A stretch of 64,000 nt of DNA from Bryoerythrophyllum caledonicum (Eukaryota > Streptophyta > Bryopsida > Pottiales > Pottiaceae): NCBI GenBank assembly GCA_963971425.1, contig OZ020519.1, positions 3,984,028 through 4,048,027 on the forward strand, written 5' to 3'. The first letter of the stretch is position 1. Every line of letters starts with the position of its first letter. Under the pieces are notes generated by a model. It was not told the origin of the DNA and did not search any database. It saw only the letters and a program-made list of their open reading frames with translations. Below, in pieces: positions 1-64,000 of the stretch. The position numbers and the translations under genes are program-made.

Positions 1-310
1 TGCGTCAACGATCGCTGCTTCAAAACTCCAGGATTTTCAAGCCTCTGCGTCAACGATCGCCGACTGAACTTTTCGGTAAGTTCCCTGCCTTTCTTGCTTT
101 TTATTTAATTCCATTTCGGTAAGTTCTCTGTCATTCTTACTTTCCATTTCTTTTTGGTGCTGCATACGGGCGGTCCTTCTTCCATTCCGTTTCAAATGTG
201 GGGCGTTGGAAAGTAAGCTGTGTGAAGGTGTAGAAAATTTTGCAAAGCGTCCAGGTTTAGGGTTTAAGAGTTTTAGGGTTCCCGATAATCGTTTCTTGCG
301 ATAAGGTTTC
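1..310 (+). other. 5' region of partner gene A, possible upstream exon
   Basis: A 15-base word TGCGTCAACGATCGC occurs at 1 and again near 46. A strong splice donor context (TTTCG then GTAAGTTC) follows near 75 and is echoed near 115. The first 75 bases can be read as the end of an upstream exon, as the paralogous genes D and C have a 153-nt exon just upstream, but this reading contains a TGA. No more can be supported. Confidence 0.25.
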
Positions 311-2337
311 ATGTTCGGCAATGTCCTTCCTCGCAGGACCGTAAAAATGCCGAAGCGGCCGGTGTGTTTTTGCAAGCCACTGTTTGATGAGATCCCGGTG
401 GAGAACAGGAAAGGGATTCCGTCCACCTACAACAAGGAAACGGGGAGGATCGAGCAGCTATTCGTCATTGAGAACGACCACATTTGGCGCGATAGCTGGG
501 AGGTGATGGAGGCAAGGGACCTTATCCTGGAGCTGCATGGACCGGACTCGCCCATCGTACCGCCTCAACAAACCGGCCCCAAGCAGATACTGTGCATTCA
601 TTGCAACACGACGCACCAGAAGCACAGGTTCAACCTCCACCGGAACCATGCATTGTGCGAAGGGAAGGGGAAGGAGGGCGTGAAGATGCCGTCGTATCCC
701 AATTTGGGCGTCAGGGATGTGGCAAACTTTGTGGCACGACTTCGGGATTGCCAGTCGGCTGAAGATGCAATTCAGGTATTCGGCACCATAGAGCCGATAG
801 CCACAAAGAGGAGGCTTCGGAAGGGTACCAATAATGAGGAGGAACCGAACAGTCGACGTTGAATTAAGCGCGGGAAGAAGCTATCAGAGGAGGGCCCTCC
901 GCAGAAGCGTACCGCGGCGGCTTCTCGGAAAAGACCTCCGCCCCCGAAAGCTATGTCCAGTGACGATACTTCTTCCTCGGCAGAGTTGGGAGGAGATCAC
1001 AGCACAGATCATGAGGCCGATAACGCACGGACTCTGACTGTGCACGGCGAGAAGGGCGATCTTCCGTCCGGGGATGATGCCTCTAGGAATTCCGGTGCCG
1101 AGAACCCGATGTCAAAAGTCTGGGAGTCCGCACTCGCGCCGGCGTCCAAGAGGGATTCCTCCATCGTCCTCCGGAAGGCGGAGCTTGCGAAGCAGAATGT
1201 ACCGAAGAAGGTGGCACAAGTTGAAGAGGCCACGAAGAAGGCGAGATTTGAAGAGTCCTTGAAGAAGGCATTCCGGCCCCCAGCAACGGCGAAAAGGCTT
1301 ACGGGAATGTCTGTGGAAGAGACCGCGATGGCGAGAAGGCATCGATCCCCACCGGTGCAACAGCGGCTTAGAGAGACGAGTAATGTCGAGAGACCCTCCT
1401 ACTCTGACGAAGGAACGCCGATAACCTCGCACGAATCCCTCCAATCCTCGGCCCAGAAGGAACAGCGACCGCCGCTGACATTGGCCAGTATACTTCGGTT
1501 AAGCTCTAATGATGGTGCGAATCCCGATAAGCGCCTCATTCTCCCGGCGAAAGGTAGCAGGGAGCAAGCTTTGGAGTCGGAGAGGGCCGAGATGATACGG
1601 CAGGTGCAGGAGGACGCTGCGCGCCTTTTCCCGTTGAAATTGGTGCCCACCCCCGAGAGGAAGGTACCGATAATGCCGCTATATCTACTCCTCAAGCATG
1701 GTCTGCTCGACAATATCACGATGGGGAGTTTACATTCCGAAGATGAGCTGTTGAAGTACGTCTTGTCCTTGGTGGAGTCTGGAGGCAGCCAGGGGAGGTT
1801 CCACCAGGCTCTCGGTGCCTGCATTTCCGAAGGGGTCGGCTTCGACGATAACCATGTTTCGCTTCAACAGTGTCAAGCCTTTGCAATCTGGCAAAGAATC
1901 CGGATTACAGTACAATGAAAGAGGTCTGGACAGAGGCATCGAGAGGAACGTTGGCATACAGGACGCATATGTTGGAGTGCGTCCAGTTAGAAGCGGCTTT
2001 GCAGGCCAAAAACGACAAACAAAAGCGGTGCAGGGAGAAGTTAGTTAGGATGGAGATGAGTAGATTTGATGCCGAAAGGGCGGTGGAGACAGAGGCTATT
2101 CGATGGGACTTCAACAATCTCTTCGGGTATTGCGCGATGAACAAGATTCTTCGACCATTGCTGCCCCCACTGCCACGGACGCACAACATTGACGAGGCTC
2201 GAGATGTCGTGCACCGTCTAATTTCTATCAGAATCGACATTGCCCCGTCTCCGGCTTCAGCTAAGCTGTTGAAGTGTTACTTCGTTTGCAACGGGTTCTC
2301 GCGGGTGTAAGTTTTTCCTTCTCGCCACAAACTTGTC

Positions 2338-2440
2338 CCTTATCGTGTCTTCTCGCCCCTTATCGTCTCTCATAGTCCCTTATCGTCTCTTATCGTCTCT
2401 TATCGTCTCTTATCGTCTCTTATCGTCCCTTATCGGTTTA
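2338..2440. repeat. CTTATCGTCT decanucleotide tandem repeat
   Basis: Eight TTATCG cores, mostly at 10-base spacing, sit inside the 2307-2461 intron of partner gene A. It is a local amplification of the hexamer that is enriched across E1. Confidence 0.8.
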
Positions 2441-3723
2441 CTTGACTTCGTTGTTTTTCAGGGGCCGGAATATGTGCAACCCTAGCGTAATCCCCGGGCC
2501 TGCCAGCATTGAATTGTACTTGGACGCTCCAGTGGAAAATTGGGATGGGCCGTCTCAAATGTACGAAGTCCTGAGTCCCTTCCTCTTCAGAAGGGACGCA
2601 TCCGATATGCACCTCCCGTTCTCGGCGGTGTTCTCGCGGCTCCGCGATAATAAGAACGGCGGGCGAGATTCTGTGTTGCGCTTCATCGAAATGGTCCATG
2701 CTCGCACTGTTGTGGACACGGCAAGGAGTCATCCAGAGGATTTCGTTCGACAGTGGTGTGCTGCCGATAAGGGTACCTACGAACACTGGGATACCCTGGA
2801 CGAGAACTGCTTGGCAAGGGAGGATCTGGACTTCATGTATGCCGGCTACGTTCCACGTAAGATTTATCCGATAACCCCGTTGTGAGCCAAATAAACCGCC
2901 CTCTAATGGGGTGGCTTATCTTGAACACAAGATCCTACATATGGGATGCAGCCCCTTGTGCAAACATACTTTAACCATTCATACAAGTATGATGACCCAA
3001 GGCGTGGTCACTTAAGAGGGTTCGTTAATAATTAGTGATGTGATGGCTGAATTGAGCCTTAGGTTGAATCCAACCTTTAGACAAGCGTAAATTCCGCCTC
3101 AAAGCTTTGTTTCCAATGTTTTAAAGCTCCATTAGGTTCAATTTTGCCTTGTGAACTTGATTAGCACCTTAACCACCAATTCCAGGCCCAAGTGCGACCC
3201 TAACAGCAGCAACCAGCAGACAGGCTCCTCTTTTTATGTAAAAAGTTTAATTCTTCATTATCTTCGTGATTATGACTCCGTTTTTTACGTTTGTTTTTTG
3301 TATTCTAATTAGTTTTTCTTGCTTAACACGATGGAAGCCTTCAATTGATCATTTGACTCGACCCTGGACCTCCCAGCCAGCGACCAGCAGTGCACATTCA
3401 ACATATGACTTTATTCAAGATCATGCACCACATTCCTATGCATGTATCACATTCATTCACACAAGAATCCACCCCAGCCTTACTAAGAGTGAGCCTCCAG
3501 CTGTGTTCACTTACTAATGGCGCTCTAATCCGTTATTTAGTTGAATATATAGCAAACCCTAATTCTACCGAAAAATTGGCAGCGCTTCCGCGTGGTTTTT
3601 GTATTTAGAAAATTAGGGTTCAAGTCATACACATGGAATTGAAGAGGTTCGAGGGAGAAAAGAAAAGGGGCTCCCTGAGTTAATTCGGTTCACCCTCCAT
3701 CCTTAGCCTTCGACTTGCTTGGT

Positions 3724-3879
3724 CAGCTCGTGATCTTGCTCCTCTTGTTCAGCTCGTGATCTTGCTCCTCTTGTTCAGCTTGTGATCTTGCTCCTCTTGA
3801 TCAGCTCGTGATCTTGCTCCTCTTGTTCAGCTCGTGATCTTGCTCCTCTTATTCAGCTCGTGATCTTGCTCCTCTTGTT
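3724..3879. repeat. 26-bp minisatellite, six copies
   Basis: CAGCTCGTGATCTTGCTCCT units start at 3724, 3750, 3776, 3802, 3828 and 3854, an exact 26-base period with few substitutions. Confidence 0.9.
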
Positions 3880-3888
3880 GGTGCTCTT

Positions 3889-4530
3889 CACTCCGCCGCC
3901 CGTATCTTCGTTGTCACAGCTCCGATCCGCGCGTTCTTGAGCTTGTTGGAAAGCCAACGTTCTAATCTATCTACTCCTAAAATATTAACCCGATTGGACA
4001 AGAACTCCGCTACTGACGAGGGAAAACCTGAGGCCGTATGAGATCTGCCACCGATCCTCCAGCTGGTCGTCCTCACTCTGCCGCCCGTATCTTCGTCGTC
4101 ACAGCTCCGATCCGCACGTGTTTGAGCTTGTTGGAAAGCCAACGTTCTAATCTATCTACTCCTAAAATCTTAGCCCGATTGGACAAGAACTCCGCTACTG
4201 ACGAGGGAAAACCTGAGGCCGTATGAGATCCGCCACCGATCCTCCAGCTGGTCGTCCTCACTCCGCCGCCCGTATCTTCGTCGTCACAGCTCCGATCCGC
4301 GTGTTCTTGAGCTTTTTGGAAAGCCATCTTTCTAATCTATCTACTCCTAAACTCTTAGCTTGATTGGACAAGAACTCCGCTACTGACGAGGGAAAACCTG
4401 AGGCCGTATGAGATCCGCCACCGATCCTCCAGCTGGTCGTCCTCACTCCGCCGCCCGTATCTTCGTCGTCACAGCTCCGATCCGCGTGTTCTTGAGCTTG
4501 TTGAAAAGCCAACTTCCTAATCTATCTACT
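3889..4530. repeat. 185-bp tandem repeat, four copies (last truncated)
   Basis: CACTCCGCCGCCCGTATC recurs at about 3889, 4074, 4259 and 4444, a 185-base period. The 84-codon minus-strand ORFs in each unit are shadows of the repeat: 185 is not a multiple of three and each ORF runs out in the next unit. Confidence 0.9.
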
Positions 4531-7500
4531 CTCCTATTTTTGCAACGATTGAATCACATTCCAGCCCACAGCAGGGGGAAATCTGAACCCTACCTCTCTC
4601 TCTCCTTCCACACACCTCTCTCACTCCTAGCTCCTACCACACACCTCTCTCACTCCTACCTCCCACCCTTCGAATGAGCGCCCTCCTAGGGGGTAACCCC
4701 AAGGCCCTTGCTCCCTTCTTTGTTCCCAAGGTCGTTCCCTTCGTCGTTCACAGCCGCCAATTTGGGTGGGCACATTAATGGTCACACTAAACAACTAGTG
4801 ACTAAAAAGCAATAATTCACTAGCCACCCTTGCATTTAATACAAGTGGGTGTCCCACTAACCAAGGAATATCTAAATCTAAACTTTGACTCCATGCCACA
4901 TGTGTGTGCATGATCTCAATAAGTGAGCTATTAGCTAATTTTCAAAGGTGCAAAAATCTAATTTAACCTACCTAAATTGAATTCCCCTTGCTTGGGGTAA
5001 TTCCTAATTTACTTAGTGATTGATGAGGATTCTTTTCCACTTCTTTTGGACCCTTTTGACTATTTTTTTTAAGGGCTTTTAACGCCCTATTTTTTTTTTT
5101 CTCCTCACCATCCTCCTTCTTCTTCTCCCATTTTTTTGGTTTCGTGATTTCTTCATCGTGACCGAATTTAACTCGATAGGAGGTAAATTCTTCTCCACCA
5201 CTACTCATTTTAATTCTTTTCTAATTTTCTTTTGTCTTTTTTCCCTTCTCTCTTTGCTTTTCTTTTTTGGTTTATTCCCTTTTTTTTTTCTTCCTTTTTG
5301 GCTAACTACATAAATTCCGCGATCGCCCATAAATGGCTCCTCTTTTAGTGAGGGGAAAGGCCACTTGGCCATTTTAATCAAAAAACCACGAGCTAGTCCA
5401 TGGGATAACCCATTTTCACCACTCATTAGCCTTAATGGACCCGACGTGAGGTCCATTCATCACCGTGAGCCGTTTTTGCGGCTCACACCGGTCATTCATC
5501 TAACTGTTTTCTTCCTCATTCTTGGTATCTCCGTTATTTTCCTGTGACTAACGATAAGGCTTTTGCAGGCACTGTAGATCCTATCGGGGCACGCGAAAGG
5601 GATCTTGCAGAGGCAGATTGCAAGAACGCCGTGTCGCGTCTGGTAAAAAGAGAGTGGGATCGGCGAGAAGGGCATCGAGTGACTTCACATGACGAAATTC
5701 GGCGGGAGACGTCTATCCGAACAAGGGACCTCGAGGGTGCAGCCACCCTCCTTCACATGGACGAAGGAACTTCGAATGAATTCCGCGTCCAGACTCGGTT
5801 CCCGGGGAGTAACGACGACGAAGGATTCCCTGACAAGTGTATGGACGAAGTTACGGAGGAAGCACAAGAGGGGCCTAGCGACGAAATACGTCAGGGAGGT
5901 GTTTCCGATAGCGTCTAGGAAGAGCCCGCTTCTACAACGGTGAAGTCACCGGGCCGTCCCGTCGATAACCCATCTCCCATGGAGTTTTCGTGGACACAAG
6001 CTATGAATGACCCTACCCTCGGCTTTCCGGAGTCTTCACAATCGCTGATGGGGCTATCTCAATTCGACACCCCTCTTCAGCATGTTGTGTTTTCGGGTAC
6101 GGGAGAGACGGAACCCGACATTAAACCCCACCGTCTATCGTTCCCTTTGTCGAATCAAGGTATTGAAAACCTGGACTCTACTGACAGTCCCCCGGTGGTT
6201 CCCGAGGCGCCTTCCGTGACACCCTTCGAAAGTCATCCAATCCCAGAGAAGGCTCCCTCTCCGGACTCCGATTACGCTTCTCCGCCAGGGCCCAATAACC
6301 CTGCTCCTCCGCCAGAGCCCAAGAACCCGCCAGAGCCCGAGAACCCGCCAGAGCCCGAGAACCCGCCAGAGCCCGAGAACCCTGCTAGCCCGCCAGAGCT
6401 CGAGAACCCTGCTAGCCCGCCAGAGCCCCAGAACCATGCCAGTCCGCCAGAACCCGTTGAGCCTGCTTCAGTGCCAGATCCTGATAGCCCTGTTCTGGTA
6501 TCTGAGCCCGATAAGCCTGCTCCTTCGCCAGAGCTCGATATGCCTGCTCCTCTGCCAGGACCCGTTCAGGCTCCTCCTCCGCACGAGCCTGATAACCCTT
6601 CTCCAAATGAGATGGACCCCGAAGAGATCAGACTGGCATTGCGCTTTATCAAGGAAGCACAGGAATCTGGGATGTCTAGTATTTGGGTTTATCTTGGACT
6701 CGAAGAGCGTGTTATAAACAGAAGGGAAGGACAGAAGGCGGCGTATACGTGCATGTCGAAGGAGAACCGCGGAGTATGTACTTCAGACTGTGTGTCCTGG
6801 GAGAAAGCGCCCTCGCTCTACTACGAAGCCGAGGAGCATGACCCATCCATGATAGAGAAGAACCTCGACATTATTGTAGAGGTCCTAATGCGGCGGTGAG
6901 TGTCGTCGTCTATGTTATCGTGTTCTCTGACACCTACTGTTTATCATGACCTGTTGTCTAACGTCCGCTTTCTTCTGAATTGTAGGCCTCGTTTTATTCA
7001 CCCGAAGGACCTGACTGGAGGTATGAGGTTTTTCGGTCCAGACCTTCGGCAAGCCGTGGATGTCTCGCTCGCACTACAGGACTCGCATTGCGTGCTAAAG
7101 GACAAGCGGGAAATGGAAGGCACATTTCTGGATTTCATCCTTAGGCATGTCGTCTACCGTGCGAAGGAGCATGTTCGAATCCAGTATCATCACACGCACA
7201 ACTGGTTATCGGCGACTTTGCAGTGCTATCTGGCGAATGAAGCGAAGGGTTGGGATGACATCGTGAGCTTTCTCAGCCGCTCGTTCCATAGCACCACCAA
7301 GACGCCGAATACCCTTATCGTCCCTTACCACGATAAGGGTCACTAGAGCGTATTCGTCGTGGAGCAAAGGCGAACATATCACTTGGACCCAGCGAAAGGC
7401 ATGCACAAGGGTCGGGAAGTGAACAACTTCATCTTCCTTGTGCACATGGGATGGGCAATAGCGAAGGGCGTGAGGATCGGATCTCGGAGTTGGACTGAAT

Positions 7501-8000
7501 GGCAGAGTCGATCGCCGATAAGGTTGCCTTTGCCTAGTCAGAAAGAAAGCTAGGAGTGTGGTTTCATGGCAGGCTTGGGCTTCTGGCAGTACCTGATCGC
7601 ACGTGGTGGGCGCAAAGAGGCGGAGGAGAAGACCGTGACGGAGACCAAATATCTGGACTGGGACGGGAAGAAGGCGTACCGATGGTTCATGCAAGCGCTG
7701 TATACGGAGATTGTCGCACCGCTTCCGTTCCACGATGCCCTTAATCTATGTGGTCAGGATACGGTGGAGTTCGGAAGCGGAAGTCCGGACGTAGTTTTCG
7801 TGGAAGCCGGTACAGAGACGGCGAAGAAGAAGGAAGTCCCAGTTCTTGGTATTTTGGAGACAGTGGGGGATCGTGATCTTCAGGGCTTCAACGTGCTCAC
7901 AAACCCACCAGTGACTCGAGGAAGGCGAAAGAAGTCAACCGCACCGAAAAGCCCAAAAAAACCGAGAAAACCGAAGGGCACCACCAAGACAAAGAAGTAG

Positions 8001-8378
8001 GCGATAAGGGGGGGGTGTTGTACACAGCTGATAGACTCCAGGAATTTTTACAGATTAATAGGATGCCGATGTTGTACATTTCATTCATTGTAAATGACAA
8101 TTTTTTCGATAGCGTACATAAACGGATTTTGGGACCCTCTTGCAGAGCCTTGTAAGCGGAACTTAAAATCCAGTCTTTGCCGATTATATTGAATGTTGAG
8201 TTTTAACTTTCAAACTAAAGAAATATCACTTCAGTGGAAATTTCAGCCGATGCATGGAACTTAATCTAAGAGCATCTGATCGGCAGTATTCTACCGATAA
8301 GATTACTAATGGTTATCGGTGCAGGTTTGTAGCTGAAATCCTCTGTCCTTTATACTCATCCACATCGGTGCCGACAAC
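8001..8378. other. Convergent 3' intergenic region of E1
   Basis: AT-rich spacer between the stop of partner gene A and the stop of the minus-strand MULE1. It holds several CGATAA/TTATCG words (8001, about 8295, about 8312). No gene is seen; the 3' ends of both transcripts should lie here. Confidence 0.5.
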
Positions 8379-11300
8379 CTAAGTCGTTTCTTGAGTTAGT
8401 CTTTCGCTAGGTGGAATGGACCTCACCCAAAAACCTCTGGAATCCAGGAAGTCATGCAACCTTCGGAGCCTCATTCCAAGACCATCTTCATTTGTGGGGA
8501 GCGGTGCAGCTATATCCTGGAGTGGATGAAGCATTCCGGCTTCGATTTCAGCCTCCAACCTTAAGAGGGTGGCGTCGGTGTTGCGCAAAGCTGCATCCAA
8601 GTGTCTTGCTAGCAATGGTTGGCGATAAGCCTTCTCGAGTAGCTTCAGGACAAGCTGATGCATACGATCAAAGTCGCATACCCATGTCTCCCCTAATTCT
8701 CGAAGGTTGGAAGTCACTGGGGTTACATCTCCGGCTTCGGTATCGGAGGGAACATCATTATCGGGGAAGCCCTCGGTATTCGGGTGTCGACCATTGTCTT
8801 GGCGGAGAAGATTCGTCATTCCTCCTTGGATTGTGCCGCGAAGGGAGCCCAAATATCTAGCAATTTTGCCCTCCGCCAGGTCAGGTCTTGTCATTTTCAG
8901 GACCTTAACCTGGTGCTTACAGATGTTACCTTTCTGGAAATGAACACATTGGCAGACGGCCCATTCGGTGCATGGATTGTATACCGCATACGTAATGTGT
9001 CTCCTATTCGAGGATTTAACGTATGCAAGACCTCCCGACCACTCGGGCAAGGTGACCACATTATCGGGAATTGTGTTTGCTTGGTTGATTGCATTGACCA
9101 TGATCTGCCGCTGCCTCTTGTTCTTTATAAAACCGTTTAGCTTACACCAGTGATTGTAATCATACTTCTCGATGACATTTCCAGTGAGCTCATAAATAAG
9201 CCAGTCCATCCTTCGGCCGATAAGCTTCCTTTTGGATTGCCGGAGCACTGCTTTCATGTTAGAATGGTATGATTCGATCGCTGCAGTGGTGTCCTGGCCA
9301 GCATGGGGGATTTTCCAGTCTCCCACAACCCACATTTTGATTTTCGGGAGCCATTCTTTGTCGAAGTACTTCCAGTATGCATCAGCGTCTGGCAAGAGAG
9401 CCTTAGCTTCGCCGTAAACGTGCCGCACCCACTCTACCAAATTCCACACCTTATCGCCGGGAGCTCTCGCCGAAGGGTCTTGGAAGTCACTAGGTGTCTT
9501 TGATACATACATAAGTGAGCCCACAATTCGCAAAGCTCCGGCCCTCGTCTCCATGTCTTTCAACTTAGCACATTCATTCTTCTGCCACGCTCGACGAACA
9601 TGCCAGAGACATAGAAATAGATGCGAGTACGGCCAAACCTCCCTGCGATAACCCGACACGCCTATAAGTACAACTCGCTGAAGCCCGTCACCCGATAACG
9701 TAAGAATGCTAAATTGCTTACCGAAGAGAGTTGATCTCATTATCGGCGTCGTCAAGTACAAAGGCAGTGGGTCTCCAGTCCGGCCTTATCTGCACCAACT
9801 TCTGCTTCAGAGCGCGCATCCAAGGGACGAGATCTGCTTGTTTGGATTTCGCAGTGATCACGAAAGCCACTCGAACACCGTTTCTCCACTCGTCGAATAC
9901 CATCATCGTGAAGAGCGGATACTGGACATGCAAGCAAGGAATTAAGCGGTATGGGAATGAGTGCTCCTAATTTTTATACGGACCCTACATGGAGCATGGT
10001 AAGGTATGTGTACCTTTTTGTTGTTTGTTGCGAATGTCTCGTCTATAGCAATAATGTTATCGTGACTGTATTTCAGCATCATGTGCGTCTGAAATGGGGT
10101 TTGAATCCCAATTACGAAGTATACGTTATCGGCATTCAGCACTCCGTCGACCTTGCTGCCCGGGTCTTGGTAGTAAAAAACCGTACCTCGGTTTTCTCGG
10201 ACCCACATTCTCACACTCTCAGCGTTGTTGTCGTATTTCTTGTATAGTTCTTGCGCACGGACTCCGCATATGTTGCGGATGTCCTCCATGCTAAGGAAAC
10301 AATCCCGAGAAGGCGTAAGAGTGCCCTCATCCCGTGCCTTCAGTACCAGCTTCTGGTGCTTCTGTATTATAGCTGCCATCGGAACTTGCTCTTCAAATTG
10401 CCTCAGAATCCAAAGCCTTACTTCCTCCGATATGTACTTCCGAAAGCGGAGCTTTCCCCTCTGCACATTGTCCTTATCGTGGACGATGAGGCCCTGTGTG
10501 TCGACATGTTCCGAGCAAAAGTACCCTATCTCGGCGATATATGGTAGAAAATAGTACCTCTTTACGTAGAATCGACATTGGCAGCCCACTTTCATAGAGC
10601 CCCCTTCCTTCGCATCAGTGGCACGAGGGCCTTTCTGGCCAGCGCCGGACGTAAGTTGTATCCCTTTGTGATTGTATTTCGATGGCGTTGGTGTCATTTC
10701 GGGCGTGATAGCTTGGATCTTGTCCCTGTTGTCTTCGAGACCGTATTGACAACGCCATCTGCTTATCGGCGTTGACCATCAGAGATACGTGCGGTACTGA
10801 AGAGATGTAACGGCACAGCCGATAAGCAGATCTACCGTGTATATTGAATGTGATATCAGAGGTCGTGATTCACTTACCGCTGATACTCGATGTGGCAGTT
10901 CGACCGATAGTGCGTCTTCTTGCCGACGTTTGTGGGGTCGTTCTTGTCGCAGACGAAGGTAGTCTCTACATCCTTTCGGCCAGACTGCTCACCCTCCATG
11001 AAATCCGAGACCCTATCCCAGGGAATGGAGGCGATAAGCTTGGACTGCTTCCTCTTCGATGATTGCGGATCGTCTACGAACCTCGTATCATTCTCAGCCT
11101 CCATGTTCCACCTAGGACATTTCCACGTCAAAATCCCTAGAGGAGGGTTCTGTAATGAATCGTGCATCCGAAGAACCTTGTGACCGTGTTTCTTCAGGTA
11201 GTCTGCATGCTGGCCTTCCCGGAACGCGGCATCAAGGTCCTCCACCCCCTTCTCACGCACGCCAGCCGGTTTCTTTCTCCCTTGACGCCTCCATTTTCTC

Positions 11301-11398
11301 CCTGATGCCCCGTTATCGGCAACGGTTGGTGCCGCCGTCTCGCCAGAATTCCCATTTGGCCTGTCTTGGATGGGGAGATTGAGATCGAGGAACTCCAT
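8379..11398 (-). CDS. MULE1: Mutator-like transposase with SWIM zinc finger, apparently intact
   Basis: Four exons on the minus strand: 11398-10878, 10758-10014, 9921-9722 and 9642-8379. They use GT-AG introns and sum to 2730 nt (910 codons) with no internal stop. Exon positions and phases match MULE2 and MULE3. The N-terminus has an EAR-like LDLNLP motif near residue 4. Exon 2 has a GCQCRF...CSEH zinc-ligand pattern. The transposase core has the conserved Asp in AIDETFATN (about residue 413), VFDEW at the start of exon 3, and FLCLWHVRRAW at the start of exon 4. A SWIM finger (CQC, 8 residues, CKH) lies near residue 718. It should bind element ends and catalyse cut-and-paste transposition in the nucleus. 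It faces partner gene A tail to tail. Of the three MULE copies in the window only this one lacks nonsense codons. A domesticated FAR1-like gene is possible, but the element context argues for a transposase. Confidence 0.8.
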
Positions 11399-11707
11399 TC
11401 ACGCGGAGACAAGCACTCCCCTTCCGGCAAGGTGCTACACGGCACAATAGATCGTGAGAAAGACGGCGCAGTACGAAACGATGTGGATGACACTTCGCGC
11501 CGGCATCCACCGAGAAGGGCGGGTAATTCTGGAGTACACGTGGCGGGGGCGAGAAGGTGACTTCGGTGATCCGGAGAAGGCGGGGGCGAAGGGGCTTTTC
11601 GGCGAGAAGTGCCGAAAAGAGAGACGGGCAGCGCGAAATAATTGAGGGCGAGAGTGGCAGTTATCGTGGGAAGGAGGCGAAAAGGCGCTTGGGGAGAAGG
11701 GCCGGTC

Positions 11708-11748
11708 TTCGCGGTGTCAGGGCTAAAACCGGGCCCTGACACCGCGAA
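11708..11748. repeat. Hairpin with 16-bp arms near right end of E1
   Basis: TTCGCGGTGTCAGGGC (11708-11723) is the exact reverse complement of 11733-11748, with a 9-base loop. It lies just beyond the last E1-type hexamer (11661) and upstream of MULE1's start codon. Confidence 0.8.
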
Positions 11749-12211
11749 CTCGGATTGACTGTAGTGACCGGGCTGTGAGACTGCCAAAAATAGTGCAAGA
11801 GTTTAATATGGTCCTATAATAGCTCCGTCGAACGCGTGAAGTGCACGTTGTACTTTCCTTCCTGCGGAGAACCAGCCATCAACTTAGAGGTAGCATCCAT
11901 ACAGGGGAAGTGTGCCCCACTCACTGTGCTTTCCGTGTCTTTCATGGAATGCTCTGAACCCTAGATATATGGTATGAAATTCCATATCTTTGACTTTGTT
12001 CATGAAACTGAATGTCTGTCACCATCTTAAAAAAAACACTCAACCTTAGATACAAGGCTTATATCCTCAGGTTGAGTTAATGCTCTCACTGGGTACATAC
12101 GATAGGGGAAGAACTCCGATCTCGAGGGAGGCGAACATGAATACAGTGTCTGTTCATTCCACCACTAAGTTTGGGACTTTGTGTCACCGGACCTAGGTTA
12201 AGGTATGTTCG
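11749..12211. other. Spacer between E1 and E3
   Basis: About 460 bases without a supported gene, repeat or element end. I see nothing identifiable here. Confidence 0.4.
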
Positions 12212-12596
12212 CACGGATCTGGCTAATTCACCCCGACGAGCGTTGGCCCATGCCGCAGCCTCGTCAGGGTGGTTGCCTACGGCCCCGACCCTCCTTCTCG
12301 GACCCGGCCAGCCCAGCCCGGTTTCCCCCCGCTCGCCCAGCCCAGCCCGGTTTCCCCCCGCTCGCCCAGCCCAGCCCGGTCTTCCTCCCGCCCGCGCATG
12401 TGCCCGGCCGTCCCTACCCACCTCATTCTTTTTTTCCCCCAACCCGTCCTTCCCTTCACCGAGCAGCCCACGCGTCGTCAACCCTGACCGCCAGTAATGT
12501 CCAAGCCGAAAAACGGATCTTGACACCCTGCCGCTCCTGCCATAGCCGCCCTCCACATTGATGACAGTTTGGGGTTTCAACCATGCCCTCTAGCAG
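12212..12596 (+). repeat. E3 left terminal inverted repeat (interrupted by E2)
   Basis: GC-rich repeat that matches the reverse complement of 55473-55865. It contains a short duplicated segment (CCCAGCCCGGTTTCC, 12313-12380) that is missing from the right copy. The distal 41 bases of this repeat lie at 33302-33342, beyond E2. The long ORFs on both strands here are compositional. Confidence 0.75.
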
Positions 12597-12868
12597 GGGT
12601 CTCTCTATTCTCCCCCGACGAGCGTTGCATTTCCTTTCTTCGAGGGCAGGGGCAGCGCGCCCCTCCCCGAGCCTCCGCCCTCCCAACCCTCCCTCCGCCC
12701 GACCCTGGCCGGGTCCCCGCAGGCCCGCCCCCGCCCGCTCGCCTGTGCTCAACCGGCCCATCCGCCCGAGCCCGTCATCCACCGGGCCCTGGTCTCATCC
12801 GTCGTGAGAAGCCCCGCGCCCGTTGTCTCCCTCCCCCGCCCGCGCCCCCGTCGTGGAACATCAATGCC
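12597..12868 (+). repeat. E2 left terminal inverted repeat
   Basis: 272 bases, the inverted counterpart of 33021-33292. Homology ends inside at GTGGAACATCAATGCC. Confidence 0.88.
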
Positions 12869-15295
12869 GCCGTCACTATAAACGGTTGGAGCGTCTTGGG
12901 CTTCATGGCGCCGGCGCTATTGATGGCGCCTTGGCGATGGTTGAGGGCGCGCTGCGGAACATGGGACGTCTACGCCGGCCCGCTGGAGGGAGTTCGTTGC
13001 GTTGTAGGGGATAAGTGGGGTGATGTTGGTGATGGACGCCGCCAGAATTTTCGGATAATCTGCTGTGAGTGCGGCTGGCTGTACTTTAGGATCTCAGAGC
13101 TCTGAGGTCATGAATCGCGATGGAGGCTGACGGTCCTAACCAGGTTAGAGTGACGGATTTTCAGAGGGAGGTTCAGGTCGGAGAGATGGAGGACTTCCAC
13201 CGATGGAACTTTGATGGCGACCCAAGCCACGCGGTGAGGATGCATTCGATCGCCGGTGGTGCCGAATCTGGACAGGTCGGAGGAGAAGCGAGGATGGGCG
13301 CCTATGCTGGTCTAAATCCCGATCTGGCTGGTGAAGGGGACGCCGTGGATCTAGCTGCGGAAGACGACGGCTTCCACTGGAACTCTGGAGGTTGCAGCCC
13401 GTCACCTTCCGGTGACTCTCTAATACAGGTAATGGAGGATGTCAAGGACCCCGGCAGTGATGGTCCTGCATGCGGAGTTGGAGGTGCAGTTGAGCACACC
13501 GTCTAGGTGGAGAAGGACGTCGGTGTTGTAGGAGAGAAGTTAGTGAAGCCAAGACAGAAAGAAAAGAAACCAAGGCCGTCCTGGAGGTACCTGCTGGAGA
13601 AGGTGAGGGCATCAGTGCAGATCCCTCCTCTTGGTCCGTTCACCAGGACAGACTTGCAATGGGAAACTAAATCGAATCAGGGAGGTGGAAGACGAAGAGA
13701 GATTCAAAAGGCCACAATTCCATGGAATCTGTTGGACGATTTCTTGGAAAGGGAGATGTCTGCGAGGCAGTACCCTTGCACCTTTGTAGAAGAGTCTAGG
13801 CAGTGCATAAAAAAGGGCGAGAGGAAGCAGGTGCTAGCCGAATCGACTGTACAGGAGATCAGGTAACACACCCAAATCCTCTACTTTCTTGTGTATTCAG
13901 AGTTTAGGGTGGTCTAGACATTCTCCTTTGCTGTCCTAACCTGTCCTACCTCTGTCCTATGCTGTCCTAACGTGTCATATCTAGGTCTGCGCCTGGCCTA
14001 ATGCCAGAATCGAACCTTACAGTCGTTGTGTCCTACAATGCAGTTACCGGTGCCAGTATGGACCCGAGGATTATACCAAGCACTACAAGGTGAAGGTTCA
14101 GAAAGTATTCTCTCACGTCCTAACACAGAAAAAGAACTCTACGAATCAAAGAAAGGCTCTCCAGCGTGCGCAGAAGATAGTGGACAAAGCGGCCAAGGAA
14201 GCAGCAGCCAAGCCCCGTCCTAAAAAGAAGAGCAAGAAGGAGGTGCAGGTGGACCTGAATGTAGAACCTGTTGATGAGGATGCCGAAGAACATGCCAGGG
14301 TGAAGGAGGCACAGTAGAGGCTTTTGGAGGCTCAAGCTCTTCTTGATTCCGCTGTGAAACCGAAGAGAAAGACTAGAGTGGGCAAAGTTCATGCTGGAAT
14401 GTCCATGAAGAGAGGCTGTCAGTGTAATTTCATTGCAAAGCGATTGCTGGTTGATGAATCCCTTTGCACTATTCAGTTCCATTGTATGGCACATACTAAC
14501 AAGAACGGCAAGCCTTGTCATGGCTCAAAATTTGGAGGACAACGTGCAGGATTCTCTGGCCATCTATCTGCAGCGACAAAGCAGTGGATAACTGACTTTC
14601 TTAGGTCAGGCAAGTCGCCAGCCCATGTCATGGCCGACCACAAAGCAAAAGTGCTCCGGTGTGCACAACTCAACCTACTTGCTACTCGAGATACTTTTGT
14701 CATGCCAGCAGATGTCTACAACATTGCGAACAAGGTGGCCAAGGAGCTCTGGGAGAAGCATCCCAGGGATGCGATGAGCGTCCGCATGTGGACAGATGAG
14801 AATCCTGAAAGCTTCTACCATTACAGAGAGTACGGTAACCTTGACCTAAATGATCCACCACCTGATGAAGATGATCCATTCTGTCTGGCCATCCAAACAG
14901 AATGACAACTCGAAATGATGGTCAGGCAAGGCCACCGTAGAGCATTATCCATGGATGCAACATTCTCCACTAACGCCCTCAAAGGTGAGATGGATACTAC
15001 TCCGCTGTCCTCGACAGAAGGTTTTTTTTTTTTTTTTTCCCATTTAAGAACTCCTGTTTTAGACAGCCTGTCCTAAGAGTCTTTGCTCACTGGTTTCGTT
15101 TGTCCTGGTGTTCTGCAGTACCCTCTATACACTGTTATGGTTTTCGATGAGTGGGAGCAGGGCATTCCCGTCGCATTCACGATCCAAGGGAAGTCTAGGG
15201 AGGTTGATATAGTCCCTTGGCTCGGAAAACTAAACGAGAGGTGCATAGCAGTTCAGCCGGACTGGAAACCCTCGTCTTTCTTGGTGGACAATGAC

Positions 15296-15495
15296 NNNNN
15301 NNNNNNNNNNNNNNNNNNNNNNNNNNNNNNNNNNNNNNNNNNNNNNNNNNNNNNNNNNNNNNNNNNNNNNNNNNNNNNNNNNNNNNNNNNNNNNNNNNNN
15401 NNNNNNNNNNNNNNNNNNNNNNNNNNNNNNNNNNNNNNNNNNNNNNNNNNNNNNNNNNNNNNNNNNNNNNNNNNNNNNNNNNNNNNNNNNNNNNN
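15296..15495. other. Assembly gap of exactly 200 N
   Basis: 200 undetermined bases, probably a fixed-size placeholder. It abuts a CCGCGG-rich array and hides the end of MULE2 exon 3 and the left boundary of the RING/kinase unit. ORFs drawn across it are meaningless. Confidence 0.95.
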
Positions 15496-15645
15496 CCGCG
15501 GACTGCCCGCGGATTGGGAGCGGACGGGGATCGGACTGGGAGCGGACAGTCCGCGGACTGCCCGCGGATTGGACGCGGGCAGTCCGCGTCCCGTCCGCGG
15601 GCTGGGCAGGGAATGTCCGCGGACGGGACGCGGACGGGGTGCACA
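15496..15645 (-). repeat. CCGCGG-rich array, left
   Basis: Degenerate repeats of GCGGACTGCCCGCGGATTGG, the reverse complement of the unit in the other two arrays. Confidence 0.8.
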
Positions 15646-16090
15646 TGTTATAGAAAGCGGAAGGGGCCCATGGCTTGACACTTTCTTAGTCCTAGAAAGC
15701 CTTGACGCACTTGCCTCCACGTTGACGGCGGTGTGTGGGGCTTCAAAGTGGGAAAGTGCTCCTTTTGAGGACCTTCATTTTCCCAAGGGGAGATGTTTGT
15801 CCTCAGAAGCATCTGTTTTTTCACTATTATAGGCGATGGTTATGCCAACGGTGGGGTTTCAGCAATCTATCCAAGCATGGCAACAATATTTTGAAGTGCA
15901 TGCTTCAATTTGTAGCCTAGGCAGCACTATTTTGAAGTGCAGGTAGTCTTCAGATTTTTGGAATAGAGCAGTTGTTCTAGAATTTTTGTATAATTTTTGT
16001 ATGATAATAGATAATGTGGGAGAGGAAATAGATATTATTGTAAGTAACTTTTTTGATACGGGAATCTGTAGAAGACTTTAGAAGAATTTC
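15646..16090. promoter_or_regulatory. Upstream region of the RING-H2 gene
   Basis: About 440 bases, turning AT-rich before the ATG at 16091. The word TTTTGAAGTGCA(T/G)G occurs twice (about 15890 and 15930). A promoter is expected here from position only; no core motif is assigned. Confidence 0.3.
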
Positions 16091-18325
16091 ATGATGGAAA
16101 GCGGAGGTGGTGTTCAAGGAGCACAGAGGATGATGGTGGACAAACCAAGCGAGGAGGGTTTTACAGTGAAAAGGACAAAGAGGAACCCAGCAGATTTGGA
16201 GCTGGAGGTATACGCAAATCGTGATCTTCAAGCAAAGGAGGGTTGGAAATCACTGCATGAGCCATGGACAGCCGACAGTGCATTGGAGTACATCAAGTTT
16301 GCGCATCTCGACAGATGGTGGCCTGCGGAGCTCCACCCTAAACATTGTGCAGCGAGAGCAGTCACGTACAGACAGATCAATGACGTGCATGTGAAGTGGA
16401 GGTTCCTCGAGATCTTACGTGCCATTTCTAACTTGGAGAAATGGCCTAAGAATAATATTCTTAGATCCATTGCAGCATTGATGTATGTAGAATATCAATT
16501 AGGAAAGGAAGTGGATTGGTCAACGATTCACGACCCCTTTTCAGGTGGTCGGAGACTTGGACGCCATCTTTCAGCAAAGAAACCTCGAGAGATTCCAAGA
16601 AACAATGCCCCTCAATGGTTCCTTGATAACCCTACTTTGTACGACGATCCAAATGATGAAGTGCCGTTCAATCGAGAAATAATTGTTTCGCCAAGGAATA
16701 GTAGCGGTCGAAAGCGTAGAGAAAGGAAGGTTGAGGCCACTCATTGCAAAGAATTGGACAAGCATGCCCCAAACGAGATTGGGGAGGGGTCAAATCCACT
16801 TTCAGAAACTTTGGAGATGGCCAATGCTATTCCAAGCAAAGCCGCTGACGCCCCGATGAAGTTTGATGAAGATAAGTATGGTGAGTTACAAGCACAATTG
16901 GAAGTGCTTAGTGTGGAGATAAAGAGGTTGCAACATGGACGAGACGATGATGTGGAAACGGTGTCAAAAGTACTTGCGCTAGAGATAGAGAAGAAGAACT
17001 TGCTTGCTGAAGTGACCCATCTACGCAATCAAGTCAATCAAGTCAACGATAGTAATGAAAAGTACATGATTGAAGTTGCAGACTTAAAGAGGGAGCTACA
17101 AGAAATCAAGGCACAACATGTAGCAACGGAGATGACGCATGCAGGTTTGCAGCAAGAGTTGGATGAATTAAAAGCATATCGGGAGAATGAAGAATCGGCC
17201 CGAAACAATCTTAAATTATTGGTTTCAACAATAATCGATGAGCGCGAAGAGATGATGATCACAACGTTATTCGTTGTGGCACGGACACGGCAATATGAGG
17301 CGGAATTCCAGAGTATATGCGTTGAATGGACATCGGAGAAGAAGTTAAGGACCCTTTTGCTCACATCATGGCCTCGTGATGAAACCATGTATCCAATCAG
17401 CTGGGACGATAGTGATCCGTCGGTACTATTGAACAACAATAGTATTGATTGGAGGCTTGTGACAGAAGAGGATCACCGTTGGGACATTGAAGAAGTGCAT
17501 GATCATCCAACTGAAATGATTGGAAAGCCGTTGTGGCAAAGACCATACCCCATGACATCCGACGGATCATCATGTCCTATCTGCGATAATCCTTGGGGTC
17601 CTGAAGGGTGTTATATGATTGGATTGTGTGGCCATTCGTTCCATCCGCATTGTCTAATCAAGAGTATGATTCGTTTGCGTACTTGCGGTGTATGTAGGGC
17701 GCCATTACATCCACGTTTGTATCTTCAATTTGGCCTACGGGATATCATGCCAAATCACTGGGTGTATCGTCAAGATGATTATGACTTTGCACTTGAAGAC
17801 TTCAATGGGAACCCTGTTGAGTGGAGTTGGAGACATAATATGTCCAAGGCACAACTGTGGCATACCTTTCAAGGGGAAGAATTGTTAGATGATCCAGACA
17901 AACTAGTACATACAACAAATGAGATGTATCCTGACAAACCGGCAGATTACGGCATGAAGATGTTTTTTTACCAGACCCTAGGGTGGCATTGGAATCGTCA
18001 AAGAAACGAATTGGCGCACGGCTTAGGACCGCCACCATATTACAACTCATCTGGCGAGCGAGCTGTGGGGGATCTAGAACTACGAAGGGCTTATCGTGAT
18101 ACAACACTACCTGCAACCACTGGAACGGAGGAATTGTATTGGGAAGAACGCTACCATCAAAAACGACTACATGTGGCGGCGCTGGATGCCATTTTGGAAG
18201 ACGTCGCCCCGGAGATGAAGGAATGGCTTAATGGTGGGGAGATACCTCGATATCGGCAAGGCCATGGACGTCATGGATATCGAACGCGGAGTAATGTTCG
18301 TGCAAGAGATGCTGCAAGAGCTTAG
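16091..18325 (+). CDS. RING-H2 finger protein with central coiled coil (744 aa)
   Basis: A single uninterrupted 744-codon ORF. A RING-H2 finger lies at about residues 495-535: CPIC, then C-x-H-x2-H-x2-C in LCGHSFHPHC, then CGVC, matching the eight zinc ligands of RING-H2 E3 ubiquitin ligases. A long heptad-rich segment at about 256-390 is a likely coiled coil. The C-terminal 200 residues are rich in Trp and Tyr and carry no motif I recognise. The basic tail has RTRSNVRARDAARA. By family it should recruit an E2 and transfer ubiquitin; substrate unknown. It lies between two CCGCGG arrays, with a kinase-like pseudogene downstream on the same strand, inside transposase gene MULE2. The intact frame contrasts with the decay around it and suggests either recent arrival or selection. 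A captured host gene is the main alternative to an element-specific gene. Confidence 0.7.
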   Translation: MMESGGGVQGAQRMMVDKPSEEGFTVKRTKRNPADLELEVYANRDLQAKEGWKSLHEPWTADSALEYIKFAHLDRWWPAELHPKHCAARAVTYRQINDVHVKWRFLEILRAISNLEKWPKNNILRSIAALMYVEYQLGKEVDWSTIHDPFSGGRRLGRHLSAKKPREIPRNNAPQWFLDNPTLYDDPNDEVPFNREIIVSPRNSSGRKRRERKVEATHCKELDKHAPNEIGEGSNPLSETLEMANAIPSKAADAPMKFDEDKYGELQAQLEVLSVEIKRLQHGRDDDVETVSKVLALEIEKKNLLAEVTHLRNQVNQVNDSNEKYMIEVADLKRELQEIKAQHVATEMTHAGLQQELDELKAYRENEESARNNLKLLVSTIIDEREEMMITTLFVVARTRQYEAEFQSICVEWTSEKKLRTLLLTSWPRDETMYPISWDDSDPSVLLNNNSIDWRLVTEEDHRWDIEEVHDHPTEMIGKPLWQRPYPMTSDGSSCPICDNPWGPEGCYMIGLCGHSFHPHCLIKSMIRLRTCGVCRAPLHPRLYLQFGLRDIMPNHWVYRQDDYDFALEDFNGNPVEWSWRHNMSKAQLWHTFQGEELLDDPDKLVHTTNEMYPDKPADYGMKMFFYQTLGWHWNRQRNELAHGLGPPPYYNSSGERAVGDLELRRAYRDTTLPATTGTEELYWEERYHQKRLHVAALDAILEDVAPEMKEWLNGGEIPRYRQGHGRHGYRTRSNVRARDAARA

Positions 18326-18654
18326 AGCACCACATTAATTTGTGGAAGTGAAGGATTAAAGATTCAGCAAACTATGACCAAGTCTAATTTCCCGATTGAA
18401 TTAGTGTAACCAAAGCTCTCATGTTGTTATCTTTGACATTACGAACATGGAATTCACAGTGAGTTGTACACAACGGGATATTTTTTACCCATTTTGAATG
18501 CATTTATATCGAGGTTCAAATTTGGACATTACCGTTCTCACATTGCCAAAACTTGTAGTTACACGGCGACCTTGTTGTCTCCCCCAAACCCCACCCCTAC
18601 AGCAACGGCAGTTGCAAAGAGCAATTCAAAGGAGAAAAACGACGCCCATTCAGC

Positions 18655-18935
18655 GGACAGGCCGCGGGCAGTCCGCGGTCTCTGGGGGCCAGTCCGCGGG
18701 CAGTCCGCTGCCAGTCCGCGGGCAATCCGCTGCCAGTCCGCGAGCAAGTCCGCGGTCAGTCCGCGGGCAATCGGTTGCCAGTTCGCGGGCTCTTCCAACC
18801 CAATCCGCGCCCCGTCCGCGGGCAATCCGCTGCAGTCCGCCGGCTAGTCTGCGGGCAGTCCGCGGGCTCTTCCAACCTAATCCGCGCCCTCTCCGCGTCG
18901 AGTCCGCGCCCCGTCCGCGGCCCGTCCGCTCCCCG
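18655..18935 (+). repeat. CCGCGG-rich array, middle
   Basis: Degenerate units of about 10-12 bases built on CAGTCCGCGGG, between the RING-H2 gene and the kinase pseudogene. ORFs on both strands here are repeat artefacts. Confidence 0.85.
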
Positions 18936-19222
18936 ACGGCGCGGTTCTCCAGGTTCCCAACCCTATCCGCAATGTTCCCGACCCCTTGCAGCCTATATAA
19001 AGGCGGATAGGCCATTGACGACCTCACTTTTTTCCCTCCATTTCCTTGCCCAATAGGAACCCGAGACCTTGTTGCGCGAGCACCATTGCACGGGTTTCGA
19101 GGGTATAGGAGTTGGGAAAGACGAATGCGGAGGTAACCCTTGTCATTTTTTTCCAGACTCACTCACTTTCGCACTGCACTTTAAGTGACCGGTTTAAGTG
19201 ACCGGTTAACTACTTTACAGGA

Positions 19223-21175
19223 ATGGCCGATAGCAGGGTGCATTATCAAGATGCAGACATGCAATTCCACGAGGCTCATCAGGTGGAAATTCAATCAACC
19301 ACTGCTGCAGCCGATCGTGTGAGTGGTGGTATGTTGGCGAGAGGACAAGGTAGCGGAAGTGGGCGAAGTGACGGGGGTCGCAGGCACGGCATGGAAGAAC
19401 TGCACCAAGAATTTCATGCACTTGGACGAAATAATTCTCGTGGGTCGCAATCACATTCACGAGGCGTAGTAGGATCTCGAGGGGTTCCACGAGGATCAGC
19501 GCGGGGGACCACTGAAGGAGGGCGGTCACGAGGATCTCAAAGTTTGAGCGGATTTCGACACCCGGGAGCTCGCAGTTCAGGCGGATCGAGTGGTGAGCCC
19601 GCAGTAGGAGAGCCATCACTAAGGGCTGTTCGACATGATGAGGTACCATCTGCAACAAATTCCTTGGTTCCAAGCGAACCTTCAGTTGGAGCGGGACGAG
19701 GGCGGGGTAAACAGCCAGCTTTTTCAGAGGACTCAGAGCCCTACAAGAAAAGAGCAAGGACAAGCCATTTGGATGCAATGAGCAAGGAATTTAAGTGCAG
19801 GGTTGTAGCAGATATATTATTTTGGATGATAGAGAAAGGTCTATCCAAGTTGGAGAAACGGTACTTGTATAACGGCGCTACAGGACTAGAAGCTATGGAG
19901 GCAAGATTGATACTCATTATCCAAAATATTGCCAATGAAGTAAATTTTCGCGAAGATAAATTGAGACATTCAATGGATACATGGCCCAGCTTGTTTGCCA
20001 AACAAGCTATTCACAACCCCGTGAAGACTATTTGGGATGTCTATTACAAGGAAGATGTAAGCGAACAAGCAATGGAAGTGAAGTTATTGTTTGAGAGACT
20101 CAAAGAGGGGGTAGAAGCAATCAAGCCGAAAGGGTGAACTAACCTCGCTATTCCTTGGATTGATCAAGATTTGGTTGCGCAGGTTGCGAGTAGAGGTCGT
20201 GAAGGTGTAGTGTGGCTTCCAATGCATGCAGAAGTAAAGGCGTTGGATACTAGAAATTATGAAGGAGGCTTTGGAGTTGTCCGTCGTGTGAGTATTGACG
20301 GTGTAAGTTGCATTCCAGCACACATGGAGTTTGCGGGGAAAACAATGAAGGAAGATAGTCGTGAAAAAAATCGGGAGAAACGTTCAATTGAGGCGTTAGC
20401 ATGTCCAGTGGACCATGCAGGGGTTATCAAAATCCAGTACCTGGATAGAAGAACATACGAGTCGTATACTCTATGGTGGAACGGTGGCTCACTAGCATCT
20501 ATTTGGAGGATCGATTCAAAATATGAGGAGGAACACGAAGATGATATTCTTAAAACAGCTGGAATCGACTTTGAGGCTCGTATGGAACTATGCGTGTATC
20601 GTAAAAATCGGGCCTATTTAGCATGGGCACTACTGTGCATCATGGATGTGATACATTCCCAGCGCATTTTGCACAACGACTTGAGCCCCAACAATGTTAT
20701 GCTTCATTTTCCGTAAGAGAAAAAAGATGTACTGTACATCGGGGTGTGTGATTGGGGAATGGCATCATGGGATGGCGAAGACAAGATGTCAAACTACGGT
20801 CGACCTTCTAGTACAGAGCTCGGTGCTTTCCGAGCTAAGTATCGTCATGCTGCCCCCGAGCTATTCCATGTATATGGGAAGCCCGGAACACCAACGTCAC
20901 CGAGGAGAATGGGAATAAAGCATAAGCACAACCATAGATCTGAGGCGTATGCAGTGGGGTACTTGGCAAGGAGGATCTACAACCGTGATTGCTCTTCAAG
21001 CTTGTTCCAAAAGAACAAAGATCCGAGTTCATTGTCCAAGCGATTTGAGCAAGCCATGGACGAGTTGTTGAAACCCGATCCACTAGAGAGATCAACCGTC
21101 ACGCACGTAGTAGACTTGTTGAAAGGACCGCCCTACAACCTAGCTACACCATGGGATTTCTTCCGCAATGAGTAG
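19223..21175 (+). pseudogene. Protein-kinase-like gene with two in-frame stops
   Basis: One reading frame runs from ATG 19223 to 21175 (651 codons), broken only by TGA 20135 and TAA 20714. The N-terminal 170 residues are Gly/Arg/Ser-rich. The kinase domain follows with all main signatures: Gly loop GGFGVV (about residue 347), AxK as FAGK, catalytic loop HNDLSPNN (about 484, HND in place of HRD), DWG in place of DFG (about 510) and AAPE. The domain is thus assignable to the protein-kinase fold, family unknown. A 56-base GT-AG intron around the first stop was tested and breaks the frame, so nonsense mutation is more likely. CCG-GTAAGA at the second stop looks like a donor, but no acceptor fits nearby. 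It is paired with the RING-H2 gene between CCGCGG arrays. Confidence 0.65.
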
Positions 21176-21483
21176 TATATAGTATATTGTGATTTCATAG
21201 TCCTTAGATACTGTAGGGTATGTAGCATCTTTTCTATGTTGTGAAGTGTTGTCTAATTTGTATTCGGTTATTTGCAAGAAGAGAATGCCTTTTTGGACTT
21301 CCCTGTAATTTTGAATGAAGAACAACTTTGTACAAATTGTTTTGAATTGGTCTCCCAATCCGCCCTTTGTATCTTCAGAAATAAAAATGGAATAACGTAA
21401 TTAAAAAATATCCTAACTACCATATCCGAGCTCCCCCACTCCCAATCCGCGTTGCATTGGCGCCCCCACACCTAGGCCGGTGC

Positions 21484-21958
21484 GAGTCCGCGATCAGTCC
21501 GCGGCAGTGATCGCGATCAGTCCGCAGAATTATCTGCAGCCAGTCCGCGGCAGTGTCCGTGGCCAGTCCGCAGCAGCGTCAGCAGCAACGTCCGTAGCCA
21601 GTCCGCGGGTCTGCACTTAATCCGCGGGTCCCCATCCAGTCTGCTGCGTATCCGCAGCCAGTCCGCGGGTCCACATCCAGTCCGCTACGTATCCGTGGCA
21701 GTGTCCGCGGCCAGTCCGCGGCAGCGTCCGCAGCCAGTCCGCGGGTTCCCATCCAGTCCGCTGCGTATCCGCAGCCAGTCCGCGGGTCCACATCCAGTCC
21801 GCTACGTATCCGCGGCCAGTCCGCGATCAGTCCGCAGCAGCGTTTGCAGCCAGTCCGCGGGTACATATCCAGTCCGCTGCGTATCCGCAGCCAGTCCGCG
21901 GCAGTGTCTGCACGCAGTCCGCGGACGGTCATCGCATGTCCGCGTGCAGTCCGCTCCT
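21484..21958 (+). repeat. CCGCGG-rich array, right
   Basis: Degenerate repeats of GCAGCCAGTCCGCGG with a higher-order block (GGGTCCACATCCAGTCCGCT and similar) repeated about four times, ending the RING/kinase unit. Confidence 0.85.
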
Positions 21959-24493
21959 AAACTGCTCCCTCTGAAAAACCCCCCAACTTAATTGATTTTC
22001 ACTCAAAGGCTAATACAACACAGCAAAGGGTAAAAGTGATGAGAGACACGTAGGATGTCAATGCCACATAGGACGGCCACGTCGACGCCAAGGTAACATA
22101 TGTACCATACATAGGATTAAAGTTCAGCTTTGACCCTAGGTTGACTCTATTGTGTCGTGACGAGAGGGTCCGTCATGACAGGTCACGTCATGACGGCACG
22201 TCACTGTCACAATGTCACGATAGACAACCCTGCCAGAGACCGAACAGATCGAAGGCCAAGACAATGGAGATGTTAAAGTCCTCCTCTGTCTCTGGCATAC
22301 GCGAAAGGCCTGGCTTGAAAATGCAACGCAAAAAATTAAGGCAAACTATCTGCGAGCTGAGGTCTTAGGAGCGTGTGGAGACCTGATGTACGAGAACGGG
22401 ATTTTGCAAGGTGATCTTGCTGTGAAGGCCGCCCAGGACAGGTTTGAACACTTGAAATCCAAGTACCCTCAAGCTAAGGCATTTTTTTCTTACTTCGAGA
22501 AAACTTGGATTCCCAAGATTGAAATGTGGGTTAAGGGTTATAGAAATATTCCCCACGCCAACCGGGATACAAATGCAGCAGTCGAAAGCTACCATGCTAA
22601 TCTAAAGGCAATTCTTAGGACAAACAGGCAGAAGTTTGATGGTCGACGTGTGGATTGGCTGGTTTATCACCTGGTGAAGGATGTCCTAACACACTACTGG
22701 TATGCTGTTCAGTGTAAATTATACGGTTTTATTAAAAATGGGAAAGTTGAGGGAATTGTGGCGAGTGCTGTCATTAGGGCAGAGGAAAACCCTGATGAGC
22801 ATGTCAGGATTTGTGAAGAGGAAGATGTGGCATATGTGGCTTCGCAGACCAATTTCCCTGTCATATGGGTGGTCACAAGCCCTAATTCCGACTGGGCCAA
22901 TTGCAAGTGCCCCCTTGGTATGAGGGGTAACATCTGCAAGCATGTCATGAAGGCCTTTAGGATGATTAATACAGAAGTTTAACCTGCTGATATAATTCGT
23001 TACGTAGGTTCACTGAGAGGTACAATTCAGATGGGGTATGCGCCAACCGGGATCGCTGTTGTTGCTGCTGATAGGGAGGACCAGGGTACACTTGAAAGGG
23101 GGAGTTCTGCTGTTAAGGTCGAAGACCCACAGAAGACGCTTCAGGACATTAAGAATGTTCTCCTGGAGTTGGAGGGTCTAGCAATCTCCAACATCGACCT
23201 GAGGCCTCACTTCCTAGCTCTTCTGCATGAGGCTAAGGGCAAGATGTCTAGCCTACAAGTAAAGAAGGAGAAGGGATTGCTACATCCCTTGTCCCAACCT
23301 CGTTTCAAACACTATAAGAAACCCGTGTTTTTTGTTATGTCCTTAATCATGTCAGCCTGTTTTTTTGATGTCTTGGAGCTAGCCAGTAATGTCCCCGTGA
23401 ACGTGAGGATGTCCACGCGTCAATAATGAACAGTGGAGGTGGGAGGGTCCCGAAACGCGCGTGCGAAATAGGAGACGCGACGATGTCTCCAACAACGCGT
23501 CCGTCTCCGAGGACGTCATCGAGGACATCTTGGGTGACGCAAAACTGCCACGCTGGCAGCGGACAAGCGTTTCACCTGAGGTAAGAATGTCGAAGTTACT
23601 GTTGTGCAAGGTAGAAAGCAGCCCAACGTTAAAAAAAACAACGAAACGGGCAGCGGTCTGCAAGAGGAGAAAAAAAATGCACGAGCCTTATAAAACTAGA
23701 TTTTTTTTTTAAAATAAAAAAATAAAGTATATAAAATTGAAGAATATTCTGATTATATTTATTAACTTTGATCCTCTGAAATTTTTGATTTGTCCACTTC
23801 GTATCAAAATGGTTTCCAAAATAAAATGAAATTTTAAATATCAAAAATACAAAATATTAATTAATATTATAATAATATTTTATAAAAAATGATTATTCTG
23901 TAATTAAAGCGGACATATTAAATTCAGTACTATATATTTAAATATTAAATAATATTTATTAATTAATATAATATTAAAATACCACTTTTCTATCAAAACC
24001 CGAATTATAAGGAATTTAGGGTGATTTTGTAAAGTCCTTGGTGGCTTACCCATGTGGACATATTATATATTTTGTAGTTTACAGCACTTCATCTACATGG
24101 CAAACACAATTCCATGTCGGACAAGGTGACACGTCATTCTGTGTATAGGTCCACATTACTTGAGACATCCAATTGAAGATGTCTTGAGTAACATCTACAT
24201 GTTTTTGAGGACATCCCACAGAGACGTCTCTGAAAACATCAGCAGTGTTTGGCAAAACATTGACATGTCCTGGAAAACATCATCGTGTCTTGCAAAACAT
24301 AACCATCAAGTAGGATGAATTTCGTCAAGTTCATTGGATGAATAGAGGCGGCGAGGGTTAGCTGCTCCAGCCATAGTTAGGTCATGAGGCGGCTAGGGTT
24401 AGCTGCTGCAGCCATAGTTAGGTCATGAGACCTTTAAGTAGAATTTGAGGTTGCACAAAGCTCACTTTGGCCTTCATTTCTCCAAGTAGTTAG

Positions 24494-24661
24494 AGTTTAG
24501 AATGTAGAGGTTGGAGTTTTAGAGTATAGACTGAGTTTACAAGTTAGAATGTTAGAGTTTAGAGTGTAGAGGTTAGAGTTTTGAGTGTAGAGGTTAGAGT
24601 TTAGAGTGTAGAGGTTAGAGTTTTGAGTGTAGAGGTTAGAGTTTAGAGTGTAGAGGTTAGA
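24494..24661. repeat. GAGTTTAGAGTGTAGAGGTTA tandem repeat in CACTA copy 1
   Basis: About eight 20-base units alternating two variants (GAGTTTAGAG and GAGTTTTGAG). The same array, inverted, is at about 40990-41160 in copy 2. Confidence 0.85.
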
Positions 24662-24886
24662 GGTGCAGTGTTGGACATGCAATGTGCCGTGAGCGACATA
24701 TAGACGTGACCATGTTGTAGAAGACGTATGCCGCAGCACTTAGGAAACGCAGGGACGTCTTTTGAAACATCCCCGTGTCTATGGAGACATATTTTAAATT
24801 GCGTGTATATCATATTACCACATTTGCAAGTAGGCCAGTAAGCATGAATTTGGATGAATATACATGTTACATGTAAGATGAGGTAT

Positions 24887-24982
24887 TCATGTCTTGTACT
24901 CATGTCTTGTACAACATACTCATGTCTTGTACAACATACTCATGTCTTGTACAACGTATTCATGTCTTGTACAACATCTCTT
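24887..24982. repeat. 20-bp CATGTCTTGTACAACATACT tandem repeat in CACTA copy 1
   Basis: Four to five units in copy 1 against about two in copy 2 (40715-40770), so this array differs in copy number between the two elements. Confidence 0.8.
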
Positions 24983-25986
24983 AATGTCCTTCAAAACACC
25001 ATCACATACACAGCGTCAACAATACCATGCATCAGGGGATGTCACGTCAGACACGCATAAGTTCTTTGAGACGTCTGCAATGACACCCTCAGTGCCGACG
25101 ACCATGGGTCGGCAACGTATTGGAGGACGCGATCATGTCCATCGCCACGTCCTCTAGGGCATGGCGATGTTCAACGAAATCAACATCAAAATCCAGGTAG
25201 CGTTGGCGTAGACGTCGAGCAGGACATCTCCACGTCAACCCGGGACGTCTTAAAAAACACAGCCATGTTACCAATGACGTCCCCGCAAACACGAATCTGA
25301 AAAAAAAACCACGCAAATCTCTGCTGACGTGGCACGCCACGTCACTCTTTCCCGGGTCCACATCAGAGGCCACGTGGGTCCACGTCACATGCCACGTCAG
25401 GTGCCACGTCACCAATGGAGAAGATGAATTTCCCGGCCATGTGGCACTGCCCGTCATCCTGTCGCTTAGGTGTTGTCTACGTGGCGCCCAGTTGGCACCA
25501 TTTCCAGCCTCCCAAAATCTCCGAAAATCGTCCCTGTCGTAGGGATGTCCTCGCGTTTTTGGTGATGTCCCCACGCGTTACAGCGTGTTACACGCGTTGG
25601 TACGTCAAAGGGATGTAAATTCGGATGTCTACATGTCTCCTGGGACATGATTCAGAACGTGACAAAAAACACGGGTTTCTTATAGTGAAAGTAGGACCAG
25701 GTCCTAAGAATGTGCGTCGGTTTAAAGCATGCTCGGAGACATGGAGGAAGAAATCGAGCACTATGACAAGGAAGTATAGGTCTTAGGACACGCCCCGAAT
25801 GGGAATGGTAGTAGACCCATGTAGGAATTTCTGTGTTCAGGACAAGTGTGTCATAAACAGTGTGTTTTATTTATAATCTGCTTTTAGGCAGCCTTACACT
25901 TTCCATTCTGCCCTTAAAGAATCCTTTACATCTTGTATTTTGATCTGCATTTGTTATATTGTTTTTGAGCGTTTATACTTTTTTAA

Positions 25987-28118
25987 CCCCTAAACGACCA
26001 CGGCCACCGATTTGGCTTTTTACGGTTCTCGTCAGGGTAATTTAGTGGGTTAAAATTCGAATTTGGGGCTATAAATTTTAGGGGAGGTAGGGTTTGTCCT
26101 TGAGTAGGTGCGGTAAAAATTGGAATCTAGATTCCTAATTAGGGTCCCCAACAACAACTAAAGGGGCCCCAACAATAGTGGCTGGGGCCCCCAGCAATAG
26201 CTGTTGGGGCCCCAGCAATAGCTGTTGGGGCCCCAACAACAGTTGTTGGGGTCCCCAGCAATAGCCTCTGAGGCCCCAACAACAGTCGCTGGGCCCCCAT
26301 CAATAACTTCTGGGGCCCCAGCAACAGTCGCTTGGGTCCTGAGCAATAGCTGTTGGGGCCGTAACAACAGTCGCTGGGGCCCCCAACAATAGCTTCTGGG
26401 GTCTCAACAACAGCTGCTGGGGCTCCTACAACAATGTCTTTGTCTTTTTGTCTTTGTCTTATTGTCTTTGTGTTTTTCTCTTTCACTTTCAACACGAAAT
26501 TGAACATACTTTTACTTTTTAATAATTTTAGATATTTTTTTTTTTAATAAATTCAAACCGATACTTACATTGTAAATTTATTATTATAGCAAAAAAAGTA
26601 AAAGCTTGTAGAAGTTAGCTATAAATACTATTTGTAAAAAAATTTATTGTTATTGTATAGAATAAACACATATAATTATCAAGATAAATTCCCAAAATTC
26701 GAGTTTTACTCCGATTGCGTTGAAATTTGTTTTGGTGATACTTCTCATTTACCTCAACATATCTACCGTTCGGATTTCCAATTGGACATATTTAGATTAC
26801 CCTTTTCATAGTTTCTATTCTGGAGAATGGAAGGCAATTTCAGCATAACCCCTTTCAGAAAATCAAGGATTTGTTCCACTTCCAAAGCCCGTATGAGGCT
26901 CAAACTTTGTGAGCTTATACCTTACTTCCATACCTAAGGAAATGATGATCCTCCATGGATCAAATGTGTTTATACTTTTTGGGCATCAAAACTTAGGTAC
27001 ACCCTCGGGGCAGTGTTAAAAAAAACTTTTACAGTGACTTCAAACGTTATAATCTTGCAATTCGTACGGTGGATTGTGCTCAAATTTTGAATACACCTTT
27101 TTGGGTAAGGTAGTTACAAGATCCTACGGTTACATATTCAATATCATGTCTAAATTTAGAAAACAATAGGTTTCTATCAGCAAGGGTATGTTTTTGGCAG
27201 TTTTGGCTCCAAAAACACCAAGGGCCTTTAGGGGATAAACGTTGTATGTTATAACTTCATAAATGTTACCAAATATCCCGCTCCCGAGGAGTTATATTTA
27301 TAGAGAGTTGACTGTACCAGGCTGGAGCCCTTGTCAAGACTCAAGAGAAGAAGGGTGATGTGGCCCTCCCCCGATTGGCTGCCCATGTCTATCCATAAAT
27401 GTCCACTACCATAATTGTTGGTGTAGTTATTACCGCAGTCTGCGACGCCATTTTTGGATTGCATTTGAATTTTTGTAGCGAGGGTGGAAGGGAGGATGGC
27501 AGGGAGCCAGCATTCTATGGCTGCCCCTTGTATTTTACCCCATTTTTGAATTGTCTATCCTTCCAAAATTCATAGAAAATTGAGATTTTAATTTTTTTTT
27601 TTTGTGGTTTCCAAATGTTGTAAGCTACATTTTCACCATTCATTTTCAAGAAAATGCAATTACTTCACGAGCGATGAGAACCAACATCGTCTTTTCCATC
27701 TAAACCGGTTTTAGACCTTGTCCCGCAAAACAATTTATGGACGGTTCATAGAGTTGAATGAGACTCTAAAATTTTGTGTGTGCATTCTCAACTTAGTTAG
27801 CTCCTAGGAAAAAAATACGACCTCCATGGTTGGGCCAATATTCATCAACTCCCCCTTTGCACAAAGGAGACGATGTCATCCGGGCATTGGCAAAAAAAAG
27901 TTTACTACAAACTTTGGATGTTATGATCTCACAAATGGTGATGATCCAACGGTTGAAATTTGAACACGTACTACTGATGGTAATTACCTTCAAGATCTTA
28001 CGGTTGGAAGTACAAAAAAAGATAAAAAAAAAGATTTCGTATATCACATTCAACAAGGTGGTAGAAAATCGCAGTTTTTGGCATTGGAGCTCTCCAAAAC
28101 ACCATGGTTAGTTAGGGG
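25987..28118. mobile_element. TTAA-flanked element in E2
   Basis: The left end CCCCTAAACGACCACGG and the right end read inwards CCCCTAACTAACCATGG form an imperfect inverted repeat. Both are preceded by TTAA (25983-25986, 28119-28122). The inside is AT-rich with no supported ORF and holds a minisatellite. The E2 word TGTCCTA flanks it but is absent inside. TTAA duplications suggest a piggyBac- or Kolobok-type non-autonomous element; a related shorter copy lies at 57024-57941. Confidence 0.45.
26150..26435. repeat. GGGGCCCCAACAACAGTCGCT minisatellite
   Basis: About twelve units of 22-24 bases. Each unit is partly palindromic (GGGGCCCC; CAGCTGTTG). The 122-aa minus-strand ORF over it is a repeat artefact. 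Confidence 0.85.
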
Positions 28119-28122
28119 TTAA

Positions 28123-28937
28123 TATTCTTGGACAACCTTGTCCTATCAGGGTGAAATGCTTAGGACACGCTCTCTCGTACCGTTTTCCCTGTCTTTAATG
28201 TATTAATTTTCCCTCCTTTCCTTTTCACTTTCTCCCTTACATTATAATTCTCTATTATTTAATTTTCTAATTTCTCCACTGAAAGTCTTTCTTTGCAATT
28301 TTTTCTTTTCTCCCTTTTTTTATAATTTTAAAATAATTTTGTTTAAATGAAGTTACTTCTTTATTCTAGTCTTATATTATTTCATTTTCAAATTTTATTA
28401 TTTTTTGGCTTCTGTTCTAAATTCCTTCATTTCGTTTTTCACCTTTTTTTAATGTTTTACTTGTTTTTTAATTTTTGTTTTTTTTTGTTTTTTTTGTTTT
28501 TTGTTTTAATTTTTTTAATTTTCTGAATTGAGACCCCTACTTCGTTTTTCTTCAAGGTCCGTCATTCTTCCTCCTACTCTGGTGGCTACACAGTTCTTTC
28601 AGTTCATACCGCACCAATGGACGGATGCAAGACTCAAAACAAACCCTTCATAATAGGGCCAATGATAGTAGCAGAGGGATTCAGGGACCACAGTATAGTG
28701 AAGTCTCTGTCCTAAATATACAGCTTCTACGTTTACAACCGAAGATTCTCTGTCCTAACCTACCTGTCCTAATATATACACCGCCTGTCCTAACACCTAC
28801 CACCCCCTGTCCTAACACTGATCCGGACCGGGGAGTACCACTACGGGGGCGACATTGGTCGCAAGTGAGTCGATGTCGTCCACCTGTCCTGAAATGTTCT
28901 CCTAATCCGACCTACCTGAACCCTCGGAGTGCTCCAC
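28123..28937. other. 3' spacer of E2 with TGTCCTA words
   Basis: T-rich DNA (28200-28560) followed by a stretch with several CTGTCCTAA words (about 28707, 28750, 28764, 28785, 28807). It lies downstream of partner gene D on the minus strand. No ORF is supported. Confidence 0.5.
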
Positions 28938-31807
28938 CTACGCAGGCACGTTGGCACAGTCGCCACTAAACCTCGCCTGGTCGAATGTACATAGCACCTG
29001 GGAAGCACGGAAATCGTCCAAGTCCTCGAGGTCGTCCATCATGTTCCATGCGCTTAGCTTGTCCCCATACGCAGTCAAGCTCTCGCGCCGCATCGCCTTT
29101 GCCACATCGAAGAAGTCGTCCCCCACTGCCGGCCACTTCCTGGTGCACTCCAATGAACCTAGGCAATACTCTAGATCAATGTTCTCCTGAAGGAGGAGAA
29201 CAGTCCTGAATGCATGGCAGACAGCTTCACGGTCTACGTCATCACGGGGTACCCACATAGCACGCAAAACATTTACCTTCTCCAGCGCCACCATGTCCAG
29301 GCAGGCCCTGACGAAGGCGCTGCGTCTCCAGGCAGTGAACTTGGCAACCTGGTTGCCTATATCGAATCCACTGTCCAGAACATTGCGGAAGTCCTGGAAG
29401 TCATCCCCGGTGGTGTCGAGAGTAGGGAAATAAATTTTTCCCATCCGGATCAGCTCTTCCATAGCAAAGAGTATTTGATCGGGTCGCTCTGTGAGAGTCT
29501 TCGACGTCAACCCCCCGATAGGACATAGCATGGGCATCCTAGCTCCCACCTCGCTCCGGCTGAACAGTTTCAACACCCTCGCCATGTGTGGAGGCGAGTT
29601 GTTGACCCCGATCTTCCTCCCTTCCTCCTCCAGCCAGTGAAGCAGATCCTGAAACTCCTCCTCGGTGTGGTCAAAAGGCCTGCAGAGAATATCAGGTTTA
29701 GGGACCAAGATGAAATCTGCAAAGATCGGAGACGAGCTCCATTCCTCTCCCTCTGCCTCGATCTTGAGGCCCAACTCGAACCGACCGAGCTCTTCTGCTA
29801 CGTACTTCGCCCTGAACGCCTCCACCTGCCGAATGGATTCCTCATACTCTCGCTGGTGAGCCACGAACTGCAGCACGTCGTCGTGGTGCAAATAAAACGC
29901 CTCAATCTCCTTGTCGATTTCTTCTGCTGATCTCCGGACGAAGATGGCTTTACACTTGTCCATGGCCTACACAGTCGCTTCCGGAAGCTTATCCTGCACA
30001 ACCCACAGCCCTGCCCACAACCCAGCCCTAGCGCACGCCTTTAGCCGTCCCGCACTAAAGGGGAAAGAAGAACACTGGACAAAACTTGAAAAGAACATAA
30101 GAGGCCGTTGATGAGCTTACCATGAATTCAGGGCTGAATTGCAGGGCGCCCCAAGCGTTGCCCACCTTGCGGCCCAAGTGACCGAGCTCCTGCAGCGACC
30201 GCAACGTCTCCACCGGCTTGTGCAGGTCCAGCAACATGTCGAGGGGGATGATGTCTCCCGTGCACTGCACCAGACAGTAAAGTCCGGGGGGGGGAACGAG
30301 GCCTCTTAGGCGCGGCCGCTTTGTCCACGGTAGGGAAGAGTTGAGCCGCGTTCTCCCGGGCCAGAAGGTTGCACTCTGCCCTCGCCCTAGCGATAGGGTC
30401 CTTCGGCAGTGAAGTAGGGCGCGTCCTCCTCGCCATGCCTACCCAGAAGCCAGCCCCGGAGTATCGCTCTACCTTTGGCGCCGGCTGGTGTCCCGGACGT
30501 TTCCCTGTCCGCCCCAGCGGAACCGCCGTGTCCCGACCAACCGCCTCAGTCCGCTCCCCGTCTATGTCTCGGTCGCCCCCTCTGTCCGCTCCCTGTCTGA
30601 TCCCCCTGTTGGCGGCTCCGGCGTTGAAATTCTGCCGCCAGCCGGACTCCCTTCTCCTCTCGCTCGCTTCCAAGGTCGCTTCTCCTTCGCTGCAGGAGAG
30701 GCAGCCTGCGCGGCCCGCGTTCTCCCTCCCACTCTGCCTCCAGAAGGACTAGGAACCCAGTCGGGGCTACTGTGCCTCCATGACTGACCCCGGTGACCTT
30801 TCCCCTTCACGGAGGAGCCCTCCCCTTTCCTCGTCTTACCCTTACTTTTCTGTCCCCCTGAAACTCCCGCCTCTTTCGCCACCCGAACAAGGTGAATCCC
30901 TTCAAGGACGTCGGCTATGCTCGGCCCCTCCCCGAACGTCTCCCCCGCCAAAGTCGCCGTGGCCGTTGCAGCAGGGGGAGTCGCATACGCCGCGCCTTGC
31001 TCTCCGCTTGGACTTGAAAGGTGGACTATGTCCGGCATGTTCCCCCCCCCAATGTCCTCCATGAAGTCCTCATCCCCGGTGTCCTCATCTTCTCCGGTCT
31101 CCGAATCCAGAATCACTCTGCCTCGTCTCCTAGGTGCCGGGGTCTTGGGTCGCATATGCTTCCCCACCATCTGCCATGGCACGGCCAAATTGTACTTCAT
31201 GAACACCGCCCTGGACTCCTTATTCCCAGACACCCCTCGCGCAGGATAAATCTTCAGCGGTCCACTCTTCTTCGCGTCATACAAGGGACACTGGTCCGTC
31301 TGCCTGTGCCACCCCAAGTTCGCCTTGTCGACCATGTCGGCGTTGCAAAACCTGTAGACAAATGAGATTTTCGACCTCGCCTTACCTGAAGTGGACGAAG
31401 AAGCGTAAGACCGGCGGCACAGGAGATTAACTTCGACAAGCAGCCAATCATACTCCGACATTGTGAATGCGTCGCGCTTGGGGTCGTAGGAAGTCCATGT
31501 GCTCTGGCACACTATGACACCTTCCTTCCCAAACTTCCCCTGAACCTTCAACTGCGAGCCGCTTAGGGGGGCACCAGATGTTAGACCTGCGATGGATAAG
31601 GAAAAAAAAACATGAAGAATAGCAGATATGCAGAATGAGGGACTCTGAACTTACCCCTTCGACCATGCTAGCTGATTGGGTGGCGATGCGGTGCTGCCAT
31701 TCCGGGGCGAGGGTCTTGACGTTCGTCACAGTAGCCCTGGCCTTCAGCACCCGGACGGCGTCCTTGTCGCTCAGCCTGGACAGGTCCGGCGCAGTCTTGG
31801 AGGCGAC
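28938..31807 (-). pseudogene. MULE partner gene D (E2), decayed by frameshifts
   Basis: Minus-strand exons at 31807-31655 (153 nt), 31551-30121 and 29966-28938, with GT-AG introns in matching phase. Exon 1 (APDLSRLSDKDAVRVLKA) aligns with a 153-nt exon of gene C. Exon 2 has GKFGKEGVIVCQSTW, a finger-like block with one ligand changed (YRFC...GWHRQ) and LKIYPARGV. It then has a basic disordered part and ENAAQLFP followed by LYCLVQCTGDIIPLD. The frame shifts near 30600 and in a run of eight G at 30284-30291. Exon 3 is open: EIEAFYLHHDD, MARVLKLF, CPIGGLTSK, MEELIRMGKIYFPTLDTTG, LLLQENIDLEY. It lacks the Ulp1-like C-terminus of gene A. Biochemical role unknown; the constant pairing with a transposase suggests an element-encoded accessory, perhaps DNA-binding, protein. 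Confidence 0.6.
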
Positions 31808-33020
31808 CTGCGAAACAGGGGGAGACATTAGCAGGCTCTCAGAGCTGAAGAGGGGGAGCTGCAACAAGCCTTGTCTGTGCTCAATTGACGAGGGAACTAG
31901 CCAGACGAGTAAGGAAAAAAAAAATAAAGGAAAAAAAAAAACGAAATGAAGAACTGACGATGGTCGACACTCTCGGAGAGAGAGGGAGGAGGACGGAGAA
32001 CATGTAGAAACAAAGGGAAGAGGAAGCAGCGATAGAGTGAAAAAAAAAAAAAAAAAAAACCGAAAAAAACAAAACAAAACAAAAGAGCACATGCAGAATG
32101 ACGACGTAGTATGAAGACCTCCGACTGTTGAAGATAGAAAACAAGTACTGAGGAGGGAAAAAGAAAACGAGACTGGGAAAAAAAAAAAAAAAAACTTGAA
32201 AACAATAAGAAGGGCTGAAGGAGATGAAACTACGATAGGAGGAAAACCTCCAACCGAGGTTCATGTGCGACCCTCGAAGGGTTTAGCAGAGAAACCCGAG
32301 AAGAAATAAAACAAAAAAAAAAGATAAACCCGAGAAGAATGACGGGAGGGTTCGACACAGGAATAACGACGAGGTGGACGACTTTGAGATACTCCAAAGG
32401 AGTAAGATTGACATGAAGAAAACCTAAACCTAGACAATGTACTTGAGGAGGGGAGGAGGGACAGCTGCTACGACGACGTCGACATAGGTAGGACAACGAA
32501 GGAAAGAGAGTGACAACATCTACTTACTAGCGCTACAAGTAGAGTCATCTCTTCAGAGATCGCCGCTGCCGAGTGAATTCGTGAAGGAGATCTCATGTAT
32601 GAGGCCGAAGCTGCCTTCGACCTCGTCGCCCAGCTCAGCCGCCGCTCAGCTCCCTCCTATGCTCTCCGAACACCGTCGCCTTGGTGGACGACAAACTTTG
32701 CCCCGGCTGAAGTTCCAATGCGCCGATTTCGGACCTCCAATGCAGCTCCAAAGCACCCTAAACTCTGCCTAGCAGCGGCGCTCCAAGATCGGCCCTAAGC
32801 TCTCCCGGTAAAGCACAACACCTAGGTTTTAGGACAGGGATTGGATTGTGCGAGAGATCACCATAGCCGAAAAAACATCAACGCTCACGACCCTCGAGAG
32901 CAATATACGCCATAGCCTCTAGACCCCACGACCCTCCAGAGCAACATATGCCATAGCCTGTCCAAAAACACACAACGGACTCTCCAAGCAACCTAGAACA
33001 CATGGGGAACGATGAGGACA
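31808..33020. other. Upstream region of partner gene D
   Basis: Contains A-rich runs (31917-31940, 32041-32060, 32180-32196) and a purine-rich stretch. Further 5' exons of gene D may lie at 32.2-32.8 kb, but I could not place them. TAGGACA words occur near 32489 and 32833. Confidence 0.35.
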
Positions 33021-33292
33021 GGCATTGATGTTCCACGACGGGGGCGCCGACGAGGGAGGGAGACGACGGGCGCGGGGCTTCTCACGACGGATGAGACCGG
33101 GGCCCGGTGGATGACGGGCTTGGGCGGATGGGCCGGTTGAGCACGGGCGAGCGGGCGGGGGCGGGCCCGCGGGGATCCGGCCAAAGTCGGGCGGGGGGAG
33201 GGTCGGGAGGGCGGAGGCTCGGGGAGGGGCTCGCTGCCCCTGCCCTCGAAGAAAGGAAATGCAACGCTCGTCGGGGGAGAATAGAGAGACCC
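33021..33292 (-). repeat. E2 right terminal inverted repeat
   Basis: Inverted partner of 12597-12868, ending GAGAATAGAGAGACCC at 33292, followed by target copy CTCTCGCAG. Confidence 0.88.
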
Positions 33293-33301
33293 CTCTCGCA
33301 G

Positions 33302-33715
33302 GCCAGGGAGAATGTTCGTGTACAGGGATTGTCGTTGGGGTGCAAGAAGGATATTGAACTTGCCATCGGCATTCTTGATTGGAGGTTTTTGTGCTTAGGT
33401 TTAGTTTCTTTACATCTCTGAAGAGTTGTGTGAGAGCATGGTGCTAGAGCGTGGTTTAGGGTACGTCAATCATGCTGGAATGGAGTGCGGTTTCTTGCAT
33501 GCATCCAAGTTGTTTTTTTGAAAGGCAAGAAGTTGATGCTGAATCTAGACCATATCTTAGTGTGCATTGAGTTCCATGGCTATTTTGGCAAAGTTGCTTA
33601 CAATGAAGAGCTTCCGTGCAGATTTTTGTGTTTGGATCTTGGATTTTGTTTCGTTCGGATCTTGATTTCCGTTTCGTTTGATTAAGATCCACATAGTGTG
33701 CGGTTTAGTGTTTCA
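33302..33715 (+). other. Remainder of E3 left TIR and 5' region of MULE3
   Basis: 33302-33342 completes the E3 terminal repeat interrupted by E2. The rest up to the ATG at 33716 should hold the MULE3 promoter and 5' leader; no motif can be assigned. Confidence 0.5.
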
Positions 33716-36700
33716 ATGGAACCAAATGTAGATCTAGAACTTGAACCTGACCTTGCAGGGCAGGACTACACAAATATCACTTCCTCAGATAATCATTTGT
33801 GGCCCGCTGGAACTGCCTTCGACGACTTAGGCCACCCCCCCTGTTGTGAGCACGACTACTGCCGTGTAGATGACCCGTGCCAATTCCCCTCCGCCCCTGT
33901 AGGACCTGGCCTGCACGGCCGTGAACCTCATCACTGCCTATCGAATGTTCCCCACCTTGGCCTGGGCAGTCAGCCCGTACTAGAACACGTGCCTGATTTT
34001 GTGCCCTGCCCACCTGACTTCAAATGCCCTAGTCTGGCTGCCACTAACATACCCCCACAATCTTTCAAGAAGCCATGGTCAAGGAATGTTTTGGAGAAGG
34101 TTTGCGATAGTGTATAGAGGCCACCACCCGGACCCTTCAATCGCGCAGATCTTCAATGGAGCGATAAAGTGAACCAAGGGGAAGGAAAAAAAAACCATTA
34201 AGATGGCCACAATATTATGGGACAGATTGGAGGATTTCCTTGAGGGTGAGATGAGTACTCGACAATACCCTTGTACCTTTCTTGAGGACAACAATCACAA
34301 TTTCAAGAGCAACAGAAAGGACATTGAGATAACACAGACCCGGTCTGAATCTGCCATACAAGAAATCAAGTAAGTATCACTTGCCAACAATTATTGGTTT
34401 ACATTACATGCTCCCTTTATAGGAATCAATCCTCACATTCCCGGCTTTCCTTTCTTCAGGTTTACTTGCCAATTTGGCACGGAGGACCGCTCAAGTCAAT
34501 ATAAAGCTGAAGTTCAAAGAGCATTTGCCCACCCTTTGACGGACCGGCGGAAGTCCACCAATCGAAACAAAACTATCCACAGGGCAAAGAAGATCATTCA
34601 ACAATCTGTGATGGCTGCGATGGGGAAAGGCAAGGGTACGAAACGAAGTCGGTCACAACTAGAGAGCACAACCGAGAAGGAAATTGATTTGAACGTTGAG
34701 GCCATCAAAGAGGACGATGAAGTGCAGTCCACGATCTAGGAGGCCCAGGCCAAGCTTCTGGCCGCATAGAAAACTATTGACGAGGCCGCTACACCTAGGC
34801 GCAAGACCCGAGTTGGCATAATACAGGCAGGTATGTCAATCAAACGAGGTTGTCAATGTTGCTTCGTTGCAAAACAACTTCTGCTCGATCCAACCTTGTG
34901 CACGATACACTTCCATTGTATGGACCACATCAACAAGGACGGGAACCCCTGCCATGGTCTAGATTTTGGTGGCCAGAGGGCAAGGTTATCCGGTCGACTT
35001 TCACAGGCCACGAAGGACTGGATTCAGAGCTCCCTGCGAAGTGGAAAGTCTCCAGCTCAAGTGATGGCTGACCACAAAGCGGAGGTTCTTCGTTGTGCTA
35101 CATTAAACTTACCAGCGACTAGGGATACGTTTGTCATGCCTAGGGATGTCTACAACATCGCTAAAACCCTTGCTAAGGAACTTTGGGAGAAGCACCCCCG
35201 AGATGCCCATAGTGTTCGAATGTGGAAAGAGGAGAATCCTGAGTCATTCTACCATTATAACGAATATGGGAACATAGATTTGAATGAGCCTCCAGCAAAT
35301 GACGACCCCTTCTCCATCGCCATCCAAACTAAGTGGCAGCTCCAAATGATGGTAAGACACGGAAATAGACGTGCACTTGGGATAGATGCCACCTTCGCTA
35401 CAAATCTGCCTAAGGTACTCAATCACCTAAACCTTGCCTGCATGATGCTGCATCTACATTTCTGGTTGCTCTTCTAACTATTTGATTGTGCTTGGCCTGC
35501 GGTCCCCTTTATACACAGTCATGGTTTTTGACGAGTGGGAACAAGGTATTCCAGTGGCATTCACAATTCAAGGAAAGAGCCGTCAAGAGGACATTGTTGT
35601 TTGGCTCAAGAAGCTTAGAGATCGATGTATCTCGGTACAATCAGGTTGGCGGCCTAATGCTGTCGTCACCAACAATGACCAGGCTGAACTAAATGCCATC
35701 AGGTATCATGTTGCCCTTTGTAACATGGCTTAAATATTGTAGCCCAAACACGCGTATTACAGGCCATAGAACTAAACTTCCCGGGATTTTGTATGTAGGG
35801 AGGTGTGGCCTGAACGGGATGGCGTTGACGGGGTTAAGATTTTTTTTTGCCTATGGCATGTACGCAAGGCCTCGCTTGAAAATGCTATGCAGAAAATCAA
35901 CGCCAACTACCTACGTACTGATATTTTGAAGGACTGTGCCGATTTAATGTACGGGAATGGAATTCTGGAGGGGGAATCTGCAGTGCAGAATTCCGGGGCT
36001 AGGTTCCAGCAGCTGCGGAATAAGTATGGAGACGAGGCCAAGACTTTCTTCAACTATTTCGAAAAGACTTGGATTCCAAAGCTAGAAATGTGGGTTACAG
36101 GATTCAGATCTGTTCCCCATGCAAATCAGGATACAAACGCCGCTATGGAGAGCTATCATGCTAATCTGAAGTCCATATTGTCCACTTCAAGGCAGAAGTT
36201 TAACGATCGTCGTGTGGACTGGTTGATACACCACTTGGTCAAGGATGTCGTCACTCACTATTGGTACGCAGTTCAGTGCAAGCTCTTCGGTTTTATCAAG
36301 AACGGGAAGGCGGAAGGTATGGTGGCCAGTGCCGCCATCCGAGCTAGGGAGATTCCGGACGGGCATGTCTTCATGGACTTGGACCAAGACATAGCGTACG
36401 TGGCCAGTCAGACGAACTTCCCAATGGTGTGGGTGGTGGCGAGCCCTAACACAGACTGGGCTTGTTGTACGTGTCCTTTGGGGATGCGGGGGAACATTTG
36501 CAAACACGTTGTGAAGGTGTTTAAGCTTATCAATGTCAGAGTGCAAGACGCGGCCATTGTAAGGTACGCCGGAACTTTAAGGGGTACCATTGCTGTGGGA
36601 GGAATTCCTGCTGGCCTGGAACCTCCTAAGGTGGATGGAGTGCCCGGCGCAACACAAACCCAAGGAAAAAATGGCAGAGACATTGGCACATCGAATCCGC

Positions 36701-36990
36701 AAAAACAATTGGCGGATATCACGTCCATTTGGGTTGACCTCCATGACTTTGCGATTCAGAACGTAGACTTGCGGGGACATTTGTTGGCTGGCCTCAATGA
36801 ATTGAAGGGCAGGGTCTCAAGCTTGAAGGCGAGAGCTGATGCTGGCATCCTACATCCAGCATCTCAACCGTCGTTTCACTTAAACGAGGGAAGTAACACC
36901 AAAAGGCGATTCAAAGCATGTAGTGAATTAGGTAGGCATAAGTCTCGATCATCCATGAGGCCAGGTAGACGGCGAACAGGTGGCTCATAG
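33716..36990 (+). pseudogene. MULE3: Mutator-like transposase with SWIM finger (E3)
   Basis: Exons 33716-34369, 34460-35414, about 35503-35702 and 35799-36990. Blocks match MULE2: GPFNRADLQW, GCQCCF...CMDH, Asp in GIDATFATN, YTVMVFDEW, FFCLWHVRKAS, SWIM finger CTC...CKH near 36470. The last exon (395 codons) is open and well preserved. Breaks: TAG 34115 (MULE2 has CAG, Gln, at the aligned codon), a frameshift in an A-run near 34190, TAG 34737 and TAG 34767 (Gln in MULE2). The acceptor before exon 3 reads GCGG where MULE2 has GCAG. Formerly the E3 transposase; its partner gene C converges from the right. Confidence 0.8.
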
Positions 36991-37778
36991 GAGGTTCTCA
37001 ATTTTGCCAAAGCTATACAATAGTTCTGGCATTTCCTGCCCAGTTTTTTGGATTTATTCTGCTCCACATATACCTTAAGTACGTTGTTTTCTTATGTCTA
37101 TGGGAAGTTTGATGTTTGTAAACTAATGTCGTTTTGGACTAAACTTTGAAATGGGATCACCCCTCCCCATCCGTTTTTCCAATTTCAGTTTAATTTTGTT
37201 GAGGATAGCTCCAATATTTCAAAAATTACATTGTATATAATAACAAAGCAACCTAAAAATATCTCCATCACTCTCCCTCTCTTCCATATTCTCCCTCTAA
37301 CTCTATTCCTTATTCAGCTTTTTCTTAAGACATTTTGATGTCCTTTTTCTTCTCCGTCTCATGTTTGTTTTTTTTGAAATTATTATCTTATTTAATTCAT
37401 GTTTAAATTCTGAATTCTTTTTCCGGATTCTTGGTTTTTTTAATATTTAAGAATGTTTTGTAAATCTACATAAATGTGTAAACATTTGATTCCTTCTTTC
37501 TTTCTTCCAGTATTAGTTGTCCCTTGCGATTTCCCTCCTCTTTTTATCATTTAGTCCAACATTACTGCTTTACATGTTCCTAAGTGGGACCAGATAGTTT
37601 AGGCCAGGTTCAAGGCAATGTTCCCGGCCTTCCATCCAACCATAGGCCGTCCATCATATATAAAATGCATTGAGAGATTAATACTACTCATTGTAAAAAG
37701 TTCATGTTTTAACAACGGTGTGGGAAAAAATTAAAACCGTAAATACATATCGATAATATAATGTAGAGTAAGTCCCGT
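36991..37778. other. Convergent 3' spacer of E3
   Basis: T-rich spacer between the stops of MULE3 (plus) and partner gene C (minus). No ORF or repeat is seen. It should hold both transcript ends. Confidence 0.5.
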
Positions 37779-40700
37779 TTACGTACTCTGAACGGGAATC
37801 ATAAGTACACCTGCACTAGAACACGCATATGCAGGAAAACAAAAACCTGAACCTCCATACTTACTAAGCCTAATCAAAACAAAAGTTGGACGAACTATCC
37901 AGACTTCTACGCAATCTGATATGTCGTCACAACGGCATGGCCTTCTCCATCGATGGAGACATCCTCCAGAACTGTGGCCAGGCCAACCGTGGAAGTCACC
38001 TCCAGAGGAACTTGCCGGAGGGACTACAGGTGCCAGCGCGATGTGGCCTGCAGCTGCCAAGACAGCCGTGGAGTACGCAGCAACGGAAGTCACTTCTGAT
38101 GTGCCCACGGCAGTATTGGGCATGCCCGCCATCAATGTCACTCCGGAGGTTAACTGTGCTTCCTCCGCACGCCCAAAACCTGAGGCCAAAATGTCTTTGG
38201 CTACGACCAAGGCCTCCACGAACGAGTCATTGGCCGCCTCGAATGAGATGGATAGCTGAGCTTCCATGGAGCCCATGAATTCCGCCTGCTCACCATCTAC
38301 AATGATCTTGTCCAGCTTTGCAAGGCAAGCTGCAACACTAGCCACCATCAGATCTCTGGACACAAGCTGCAGCCGCTCCTGGATACCTGCTGGCCACACA
38401 CCCATAGCCTCTACAGAACCGAGAGCATAGCCCAAAGAGATATTCTCACGCAAGAGGAGAACATGCTCAAACCTAGGACTCTCCTGTGGCAACACAATCG
38501 TCCCATCCTTGACCCACAACTTGCGAAGCTCATCGGCCATGTTCGCGTGCAAGATGTCACAGCACGCGAACACAAACGTTGCCCGCAGCCAGTGAACATA
38601 TTCACTGCGCAGCTCGGCGCTGATGTCTCGCATCTCCAGCGCATCTCGAAAAGCACTGAAATGTGGTCCGGTGGTATCCATGTCGGGAAAATAAATCTTC
38701 CCCATGCGGACGAGTTCACGCATGGCTGTGAACACCTGAGACACTGGTCCCTCCACACTTCGATCTGCCGGTAATCCACGCACAGGACACGTCATGGACA
38801 CCCTGCAGCCTCTGACATTGCACGAATGCAACTTCAGGGCGCGTGCCAATGGTAGCGGTGTGACATCCAGCTTGCCGCCCCGCTCCTCCTCTAACATCCA
38901 TGATGTTAACACATCAAACTCCACGTCAGAATGCAAAAAGGGACGCTCTATGACGGGTGGAATCGGAAGCATACAAAATACACGAAAAAGTGGAGACCAT
39001 GCCCACTGAAAACTCTCCAAGTCGATGGCCACGCGATGATCATATGCGCCAATGCAATGAGAAATATATGCAGTCCTCCCTTCCGCGGTCTCTGCAACCT
39101 TCGCATGCCAATGTTGGAGGCGGTCTTCGTAGGTAAACACCTCATCGTGGTGGAGGTAGAACTTCTCGATCTCCTCCTCCATCAAGGCCTCTGTCTACCG
39201 CATGAAAACATCATTACAAGCATCGATGGCATCCAGGTCACGGGTAGAAATCGCGTCCTACAATATCCAAATTGGACACATGCACCGTTATCATTCACAA
39301 TTGTTATGTGTGGTACAAAAGTGGAAATAGACGTGGCCAGCAACTTACAAGGAGTTGTAAGTCGCAGTGGACTGCTCCCCAAGCGCGGAATAGTAACTTT
39401 GGCAATCGTCCATCGCCGTGCATTGCCCGCAGCGTGGATACGGGCCTCTCCAATTCGTTCAACTCCGCCAATGAAATGACATCATCTGTCAACTTCACAA
39501 GCAAGTATAATCCAGGAGCCGCTGGAAGGGCATCCGGCTCCAAATCTGGATTAACAACCGGAAATTTGAGCTTGGCCTCTCCTATGATCTTCGTGAGCTC
39601 CCGGGCCCTTGAATCGCTTAACCGCCAATCTGGAACTTTGCGCTGAAAGCCATCTTCGGTCTGGCCACAGTGAAGACTGTCCGGGGCAGGTCCCCCAAGG
39701 CCTGGACTGTCCTGCGCTGGGCTGTCCGGCATAGGCCCGGCATTTTCTGGACTGCTTGGCGGGGGGGTGCCCTCCGGAAGGCCGCGTGTCTGAAGTGGGT
39801 CACCGGCCCAAAACTGAAGTAGAAGTGGAGTACTGGTTGGATCACCGGGAGAACCGTGTGCAGGAGCTTCGGCATGATGGCTCGAATGGGGAGGATGAGC
39901 TCCCCCGGGTCGGGCTCTGGCCTCCGGAGGCACGCGCTGGGGTGGCCTGTGTCGGAGATTCCGCTTGGACGTTGAGGGTGTGGTTGTGGCTGCCGCAGGA
40001 GCATGCCACTATAAGAAACCCGTGTTTTTTGTCACGTCCTGAATCATGTCCCAGGAGACATGTAGACATCCGAATTTACATCCCTCTGACGTACCAACGC
40101 GTGTAACACGCTGTAACGCGTGGGGACATCACCAAAAATGCGAGGACATCCCTGCGACAGGGACGATTTTCGGAGATTTTGGGAGGCTGGAAATGGTGCC
40201 AACTGGGCGCCACGTAGACGACACCTAAGCGGCAGGATGACGGGCAGTGCCACATGGCCGGGAAATTCATCCTCTCCATTGGTGACGTGGCATCTGACGT
40301 GGCATGTGACGTGGACCCACGTGGCCTCTGATGTGGACCCGGGAAAGAGTGACGTGGCGTGCCACGTTAGCAGAGATTTGCGTGGTTTTTTTTTCAGATT
40401 CGTGTTTGCGGGGACGTCATTGGTAACATGGCTGTGTTTTTTAAGACGTCCCGGGTTGACGTGGAGATGTCCTGCTCGACGTCTATGCCAATGCTACCTG
40501 GATTTTGATGTTGATTTCATTGACCATCGCCATGCCCTAGAGGACGTGGCGATGGACATGATCGCGTCCTCCAATACGTTGCCGACCCATGGTCGCCGGC
40601 ACTGAGGGTGTCATTGCAGATGTCTCAAAGAACTTATGCGTGTCTGACGTGACATCCCCTGATGCATGGTATTGTTGACGCTGTGTATGTGATGGTGTTT

Positions 40701-41759
40701 TGAGGGACATCAAGAGATGTTGTACAAGACATGAATACGTTGTACAAGACATGAGTACAAGACATGAATACCTCATCTTACATGTAACATGTACACTCAT
40801 CCAAATTCATGCTTATCGGCCTACTTGCAAATGTGGTAATATGATATACACGCAATTTAAAATATGTCTCCATAGACACGGGGATGTTTCAAAAGACGTC
40901 CCTGCGTTTTCTAAGTGCTGCGGCATACGTCTTCTACAACATGGTCACGTCTATATGTCGCTCACGGCACATTGCATGTCCAACACTGCACCTCTAACCT
41001 CTACACTCTAAACTCTAACCTCTACACTCAAAACTCTAACCTCTACACTCTAAACTCTTACCTCTACACTCAAAACTCTAACCTCTACACTCTAAACTCT
41101 AACATTCTAACTTGTAAACTCAGTCTACACTCTAAAACTCCAACCTCTACATTCTAAACTCTAACTACTTGGAGAAATGAAGGCCAAAGTGAGCTTTGTG
41201 CAACCTCAAATTCTACTTAAAGGTCTCATGACCTAACTATGGCTGCAGCAGCTAACCCTAGCCACCTCATGACCTAACTATGGCTGGAGCAACTAACCCT
41301 CGCCGCCTCTACACAAGATAAACAAAAATCATCGGGCGGATTAGCAAACTATGAGCGAAAAAATGATAGGGTATTTTTTATTCATTTGGGCTAAAAATTA
41401 TAAAAGAGTTTAGAGTACTATAGGGTATAGAATATGGCATTGGATGTCTTTAAAGTACTATAGGGTATGGAATAATAGGCCCCATTAGAAAATACAGTAG
41501 TACTAAAATAGCCCCCTTTATATTAAATTCTTTGGCCAAATGTCTGAAATTGCTTATTGTACTATAGGAAATATACTTCTTAGTTCATGTAAGACTCTCG
41601 GATTCCTACAGTGACTTAACTACTCTTACAACTAAGTGTTATATATTGTACATGGATATATAATTTAGGGTATGACTATTGTAAGTTAATACGGGGTATG
41701 ATTTAATATTACAGAATACAAGATTGTGCAGATCTCGTTTAGGGTACTCAGTGATGGTT

Positions 41760-42235
41760 TACTGCGCTTAGGGGTCAGTTCAATCTGGCTCAGTGATGGG
41801 GTTTTCGGCTTAGGGGTCAGGGCAATCTGGCTCAACTCGGCTTAGGGGTCAGTTCACTTGAAGCTCACCGTTGCGTCTGAGTTTGCAAGGAAGAGGTTTA
41901 GGGTTTGTTCAATTGGTCAGGACTGGGTGCAATCTCCCGACGTGTGCAAGAATCCGGCCATGGCATGTGCAAGGACTTGAGTTTGCTGTCGACGAGGTGG
42001 AGGGTTTGTGCAAGGACCTCAGTTTGCTGGATACGGGGTTTACGGTTTGTGCGCCTGTTCAGTTTCGGGTGTCCCACAGCAGCCCTCGTTACGGTTTGGG
42101 GCGGATCTGTGTTGTGCGTGTAGGGTTTACGGTTTGTGCAATCAATTTTGTTGTTTGGCTACGGGTTTGTGCAATCAATTTTGTTGTTTGGCTACAGTTT
42201 GTGCAATCAATTTTGTTGTTTGGCTACGGTTGGTT
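41760..42235. repeat. Short tandem repeats in E4 5' region
   Basis: GGCTTAGGGGTCAG(T/G) with (T/G)CAATCTGGCTCA recurs three times at about 41767-41850. A 32-base unit, TTTGTGCAATCAATTTTGTT and following, recurs three times at about 42134-42230. The short ORFs here follow these repeats. Confidence 0.75.
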
Positions 42236-45200
42236 CGTTGGGAGCATCCCCAAGCAGCCCTCGTTACGTTTTGTTGCAAATCCGTCACGGTTTGGTACAG
42301 ATCTGTGTTTTCGTTGTAGGCTTCACGACTTCAGGGTTTGGGGAATTGTTTTTTCTGTGTCTTTTTCTTGCGTGACAGCGTCACATGGTGCCTAGGGTCG
42401 CTGCGATCATCTTGGCACCTGCTGCTTTGAGGTATTGCTAGTCTCTGAATTGGGCAACGTAGGGTTTTGTATTGCGGTTGTCTTGTGGTCTTCAGGCTCT
42501 TGTTAATTTGTGGTTTACCTTTCAGGGTTTAGGGTGCGTTGCTCTTGCGTTCTGGATCCAGATGTGCTGTGTGGTGTAATGACAGATTCGATTTGTTGAA
42601 CGCAGGGTTTAGGGGCGTGGATGATGGCGCTCAATTACAAGATCAGACTGTACTCTGTGGACGATGATGTGGGGCGGCCGGAGCTACTCAGTCCGTTTTT
42701 TTGCAACTCCAGCGATACTTATGCGGATTTGCGCACGCGCTTGGAGAACGGGGAATGCGTGGAGTGGCCTTTCTTTTTTTGGGACTTAGATGATGCATGC
42801 CGAATACCAAAGCGGTTCGAGGCCATGAACCCGGTTAAAGAATGCGTTTATGTAATTCCGTCGGTGGAGGGCGACGCCGGACGTCGCAAGCGGTGTCGTG
42901 TTGGGGACCAGGCCGACACGAGGAGCAGCGACTTGGCAGCGGAGCAGCCAGGGCAACTTACGGGTTTTGGAGGTGTCCAACCGTGTGGCACGGATGACTT
43001 GCACGCCGGTGCTGCACGGACATTGGAGGAGGCAGGAGCTGCCGGTTTAGGGCATCCCACTGAAGTTCCGGAATTTCCTGAAGACGACGAGGCTGAGCCA
43101 CAGCCGACACTGTCACCTACTAATGTGCTCGAGGAGACCCTGCTACAATCCACGCTGTTAGCCACTGATGTGCTTGAGAATTACAAGTAGGGTGCAGAAA
43201 AGATGAGAAGGGAGCTGGAGTCACTTGATTTTGCAGATCACAAGTGGGACCTAAAAACTTACGATCATTGTGGCTTGGCTCTTGTGAAGATATATTGCGG
43301 GGAGTGTAAGAGAGAAATTGGGGGTACGGGCCGTGATCACTCCCGGATTGCAGTGCAAAACCTATTTGCAAATTTCAAGAAGAGTCATTTACATTCAGCT
43401 CTCCACATCAAGCAATGGTGCAGGAAGAGGGGTTTAGTGTACAGCAACCACCCAAAGGAGGGCAAGTCCAGCAAACCCATCATTTTGACACCAGCAGATC
43501 ACCGGCGACTCGTGGAGGAAGGCGTTAGCATTCTTCAAAGTGTGAATGACTTGATCTCCTCAAATGATCCTCCGTTTGTAATAGTCGGAGATGTGGGTGT
43601 TCCCCAGTTGAAGTCCTTTTGGTTCAAGGTGCGCTGCAAGCTCGATGGAGAACTACTGCTCCTGTGCCCGCAGAAGGGGAACCTTAGACAGAACTTAGAG
43701 AATCACGTCCATGGCCTGGTTCATACGAAGTGCTGTGAAGACTTGGCTGCGGCAAGCAGTTCGTCGAAGAGTTCATGTGCAGTCAGCTCCGGAAAACGGG
43801 GGAGACCCACCGCAAGGTCGAGGTCGACCACCGGCAATCAACACGACCTCCATTTTTGGTTCAACAGTTCAGGCGGTGTAGGTTCCGAAGCAGCAGGAGA
43901 ACCCCCGTTAGGTATGCACTCCGACTCTATTTTGTCGTTGCTGTGTTGGGGATTTAGGAAGAAAATCGTTGAGTACGCTAGGAAGTCCTATAGAGTCGAG
44001 TCGTTGCAGAATGATTCAAAGATTGGATCGGTGTGGATGGCGGAGCCAAGCACAATTGCCGATTTTGTATTTCGAGGTCAACTTGTTCTTATAAGAGGGT
44101 GCTTCCGGCATGTACAGTGTAAACGGTTGTGTGCCACAGGAGAACCCTTTACGAATTTCATTTGTTCCAATTGCATGGAAATTGAGCAAGCCAATGATTT
44201 CAGACTTAGGGTACAAAGGGAAGGTCGTGCTCTTGTCAAGCGTGGTCGCAGGGATATACAACAAGGAAGAAGGATAGGCTATCTACAGATCACTGAACTG
44301 GCCTCACAGTCAAGGACGTTAGGCAGGAAATACCGTGATGAAAAGGCTAGGCACTGGCTCATGAAGTCTAGGGTCGCGCAATTGAAAGTAAGCCAGCGTG
44401 GTTTGAAACTTAGTGTTGGAGAAAATTTTAATAGAAAAGATGTTCTCTCTTTTTGTAACAACATACTGGTGGCTCACAAAACTAACGCCTTCGGGGGAAA
44501 GCCAGCTTTGTAGGACTTCCTCAGGGACGCTGCCAAAAACTTAAATCGTGTGAGGCAGGGTCACAGATTCTCCAAAAATTCAAAGTCATTTGCTCAAGCT
44601 ATGAGGATATATGTGGTAGGCGAATGTGTGATTTGTTTACCTTGAATTTTGGTGGGCCCTTGTCGTGTTGTAAATTACTACACTATGTAAAAAGATAATA
44701 TAGATACAAAAAGTGTGGTCGTAGAGTGACCTACAGTTTAATTCAATGTGGGAACATTTGGAGCTTGTTAGCCTAGCTTGGATGTACTGCATCTCTTGTC
44801 TCTAGCTCAAGGGTAGGTAGGTGGCCAGTTGGCTGCTTATTTTCCTGCTCTCACTAGCAAGTGCCAAGCCGCACCCGCCTGAACAGTTCAACGAGTTCAA
44901 TGAGACTCGAACTCGGAATCAGTCGGCGGATAACAAACGGGCTCTAACAGCCAACCAAGTCTGCAACTTGGCAATTATCATCGAGCCCGCAATAGTCTTA
45001 TACTGCTATAGATAAGTCGTTTGTTTCTTAATCTGACTTTACTGTGGACCATCTTTTAGATGGAAAGGCATCTATCACTACTTAAATTTGCTTAGACGTT
45101 TCCAATTAAAGAAATGTCATTGAGTTAATGTTAGGGAAGGCAAGCTTCTTGATGAAGTTATCGAAAAACATATAAAAGGTAGATGGTTGCCGTGCCTTAT

Positions 45201-45261
45201 GCATTACTTCAGGTCATTATTAGTTTTGATTGTTTCTTCTTAGTTTCTATAGGTTGATAGT

Positions 45262-45693
45262 ATGGCTTCTCAAGACCCTGATGATTGGGAGTTTCCTTTA
45301 GCTCACTCACCGGATGATCTAATTCAACTTTCTCAACCGTCGACATCAAGGCGGCGCGAGCGAGAGGAAGCAGGGCCTTCTGAGCGTCGTGTTCAACCAC
45401 GTACCGCTTTTGATCCTCAACAAGTTCCTTTGACAAGTTTAAGAAGTTTACAACCGGAGGCAAGAACTTTAGTAATCGTCTTGGAGGTTGGAGATGTGCT
45501 TGTCGAAGGCCATCAAGTGGTGTTTGAAGGGTGTTTTCAAAACACTAACGAAGGTCAAATGGTAACCCGCTTGTCCAATAACCTTGGTCACCGTCTTTGG
45601 CTTCAAGGCCCGCTCAGACACTTGGGTAGTGAAAGGCGATCAAGTTACATTGCTGCTGTTCTTCGTGAGATTCTTGACTTTTTACATGTTTAA
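45262..45693 (+). CDS. Unidentified 143-aa ORF within the E4 gene intron
   Basis: ATG-started, uninterrupted ORF on the same strand as the surrounding E4 gene. The first 50 residues are Ser/Arg/Glu-rich and look disordered. The C-terminal 90 residues (LVIVLEVGDVLVEGHQVV...REILDFLHV) look like a small folded domain. No family recognised. It may be a nested gene, a further insertion, or chance. Confidence 0.35.
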   Translation: MASQDPDDWEFPLAHSPDDLIQLSQPSTSRRREREEAGPSERRVQPRTAFDPQQVPLTSLRSLQPEARTLVIVLEVGDVLVEGHQVVFEGCFQNTNEGQMVTRLSNNLGHRLWLQGPLRHLGSERRSSYIAAVLREILDFLHV

Positions 45694-47056
45694 TCCATCT
45701 AGGGGCTGAAGTTGAGACCATTTGTTGTTATTTTTCTTAATATATTTGTAGTTAGTTGTTATTGTTGAAGAAACCCGGTCTTTAGATTGATGACCAGGTA
45801 GTTAGTGTTTAAAAATGCAAAGAATAGAATGGATAGAGGGATGATAAGAGTTGATAAAGGGGAGAATTTGGGCAACCAATGGGGTTTAAGATGCCCATGT
45901 GACCTTTGAATGGGCTGAGGTTAGTTGTGATTGGCTCCTTTCCCCGTTTTGGGGGTTGGGTTCTTCCTTACCAAGGAGGGGCTGGACTGCGGGGGCTCTC
46001 TCTGGTTGTTTTTGTTGTAGTTTGTTTTGGTTTTTGAGTATGTTGTAGCCCTTGTTGTTAGCTCTCTATGAAGTTATCACTCGGTCTTAGAGCTAAAAGT
46101 ATGAGTGAACGGCGCCTTGTCGAACACAAGGGGGTCTGCTGCCCCATGTTTTCATGAGCAGTAGGTTTGAAGCCTTGTAGCAAGTTGTACAAAGTATATC
46201 TAAATGACATCTTTGGTGAGTGTTTGTACACTGTAAATAGCTTTCCAAAGAGCTATCTTATGCTTTATTTCGAGCTTTTGTGAAGTCTTAGCACTAGTTT
46301 GAAAGAAGAGGGGTCAGCTGATTTGAGTTTTTGTAAGAAGTAACTTTGATTGCACATAGCGGCTGGCCAGATGGGTTTTTGGAGGTGAAATTTGGTGTGT
46401 ATGTGGTGTATTTTAGTGGCTTTTCAAGTAGCTATAGCACGACTCATTCCGAGTTTGTATGAAACCGTAGTGGTATTTTGAATTAGAAGGTTAATCAAGA
46501 GTTTAAAAGAGAGTTTGAGTTCGGTTTGTGCTTAATGAGAGGTTAGAGAAATGATTTCAAAGAGAGTAAGGGTATATAGGAGAATGGTATGAAGTGGTTA
46601 GGGTATGTAAGGGTAAGGGTATGTGGGATTGTGGTTAATTAGGGAATTAATTATCTTAATCAAGGTTAATTGTGTTAAGTAAGATTAACTAGTCTAATTG
46701 TAATTAATTAGCTTAACTAAGATTAAGTGGATTAATTAAGGTTAATCATATTATTTAAATATAATTATCTTAACTATTAATTAATTATTATTAAGCGAAA
46801 TTAGTTAATTTAATCAGAGTTTAATTAAGGCTTGATTTAGATTAAGGATAATTAATGTTTTGAGTTAAGTTTTTGGGAGACAAGTTCTACAAGACATCTG
46901 CATCATGTCTTATTATATGTACATCGAGTTTTATTATACAAGTTGAAGATTGGAGGCCTTTCTCGTATGCTAAATGAGGACTTATGAGTTTATATGGGCT
47001 TGAACACAAAATTATATGTTTCATATTCTCCCTTTCCCTCTCTAAACTAAGTGCAG
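45694..47056. other. Rest of the E4 intron
   Basis: Non-coding, AT-rich. The stretch 46640-46860 is dominated by TTAATTA-type words. It ends in the acceptor AAGTGCAG before 47057. Confidence 0.4.
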
Positions 47057-49831
47057 CCAAGAACCCTGCGTTTTCCTGAAGCAAAGACTCTCTACACGAC
47101 ACCGTCCTATGATTGTACTAAACGGGAAAATAAGAAAGGGGTTCAATTCATTGCTGGGGAGCATTCTGCGTTGTTTGCTGCTGTGGCTGACATTTACAGG
47201 GAGGCCAAAGCGAATCACGGAGTAGAAGGACGTGTTCCTGTCATCTTGGCGGAGGACAAGACAAAAGTCAAGGCTCGTATATCTTGGGACGCTCGGTCTG
47301 ATGGACTGGTGGGCTTTTGTGGAGTGAAGGAGAATCATCGATGCGTATCCACCTTCAGGCCTCACGTAGGGAATGGTGAGAGTGGGTATGCAGCCATAGT
47401 AGATTCTTTCCGTCAGAATGACAAAGGGAGTTTTGCTCATGTCATCATGGTGAATCCTTTGCATGCTTTGTTGCCACGACTTGTACTTGTTGTGTCTAGC
47501 ACTTGCAACCGTTTCAATTCCGACTGGGTCCGTAATCAGTGGAATACTATTGACACGCTCTGGCAAGATAGCTGTGGGCCTGTTCTCGGACCGATTGTGG
47601 GGCATTCTTCCGATGGGGATTCTAGGAGGAGGCAGCTCATGGTCCATGACTACTGTAGCAAGGCGGGGTTCAGGTATGAAATCCCGTGGGAAGGCTGGTC
47701 CTTATCTTGTGAATGGCTTGGCGAGAATAAAGTGAGAGGCTTGCATGATCAGGATTTTATTCACAACGGAAAGAAATTAATCAACCCCCTTGACAGCGCT
47801 GTAAAGAACCTGCAGCTAGGAGCTGATGTCTGTTACTTAGATCACCTTGGTCAGGTTTATCAGAGGTTTGGTATTGATCAGCATGGTCTCAGAAAGGAAG
47901 ATGTGGAGCGCACAGATAGACAGAATTGGGCAAGTGCACAACGAATTTGTGCGAAAAAGGCCAGAACTTGTTTGCATGAACTGCGAACTACAAGGGATGC
48001 ACATCAGGAGAGAACTTTGGAGACCGAGTTGTATCTGTCTATTTGTGCTGACTATATTGACATCTTCCTTTCCATGTCCTTGACTTTGAGGGAGAGAGTG
48101 GTGCTTGCTGGCAAAGTGTCATTCTTTTTCAGGATTTGGAAGTTGTGGTTTAGCCATGGTGACCACGGTGTAGGAGGAAATACAAAGAATCTAACGTTGT
48201 AAGAATGCTTCGTAAGCAACCAGTGCTACCTTGATGTGCAGCTCTCGTGCCATTTCGTGGTCTTACTCATAAGGTATTTTCGTGATGCATTTTCTCACTT
48301 GCCGGTTCCACTGCACCTCACAGGATCTGATTCATGTGAAATTTTTTTTAGCAAGGTGGGGGGAATGCAAGGTATGGAGAGAGCGTAAGATTTCCAGGAG
48401 CTTGTGGGTTGTGCTAACACGGTGAACCACCTAGCTGCGATTGAGTACGGATCTAATGGACTGCAATTTGGTAGAGCGCATAACAAGCAGAAAAACATGT
48501 GGGCGGACTTGCATCCTCTAGAACGTGGGCAGGCACCTACAGATTTGGGAGATTATAGCGCCCTTGCCACAGATGAGGACTTCGTGGCGGCGTTGAAGGA
48601 AGGTCTGAAGGCAGCCCAATCCCAGTTGAAGGCGCTAAATATGGCTCCATCGACTTATGCTAGAAGGAAACAATGGTTCTTACAGCCTTGGACGGTGGAG
48701 GGGTCGGATCCGAAGCACTGGGCATACGTACCGCCCGAAAAGCTAGTTCCCGGCGAAGATGGCGACGGAGAGGTCATGAGGGACTCCCTTGCTGTGCAGG
48801 AAGAGGGAGACATTGTGGAGCATGACGGTGAACCCTTAGCCCCGGACGAGAGTGCGTTGGACGCTGAGAGTGCCAACCTTGACGCCGACAGGACTGTTGC
48901 TGACGCATCCTTGGAGAGTGCGGAACACGTTTTGAGTGTTGCCGAAGAAGAGTGCCGGGATGCAATCTCGCAAATGCTGGATTCAGCTGAGCCCAGCCCA
49001 CCAGTGGAGCTAACTTCTCGGAACCCTGCACAGAAAATAGAGCCGGTGGTGCATTACAATGGCAGGGCCATTTACAAATCAACGTTGGTGGGCGAATTGA
49101 ACAGGAATCCCTTCCTGTCGAAGGACCGCTTAACTCGCATCAAGAACTCTGTCTACTTCAACAACGCTGAGGATTATCTTGCTGCCGCTAATTCGACCAC
49201 GACCGCTTTTTTAGGCCTTGGAACTGATTGCGGAGTGCTATTTATGCAATCTCCCACTCTAGGCCAGAGTTCTGCAGTGAGATCCGCGCAAAAGAGGAAC
49301 CGCTGTAGTGCTCAAGTGGGACGCCCGGCTGTTGTGACCACTGGCCCTGACATTGGCACTTGGTGGCTCGGCAGGGTGCAGAAAATGCGGAGGAGGGTTG
49401 GACGAACGTGGGGATTGTGTAGGAACCCAGTCGACCTCATGGCTCACACGCCAGCAGGTAAGAAGGTAGGTTCTTCCCCGTCCATTCAAATAATGCTCAC
49501 TTCGTTCAAATCAGTGCCAGGGAGGAACAAGTACAAGTACGACGTGACAGACACCCAATGGATTGACATTAAGAGCGTGATTTGCACCATTGCACTGTCA
49601 TTCAATTCGAATACCAGCGTTTATACCCTATGAGAGGCTAATCGGTAGGTGCTAGACAAATTTATGTCACAAAATACTTGAGCACTGCAGGTGGTCCAAG
49701 TAGCTGTACCTTGAGCATCCCGGTCTCGCAGTTAGCTCTTATTTGTTGTCTAACATGGGAGTTTTGCAACTAGAGCAGCCCTCGCATTTCAAACAAGCAA
49801 CCTTAGAAGCTCCTGGTTATGTGTGTGAGGA

Positions 49832-50860
49832 GAGCTGGCGGAGATACTCGCTCAAGAGCAGGTGAATTCCATCTTGATTGCTGTAGTTTAGGGCATGAAC
49901 TCCTCCGAGACGAGTAATGATGTTCGACTTGCTGCTACGCACGCTCTATATAATGCCCTAGACTTTGCTCAAACTAACTTCGAGAATGATATGGAGCGCA
50001 ACTATATTATGAGGGTGGTTTGTGAGACCAACCTCTCACCAGATGTCCGAGTTTGTCGTTGCTGCCTTCGAATGTCTAGTCTCCATTGGCTGCACTTATT
50101 ATGATAAACTTGCCCCATACATGCAAGAACTATTTTCTCACTTCGAAAGCAGTGCAGGAAGATGAAGAGCCAGTTGCACTTCCAGCGATCGAGTTTTGGA
50201 GCTCTATTTGCAATGAGGAGATCGAGATTCAGGAAGACTACCAAGGTGATTTCTCTGGACCTGTAAATTTTTGAAACTCGCTTGTGAACCGTGATCATAT
50301 CGATGAAATTTTTAGGGGTTGCTTATTAGCACTTGGCTGTGAAGTCCCCTAATACTAATTGTCTTCAATTTAGAGGTGCTTTACTTTCACTTCATGAAAC
50401 AGGCGTTGCCTGCCATCGTTCTGATGTTGCTGGAAACGTTGACGAAGCAGGAGGAAGATCAAGATCTAGACGAAGGGGCCTGGAATTTGTCTATGGCTGG
50501 TGGGACTTGTCTGGGCTTGGTGGCTCGTGCTGTTGGAGATGACGTTGTGCCTCTTGTCACGCCCTTCGTTCAGGAGAACATTTCAAAGGGTGACTAGATA
50601 TTTCGAGAGGCTTTTCGAGATACATTTTGGATATACCTACGCTTTTGGATCCATTTTGGAGGGACCTTCGCTGGACAAGCTAAGTACTCTTGTTCATGAT
50701 GCTCTCCCCTTCATGTTGCAAGCAATGAAAGATGAGAACAACCATGTGAAGGATACTACAGCGTGGACCCTAGGAAGGATCTTTAAGTTCCTACATGGAC
50801 CTTCTCTCGAGGCTCCAGTTATTACTCAATCCAATGCGTGTTCTTGCTTTTACATGAGCT
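49832..50860 (+). pseudogene. Captured importin subunit beta-1 gene fragment
   Basis: Blocks match plant importin beta1 HEAT repeats in order: NDVRLAATHALYNALDFAQT, NFENDMERNYIMRVVCET, AAFECLVSIGCTYYDKL, AIEFWSSICNEEIEI, LLETLTKQEEDQDLDEGAWN, LSMAGGTCLGLVARAVGDD, YAFGSILEGPS and HVKDTTAWTLGRIF. There are several frameshifts (near 50040, 50150, 50590-50630). An in-frame TAG at 49889 replaces the Gln of the family motif VVQGM. A GT-AG intron (SGP, then GTAAAT...TTTAG at about 50360) is kept, so capture was from genomic DNA. Importin beta1 carries cargo through nuclear pores; this piece is non-functional. It lies at the 3' end of E4 and shows gene capture by the element. A further fragment with a splice-like end (NYVQAGAVLGNVSPDFEEYQ, 50890-51042) is unidentified. 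Confidence 0.85.
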
Positions 50861-51204
50861 AACCTTTCCATTCTCCGTTTTGCAGCTAAGTTGCAGGCCA
50901 AAGCGACCCTCTAGAAGCCACGCAGGTCCATGGCGGCTGCGGCGCCTGGGCCTCTTCTTCGTCAGCCTGTTCGCCGAGAAGAACTATGTCCAAGCTGGAG
51001 CGGTACTTGGAAATGTTTCGCCGGACTTTGAAGAGTATCAGGTATGTACTCATTATTTTGTTTACAACCTATCGCCATGCTGGAACTTGGAATGCATTTC
51101 GTTTTAGCATAGTTGGTGTACATTTCCATTGATGCAAGTGTGTTTGTTGCAATGCAGGTGCAGGGGATTTTGAGCACCGGTTACAGTAGTGTAGGTTAGC
51201 CTTA

Positions 51205-51380
51205 GTTTTGTTCATGGACCCATAATGTGCAAATTCTGGTCCTATTCACTGAGTTTGTAAACACAATGAGAACATTGTTTTTCTTAACTTCTATTATGTT
51301 CATGGATACATAATATGCTAACTTTGGTCCCATTCACTGTGTTTGTAAACACAATGAGCATTATTTTTCTTACTCCATCA
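51205..51380. repeat. About 85-bp tandem duplication in E4
   Basis: TGTTCATGGAnnCATAAT...CCATTCACTG..TTTGTAAACACAATGAG occurs at about 51213 and again at about 51298. Confidence 0.75.
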
Positions 51381-53822
51381 TTGTGTACAAAAACTATGTT
51401 TGATGTGTGTCCTAATACAGCTCCCACAGAAGACAGAATCTTGTGAGATATCAAGTAAAGGGTGACACCAAAGTTTTTTTTGGAGTAAAAGCTTTCTTCT
51501 GTCAAATTTCGTTGTAACTTAAATTGTCGTTGGCCTGAAATTTTCTCAACATTTTTTGGGTCCATGCTGCATTATATATGTCGAGAACATTCCCTAAACC
51601 AAACCACCCCATTCAATTTTGGGCCAAAATTATAGTAGAATAATTTTTCAATCTAATTTACCATATCATTTATTCATAGAAAATTGGAATTGTAAGTAAT
51701 GCAAGCCCCTTCTCTATTAACCCAAATTAGAAAATTACATAATTGTAGCATGTGAAAAAAAAAAGAAAAAAAAAAGTAATAGCCCCCTATAAAATAGTGG
51801 TAGGTCGCTCATATATCCTTATTTTTTTAAGGCACAGCACCCCCCGAGCTCTATTCATCCAATGAACTTGACGAAATTCATCCTACTTGATGGTTATGTT
51901 TTGCAAGACACGATGATGTTTTCCAGGACATGTCGATGTTTTCCAGGACATATCAATGTTTTGCCAAACACTGCTGATGTTTTCAGAGACGTCTCTGTGG
52001 GATGTCTTCAAAGACATGTAGACGTTACTCGAGACATCTTCAATTGGATGTCTCAAGTGATGTGGACCTATACACAGAATGACGTGTCACCTTGTCCGAC
52101 ATGGAATTGTGTTTGCCATGTAGATGAAGTGCTGTAAACTACAAAATATATAATATGTCCACATGGATAAGCCACCAAGGACTTTACAAAATCACCCTAA
52201 ATTCCTTATAATTCGGGTTTTGGTAGAAAAGTGGTATTTTAATATTATATTAATTAATAAATATTATTTAATATTTAAATATACAGTACTAAATTTAATA
52301 TGTCCGCTTTAATTACAGAATAATCATTTTTTATAAAATATTATTATAATATTAATTAATATTTTGTATTTTTAATATTTAAAATTAAATTTTATTTTGG
52401 AAACCATTTTGATACGAAGTGGACAAATCAAAAATTTCAGAGGATCAAAGTTAATAAATATAATCAGAATATTCTTCAATTTTATATACTTTATTTTTTT
52501 TATTTTTAAAAAAAAAAATCTAGTTTTATAAGGCTCGTGCCTTTTTTTTCCTCCTCTTGCAGACCGCTGCTCATTTCGTTGTTTTTTTTAACGTTGGGCT
52601 GCTTTCTACCTTGCACAACAGTAACTTCGACATTCTTACCTCAGGTGAAACGCTTGTCCGCTGCCAGCGTGGCAGTTTTGCGTCACCCAAGATGTCCTCG
52701 ATGACGTCCTCGGAGACGGGCGCGTTGTTGGAGACATCATCGCGTCTCCTATTTCGCACGCGCGTTTCGGGACCCTCCCACCTCCACTGTTCATTGTTGA
52801 CGCGTGGACATCCTCACGTTCACGTGGACATTACTGGCTACATCCGAGACATCAAAAAAACACGCTGACATGATTAAGGACATAACAAAAAACACGGGTT
52901 TCTTATAGTGTGTTGTCGCTTGGCAGCCCTTGGTGGAGTTCGATGATGGTTGGCTTCTTTGCGGCTGTCTCCCTTCCGCTTGAGTCCTCTCCTTTGTGGC
53001 TGCGAACTCTGCCCTGTACTCCGGGAGGCAGCCATGAGATCCGCAACCGACATACCGGCCATGGCTACATTCAAGAAAGTGGAGTGAATCCCCGGTCTCC
53101 GTTTCCGGTTTGGCCCATCGTCCTCCCCAGAGCTAAGGACTTCTATTGGATTTGAAAGTGGTGGAGGGGCCGGGCTGGTACCTGTGCCCTTCGTCCACTT
53201 TGTTGTCTTGCCTGTCATGACAAAAGGAATGGGAATACAATACTTATGGAAAACATCCCGGGCCTCCCTGTTACCATCGACTCCACGCGAAGGGTAGATC
53301 TTCAAGTCCCCATCTTGTTCGTAATCGAACTCCTTGCTCCTGCCGGTGATACCCAAGTGCCGACTTGTCGATGAAGTGCTGGCCACAAAACCGGCAATAG
53401 AAAGGGACCTTTGCCCGCGCAGTGTTGTCTCCCTCCCGTGGTTTCTCGCGCCTCCAGAGGGTGTTGATCTCTACCATCAGCAACTCGTACTCGGAGATGG
53501 TGAATGCACTGCGATTTGGAATGCAACGTATCCACTGGCTCTGGCAAACAATAACCCCCTCTTCACCAAATTTTCCCTCCACCGTAAGCTACACATGGGA
53601 CGGCCTCGATTAGAATAGGGCAGGCCAGGTTAGATGCAAACATTAAATGAAGGGCAAGACTACGCGTACCTGGGGAACAATGCCAGGTTTGCATTGTTTG
53701 ATGTCGTCCCGCCAATAAGCACTGAGAGAGGCCTCATCCAATATCGTGGCCATGGCCCTGAGCACCTCGATGGCATCCTGAATTCGTAGGTTCCGTAAGT
53801 CTGGGACACCCGGGTCACTCAC

Positions 53823-54700
53823 CTAAGTCCAAGCGACAATCAAATATGCATAAGGCAAGCCAGCACACTTGAAACATGCAATAAGTTGGTCTAAGTAGAA
53901 CTTGGCCTATGTATGAATTGGTTGAAAGAAACATGCAGAACAGTTTCATAATGTGGCCACAGACTCACCAAGCTATCAATCACAGTGGCCATGATAAAGG
54001 CTGGCAGTACTCTTCAAAAGCCAGATCTGATTATAGAAAACCCTAAACCATACACCTAAACCTATGGATTAACTCTAAACTAAGTCTTCTAGCCTACACT
54101 AAACTCTGAACTAAGTTTAACATGAGTAATGTTGCTATGGCCGTGGGAGGTGCATCTTGGCCTGCGTCAGTTGGTGTGGCATAGTGATGGTGGAGCAACC
54201 AACTATGGAGATGGCGGTGATGTAAGAACTGGCCTGCTGCTACTAAGGGCAGAGGAGGTTTGACAACACTTATCAATCATAAGAAGGGTTGGAAAAAAAC
54301 AAAAAAACAATCAAATATCCAAAACATTGGTTTCAAGAAATGTAAGAGACTAAAAGGTAAAATCTGTAATGGCCGCGATGGAGAAAGAAGAGAAGCTAAC
54401 CTTAAACACGCCTATCACTCCATGGAAACTAGAAACCAATGCTCCATATTGGCCATAGAACTAAGCGCTCTTGCGCCTTTGTCGTCCACTTTAACGATGT
54501 CCAATAATCTGCTTGAAAAATCAGATGAAGACGAGCAAAAGAAGACAAGCATCAAAAGGCGAGAAATAGAAGACGGGCTCCAGAAGACCTTGAGTAGAAG
54601 ACGAGGAGCACGAAAAGAGCCAACACCAAAGGACGAGAAAGATCCAGATGACGAGGAGAGAGTAGTTGAGGACGAGGAGAAAGCACCCACCCTAAAATCG
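53823..54700. other. Upstream region of partner gene C
   Basis: No supported gene. A short plus-strand ORF (54260 onward) is Lys/Glu-rich and low-complexity and runs into the satellite and gap. More 5' exons of gene C may lie here but were not found. Confidence 0.35.
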
Positions 54701-55300
54701 GTCCCTGCTCGCGTTGTGCTCGCGAACTGGTCGCCCTCCTTGCTCGCGCGCTCCTTGATCGCTAGCTATTGTCGCTCCCTGCTGACGCTCTTCTCGGTCT
54801 CCTGCGCCCTGTTGGTGTTGTGTTCGCGTCCGGCTCTAGCTCCCTCTTCACGGTCCTTACTCGCGAACCAATGTCGCGAACTGGTCAGGCGCTACTCGCT
54901 CTCCCGCACCCTGGTCGCGCGTTGCTGGCGCTCCCTGCTCGCACCGTGTTGGCGCTCTGCTCACTCTCCCGCGCCCTACTCGCGAGCTGCTGGCGCTCCC
55001 TGCCGCACCGTGTTGGCGCTCTGCTCGCTCTCCCGCGCCCTACTCGCGAGGTGCTGGNNNNNNNNNNNNNNNNNNNNNNNNNNNNNNNNNNNNNNNNNNN
55101 NNNNNNNNNNNNNNNNNNNNNNNNNNNNNNNNNNNNNNNNNNNNNNNNNNNNNNNNNNNNNNNNNNNNNNNNNNNNNNNNNNNNNNNNNNNNNNNNNNNN
55201 NNNNNNNNNNNNNNNNNNNNNNNNNNNNNNNNNNNNNNNNNNNNNNNNNNNNNNNNNGCGCCCTCGTGGCGCTAACCCTAAACCCTCGTCGCGCTCACCC
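54700..55300. repeat. GC-rich satellite (CTCCCTGCTCGCGC type) with assembly gap
   Basis: Degenerate tandem units such as GTGTTGGCGCTCTGCTCGCT and CGCGCCCTACTCGCGAGCTG on both sides of the 200-N gap. ORFs on both strands are repeat artefacts. Confidence 0.75.
55058..55257. other. Assembly gap of exactly 200 N
   Basis: Placeholder gap inside the GC-rich satellite, the same size as the gap at 15296-15495. Confidence 0.95.
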
Positions 55301-55472
55301 ACGCCCTCGCGCTCTCCCTCGCCCTCACTCCCCTCCTCTTCCTCCAACACTCCTCTCCCTAAACCCTAAACAGCAAACCCTGACCCTCACCCAGGGTCGC
55401 CACGAACGAAGGCAACCGAAAATCAAACCCTAACCCTCACCAAAACTCACACAACCATAGCAGCAAGCAGAA

Positions 55473-55865
55473 CACCCCAACGACAATCCCTGTACACGAA
55501 CATTCTCCCTGGCCTGCGAGAGGGCATGTTTGAAACCCCAAACTGTCATCAATGTGGAGGGCGGCTATGGCAGGAGCGGCAGGGTGTCAAGATCCGTTTT
55601 TCGGCTTGGACATTACTGGCGGTCAGGGTTGACAACGCGTGGGCTGCCCGGTGAAGGGAAGGACGGGTTGGGGGAAAAAAAGGAGCTGGGCAGGGACGGC
55701 CGGGCACATGCGCGGGCGGGAGGAAGACCGGGCTGGGCTGGGCGGGTGGGGGGAAACCGGGTTGGACTGGCCGGGTCCGAGAAGGAGGGTCGGGGCCGAA
55801 GGCAACCACCCTGACGAGGCTGCGGCATGGGCCAACGCTCGTCGGGGTGAATTAGCCAGATCCGT
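55473..55865 (-). repeat. E3 right terminal inverted repeat, carrying the unfilled E2 target
   Basis: Reverse complement of 12212-12596 plus 33302-33342. Where the left copy has E2, this copy has one uninterrupted CTCTCGCAG. Confidence 0.8.
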
Positions 55866-55929
55866 TTTTTTCAATGTCATCCCCAACACAAACGCATCCA
55901 TGAGGCATTCATGTGTGTCAAATATTACA

Positions 55930-56650
55930 AAATTGACAACCCTATGGATGCGGATGAAATGTAGTCCTCGTTTGAGCTGAAATTATGGTTGTCCATAAAA
56001 CACTATGGATACCAAATGCTAAATATCCGGATGAGCCTGTATACATCTTCATAGATTGCATAAATGTATTATATATCCTAAACACAAAAATTCAACACCC
56101 TACTATGCACAATGGCCACCCCAATAAAAACCATTCTAGCATCAATGGTGCAAATGCTACAAACAAGTATCCAACCCATATCCCTACATAAAGTAAGAGC
56201 TCATGTCAACATCAATGGCAATGACAAAGCGGACAAATTAGCAAAAACTGGCAGAGACAAAGGATATAGAGAAGCCAAAGAACCATATGAACGTGCCCAT
56301 TCCCCACCATACTATTATCAAAGAAAAGGATGGCCATCTACAGAAGACACCCCAAACAAAGGCCCAATAAGATTTCTACTCAAATACCTTAAAAGATATG
56401 ATTATGACAACAACTTAACAAAGTTAGCCAAATTTTTTCCAAATATAAAAAAATCGACATGAAATAGATACATTGACAATGAACTCTCCAATGAACTTTG
56501 GACGAACCCTCTTATCACAGACCTCCAAAAACATGTATCATAAAATTTGGAACATGCCAATGTATGGGAAATGCCCGGAAACAACTATTCTTTGGAAGAG
56601 AAAGGTTCCCCTCCATCACAATGTGCCCCATTTGTAACCCCACTAGTTAT
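55930..56650 (+). pseudogene. LINE (non-LTR retrotransposon) RNase H and 3' end remnant
   Basis: Plus-strand blocks in changing frames: SSFELKLWLSIKHYG, PVYIFIDCINVLYILNT, TILASMVQML and VRAHVNINGNDKADKLAKTG (the RNase H His, Asn, Asp block). Then come LSNELWTNPLITD and NARKQLFFGRERFPSITMCP with a CPIC knuckle. Frameshifts occur near 56000, 56115 and 56465-56530. Only the C-terminal part of the second ORF remains. It abuts the E3 right end at 55865. No poly-A tail is clear. Confidence 0.7.
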
Positions 56651-57023
56651 ATATAAAAGATTATAGTCCGTCTGGTAAAGCTAGGCCTATGGCTCTGGGC
56701 TTACCTATGACTGCTAACCCATAACCATGCACAAGCCATTAATTGTTGAAACAAGACAAAGTTCAAGTTAGTTTAAGTTAAACTATTGTCATTTAGTATC
56801 TTTTAATTTTAGTAAAGTTATACATTTATTTGACTGGAGATTGTCTTTGCCCCATTGGGGTCAACATGCATCCATTAATAATACACAAGATAAACAAAAA
56901 TCAACCTCTTCTAAATGAAATTAGCTCCTTAGGGTGGAAAGTGGACCCGCTAATAGTAATTACAGTTGGAGCCAGAGCTACTACACATATCCCTTTATGA
57001 AAGCACTAGAAAAAGCATTTAAC
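56651..57023. other. Non-coding stretch right of the LINE remnant
   Basis: AT-rich, no ORF. At about 56883 it holds the same 20 bases that form the left end of E4 (ACACAAGATAAACAAAAATC). Confidence 0.4.
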
Positions 57024-57941
57024 CTCTAAAATCACGGGGTACGTTTTGGATTTTGTGTAGGTATTTAAAATTTGAAAAAAAAACATTTTTTTTTGAAAAA
57101 TTTAGTCTAGATTTTCCTTGGTAAGAGCTTTGTGAGAATAATTTTTTAAATTATTTCTGGATTGACAATTCAAAAGTTAGTACCATTCAAAGGTCAAAAT
57201 GGGGAATTTGGGCAATTCGGGCAGTTTGCTAAAAGTTTCTATTGGCATTGAGATTTTTTGTACATATAAGAATATTACCTTCTTTTAAGATTCCAATTTT
57301 TTTTTGTCTTTAGTGTAAAAAGAACTTTTTCACTCAAGTCAAACATTTTCACACATTTTGAGTAAGAGGGGGGAAAAAACATTATTTTCTACATAAAACC
57401 TAGATATCTTCAAATTTTCCACTTTTTATTTTTTAGACCACAATATGTGATGAAAACTTTCTCATCAACCGTTTGGATTGTCATTCTATAGCATATTGAC
57501 TTCACAAAGAAAATAAAATGTGAAATGGAAAATCTTCAAAATATTTCAATCTATGCTTCTTGGAGAGACGTTTTGAATATGTTACACTCTTTCTATGCCT
57601 AAAATTGGTGTGTAGGCAAATAACATCAATACTAAACATGTTTGTAAAAAATTTAGACCTTGTATAATGCAAAAATTTGATGCCAAGTGAAGTCAAAGTC
57701 TGTTGATCCACTCAATGCATGGAAGCAAATGAACCATTTTTTAAATTTCAAACAATATAATCTTTCAATCCATGCCGTGGATTGCAGCTTAAAAAATATG
57801 GTGACTTTTTATAGATGTCTAGTTTCAGATCCTAAAGTTAAATATTCAAAATTTTACTTCAAAATTAGATTTTCTTGCCACTTTTTGGTAGTGGTAGGTT
57901 TGGAGTGTTTCTTGAGGAAAAATGACTTGGGCTTTTAGGGG
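57024..57941. mobile_element. TTAA-flanked MITE-like element, about 918 bp
   Basis: The left end CCTCTAAAATCACGGG and the right end read inwards CCCCTAAAAGCCCAAG are both bordered by TTAA (57020-57023, 57942-57945). Ends resemble those of 25987-28118. AT-rich, no ORF supported. Confidence 0.4.
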
Positions 57942-59520
57942 TTAAAATCTCAATGATATCCATTAAAAATGCCTTTAAAAACTTTAAGTCCATTGCTATC
58001 CAACATGCTATGTGTATCCTACTCCATAAAAGAAGACTAGCAAATATCCAACCACTACTCAATCCACATACCTCTTAAACTAGTCAAACTCACCGGGACT
58101 ACTATCATACTACTAAAATCATAAGCCCCCTCCAAAAGTAAATTATACTTTTACTTTTACTTTTACTTTTACTTTTCATCCATTGTGGATGGAATTGTGT
58201 GGTGGATGAAAATTGTTGATTTGGATGAAAAATAGCATGTGGATGAACAACTACACAGTTGATGAAAAACAAATTGCAGATGCAAATTTTACAACAGATG
58301 AGAAATTAGCTACGGATGAAAAATTCACAGCAGATGAAAAATAGACTGTGGATGACATTTTGAAAAACTACACTAAAATGATTGGACCAATGCGTTGCAA
58401 AGCAAGCACCAACCGCTAGTTAATTACAAATATTTTTCCTGAATGGTTCACTATGTTATTTATTCTTTAGTGCCTACCCTTGAGATGAGGAAGTAGTTCC
58501 ATCCTACTAATCTTTTGTCCAATGGGCATCGTTGTAGTACACTAAAACTCACATTTAGTGATGGGCACAAACAATGTACTTACCCTAGTACACTATTTGT
58601 GAATAAGTTCACAATTGGTGTTTAGCTACTAATGTCATTAATGTGAGCTCCAATCAACCACCCACTACCCACCTAGAATTTGAATCTTCTACTATAGATA
58701 CACTAAATTTGCACAAGTAAATAAAAATACATCGCAATCTATATTAAAATTCACATATAGTGTAGTCCTTCACATTTAGTGTATTGTTATGTCACTACAC
58801 CAATTGCAAATTTTGCAATAAGTTATGGCTTTGCATTCAGTGTATACTACACTAAATGGAATCTTTAGTGTAGAAGAACAAATAGACTCTTTATTCACGG
58901 CAATCTCCTTTGAAGACCGGAGTTCTTTTTCTTCTTCTTAGATTGATAATTCGAATTGTCTGTAAGAAGGTGGCACCTCACCTTGCATTAGAGAAATTCA
59001 AAATCAAAAGAAGATAGTAAGAAAAAATTTGGACAAATTTACAATTCAAATTTGATTGGGAATTGATCAGCACTACAATGATGTTGTGAATCTAAGCAAA
59101 TTTTGGCGATCTTTTCCAAGCTTACCGCCTCGTTAGTGGTCATTGGTGAGTGGTCCAGAAGAAGAAGAAGAACGTCGGTTCCCAAAGGGAGGGCCAACGT
59201 GAATAAAAGTGTCTATTTGTTCAACCACTAAGTCCATGCCCACCAGGCATGGTTTAGTAGAAGGTGAGTGGTCCATGATAGACACGAGACAAAATGTCAT
59301 GCTCCAAGTCAAGTGCCACACGCCATTTATCTCCTAAAGGCCCAAGTCTTTTTGAGGAATCTCTTATTGAAAATGTAACTGTAGGGTCTTCTACTAAACT
59401 CATATGAGATGATGTGGTCAAAATTGGATGGGTAGTAAGGAGAAGTAGAAGTAGAATTGGATGGATAGTAAGAAGAAGAAGAAGTAGAAGTAGTAGTCCC
59501 GTCTCCGAAAGAAGTTTTTT
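57942..59520. other. AT-rich non-coding region with simple repeats
   Basis: An ACTTTT run at about 58148-58178, followed by many GGATGAAAA-type words (58180-58350) and GAA/GTA-rich stretches (59155-59170, 59440-59495). No gene supported. Confidence 0.5.
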
Positions 59521-59625
59521 AAAATTTGGACCATTTTTCAAATTGTGTGTGTCATCTTCGCGCAGGGGCCATGCTAATCTTCTTTGTTTTGTTCAAATTT
59601 TATGAGATGTCGCATAAGAGGCGAC
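59521..59625 (-). ncRNA. U6 snRNA copy, divergent (probable pseudogene)
   Basis: The minus strand reads a full-length U6-like RNA of 105 nt: GTCGCC..GCGACATC (5' stem), AAGAAGATTAGCATGGCCCC then TGCGC, GATGACAC, and ATGGTCCAAATTTT at the 3' end. The AGC triad region and internal stem are kept. The ACAGAGA box reads ACAAAGA, and there are scattered other changes. Upstream there is a TATA-like TAGTATATTTT but no plant USE element. Likely an inactive copy. Confidence 0.75.
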
Positions 59626-60075
59626 GAAAATATACTATTTTCTCTAATTCAAACACAATAATCTTTCAATCTAAGTGGTCAAAGTTTATAAAAATTTGTG
59701 AGTAACAAAATCTGGATAAAATGATCATTTGTGGACCAATTAGGGGCTGTTTACACCTGAAGGTTTGGGTTGGAGCCCATAAACACAAGTGGTACCCCGC
59801 TTGAAGGATGAAACCATTGTAAGCAGGATACCTTCCACCAAACAAGGGAGTTCGAAGTAGGTTGTGGCTCAAAGTTTAGGTGTAAACCCGAATAAAAGGG
59901 TTGTGACCCATTGTGCACTTGGGCTGAATTTTTAAGTAGTTGTGTGAAAACGGGCTCTTTTTAGAATTACCCCATAGTGAAAGAATTTCTTGTATTCTAC
60001 ATTTGCATACATCTTCGTGTGCTGTTTTGTTCTATCTCTCTCAATTTTGGGCCATTTTCTACGCTTTTTGGCATC

Positions 60076-61356
60076 ATGGATAGAAGAAAACGAGCCCTAG
60101 TGGTGTTAGCTATGTATTGGTCGGTTCAACATGTTTTGAGCATGCAAGCCCTCATGATGGGCTTTGAATTGCAAAATTCAGCATTGGTTGTAGTTTTATG
60201 TGAATTGTGGAATATGAGGGAGAGAGGTGTGTGGAGCATTCAGAGGCAAGAGGGTTTTTTTGATAGGCATTTGATGGGTTCCTACACAGAATTAATGTTT
60301 AAACGGAGAACTAGAGTGTCCCACCGTACTTTCCAATTTCTTTGTGTAGAATTGGGTCCATTTCTAAAGAAAAATGATACAAAATTTAGAAATGCTATTT
60401 CTATTGAGAAAAGGATAGCAATCTCTTTAATCCGACTTGGAAGTGGAAATGGATTGCAAATTGTAGGTGATTTATTTGGAGTAGCAAAATGTACCGTTTC
60501 AGGCATAGTGAGAGAATTTTGTAGTACGGTGAGATTACATCTTCAAAAGAAATTTGTGAAGTTTCCAAATGAATTTAAATTACAAAAATTAGCAAGGGAC
60601 TTTGAGGCATTAGATGGCATTCCTTATGTAGTGGGTGCCATAGATGGGTCTCATATACCAATTTTAGCACCAGTAGTTGGAGGTGAAGATTACTATTGTC
60701 GAAAATCTTTCCACTCTGCATTACTACAAGGTATACTTGATACAAATTGCATTTTCTCGGATTATGAATTTGGATGGGCAGGAAGCATGCACGATTGTAC
60801 GGTCTTCAAGCTTACAAAAGTAGGTAGAGAATGTATTGAAGGAGGATTGTTACCATACAAATTGATTGGAGATGCAACATATCCAATGAGGCCGTGGATA
60901 TATTCACCTTTTAAGGGAGGGGTTGATGTTTGTCTACCACCATATAAAGCTCATTGGAATTTTATTCAAAGCTCTACCCGAATGTGTGTAGAACGTGCTT
61001 TTGGAATTCTAAAATGTAGGTGGCGGATAATTATGAAACGTATGGAGTGTCCTCTGAAATTTGTGCCGGATGTAGTTGCTACTTGTATTGTTTTACACAA
61101 TATTTGCATCCTTTCAACGGATAGGTTTGATCGGGAGTGGATCAAAATTGGTGAAGATGACTTAGAGCGAAGAATTAATGAAGGAGAAGTAGCTTCAGGG
61201 CAAGAGCTTAGAGGCGAACAAGTTGCAATTGCTGAAGTAAGAAGAAGGATAGGAATTGGAAGAGACAAGCCAATTAGAATTGTAGAAGAGGACGAAGGTG
61301 AAGCTGTGAAGGCGTTTTTAATCAAGGAGAATGAAGAAGACTCTGTATTGCTTTGA
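60076..61356 (+). CDS. PIF/Harbinger transposase, intact (426 aa)
   Basis: Start chosen at ATG 60076 (MDRRKR); the frame is open 33 codons further upstream but that part is hydrophobic and unlike the family. The N-terminal helix-turn-helix-like part includes SIEKRIAISLIRLGSGN and GVAKCTVSGIVREF. DDE core: Asp 190 in VVGAIDGSHIPI, the conserved GWAGSMHD, Asp 266 in GDATYPMRPW and Glu 306 in VERAFGILKCRWRII. All catalytic acids are present. Length and motifs fit plant HARBI1-like transposases, which cut and paste DNA into TWA sites with help from a Myb/trihelix partner, encoded here on the opposite strand. A single exon without stops suggests recent activity. Confidence 0.93.
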   Translation: MDRRKRALVVLAMYWSVQHVLSMQALMMGFELQNSALVVVLCELWNMRERGVWSIQRQEGFFDRHLMGSYTELMFKRRTRVSHRTFQFLCVELGPFLKKNDTKFRNAISIEKRIAISLIRLGSGNGLQIVGDLFGVAKCTVSGIVREFCSTVRLHLQKKFVKFPNEFKLQKLARDFEALDGIPYVVGAIDGSHIPILAPVVGGEDYYCRKSFHSALLQGILDTNCIFSDYEFGWAGSMHDCTVFKLTKVGRECIEGGLLPYKLIGDATYPMRPWIYSPFKGGVDVCLPPYKAHWNFIQSSTRMCVERAFGILKCRWRIIMKRMECPLKFVPDVVATCIVLHNICILSTDRFDREWIKIGEDDLERRINEGEVASGQELRGEQVAIAEVRRRIGIGRDKPIRIVEEDEGEAVKAFLIKENEEDSVLL

Positions 61357-61472
61357 GAGGCAACTGATTCACATGTTTGCATAGCGAAAGCACTTTGGGA
61401 GTATCATATGCGAAAAGATGCTACAGTTTTGTTTGATGATTCATATAGTGAATCTGATATGAGCACCTAGTC

Positions 61473-62953
61473 CTAGAGTTTTTGTACTAGTGGTGCCATA
61501 TGGCCTTCCATCATATGCAACAATGAGGAAGTAGACCTGAAACTATCAATCATGTCTTTGGTGTTTTGAATTGAAGCTTCTAGATATGCTTCTAGCCTAT
61601 CTGCCTTGCTTTTCTTCTCAATTGTTTGATGCTTTGATGCCTTGTCGGGTGTTGGTGACTCCAAGACACTCTCTTGAGCACTTGCTGGAATTTGATTTTT
61701 TACACTTGCCCTCGTTCCATCCACAAGTCCATATGGTCAAACCACTTATTCTGTTGGTGGCGGTTATTTCCTGAAATATCATATAGGCGCTTGTCATTCT
61801 TGTATTCGGTAAGTAAACTTTTGTGCTTCTTTTTGCAAGATAAAGTAGTTCGAGTACATCCTCTAATTGTTGCTGCCATACGCACCTGTACCTTCAACCA
61901 AGCATTTTGACCTTGACCAAAAAATATGTAAATTGTTAATTATGCTCATGTACAATCTTCATGCAATAGTAGTGCTCTAAAATGCTCAAAAACATCATTA
62001 AAGGCCTAAAAATGGACTTGAAAATGTTTGGACAGCACACAATAAATCACAGAAACATTAGTATAGGAAGGTTTTTATCCACCATTAGCACACCGGAAGC
62101 TAGTAGACTTGTTGGCTAGAGTAGGGTGAGGCCCTCAAAGGGAGGCTAGAGGTGGCCGGTTCGATCCCCGGTGGCGCTATTTTGGTCACCGCACCGGATC
62201 CGACTGGAATTTGGGGGGAAAGGGGGCCTCAAGGGGGCCCTTTTCGGCTGCAGGCAAAGGCTCAAGAAGGCTCAAGCACTTTTGCTTCTCAAAATTCCTC
62301 TAAGTTCAAAATGTTGCAAATATGTAGATCCACTAGAAAATTGATAGATTTCAGTACATACCTTGTTTTTTGGCCGCCTTGGAAAATTCTTCTTCCAACT
62401 CGCCACGGATTGCTATCAATGTGTCCACTTCGTCATCCTTCCACCTCAAAGTCTCGTCTTCTTCCTTGTCACCTTCTCCTTCTTCTTGGACTTCAGAACT
62501 TGGAATTGTTGCTTCGTCTTTCTTCTTAGTGGCCTTTCCCGCAGTCACTTTCATCTTCTTTGCACCTTTCGCCTTTGCTAGACCTCTGCCTCTCTTCTTT
62601 GGAACAAGCTTCGGCTCTCCTTCTTTCTTCACCTCCAACAATACATTCTCCTCCATGTCACTCAAAAAACTAGGTTGTGAATAATATGGAGGCTGAAAAA
62701 AATCTCGAGATTGTGAAAACATCTGAGAAGGAGGCTGATATCCAACTTCCTGCAGGTCATTGTCACTATACGGTAGCCTACTGTACGAAGATTCCAAAAC
62801 ATTTTCGCCCTTCTCTTGAAATGCATTTGTCCTCAAAGACGGACCAGGGGTCTGAAATTGAGGAATAGAAGAAGAAGCCATCATCCAAGCTGAATTCTGA
62901 CTAAAATTTTGAGGCTCTCTTCCTTCAACATTTTGAAAATACCCTCCTTCCAT
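61473..62953 (-). pseudogene. Harbinger Myb/trihelix-like partner gene, one apparent frameshift
   Basis: Minus-strand exon 1 is 62953-62362 (ATG at MEGGYFQN; donor AAG-GTATGT). Exon 2 is 61911-61473 (acceptor CAAG). The phase joins KKQG with QNAWLK. Exon 1 has disordered and basic stretches (KKRGRGLAKAKGAKKMKVTA), then the first trihelix helix LRWKDDEVDTLIAIRGEL. Exon 2 has CTRTTLSCKKKHKSLLTEYK and WFDHMDLWM. After WME the frame must shift by one base (near 61722) to reach GTRASVKNQIPASAQES and the C-terminal coiled-coil part. Exon lengths sum to 1031, one short of a multiple of three, which agrees with a single-base loss. Such proteins bind the transposase and carry it to DNA. A sequencing error or a tiny intron are the alternatives. 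Confidence 0.7.
62095..62290 (+). mobile_element. SINE-like, tRNA-related insertion in trihelix gene intron
   Basis: TAGTAGACTTGTTGGCTAGAG resembles a tRNA D-arm/A box, and GGTTCGATCCCCGG about 50 bases later is a near-perfect B box. A GC-rich body follows (CCGGATCCGACTGGAATTTG). The spacing fits a Pol III internal promoter. Ends and target duplication were not resolved. Confidence 0.45.
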
Positions 62954-62957
62954 TGCC

Positions 62958-62997
62958 CAAAAAAAAAAAAAAACACACACACACACACACACACACA
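62958..62997. repeat. Poly-A plus (CA)n microsatellite
   Basis: A run of A followed by about twelve CA units, just upstream of the trihelix gene start on the minus strand. Confidence 0.9.
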
Positions 62998-63549
62998 ATT
63001 GCAAAACTTACAAGGCAAAAGAGCTTCAAAGAGCTTCAAAAAAATGAAAACATGAGACAATTGCTTCCCTATTTAACTCAAATATTTACGGTTTGTTAAT
63101 AAACTCAGATTCTAAAAACTAAGGCTTTAAAAAATAAAGACGTTGCATTCTTACGCCATCAACAGTAAATGTAACGTCTTTCTTTGATGAACAATACTAA
63201 CGGGAAAAAAGTTGTCAAAAAACTTCAGTCCTGAAATAGTCAAAATCCAGCATTAAAATATTATAAATGATTGGCTGAAATAGGTTCTGAAAAATACTCT
63301 CCCGGCCTTCCGGAAATACAACCTCCGAGAGGTTGTAGGAAATAAGTCTCCTTAAGTTCTATAAAACACTATTCAAATCTGCCATGTAGGATTCCAACTA
63401 GATTTCTCATCCACGGAAAAAACTTTGGGCCATAGCCCACATTTTGCTTGATGTAAACACATTTCCGGGGTACCAATTCTTTACTCCAATCACAACTCGG
63501 GAATTCTTTGGGCTCCAGCCCTAACCATCTAGATGTAAACAGCCCCTTA

Positions 63550-64000
63550 GACTCTGAATTTTGATTGGCTGCAAGCTAATACTTCTCCTTGTTCAAATAT
63601 TTCAAATGGCCACAAATTACTTAAATATTGTCCAAATCAAGCATATGAGGTGGGTGTTGACATCTACATTTTTTGTAAATGTAAAAAAAACACCTCAAAT
63701 ACTCTAGTTGGATAGTATATGAGTGAATTATGCTTTTGAATAGATTGTTGATAAGACAATTTGGCAGCTCTTTGGTGACAGCTGACCATTATTTTTGGAC
63801 TTTCATTTGTCTATATTTTGTTAAATATCCTTTGAGTATGTTATCTAATAAGTTTTAAATTAAGATCCTATGGTTGAAAGTGGAGATAAAAGTTTTTGTT
63901 TCCTTCCTTAAACATTTCAAATCTATAATTCTAGTGCAATGAATTTGGAATTAAGAACTATCACGATGATCTTTTAGAGAATGTAATTGACTGATGTTCT
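63550..64000. other. AT-rich flank right of the Harbinger element
   Basis: No gene, repeat or element end recognised. Confidence 0.4.

Follow-up and report, generated by a model that had tools for sequence, protein, structure and literature searches.

The 64,000-nucleotide stretch of Bryoerythrophyllum caledonicum DNA analysed here (the window) contains at its left a Mutator-like element, E1, along which the six-base word CGATAA, or its complement TTATCG, is repeated far more often than base composition predicts, within the exons of both of its genes as well as between them. That the word is under selection as a putative binding site appears very likely, and we lean towards a reader that is encoded by the element. 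The chances seem evenly balanced for the full reading that we propose, namely that CGATAA is an element-specific word for a double-strand-DNA-binding protein of the element family, likely the product of the partner gene (partner A), and serves anti-silencing; the anti-silencing use on its own, for which the argument is one of analogy, we place at even or slightly below.

Exact counting gave 45 copies in E1 (positions 1-11700; 23 CGATAA and 22 TTATCG), precisely the number that had been estimated by eye, and six in the 52 kb that remain (11701-64000), where only a handful had been claimed; E1 holds 45 of the 51 copies in the window. The expectation from dinucleotide frequencies, summed over five pieces of E1, is 3.6 copies, whilst 17.2 would be expected and six are observed in 11801-64000. 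The insertion in the partner-gene intron, which serves as an internal control, contains none, as the original prediction had it. With sites ranging from 283 to 11661, mid-gene positions included, the idea of a word that is specific to E1 and laid out along its whole length, not just at its ends, also stood up. The further claim that the word occurs in exons, introns and spacer on both strands was correct too: by our by-eye gene model, 24 of the 45 sites lie in 7362 bp of exon or ORF sequence and 21 in the 1789 bp of introns, spacer and flanks (14 with the tandem array counted once), the latter in both orientations. Density is thus higher in non-coding than in coding sequence, yet it is raised in both.

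E1 has two convergent genes (Table 1). The four-exon reading of the transposase gene gives a stop-free frame of 909 amino acids, whose product matches the Pfam MULE domain (PF10551; E 1.7e-12, 48.1 bits, cut-off 27.6), the domain by which we assign it to the Mutator-like elements, and also ZSWIM RNaseH-like domains; 11 CGATAA sites fall in its CDS and four in introns 1 and 3. Partner A of this copy is probably decayed, barring unseen introns or assembly errors, because its frame is broken by in-frame stops (TGA at 860-862, TAG at 5916-5918) and by frame changes near 1850-1900 and 7330-7350. As the gene looks broken, a functional partner protein would need other copies of the family. A six-frame scan for C2H2-like patterns returned nine rows, among which the E1 finger near 593 alone was judged plausible; in the P3 partner, one expected cysteine is missing from the finger pattern. 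No long inverted repeat pair was reported at the ends of E1 within 1-13500. The intron insertion contains a 185-bp tandem repeat of about 3.5 copies (3888-4531).

Table 1. Features of E1 and of its sister elements E2 and E3, in window coordinates
Feature	Position	Strand	Remarks
E1 element body	1-11800		45 CGATAA/TTATCG sites; insertion 2882-5530 left out; left end may be outside the window
Partner gene A, ORF pieces	311-8000	+	13 exonic CGATAA sites; gene model by eye
Partner A finger-like N-terminus (zinc-finger-like)	near 593-658	+	
Partner A middle domain	1900-2856	+	weakly conserved
Tandem array	2335-2435	-	10-bp unit GTCTCTTATC, 8 exact TTATCG; within partner-gene intron 2307-2461
Insertion in partner-gene intron	2882-5530		0 CGATAA
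Partner A PEPENP peptide repeat	6276-6604	+	proline-rich; 27-bp tandem repeat, ~12 copies
Spacer between convergent genes	8001-8378		3 CGATAA sites
MULE transposase gene of E1	8379-11398	-	exons 11398-10878, 10758-10014, 9921-9722, 9642-8379; 909 aa; by-eye model
E2	13100-33000		MULE + (13600-23291, long insert); partner pieces - (31551-28938); candidate word TGTCCTA(A)
E2 word arrays	near 13930-13970 and 28706-28815		in transposase intron region; behind partner gene
E3	33300-40006		MULE + (34182-36858); partner pieces - (39933-37779); candidate word AGGCCA

The excess holds under two nulls. When hexamers were counted against composition-matched shuffles, the check proposed with the original prediction, E1 without the insertion had 35 collapsed CGATAA sites against 3.67 expected from dinucleotide shuffles. 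The log-likelihood ratio (LLR) of the word was 47.6, whereas no 6-mer exceeded 8.0 in any of 60 shuffles; here, as in the order-2, k=7 and split tests, word copies up to 40 bp apart were collapsed. In 200 order-2 Markov simulations the figures were 47.8 and at most 8.7, and under both nulls CGATAA is the top over-represented 6-mer of E1 by a wide margin. When E1 was split into a partner half (1-8000, insertion removed) and a transposase half (8001-11800), each half ranked CGATAA first among 6-mers and each confirmed it in the other (18 sites against 1.87 expected, and 17 against 2.34). At k=7, where words with fewer than eight collapsed sites were omitted, the word CCGCGGAC/CAGTCCGCGG of 15.5-21.9 kb ranked above CGATAA-containing words; it was dropped as an address candidate because it is located in minisatellite arrays.

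The sites are spaced somewhat more evenly than at random (coefficient of variation 0.70 against 0.97, P 0.015; mean spacing 236 bp). The largest gap between them is not significant (P 0.11), and phasing at 10 or 10.5 bp gave no strong signal. Among 38 sites, with the array taken once, A never follows the core and T precedes it once, giving a working consensus of VCGATAAB; bases further out have little in common. The tandem run, earlier placed at 2338-2440, is real, with eight exact copies at 2335-2435, and outside it the flanking bases are unrelated, which implies that those copies arose singly, one by one. A one-base variant, CGAGAA, often in the form GGCGAGAAGG, shows a rise in E1 too, with 24 copies there and 23 in the remaining 52 kb; its E1 copies lie between 2319 and 11603, some of them inside the PEPENP repeat.

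Within coding sequence, we compared the counts with synonymous-codon shuffles made within each gene, protein and codon counts being held fixed. The transposase CDS has 11 copies of the word in either orientation against 3.2 expected, a number reached in none of 5000 shuffles, and CCGATA and CGATAA are its two top 6-mers under this null; the partner ORF pieces, with the exonic site at 7516 omitted, have 12 against 2.84 (0/2000). The exonic copies so tested are in the sense form in 18 of 23 cases: sense CGATAA is present 10 times in the partner against 2.08 expected (0/3000) and eight times in the transposase against 2.39 (1/3000), always in the frame xxC GAT AAx in the latter, whilst the antisense form (two against 0.71 in the partner, three against 0.89 in the transposase) is not significant alone. 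Strand symmetry therefore holds element-wide, whereas the exonic excess is mostly sense, although codon usage alone predicts sense to antisense ratios of about 2.1 to 0.7 and 2.4 to 0.9, near those observed. We also compared the residues that the word encodes in the E1 transposase with two relatives only, 7 of the 25 residues being unaligned and left out for each. Identity to MULE2, from the same window, is 2/18 at these residues and 258/656 elsewhere (one-sided Fisher test, 0.010); against the E2 transposase the loss is not significant (5/18 against 240/638, P 0.28). These figures suggest that CGATAA may have entered the transposase protein partly via amino-acid changes.

Two sister elements in the window, E2 and E3, each have a transposase gene and a partner gene arranged tail to tail, and their genes hold no CGATAA at all (0.09-0.56 expected); self hits were set aside in the comparisons by which these elements were described. 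In the 8.2-kb body of E2 there are 18 copies of TGTCCTA, against two in its inserts (9.0 kb), body and inserts having been divided after the site positions were known, a division used in the counts, the order-2 null and the split test. E3 has 23 copies of AGGCCA scattered over 6.7 kb, exons included. Under synonymous-codon shuffling AGGCCA is enriched in both E3 genes (six against 1.67 and six against 1.71, 5/2000 each) and the E2 word in the E2 transposase (two against 0.10, 2/2000, in a gene set that holds one in-frame stop), but not in the E2 partner (one against 0.24, 452/2000). No word was significantly enriched in the genes of another element, the nearest case being one TGTCCTA in the E1 transposase (210/2000).

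Against dinucleotide shuffles, which for E2 left out arrays and repeat copies, the 7-mer GTCCTAA reached an LLR of 17.6 in E2 (maximum 9.4) and AGGCCA 20.5 in E3 (maximum 8.5); two control stretches also slightly exceeded their shuffle maxima (AGGAAGA at 41.3-51.8 kb, 11.4 against 10.8; AGAAGA at 51.8-64 kb, 9.4 against 7.9). The order-2 null gave a different word as the top 6-mer of E2, not significant at a family-wise 0.225, and the 7-mer GTCCTAA at 0.005, a level that was also reached by a 7-mer of the 41.3-51.8 kb control and by the set of insertion and repeat sequence that includes the 185-bp tandem repeat; AGGCCA stood at 0/200 by a narrow margin (10.7 against 10.0). When 7-mers were put through the split test, TGTCCTA ranked fourth and second in the halves of E2 and was confirmed both ways (p 0.0006 and 0.0007), with no 6-mer confirmed there, and AGGCCA was confirmed in one direction only (0.027); none of 60 top words from three control sets was confirmed below 0.05. 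Taken together, these results, statistically much weaker than those for CGATAA, are suggestive of E2 and E3 carrying private words of their own that differ from CGATAA. Such words would speak for a binder that changes fast and is specific to its family, partner A for example, rather than for a transposase that recognises element ends in a generic way. The E1 partner shows a weak hmmsearch match to the E2 and E3 partners (E 0.0015; 11.0 bits against a best of 4.3 in 2000 shuffles), whilst hhalign gave no usable match among the partners.

The presence of the word in exons, introns, spacer and flanks alike makes it probable that its reader is a double-strand-DNA-binding factor, and the spread of sites all along E1 makes end recognition in transposition a less likely use. 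On our reading, partner A, with its zinc-finger-like N-terminus, would be the most likely binder, made by the element family. With so many scattered sites, the protein could be loaded over the full extent of the element, which would thereby be marked as self; silencing marks would then be lost over its full length, by analogy with Arabidopsis VANC, and the remaining genome would be spared, the word being scarce there to judge from this window. On this scheme, each element family would have a short word of its own, read by a rapidly changing DNA-binding partner that the family encodes. More tentatively, and at somewhat less than an even chance, the Mutator-like elements of this genome may each carry a private barcode element-wide, exons included and partly at the cost of amino-acid changes, with a co-evolving reader in which no likeness to VANC was detected, as an independent system of self-recognition and anti-silencing.

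The closest known system is the anti-silencing of Arabidopsis VANDAL elements, in which, in the portions of the sources drawn on here, the VANC protein of each family is described as binding its own short motif (PMC5735166, PMC10398659). VANC21 binds YAGTATTAY, which is dense in its own family (PMC5735166), and VANC6 targets carry AGTTGTCC or AGTTGTAC (PMC5735166, PMC10398659). These motifs are mainly non-coding, often form tandem repeats and matter for targeting through their density (PMC5735166, PMC10398659); the proteins carry DUF1985/DUF287, and their variable regions hold tandem peptides (PMC5735166). E1 resembles this system in pairing a MULE transposase with a fast-diverging partner gene, in having a short motif that is private to the family, dense and partly arranged in a tandem array (judged from one copy of the family), and in the PEPENP peptide repeat of partner A, which recalls the VANC variable regions. 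It differs in that 24 of its 45 sites are exonic, even though non-coding density is higher and there is one array, and in that the partner pieces gave no match to the VANC domains; binding of the word and demethylation would be predicted roles in E1. DUF1985 and DUF287 had no match at E <= 1 in nine ORF pieces of the E1 partner and five of the E2, E3 and 53-kb partners; no Pfam family was above cut-off in these pieces, those of E1 giving just sub-threshold matches to other families. Any similarity to VANC may have diverged beyond detection. We therefore rejected filing E1 as a VANDAL, with no VANC domain in the partner pieces and sites not limited to non-coding DNA, although by analogy it may work like one.

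Ulp1-carrying VANDAL-type elements of eudicots (KIU) are credited with the same kind of anti-silencing in the consulted part of a 2026 review (PMC13317346). Like E1 they are MULE-type elements with a motif of their own, anti-silencing in E1 being by analogy, but their motifs are described there in non-coding regions, whereas those of E1 are also exonic. CACTA elements (En/Spm TNPA, soybean Tgmt), in the sections used of PMC2613891, likewise have family-specific repeated motifs, and their DNA-binding protein and motifs diverge together; those motifs are subterminal, unlike the E1 sites. The available text of a MULE survey mentions VANC in passing only (PMC6446971). The scan of the partner pieces turned up no Ulp1-type domain, and the CACTA transposase belongs to a different superfamily from that of E1, with its MULE and ZSWIM RNaseH-like matches. 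A full-text literature search, with most subscription papers outside it and thus no proof of absence, found no report of a family-private word throughout transposon exons. Bacterial DNA uptake sequences are also short self-recognition words, found on both strands and in genes as well; they are spread over whole genomes for DNA import, and their likeness to E1 is one of design only. Searches of viral contigs gave no pattern match with the E1 transposase (MULE1), no relatives among 242 stretches with the partner alignment (A1) and none among 162 with the MULE alignment (A2).

Other explanations deserve weighing. The MULE transposase itself, or a helper of the TNPA type, might bind CGATAA, whose many internal copies would gather protein and help to pair the ends in transposition. 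CACTA elements, whose own DNA-binding proteins are described as reading repeated family-specific motifs for excision (PMC2613891), offer a precedent, and the transposase frame of E1 is intact; but the sites lie element-wide, mid-gene exons included, without clustering at the ends, and the right flank has a single one, at 11661, the left end being outside view. We regard this as unlikely. It is distinctly improbable that a host factor, such as a GATA- or MYB-like transcription factor, reads the word after recruitment by E1 for its expression. GATAA does form part of the core, and plant factors are known to target sites of the GATA or I-box type, yet one would expect the sites of a transcription factor chiefly in promoters and not, as for 24 of 45 here, in the exons of both genes, and E2 and E3 would require other host factors.

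The two readings that deny the word a DNA-binding protein fare worse. Passive spread without function, through tandem duplication or a mutational quirk, could account for the array, a clear tandem expansion, and would fit the rise of CGAGAA as well, but it is very improbable given that flanks outside the array are unrelated and that the exonic copies exceed the synonymous-codon null. A habit at the level of RNA or codons (a splicing signal, an mRNA element or a codon-pair preference) would suit the sense bias of the exonic copies and their single frame in the transposase. Against it stand the excess over synonymous-codon shuffles, the occurrence of 21 copies in introns, spacer and flanks in both orientations, the lack of copies in E2 and E3 genes and the fact that codon usage already predicts nearly the observed sense to antisense ratio, and we think it very improbable indeed.

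Chromatin change that a transposon directs over its own kilobases whilst the host is spared has been worked out, in the material drawn on here, for the VANDAL-type elements of Arabidopsis and related plants (PMC5735166, PMC10398659, PMC13317346). If the anti-silencing reading of CGATAA is true, E1 would add another case, one in which the partner looks unrelated and sites lie in exons, and this would suggest more than one origin of private-word self-recognition; coding sequence itself would serve as address. A private word per element would then also provide a simple computational test for finding such systems, one that separates an element body from nested inserts and predicts what partner proteins bind.

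Several other features of the window were recorded. Two inverted repeat pairs, each about 95% identical, cross the element boundaries as drawn: 24343-25687 with 40007-41311 (1.3 kb) and 23306-24347 with 51849-52915 (1.07 kb). A GC-rich repeat is present at 12213-12868, 33021-33294 and 55513-55865 in copies about 95% identical, perhaps terminal repeats of E2 and/or E3. At 52874-53588 lies a partner-like fragment (52% identical over 84 amino acids to the E2 partner N-terminus), with no transposase found beside it. The long insert of E2 carries arrays whose 11-bp unit resembles CAGTCCGCGG, at 15496-15635, directly after an N gap, at 18653-18935 and at 21489-21924, together with a 744-amino acid ORF (16091-18325) whose RING-like match falls short of the cut-off (zf-RING_2, E 4.7e-5, 24.0 of 27.3 bits). 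Finally, the ORF at 59977-61356 encodes a DDE_Tnp_4 domain (E 5.4e-23), which by its name we take to be Harbinger-like.
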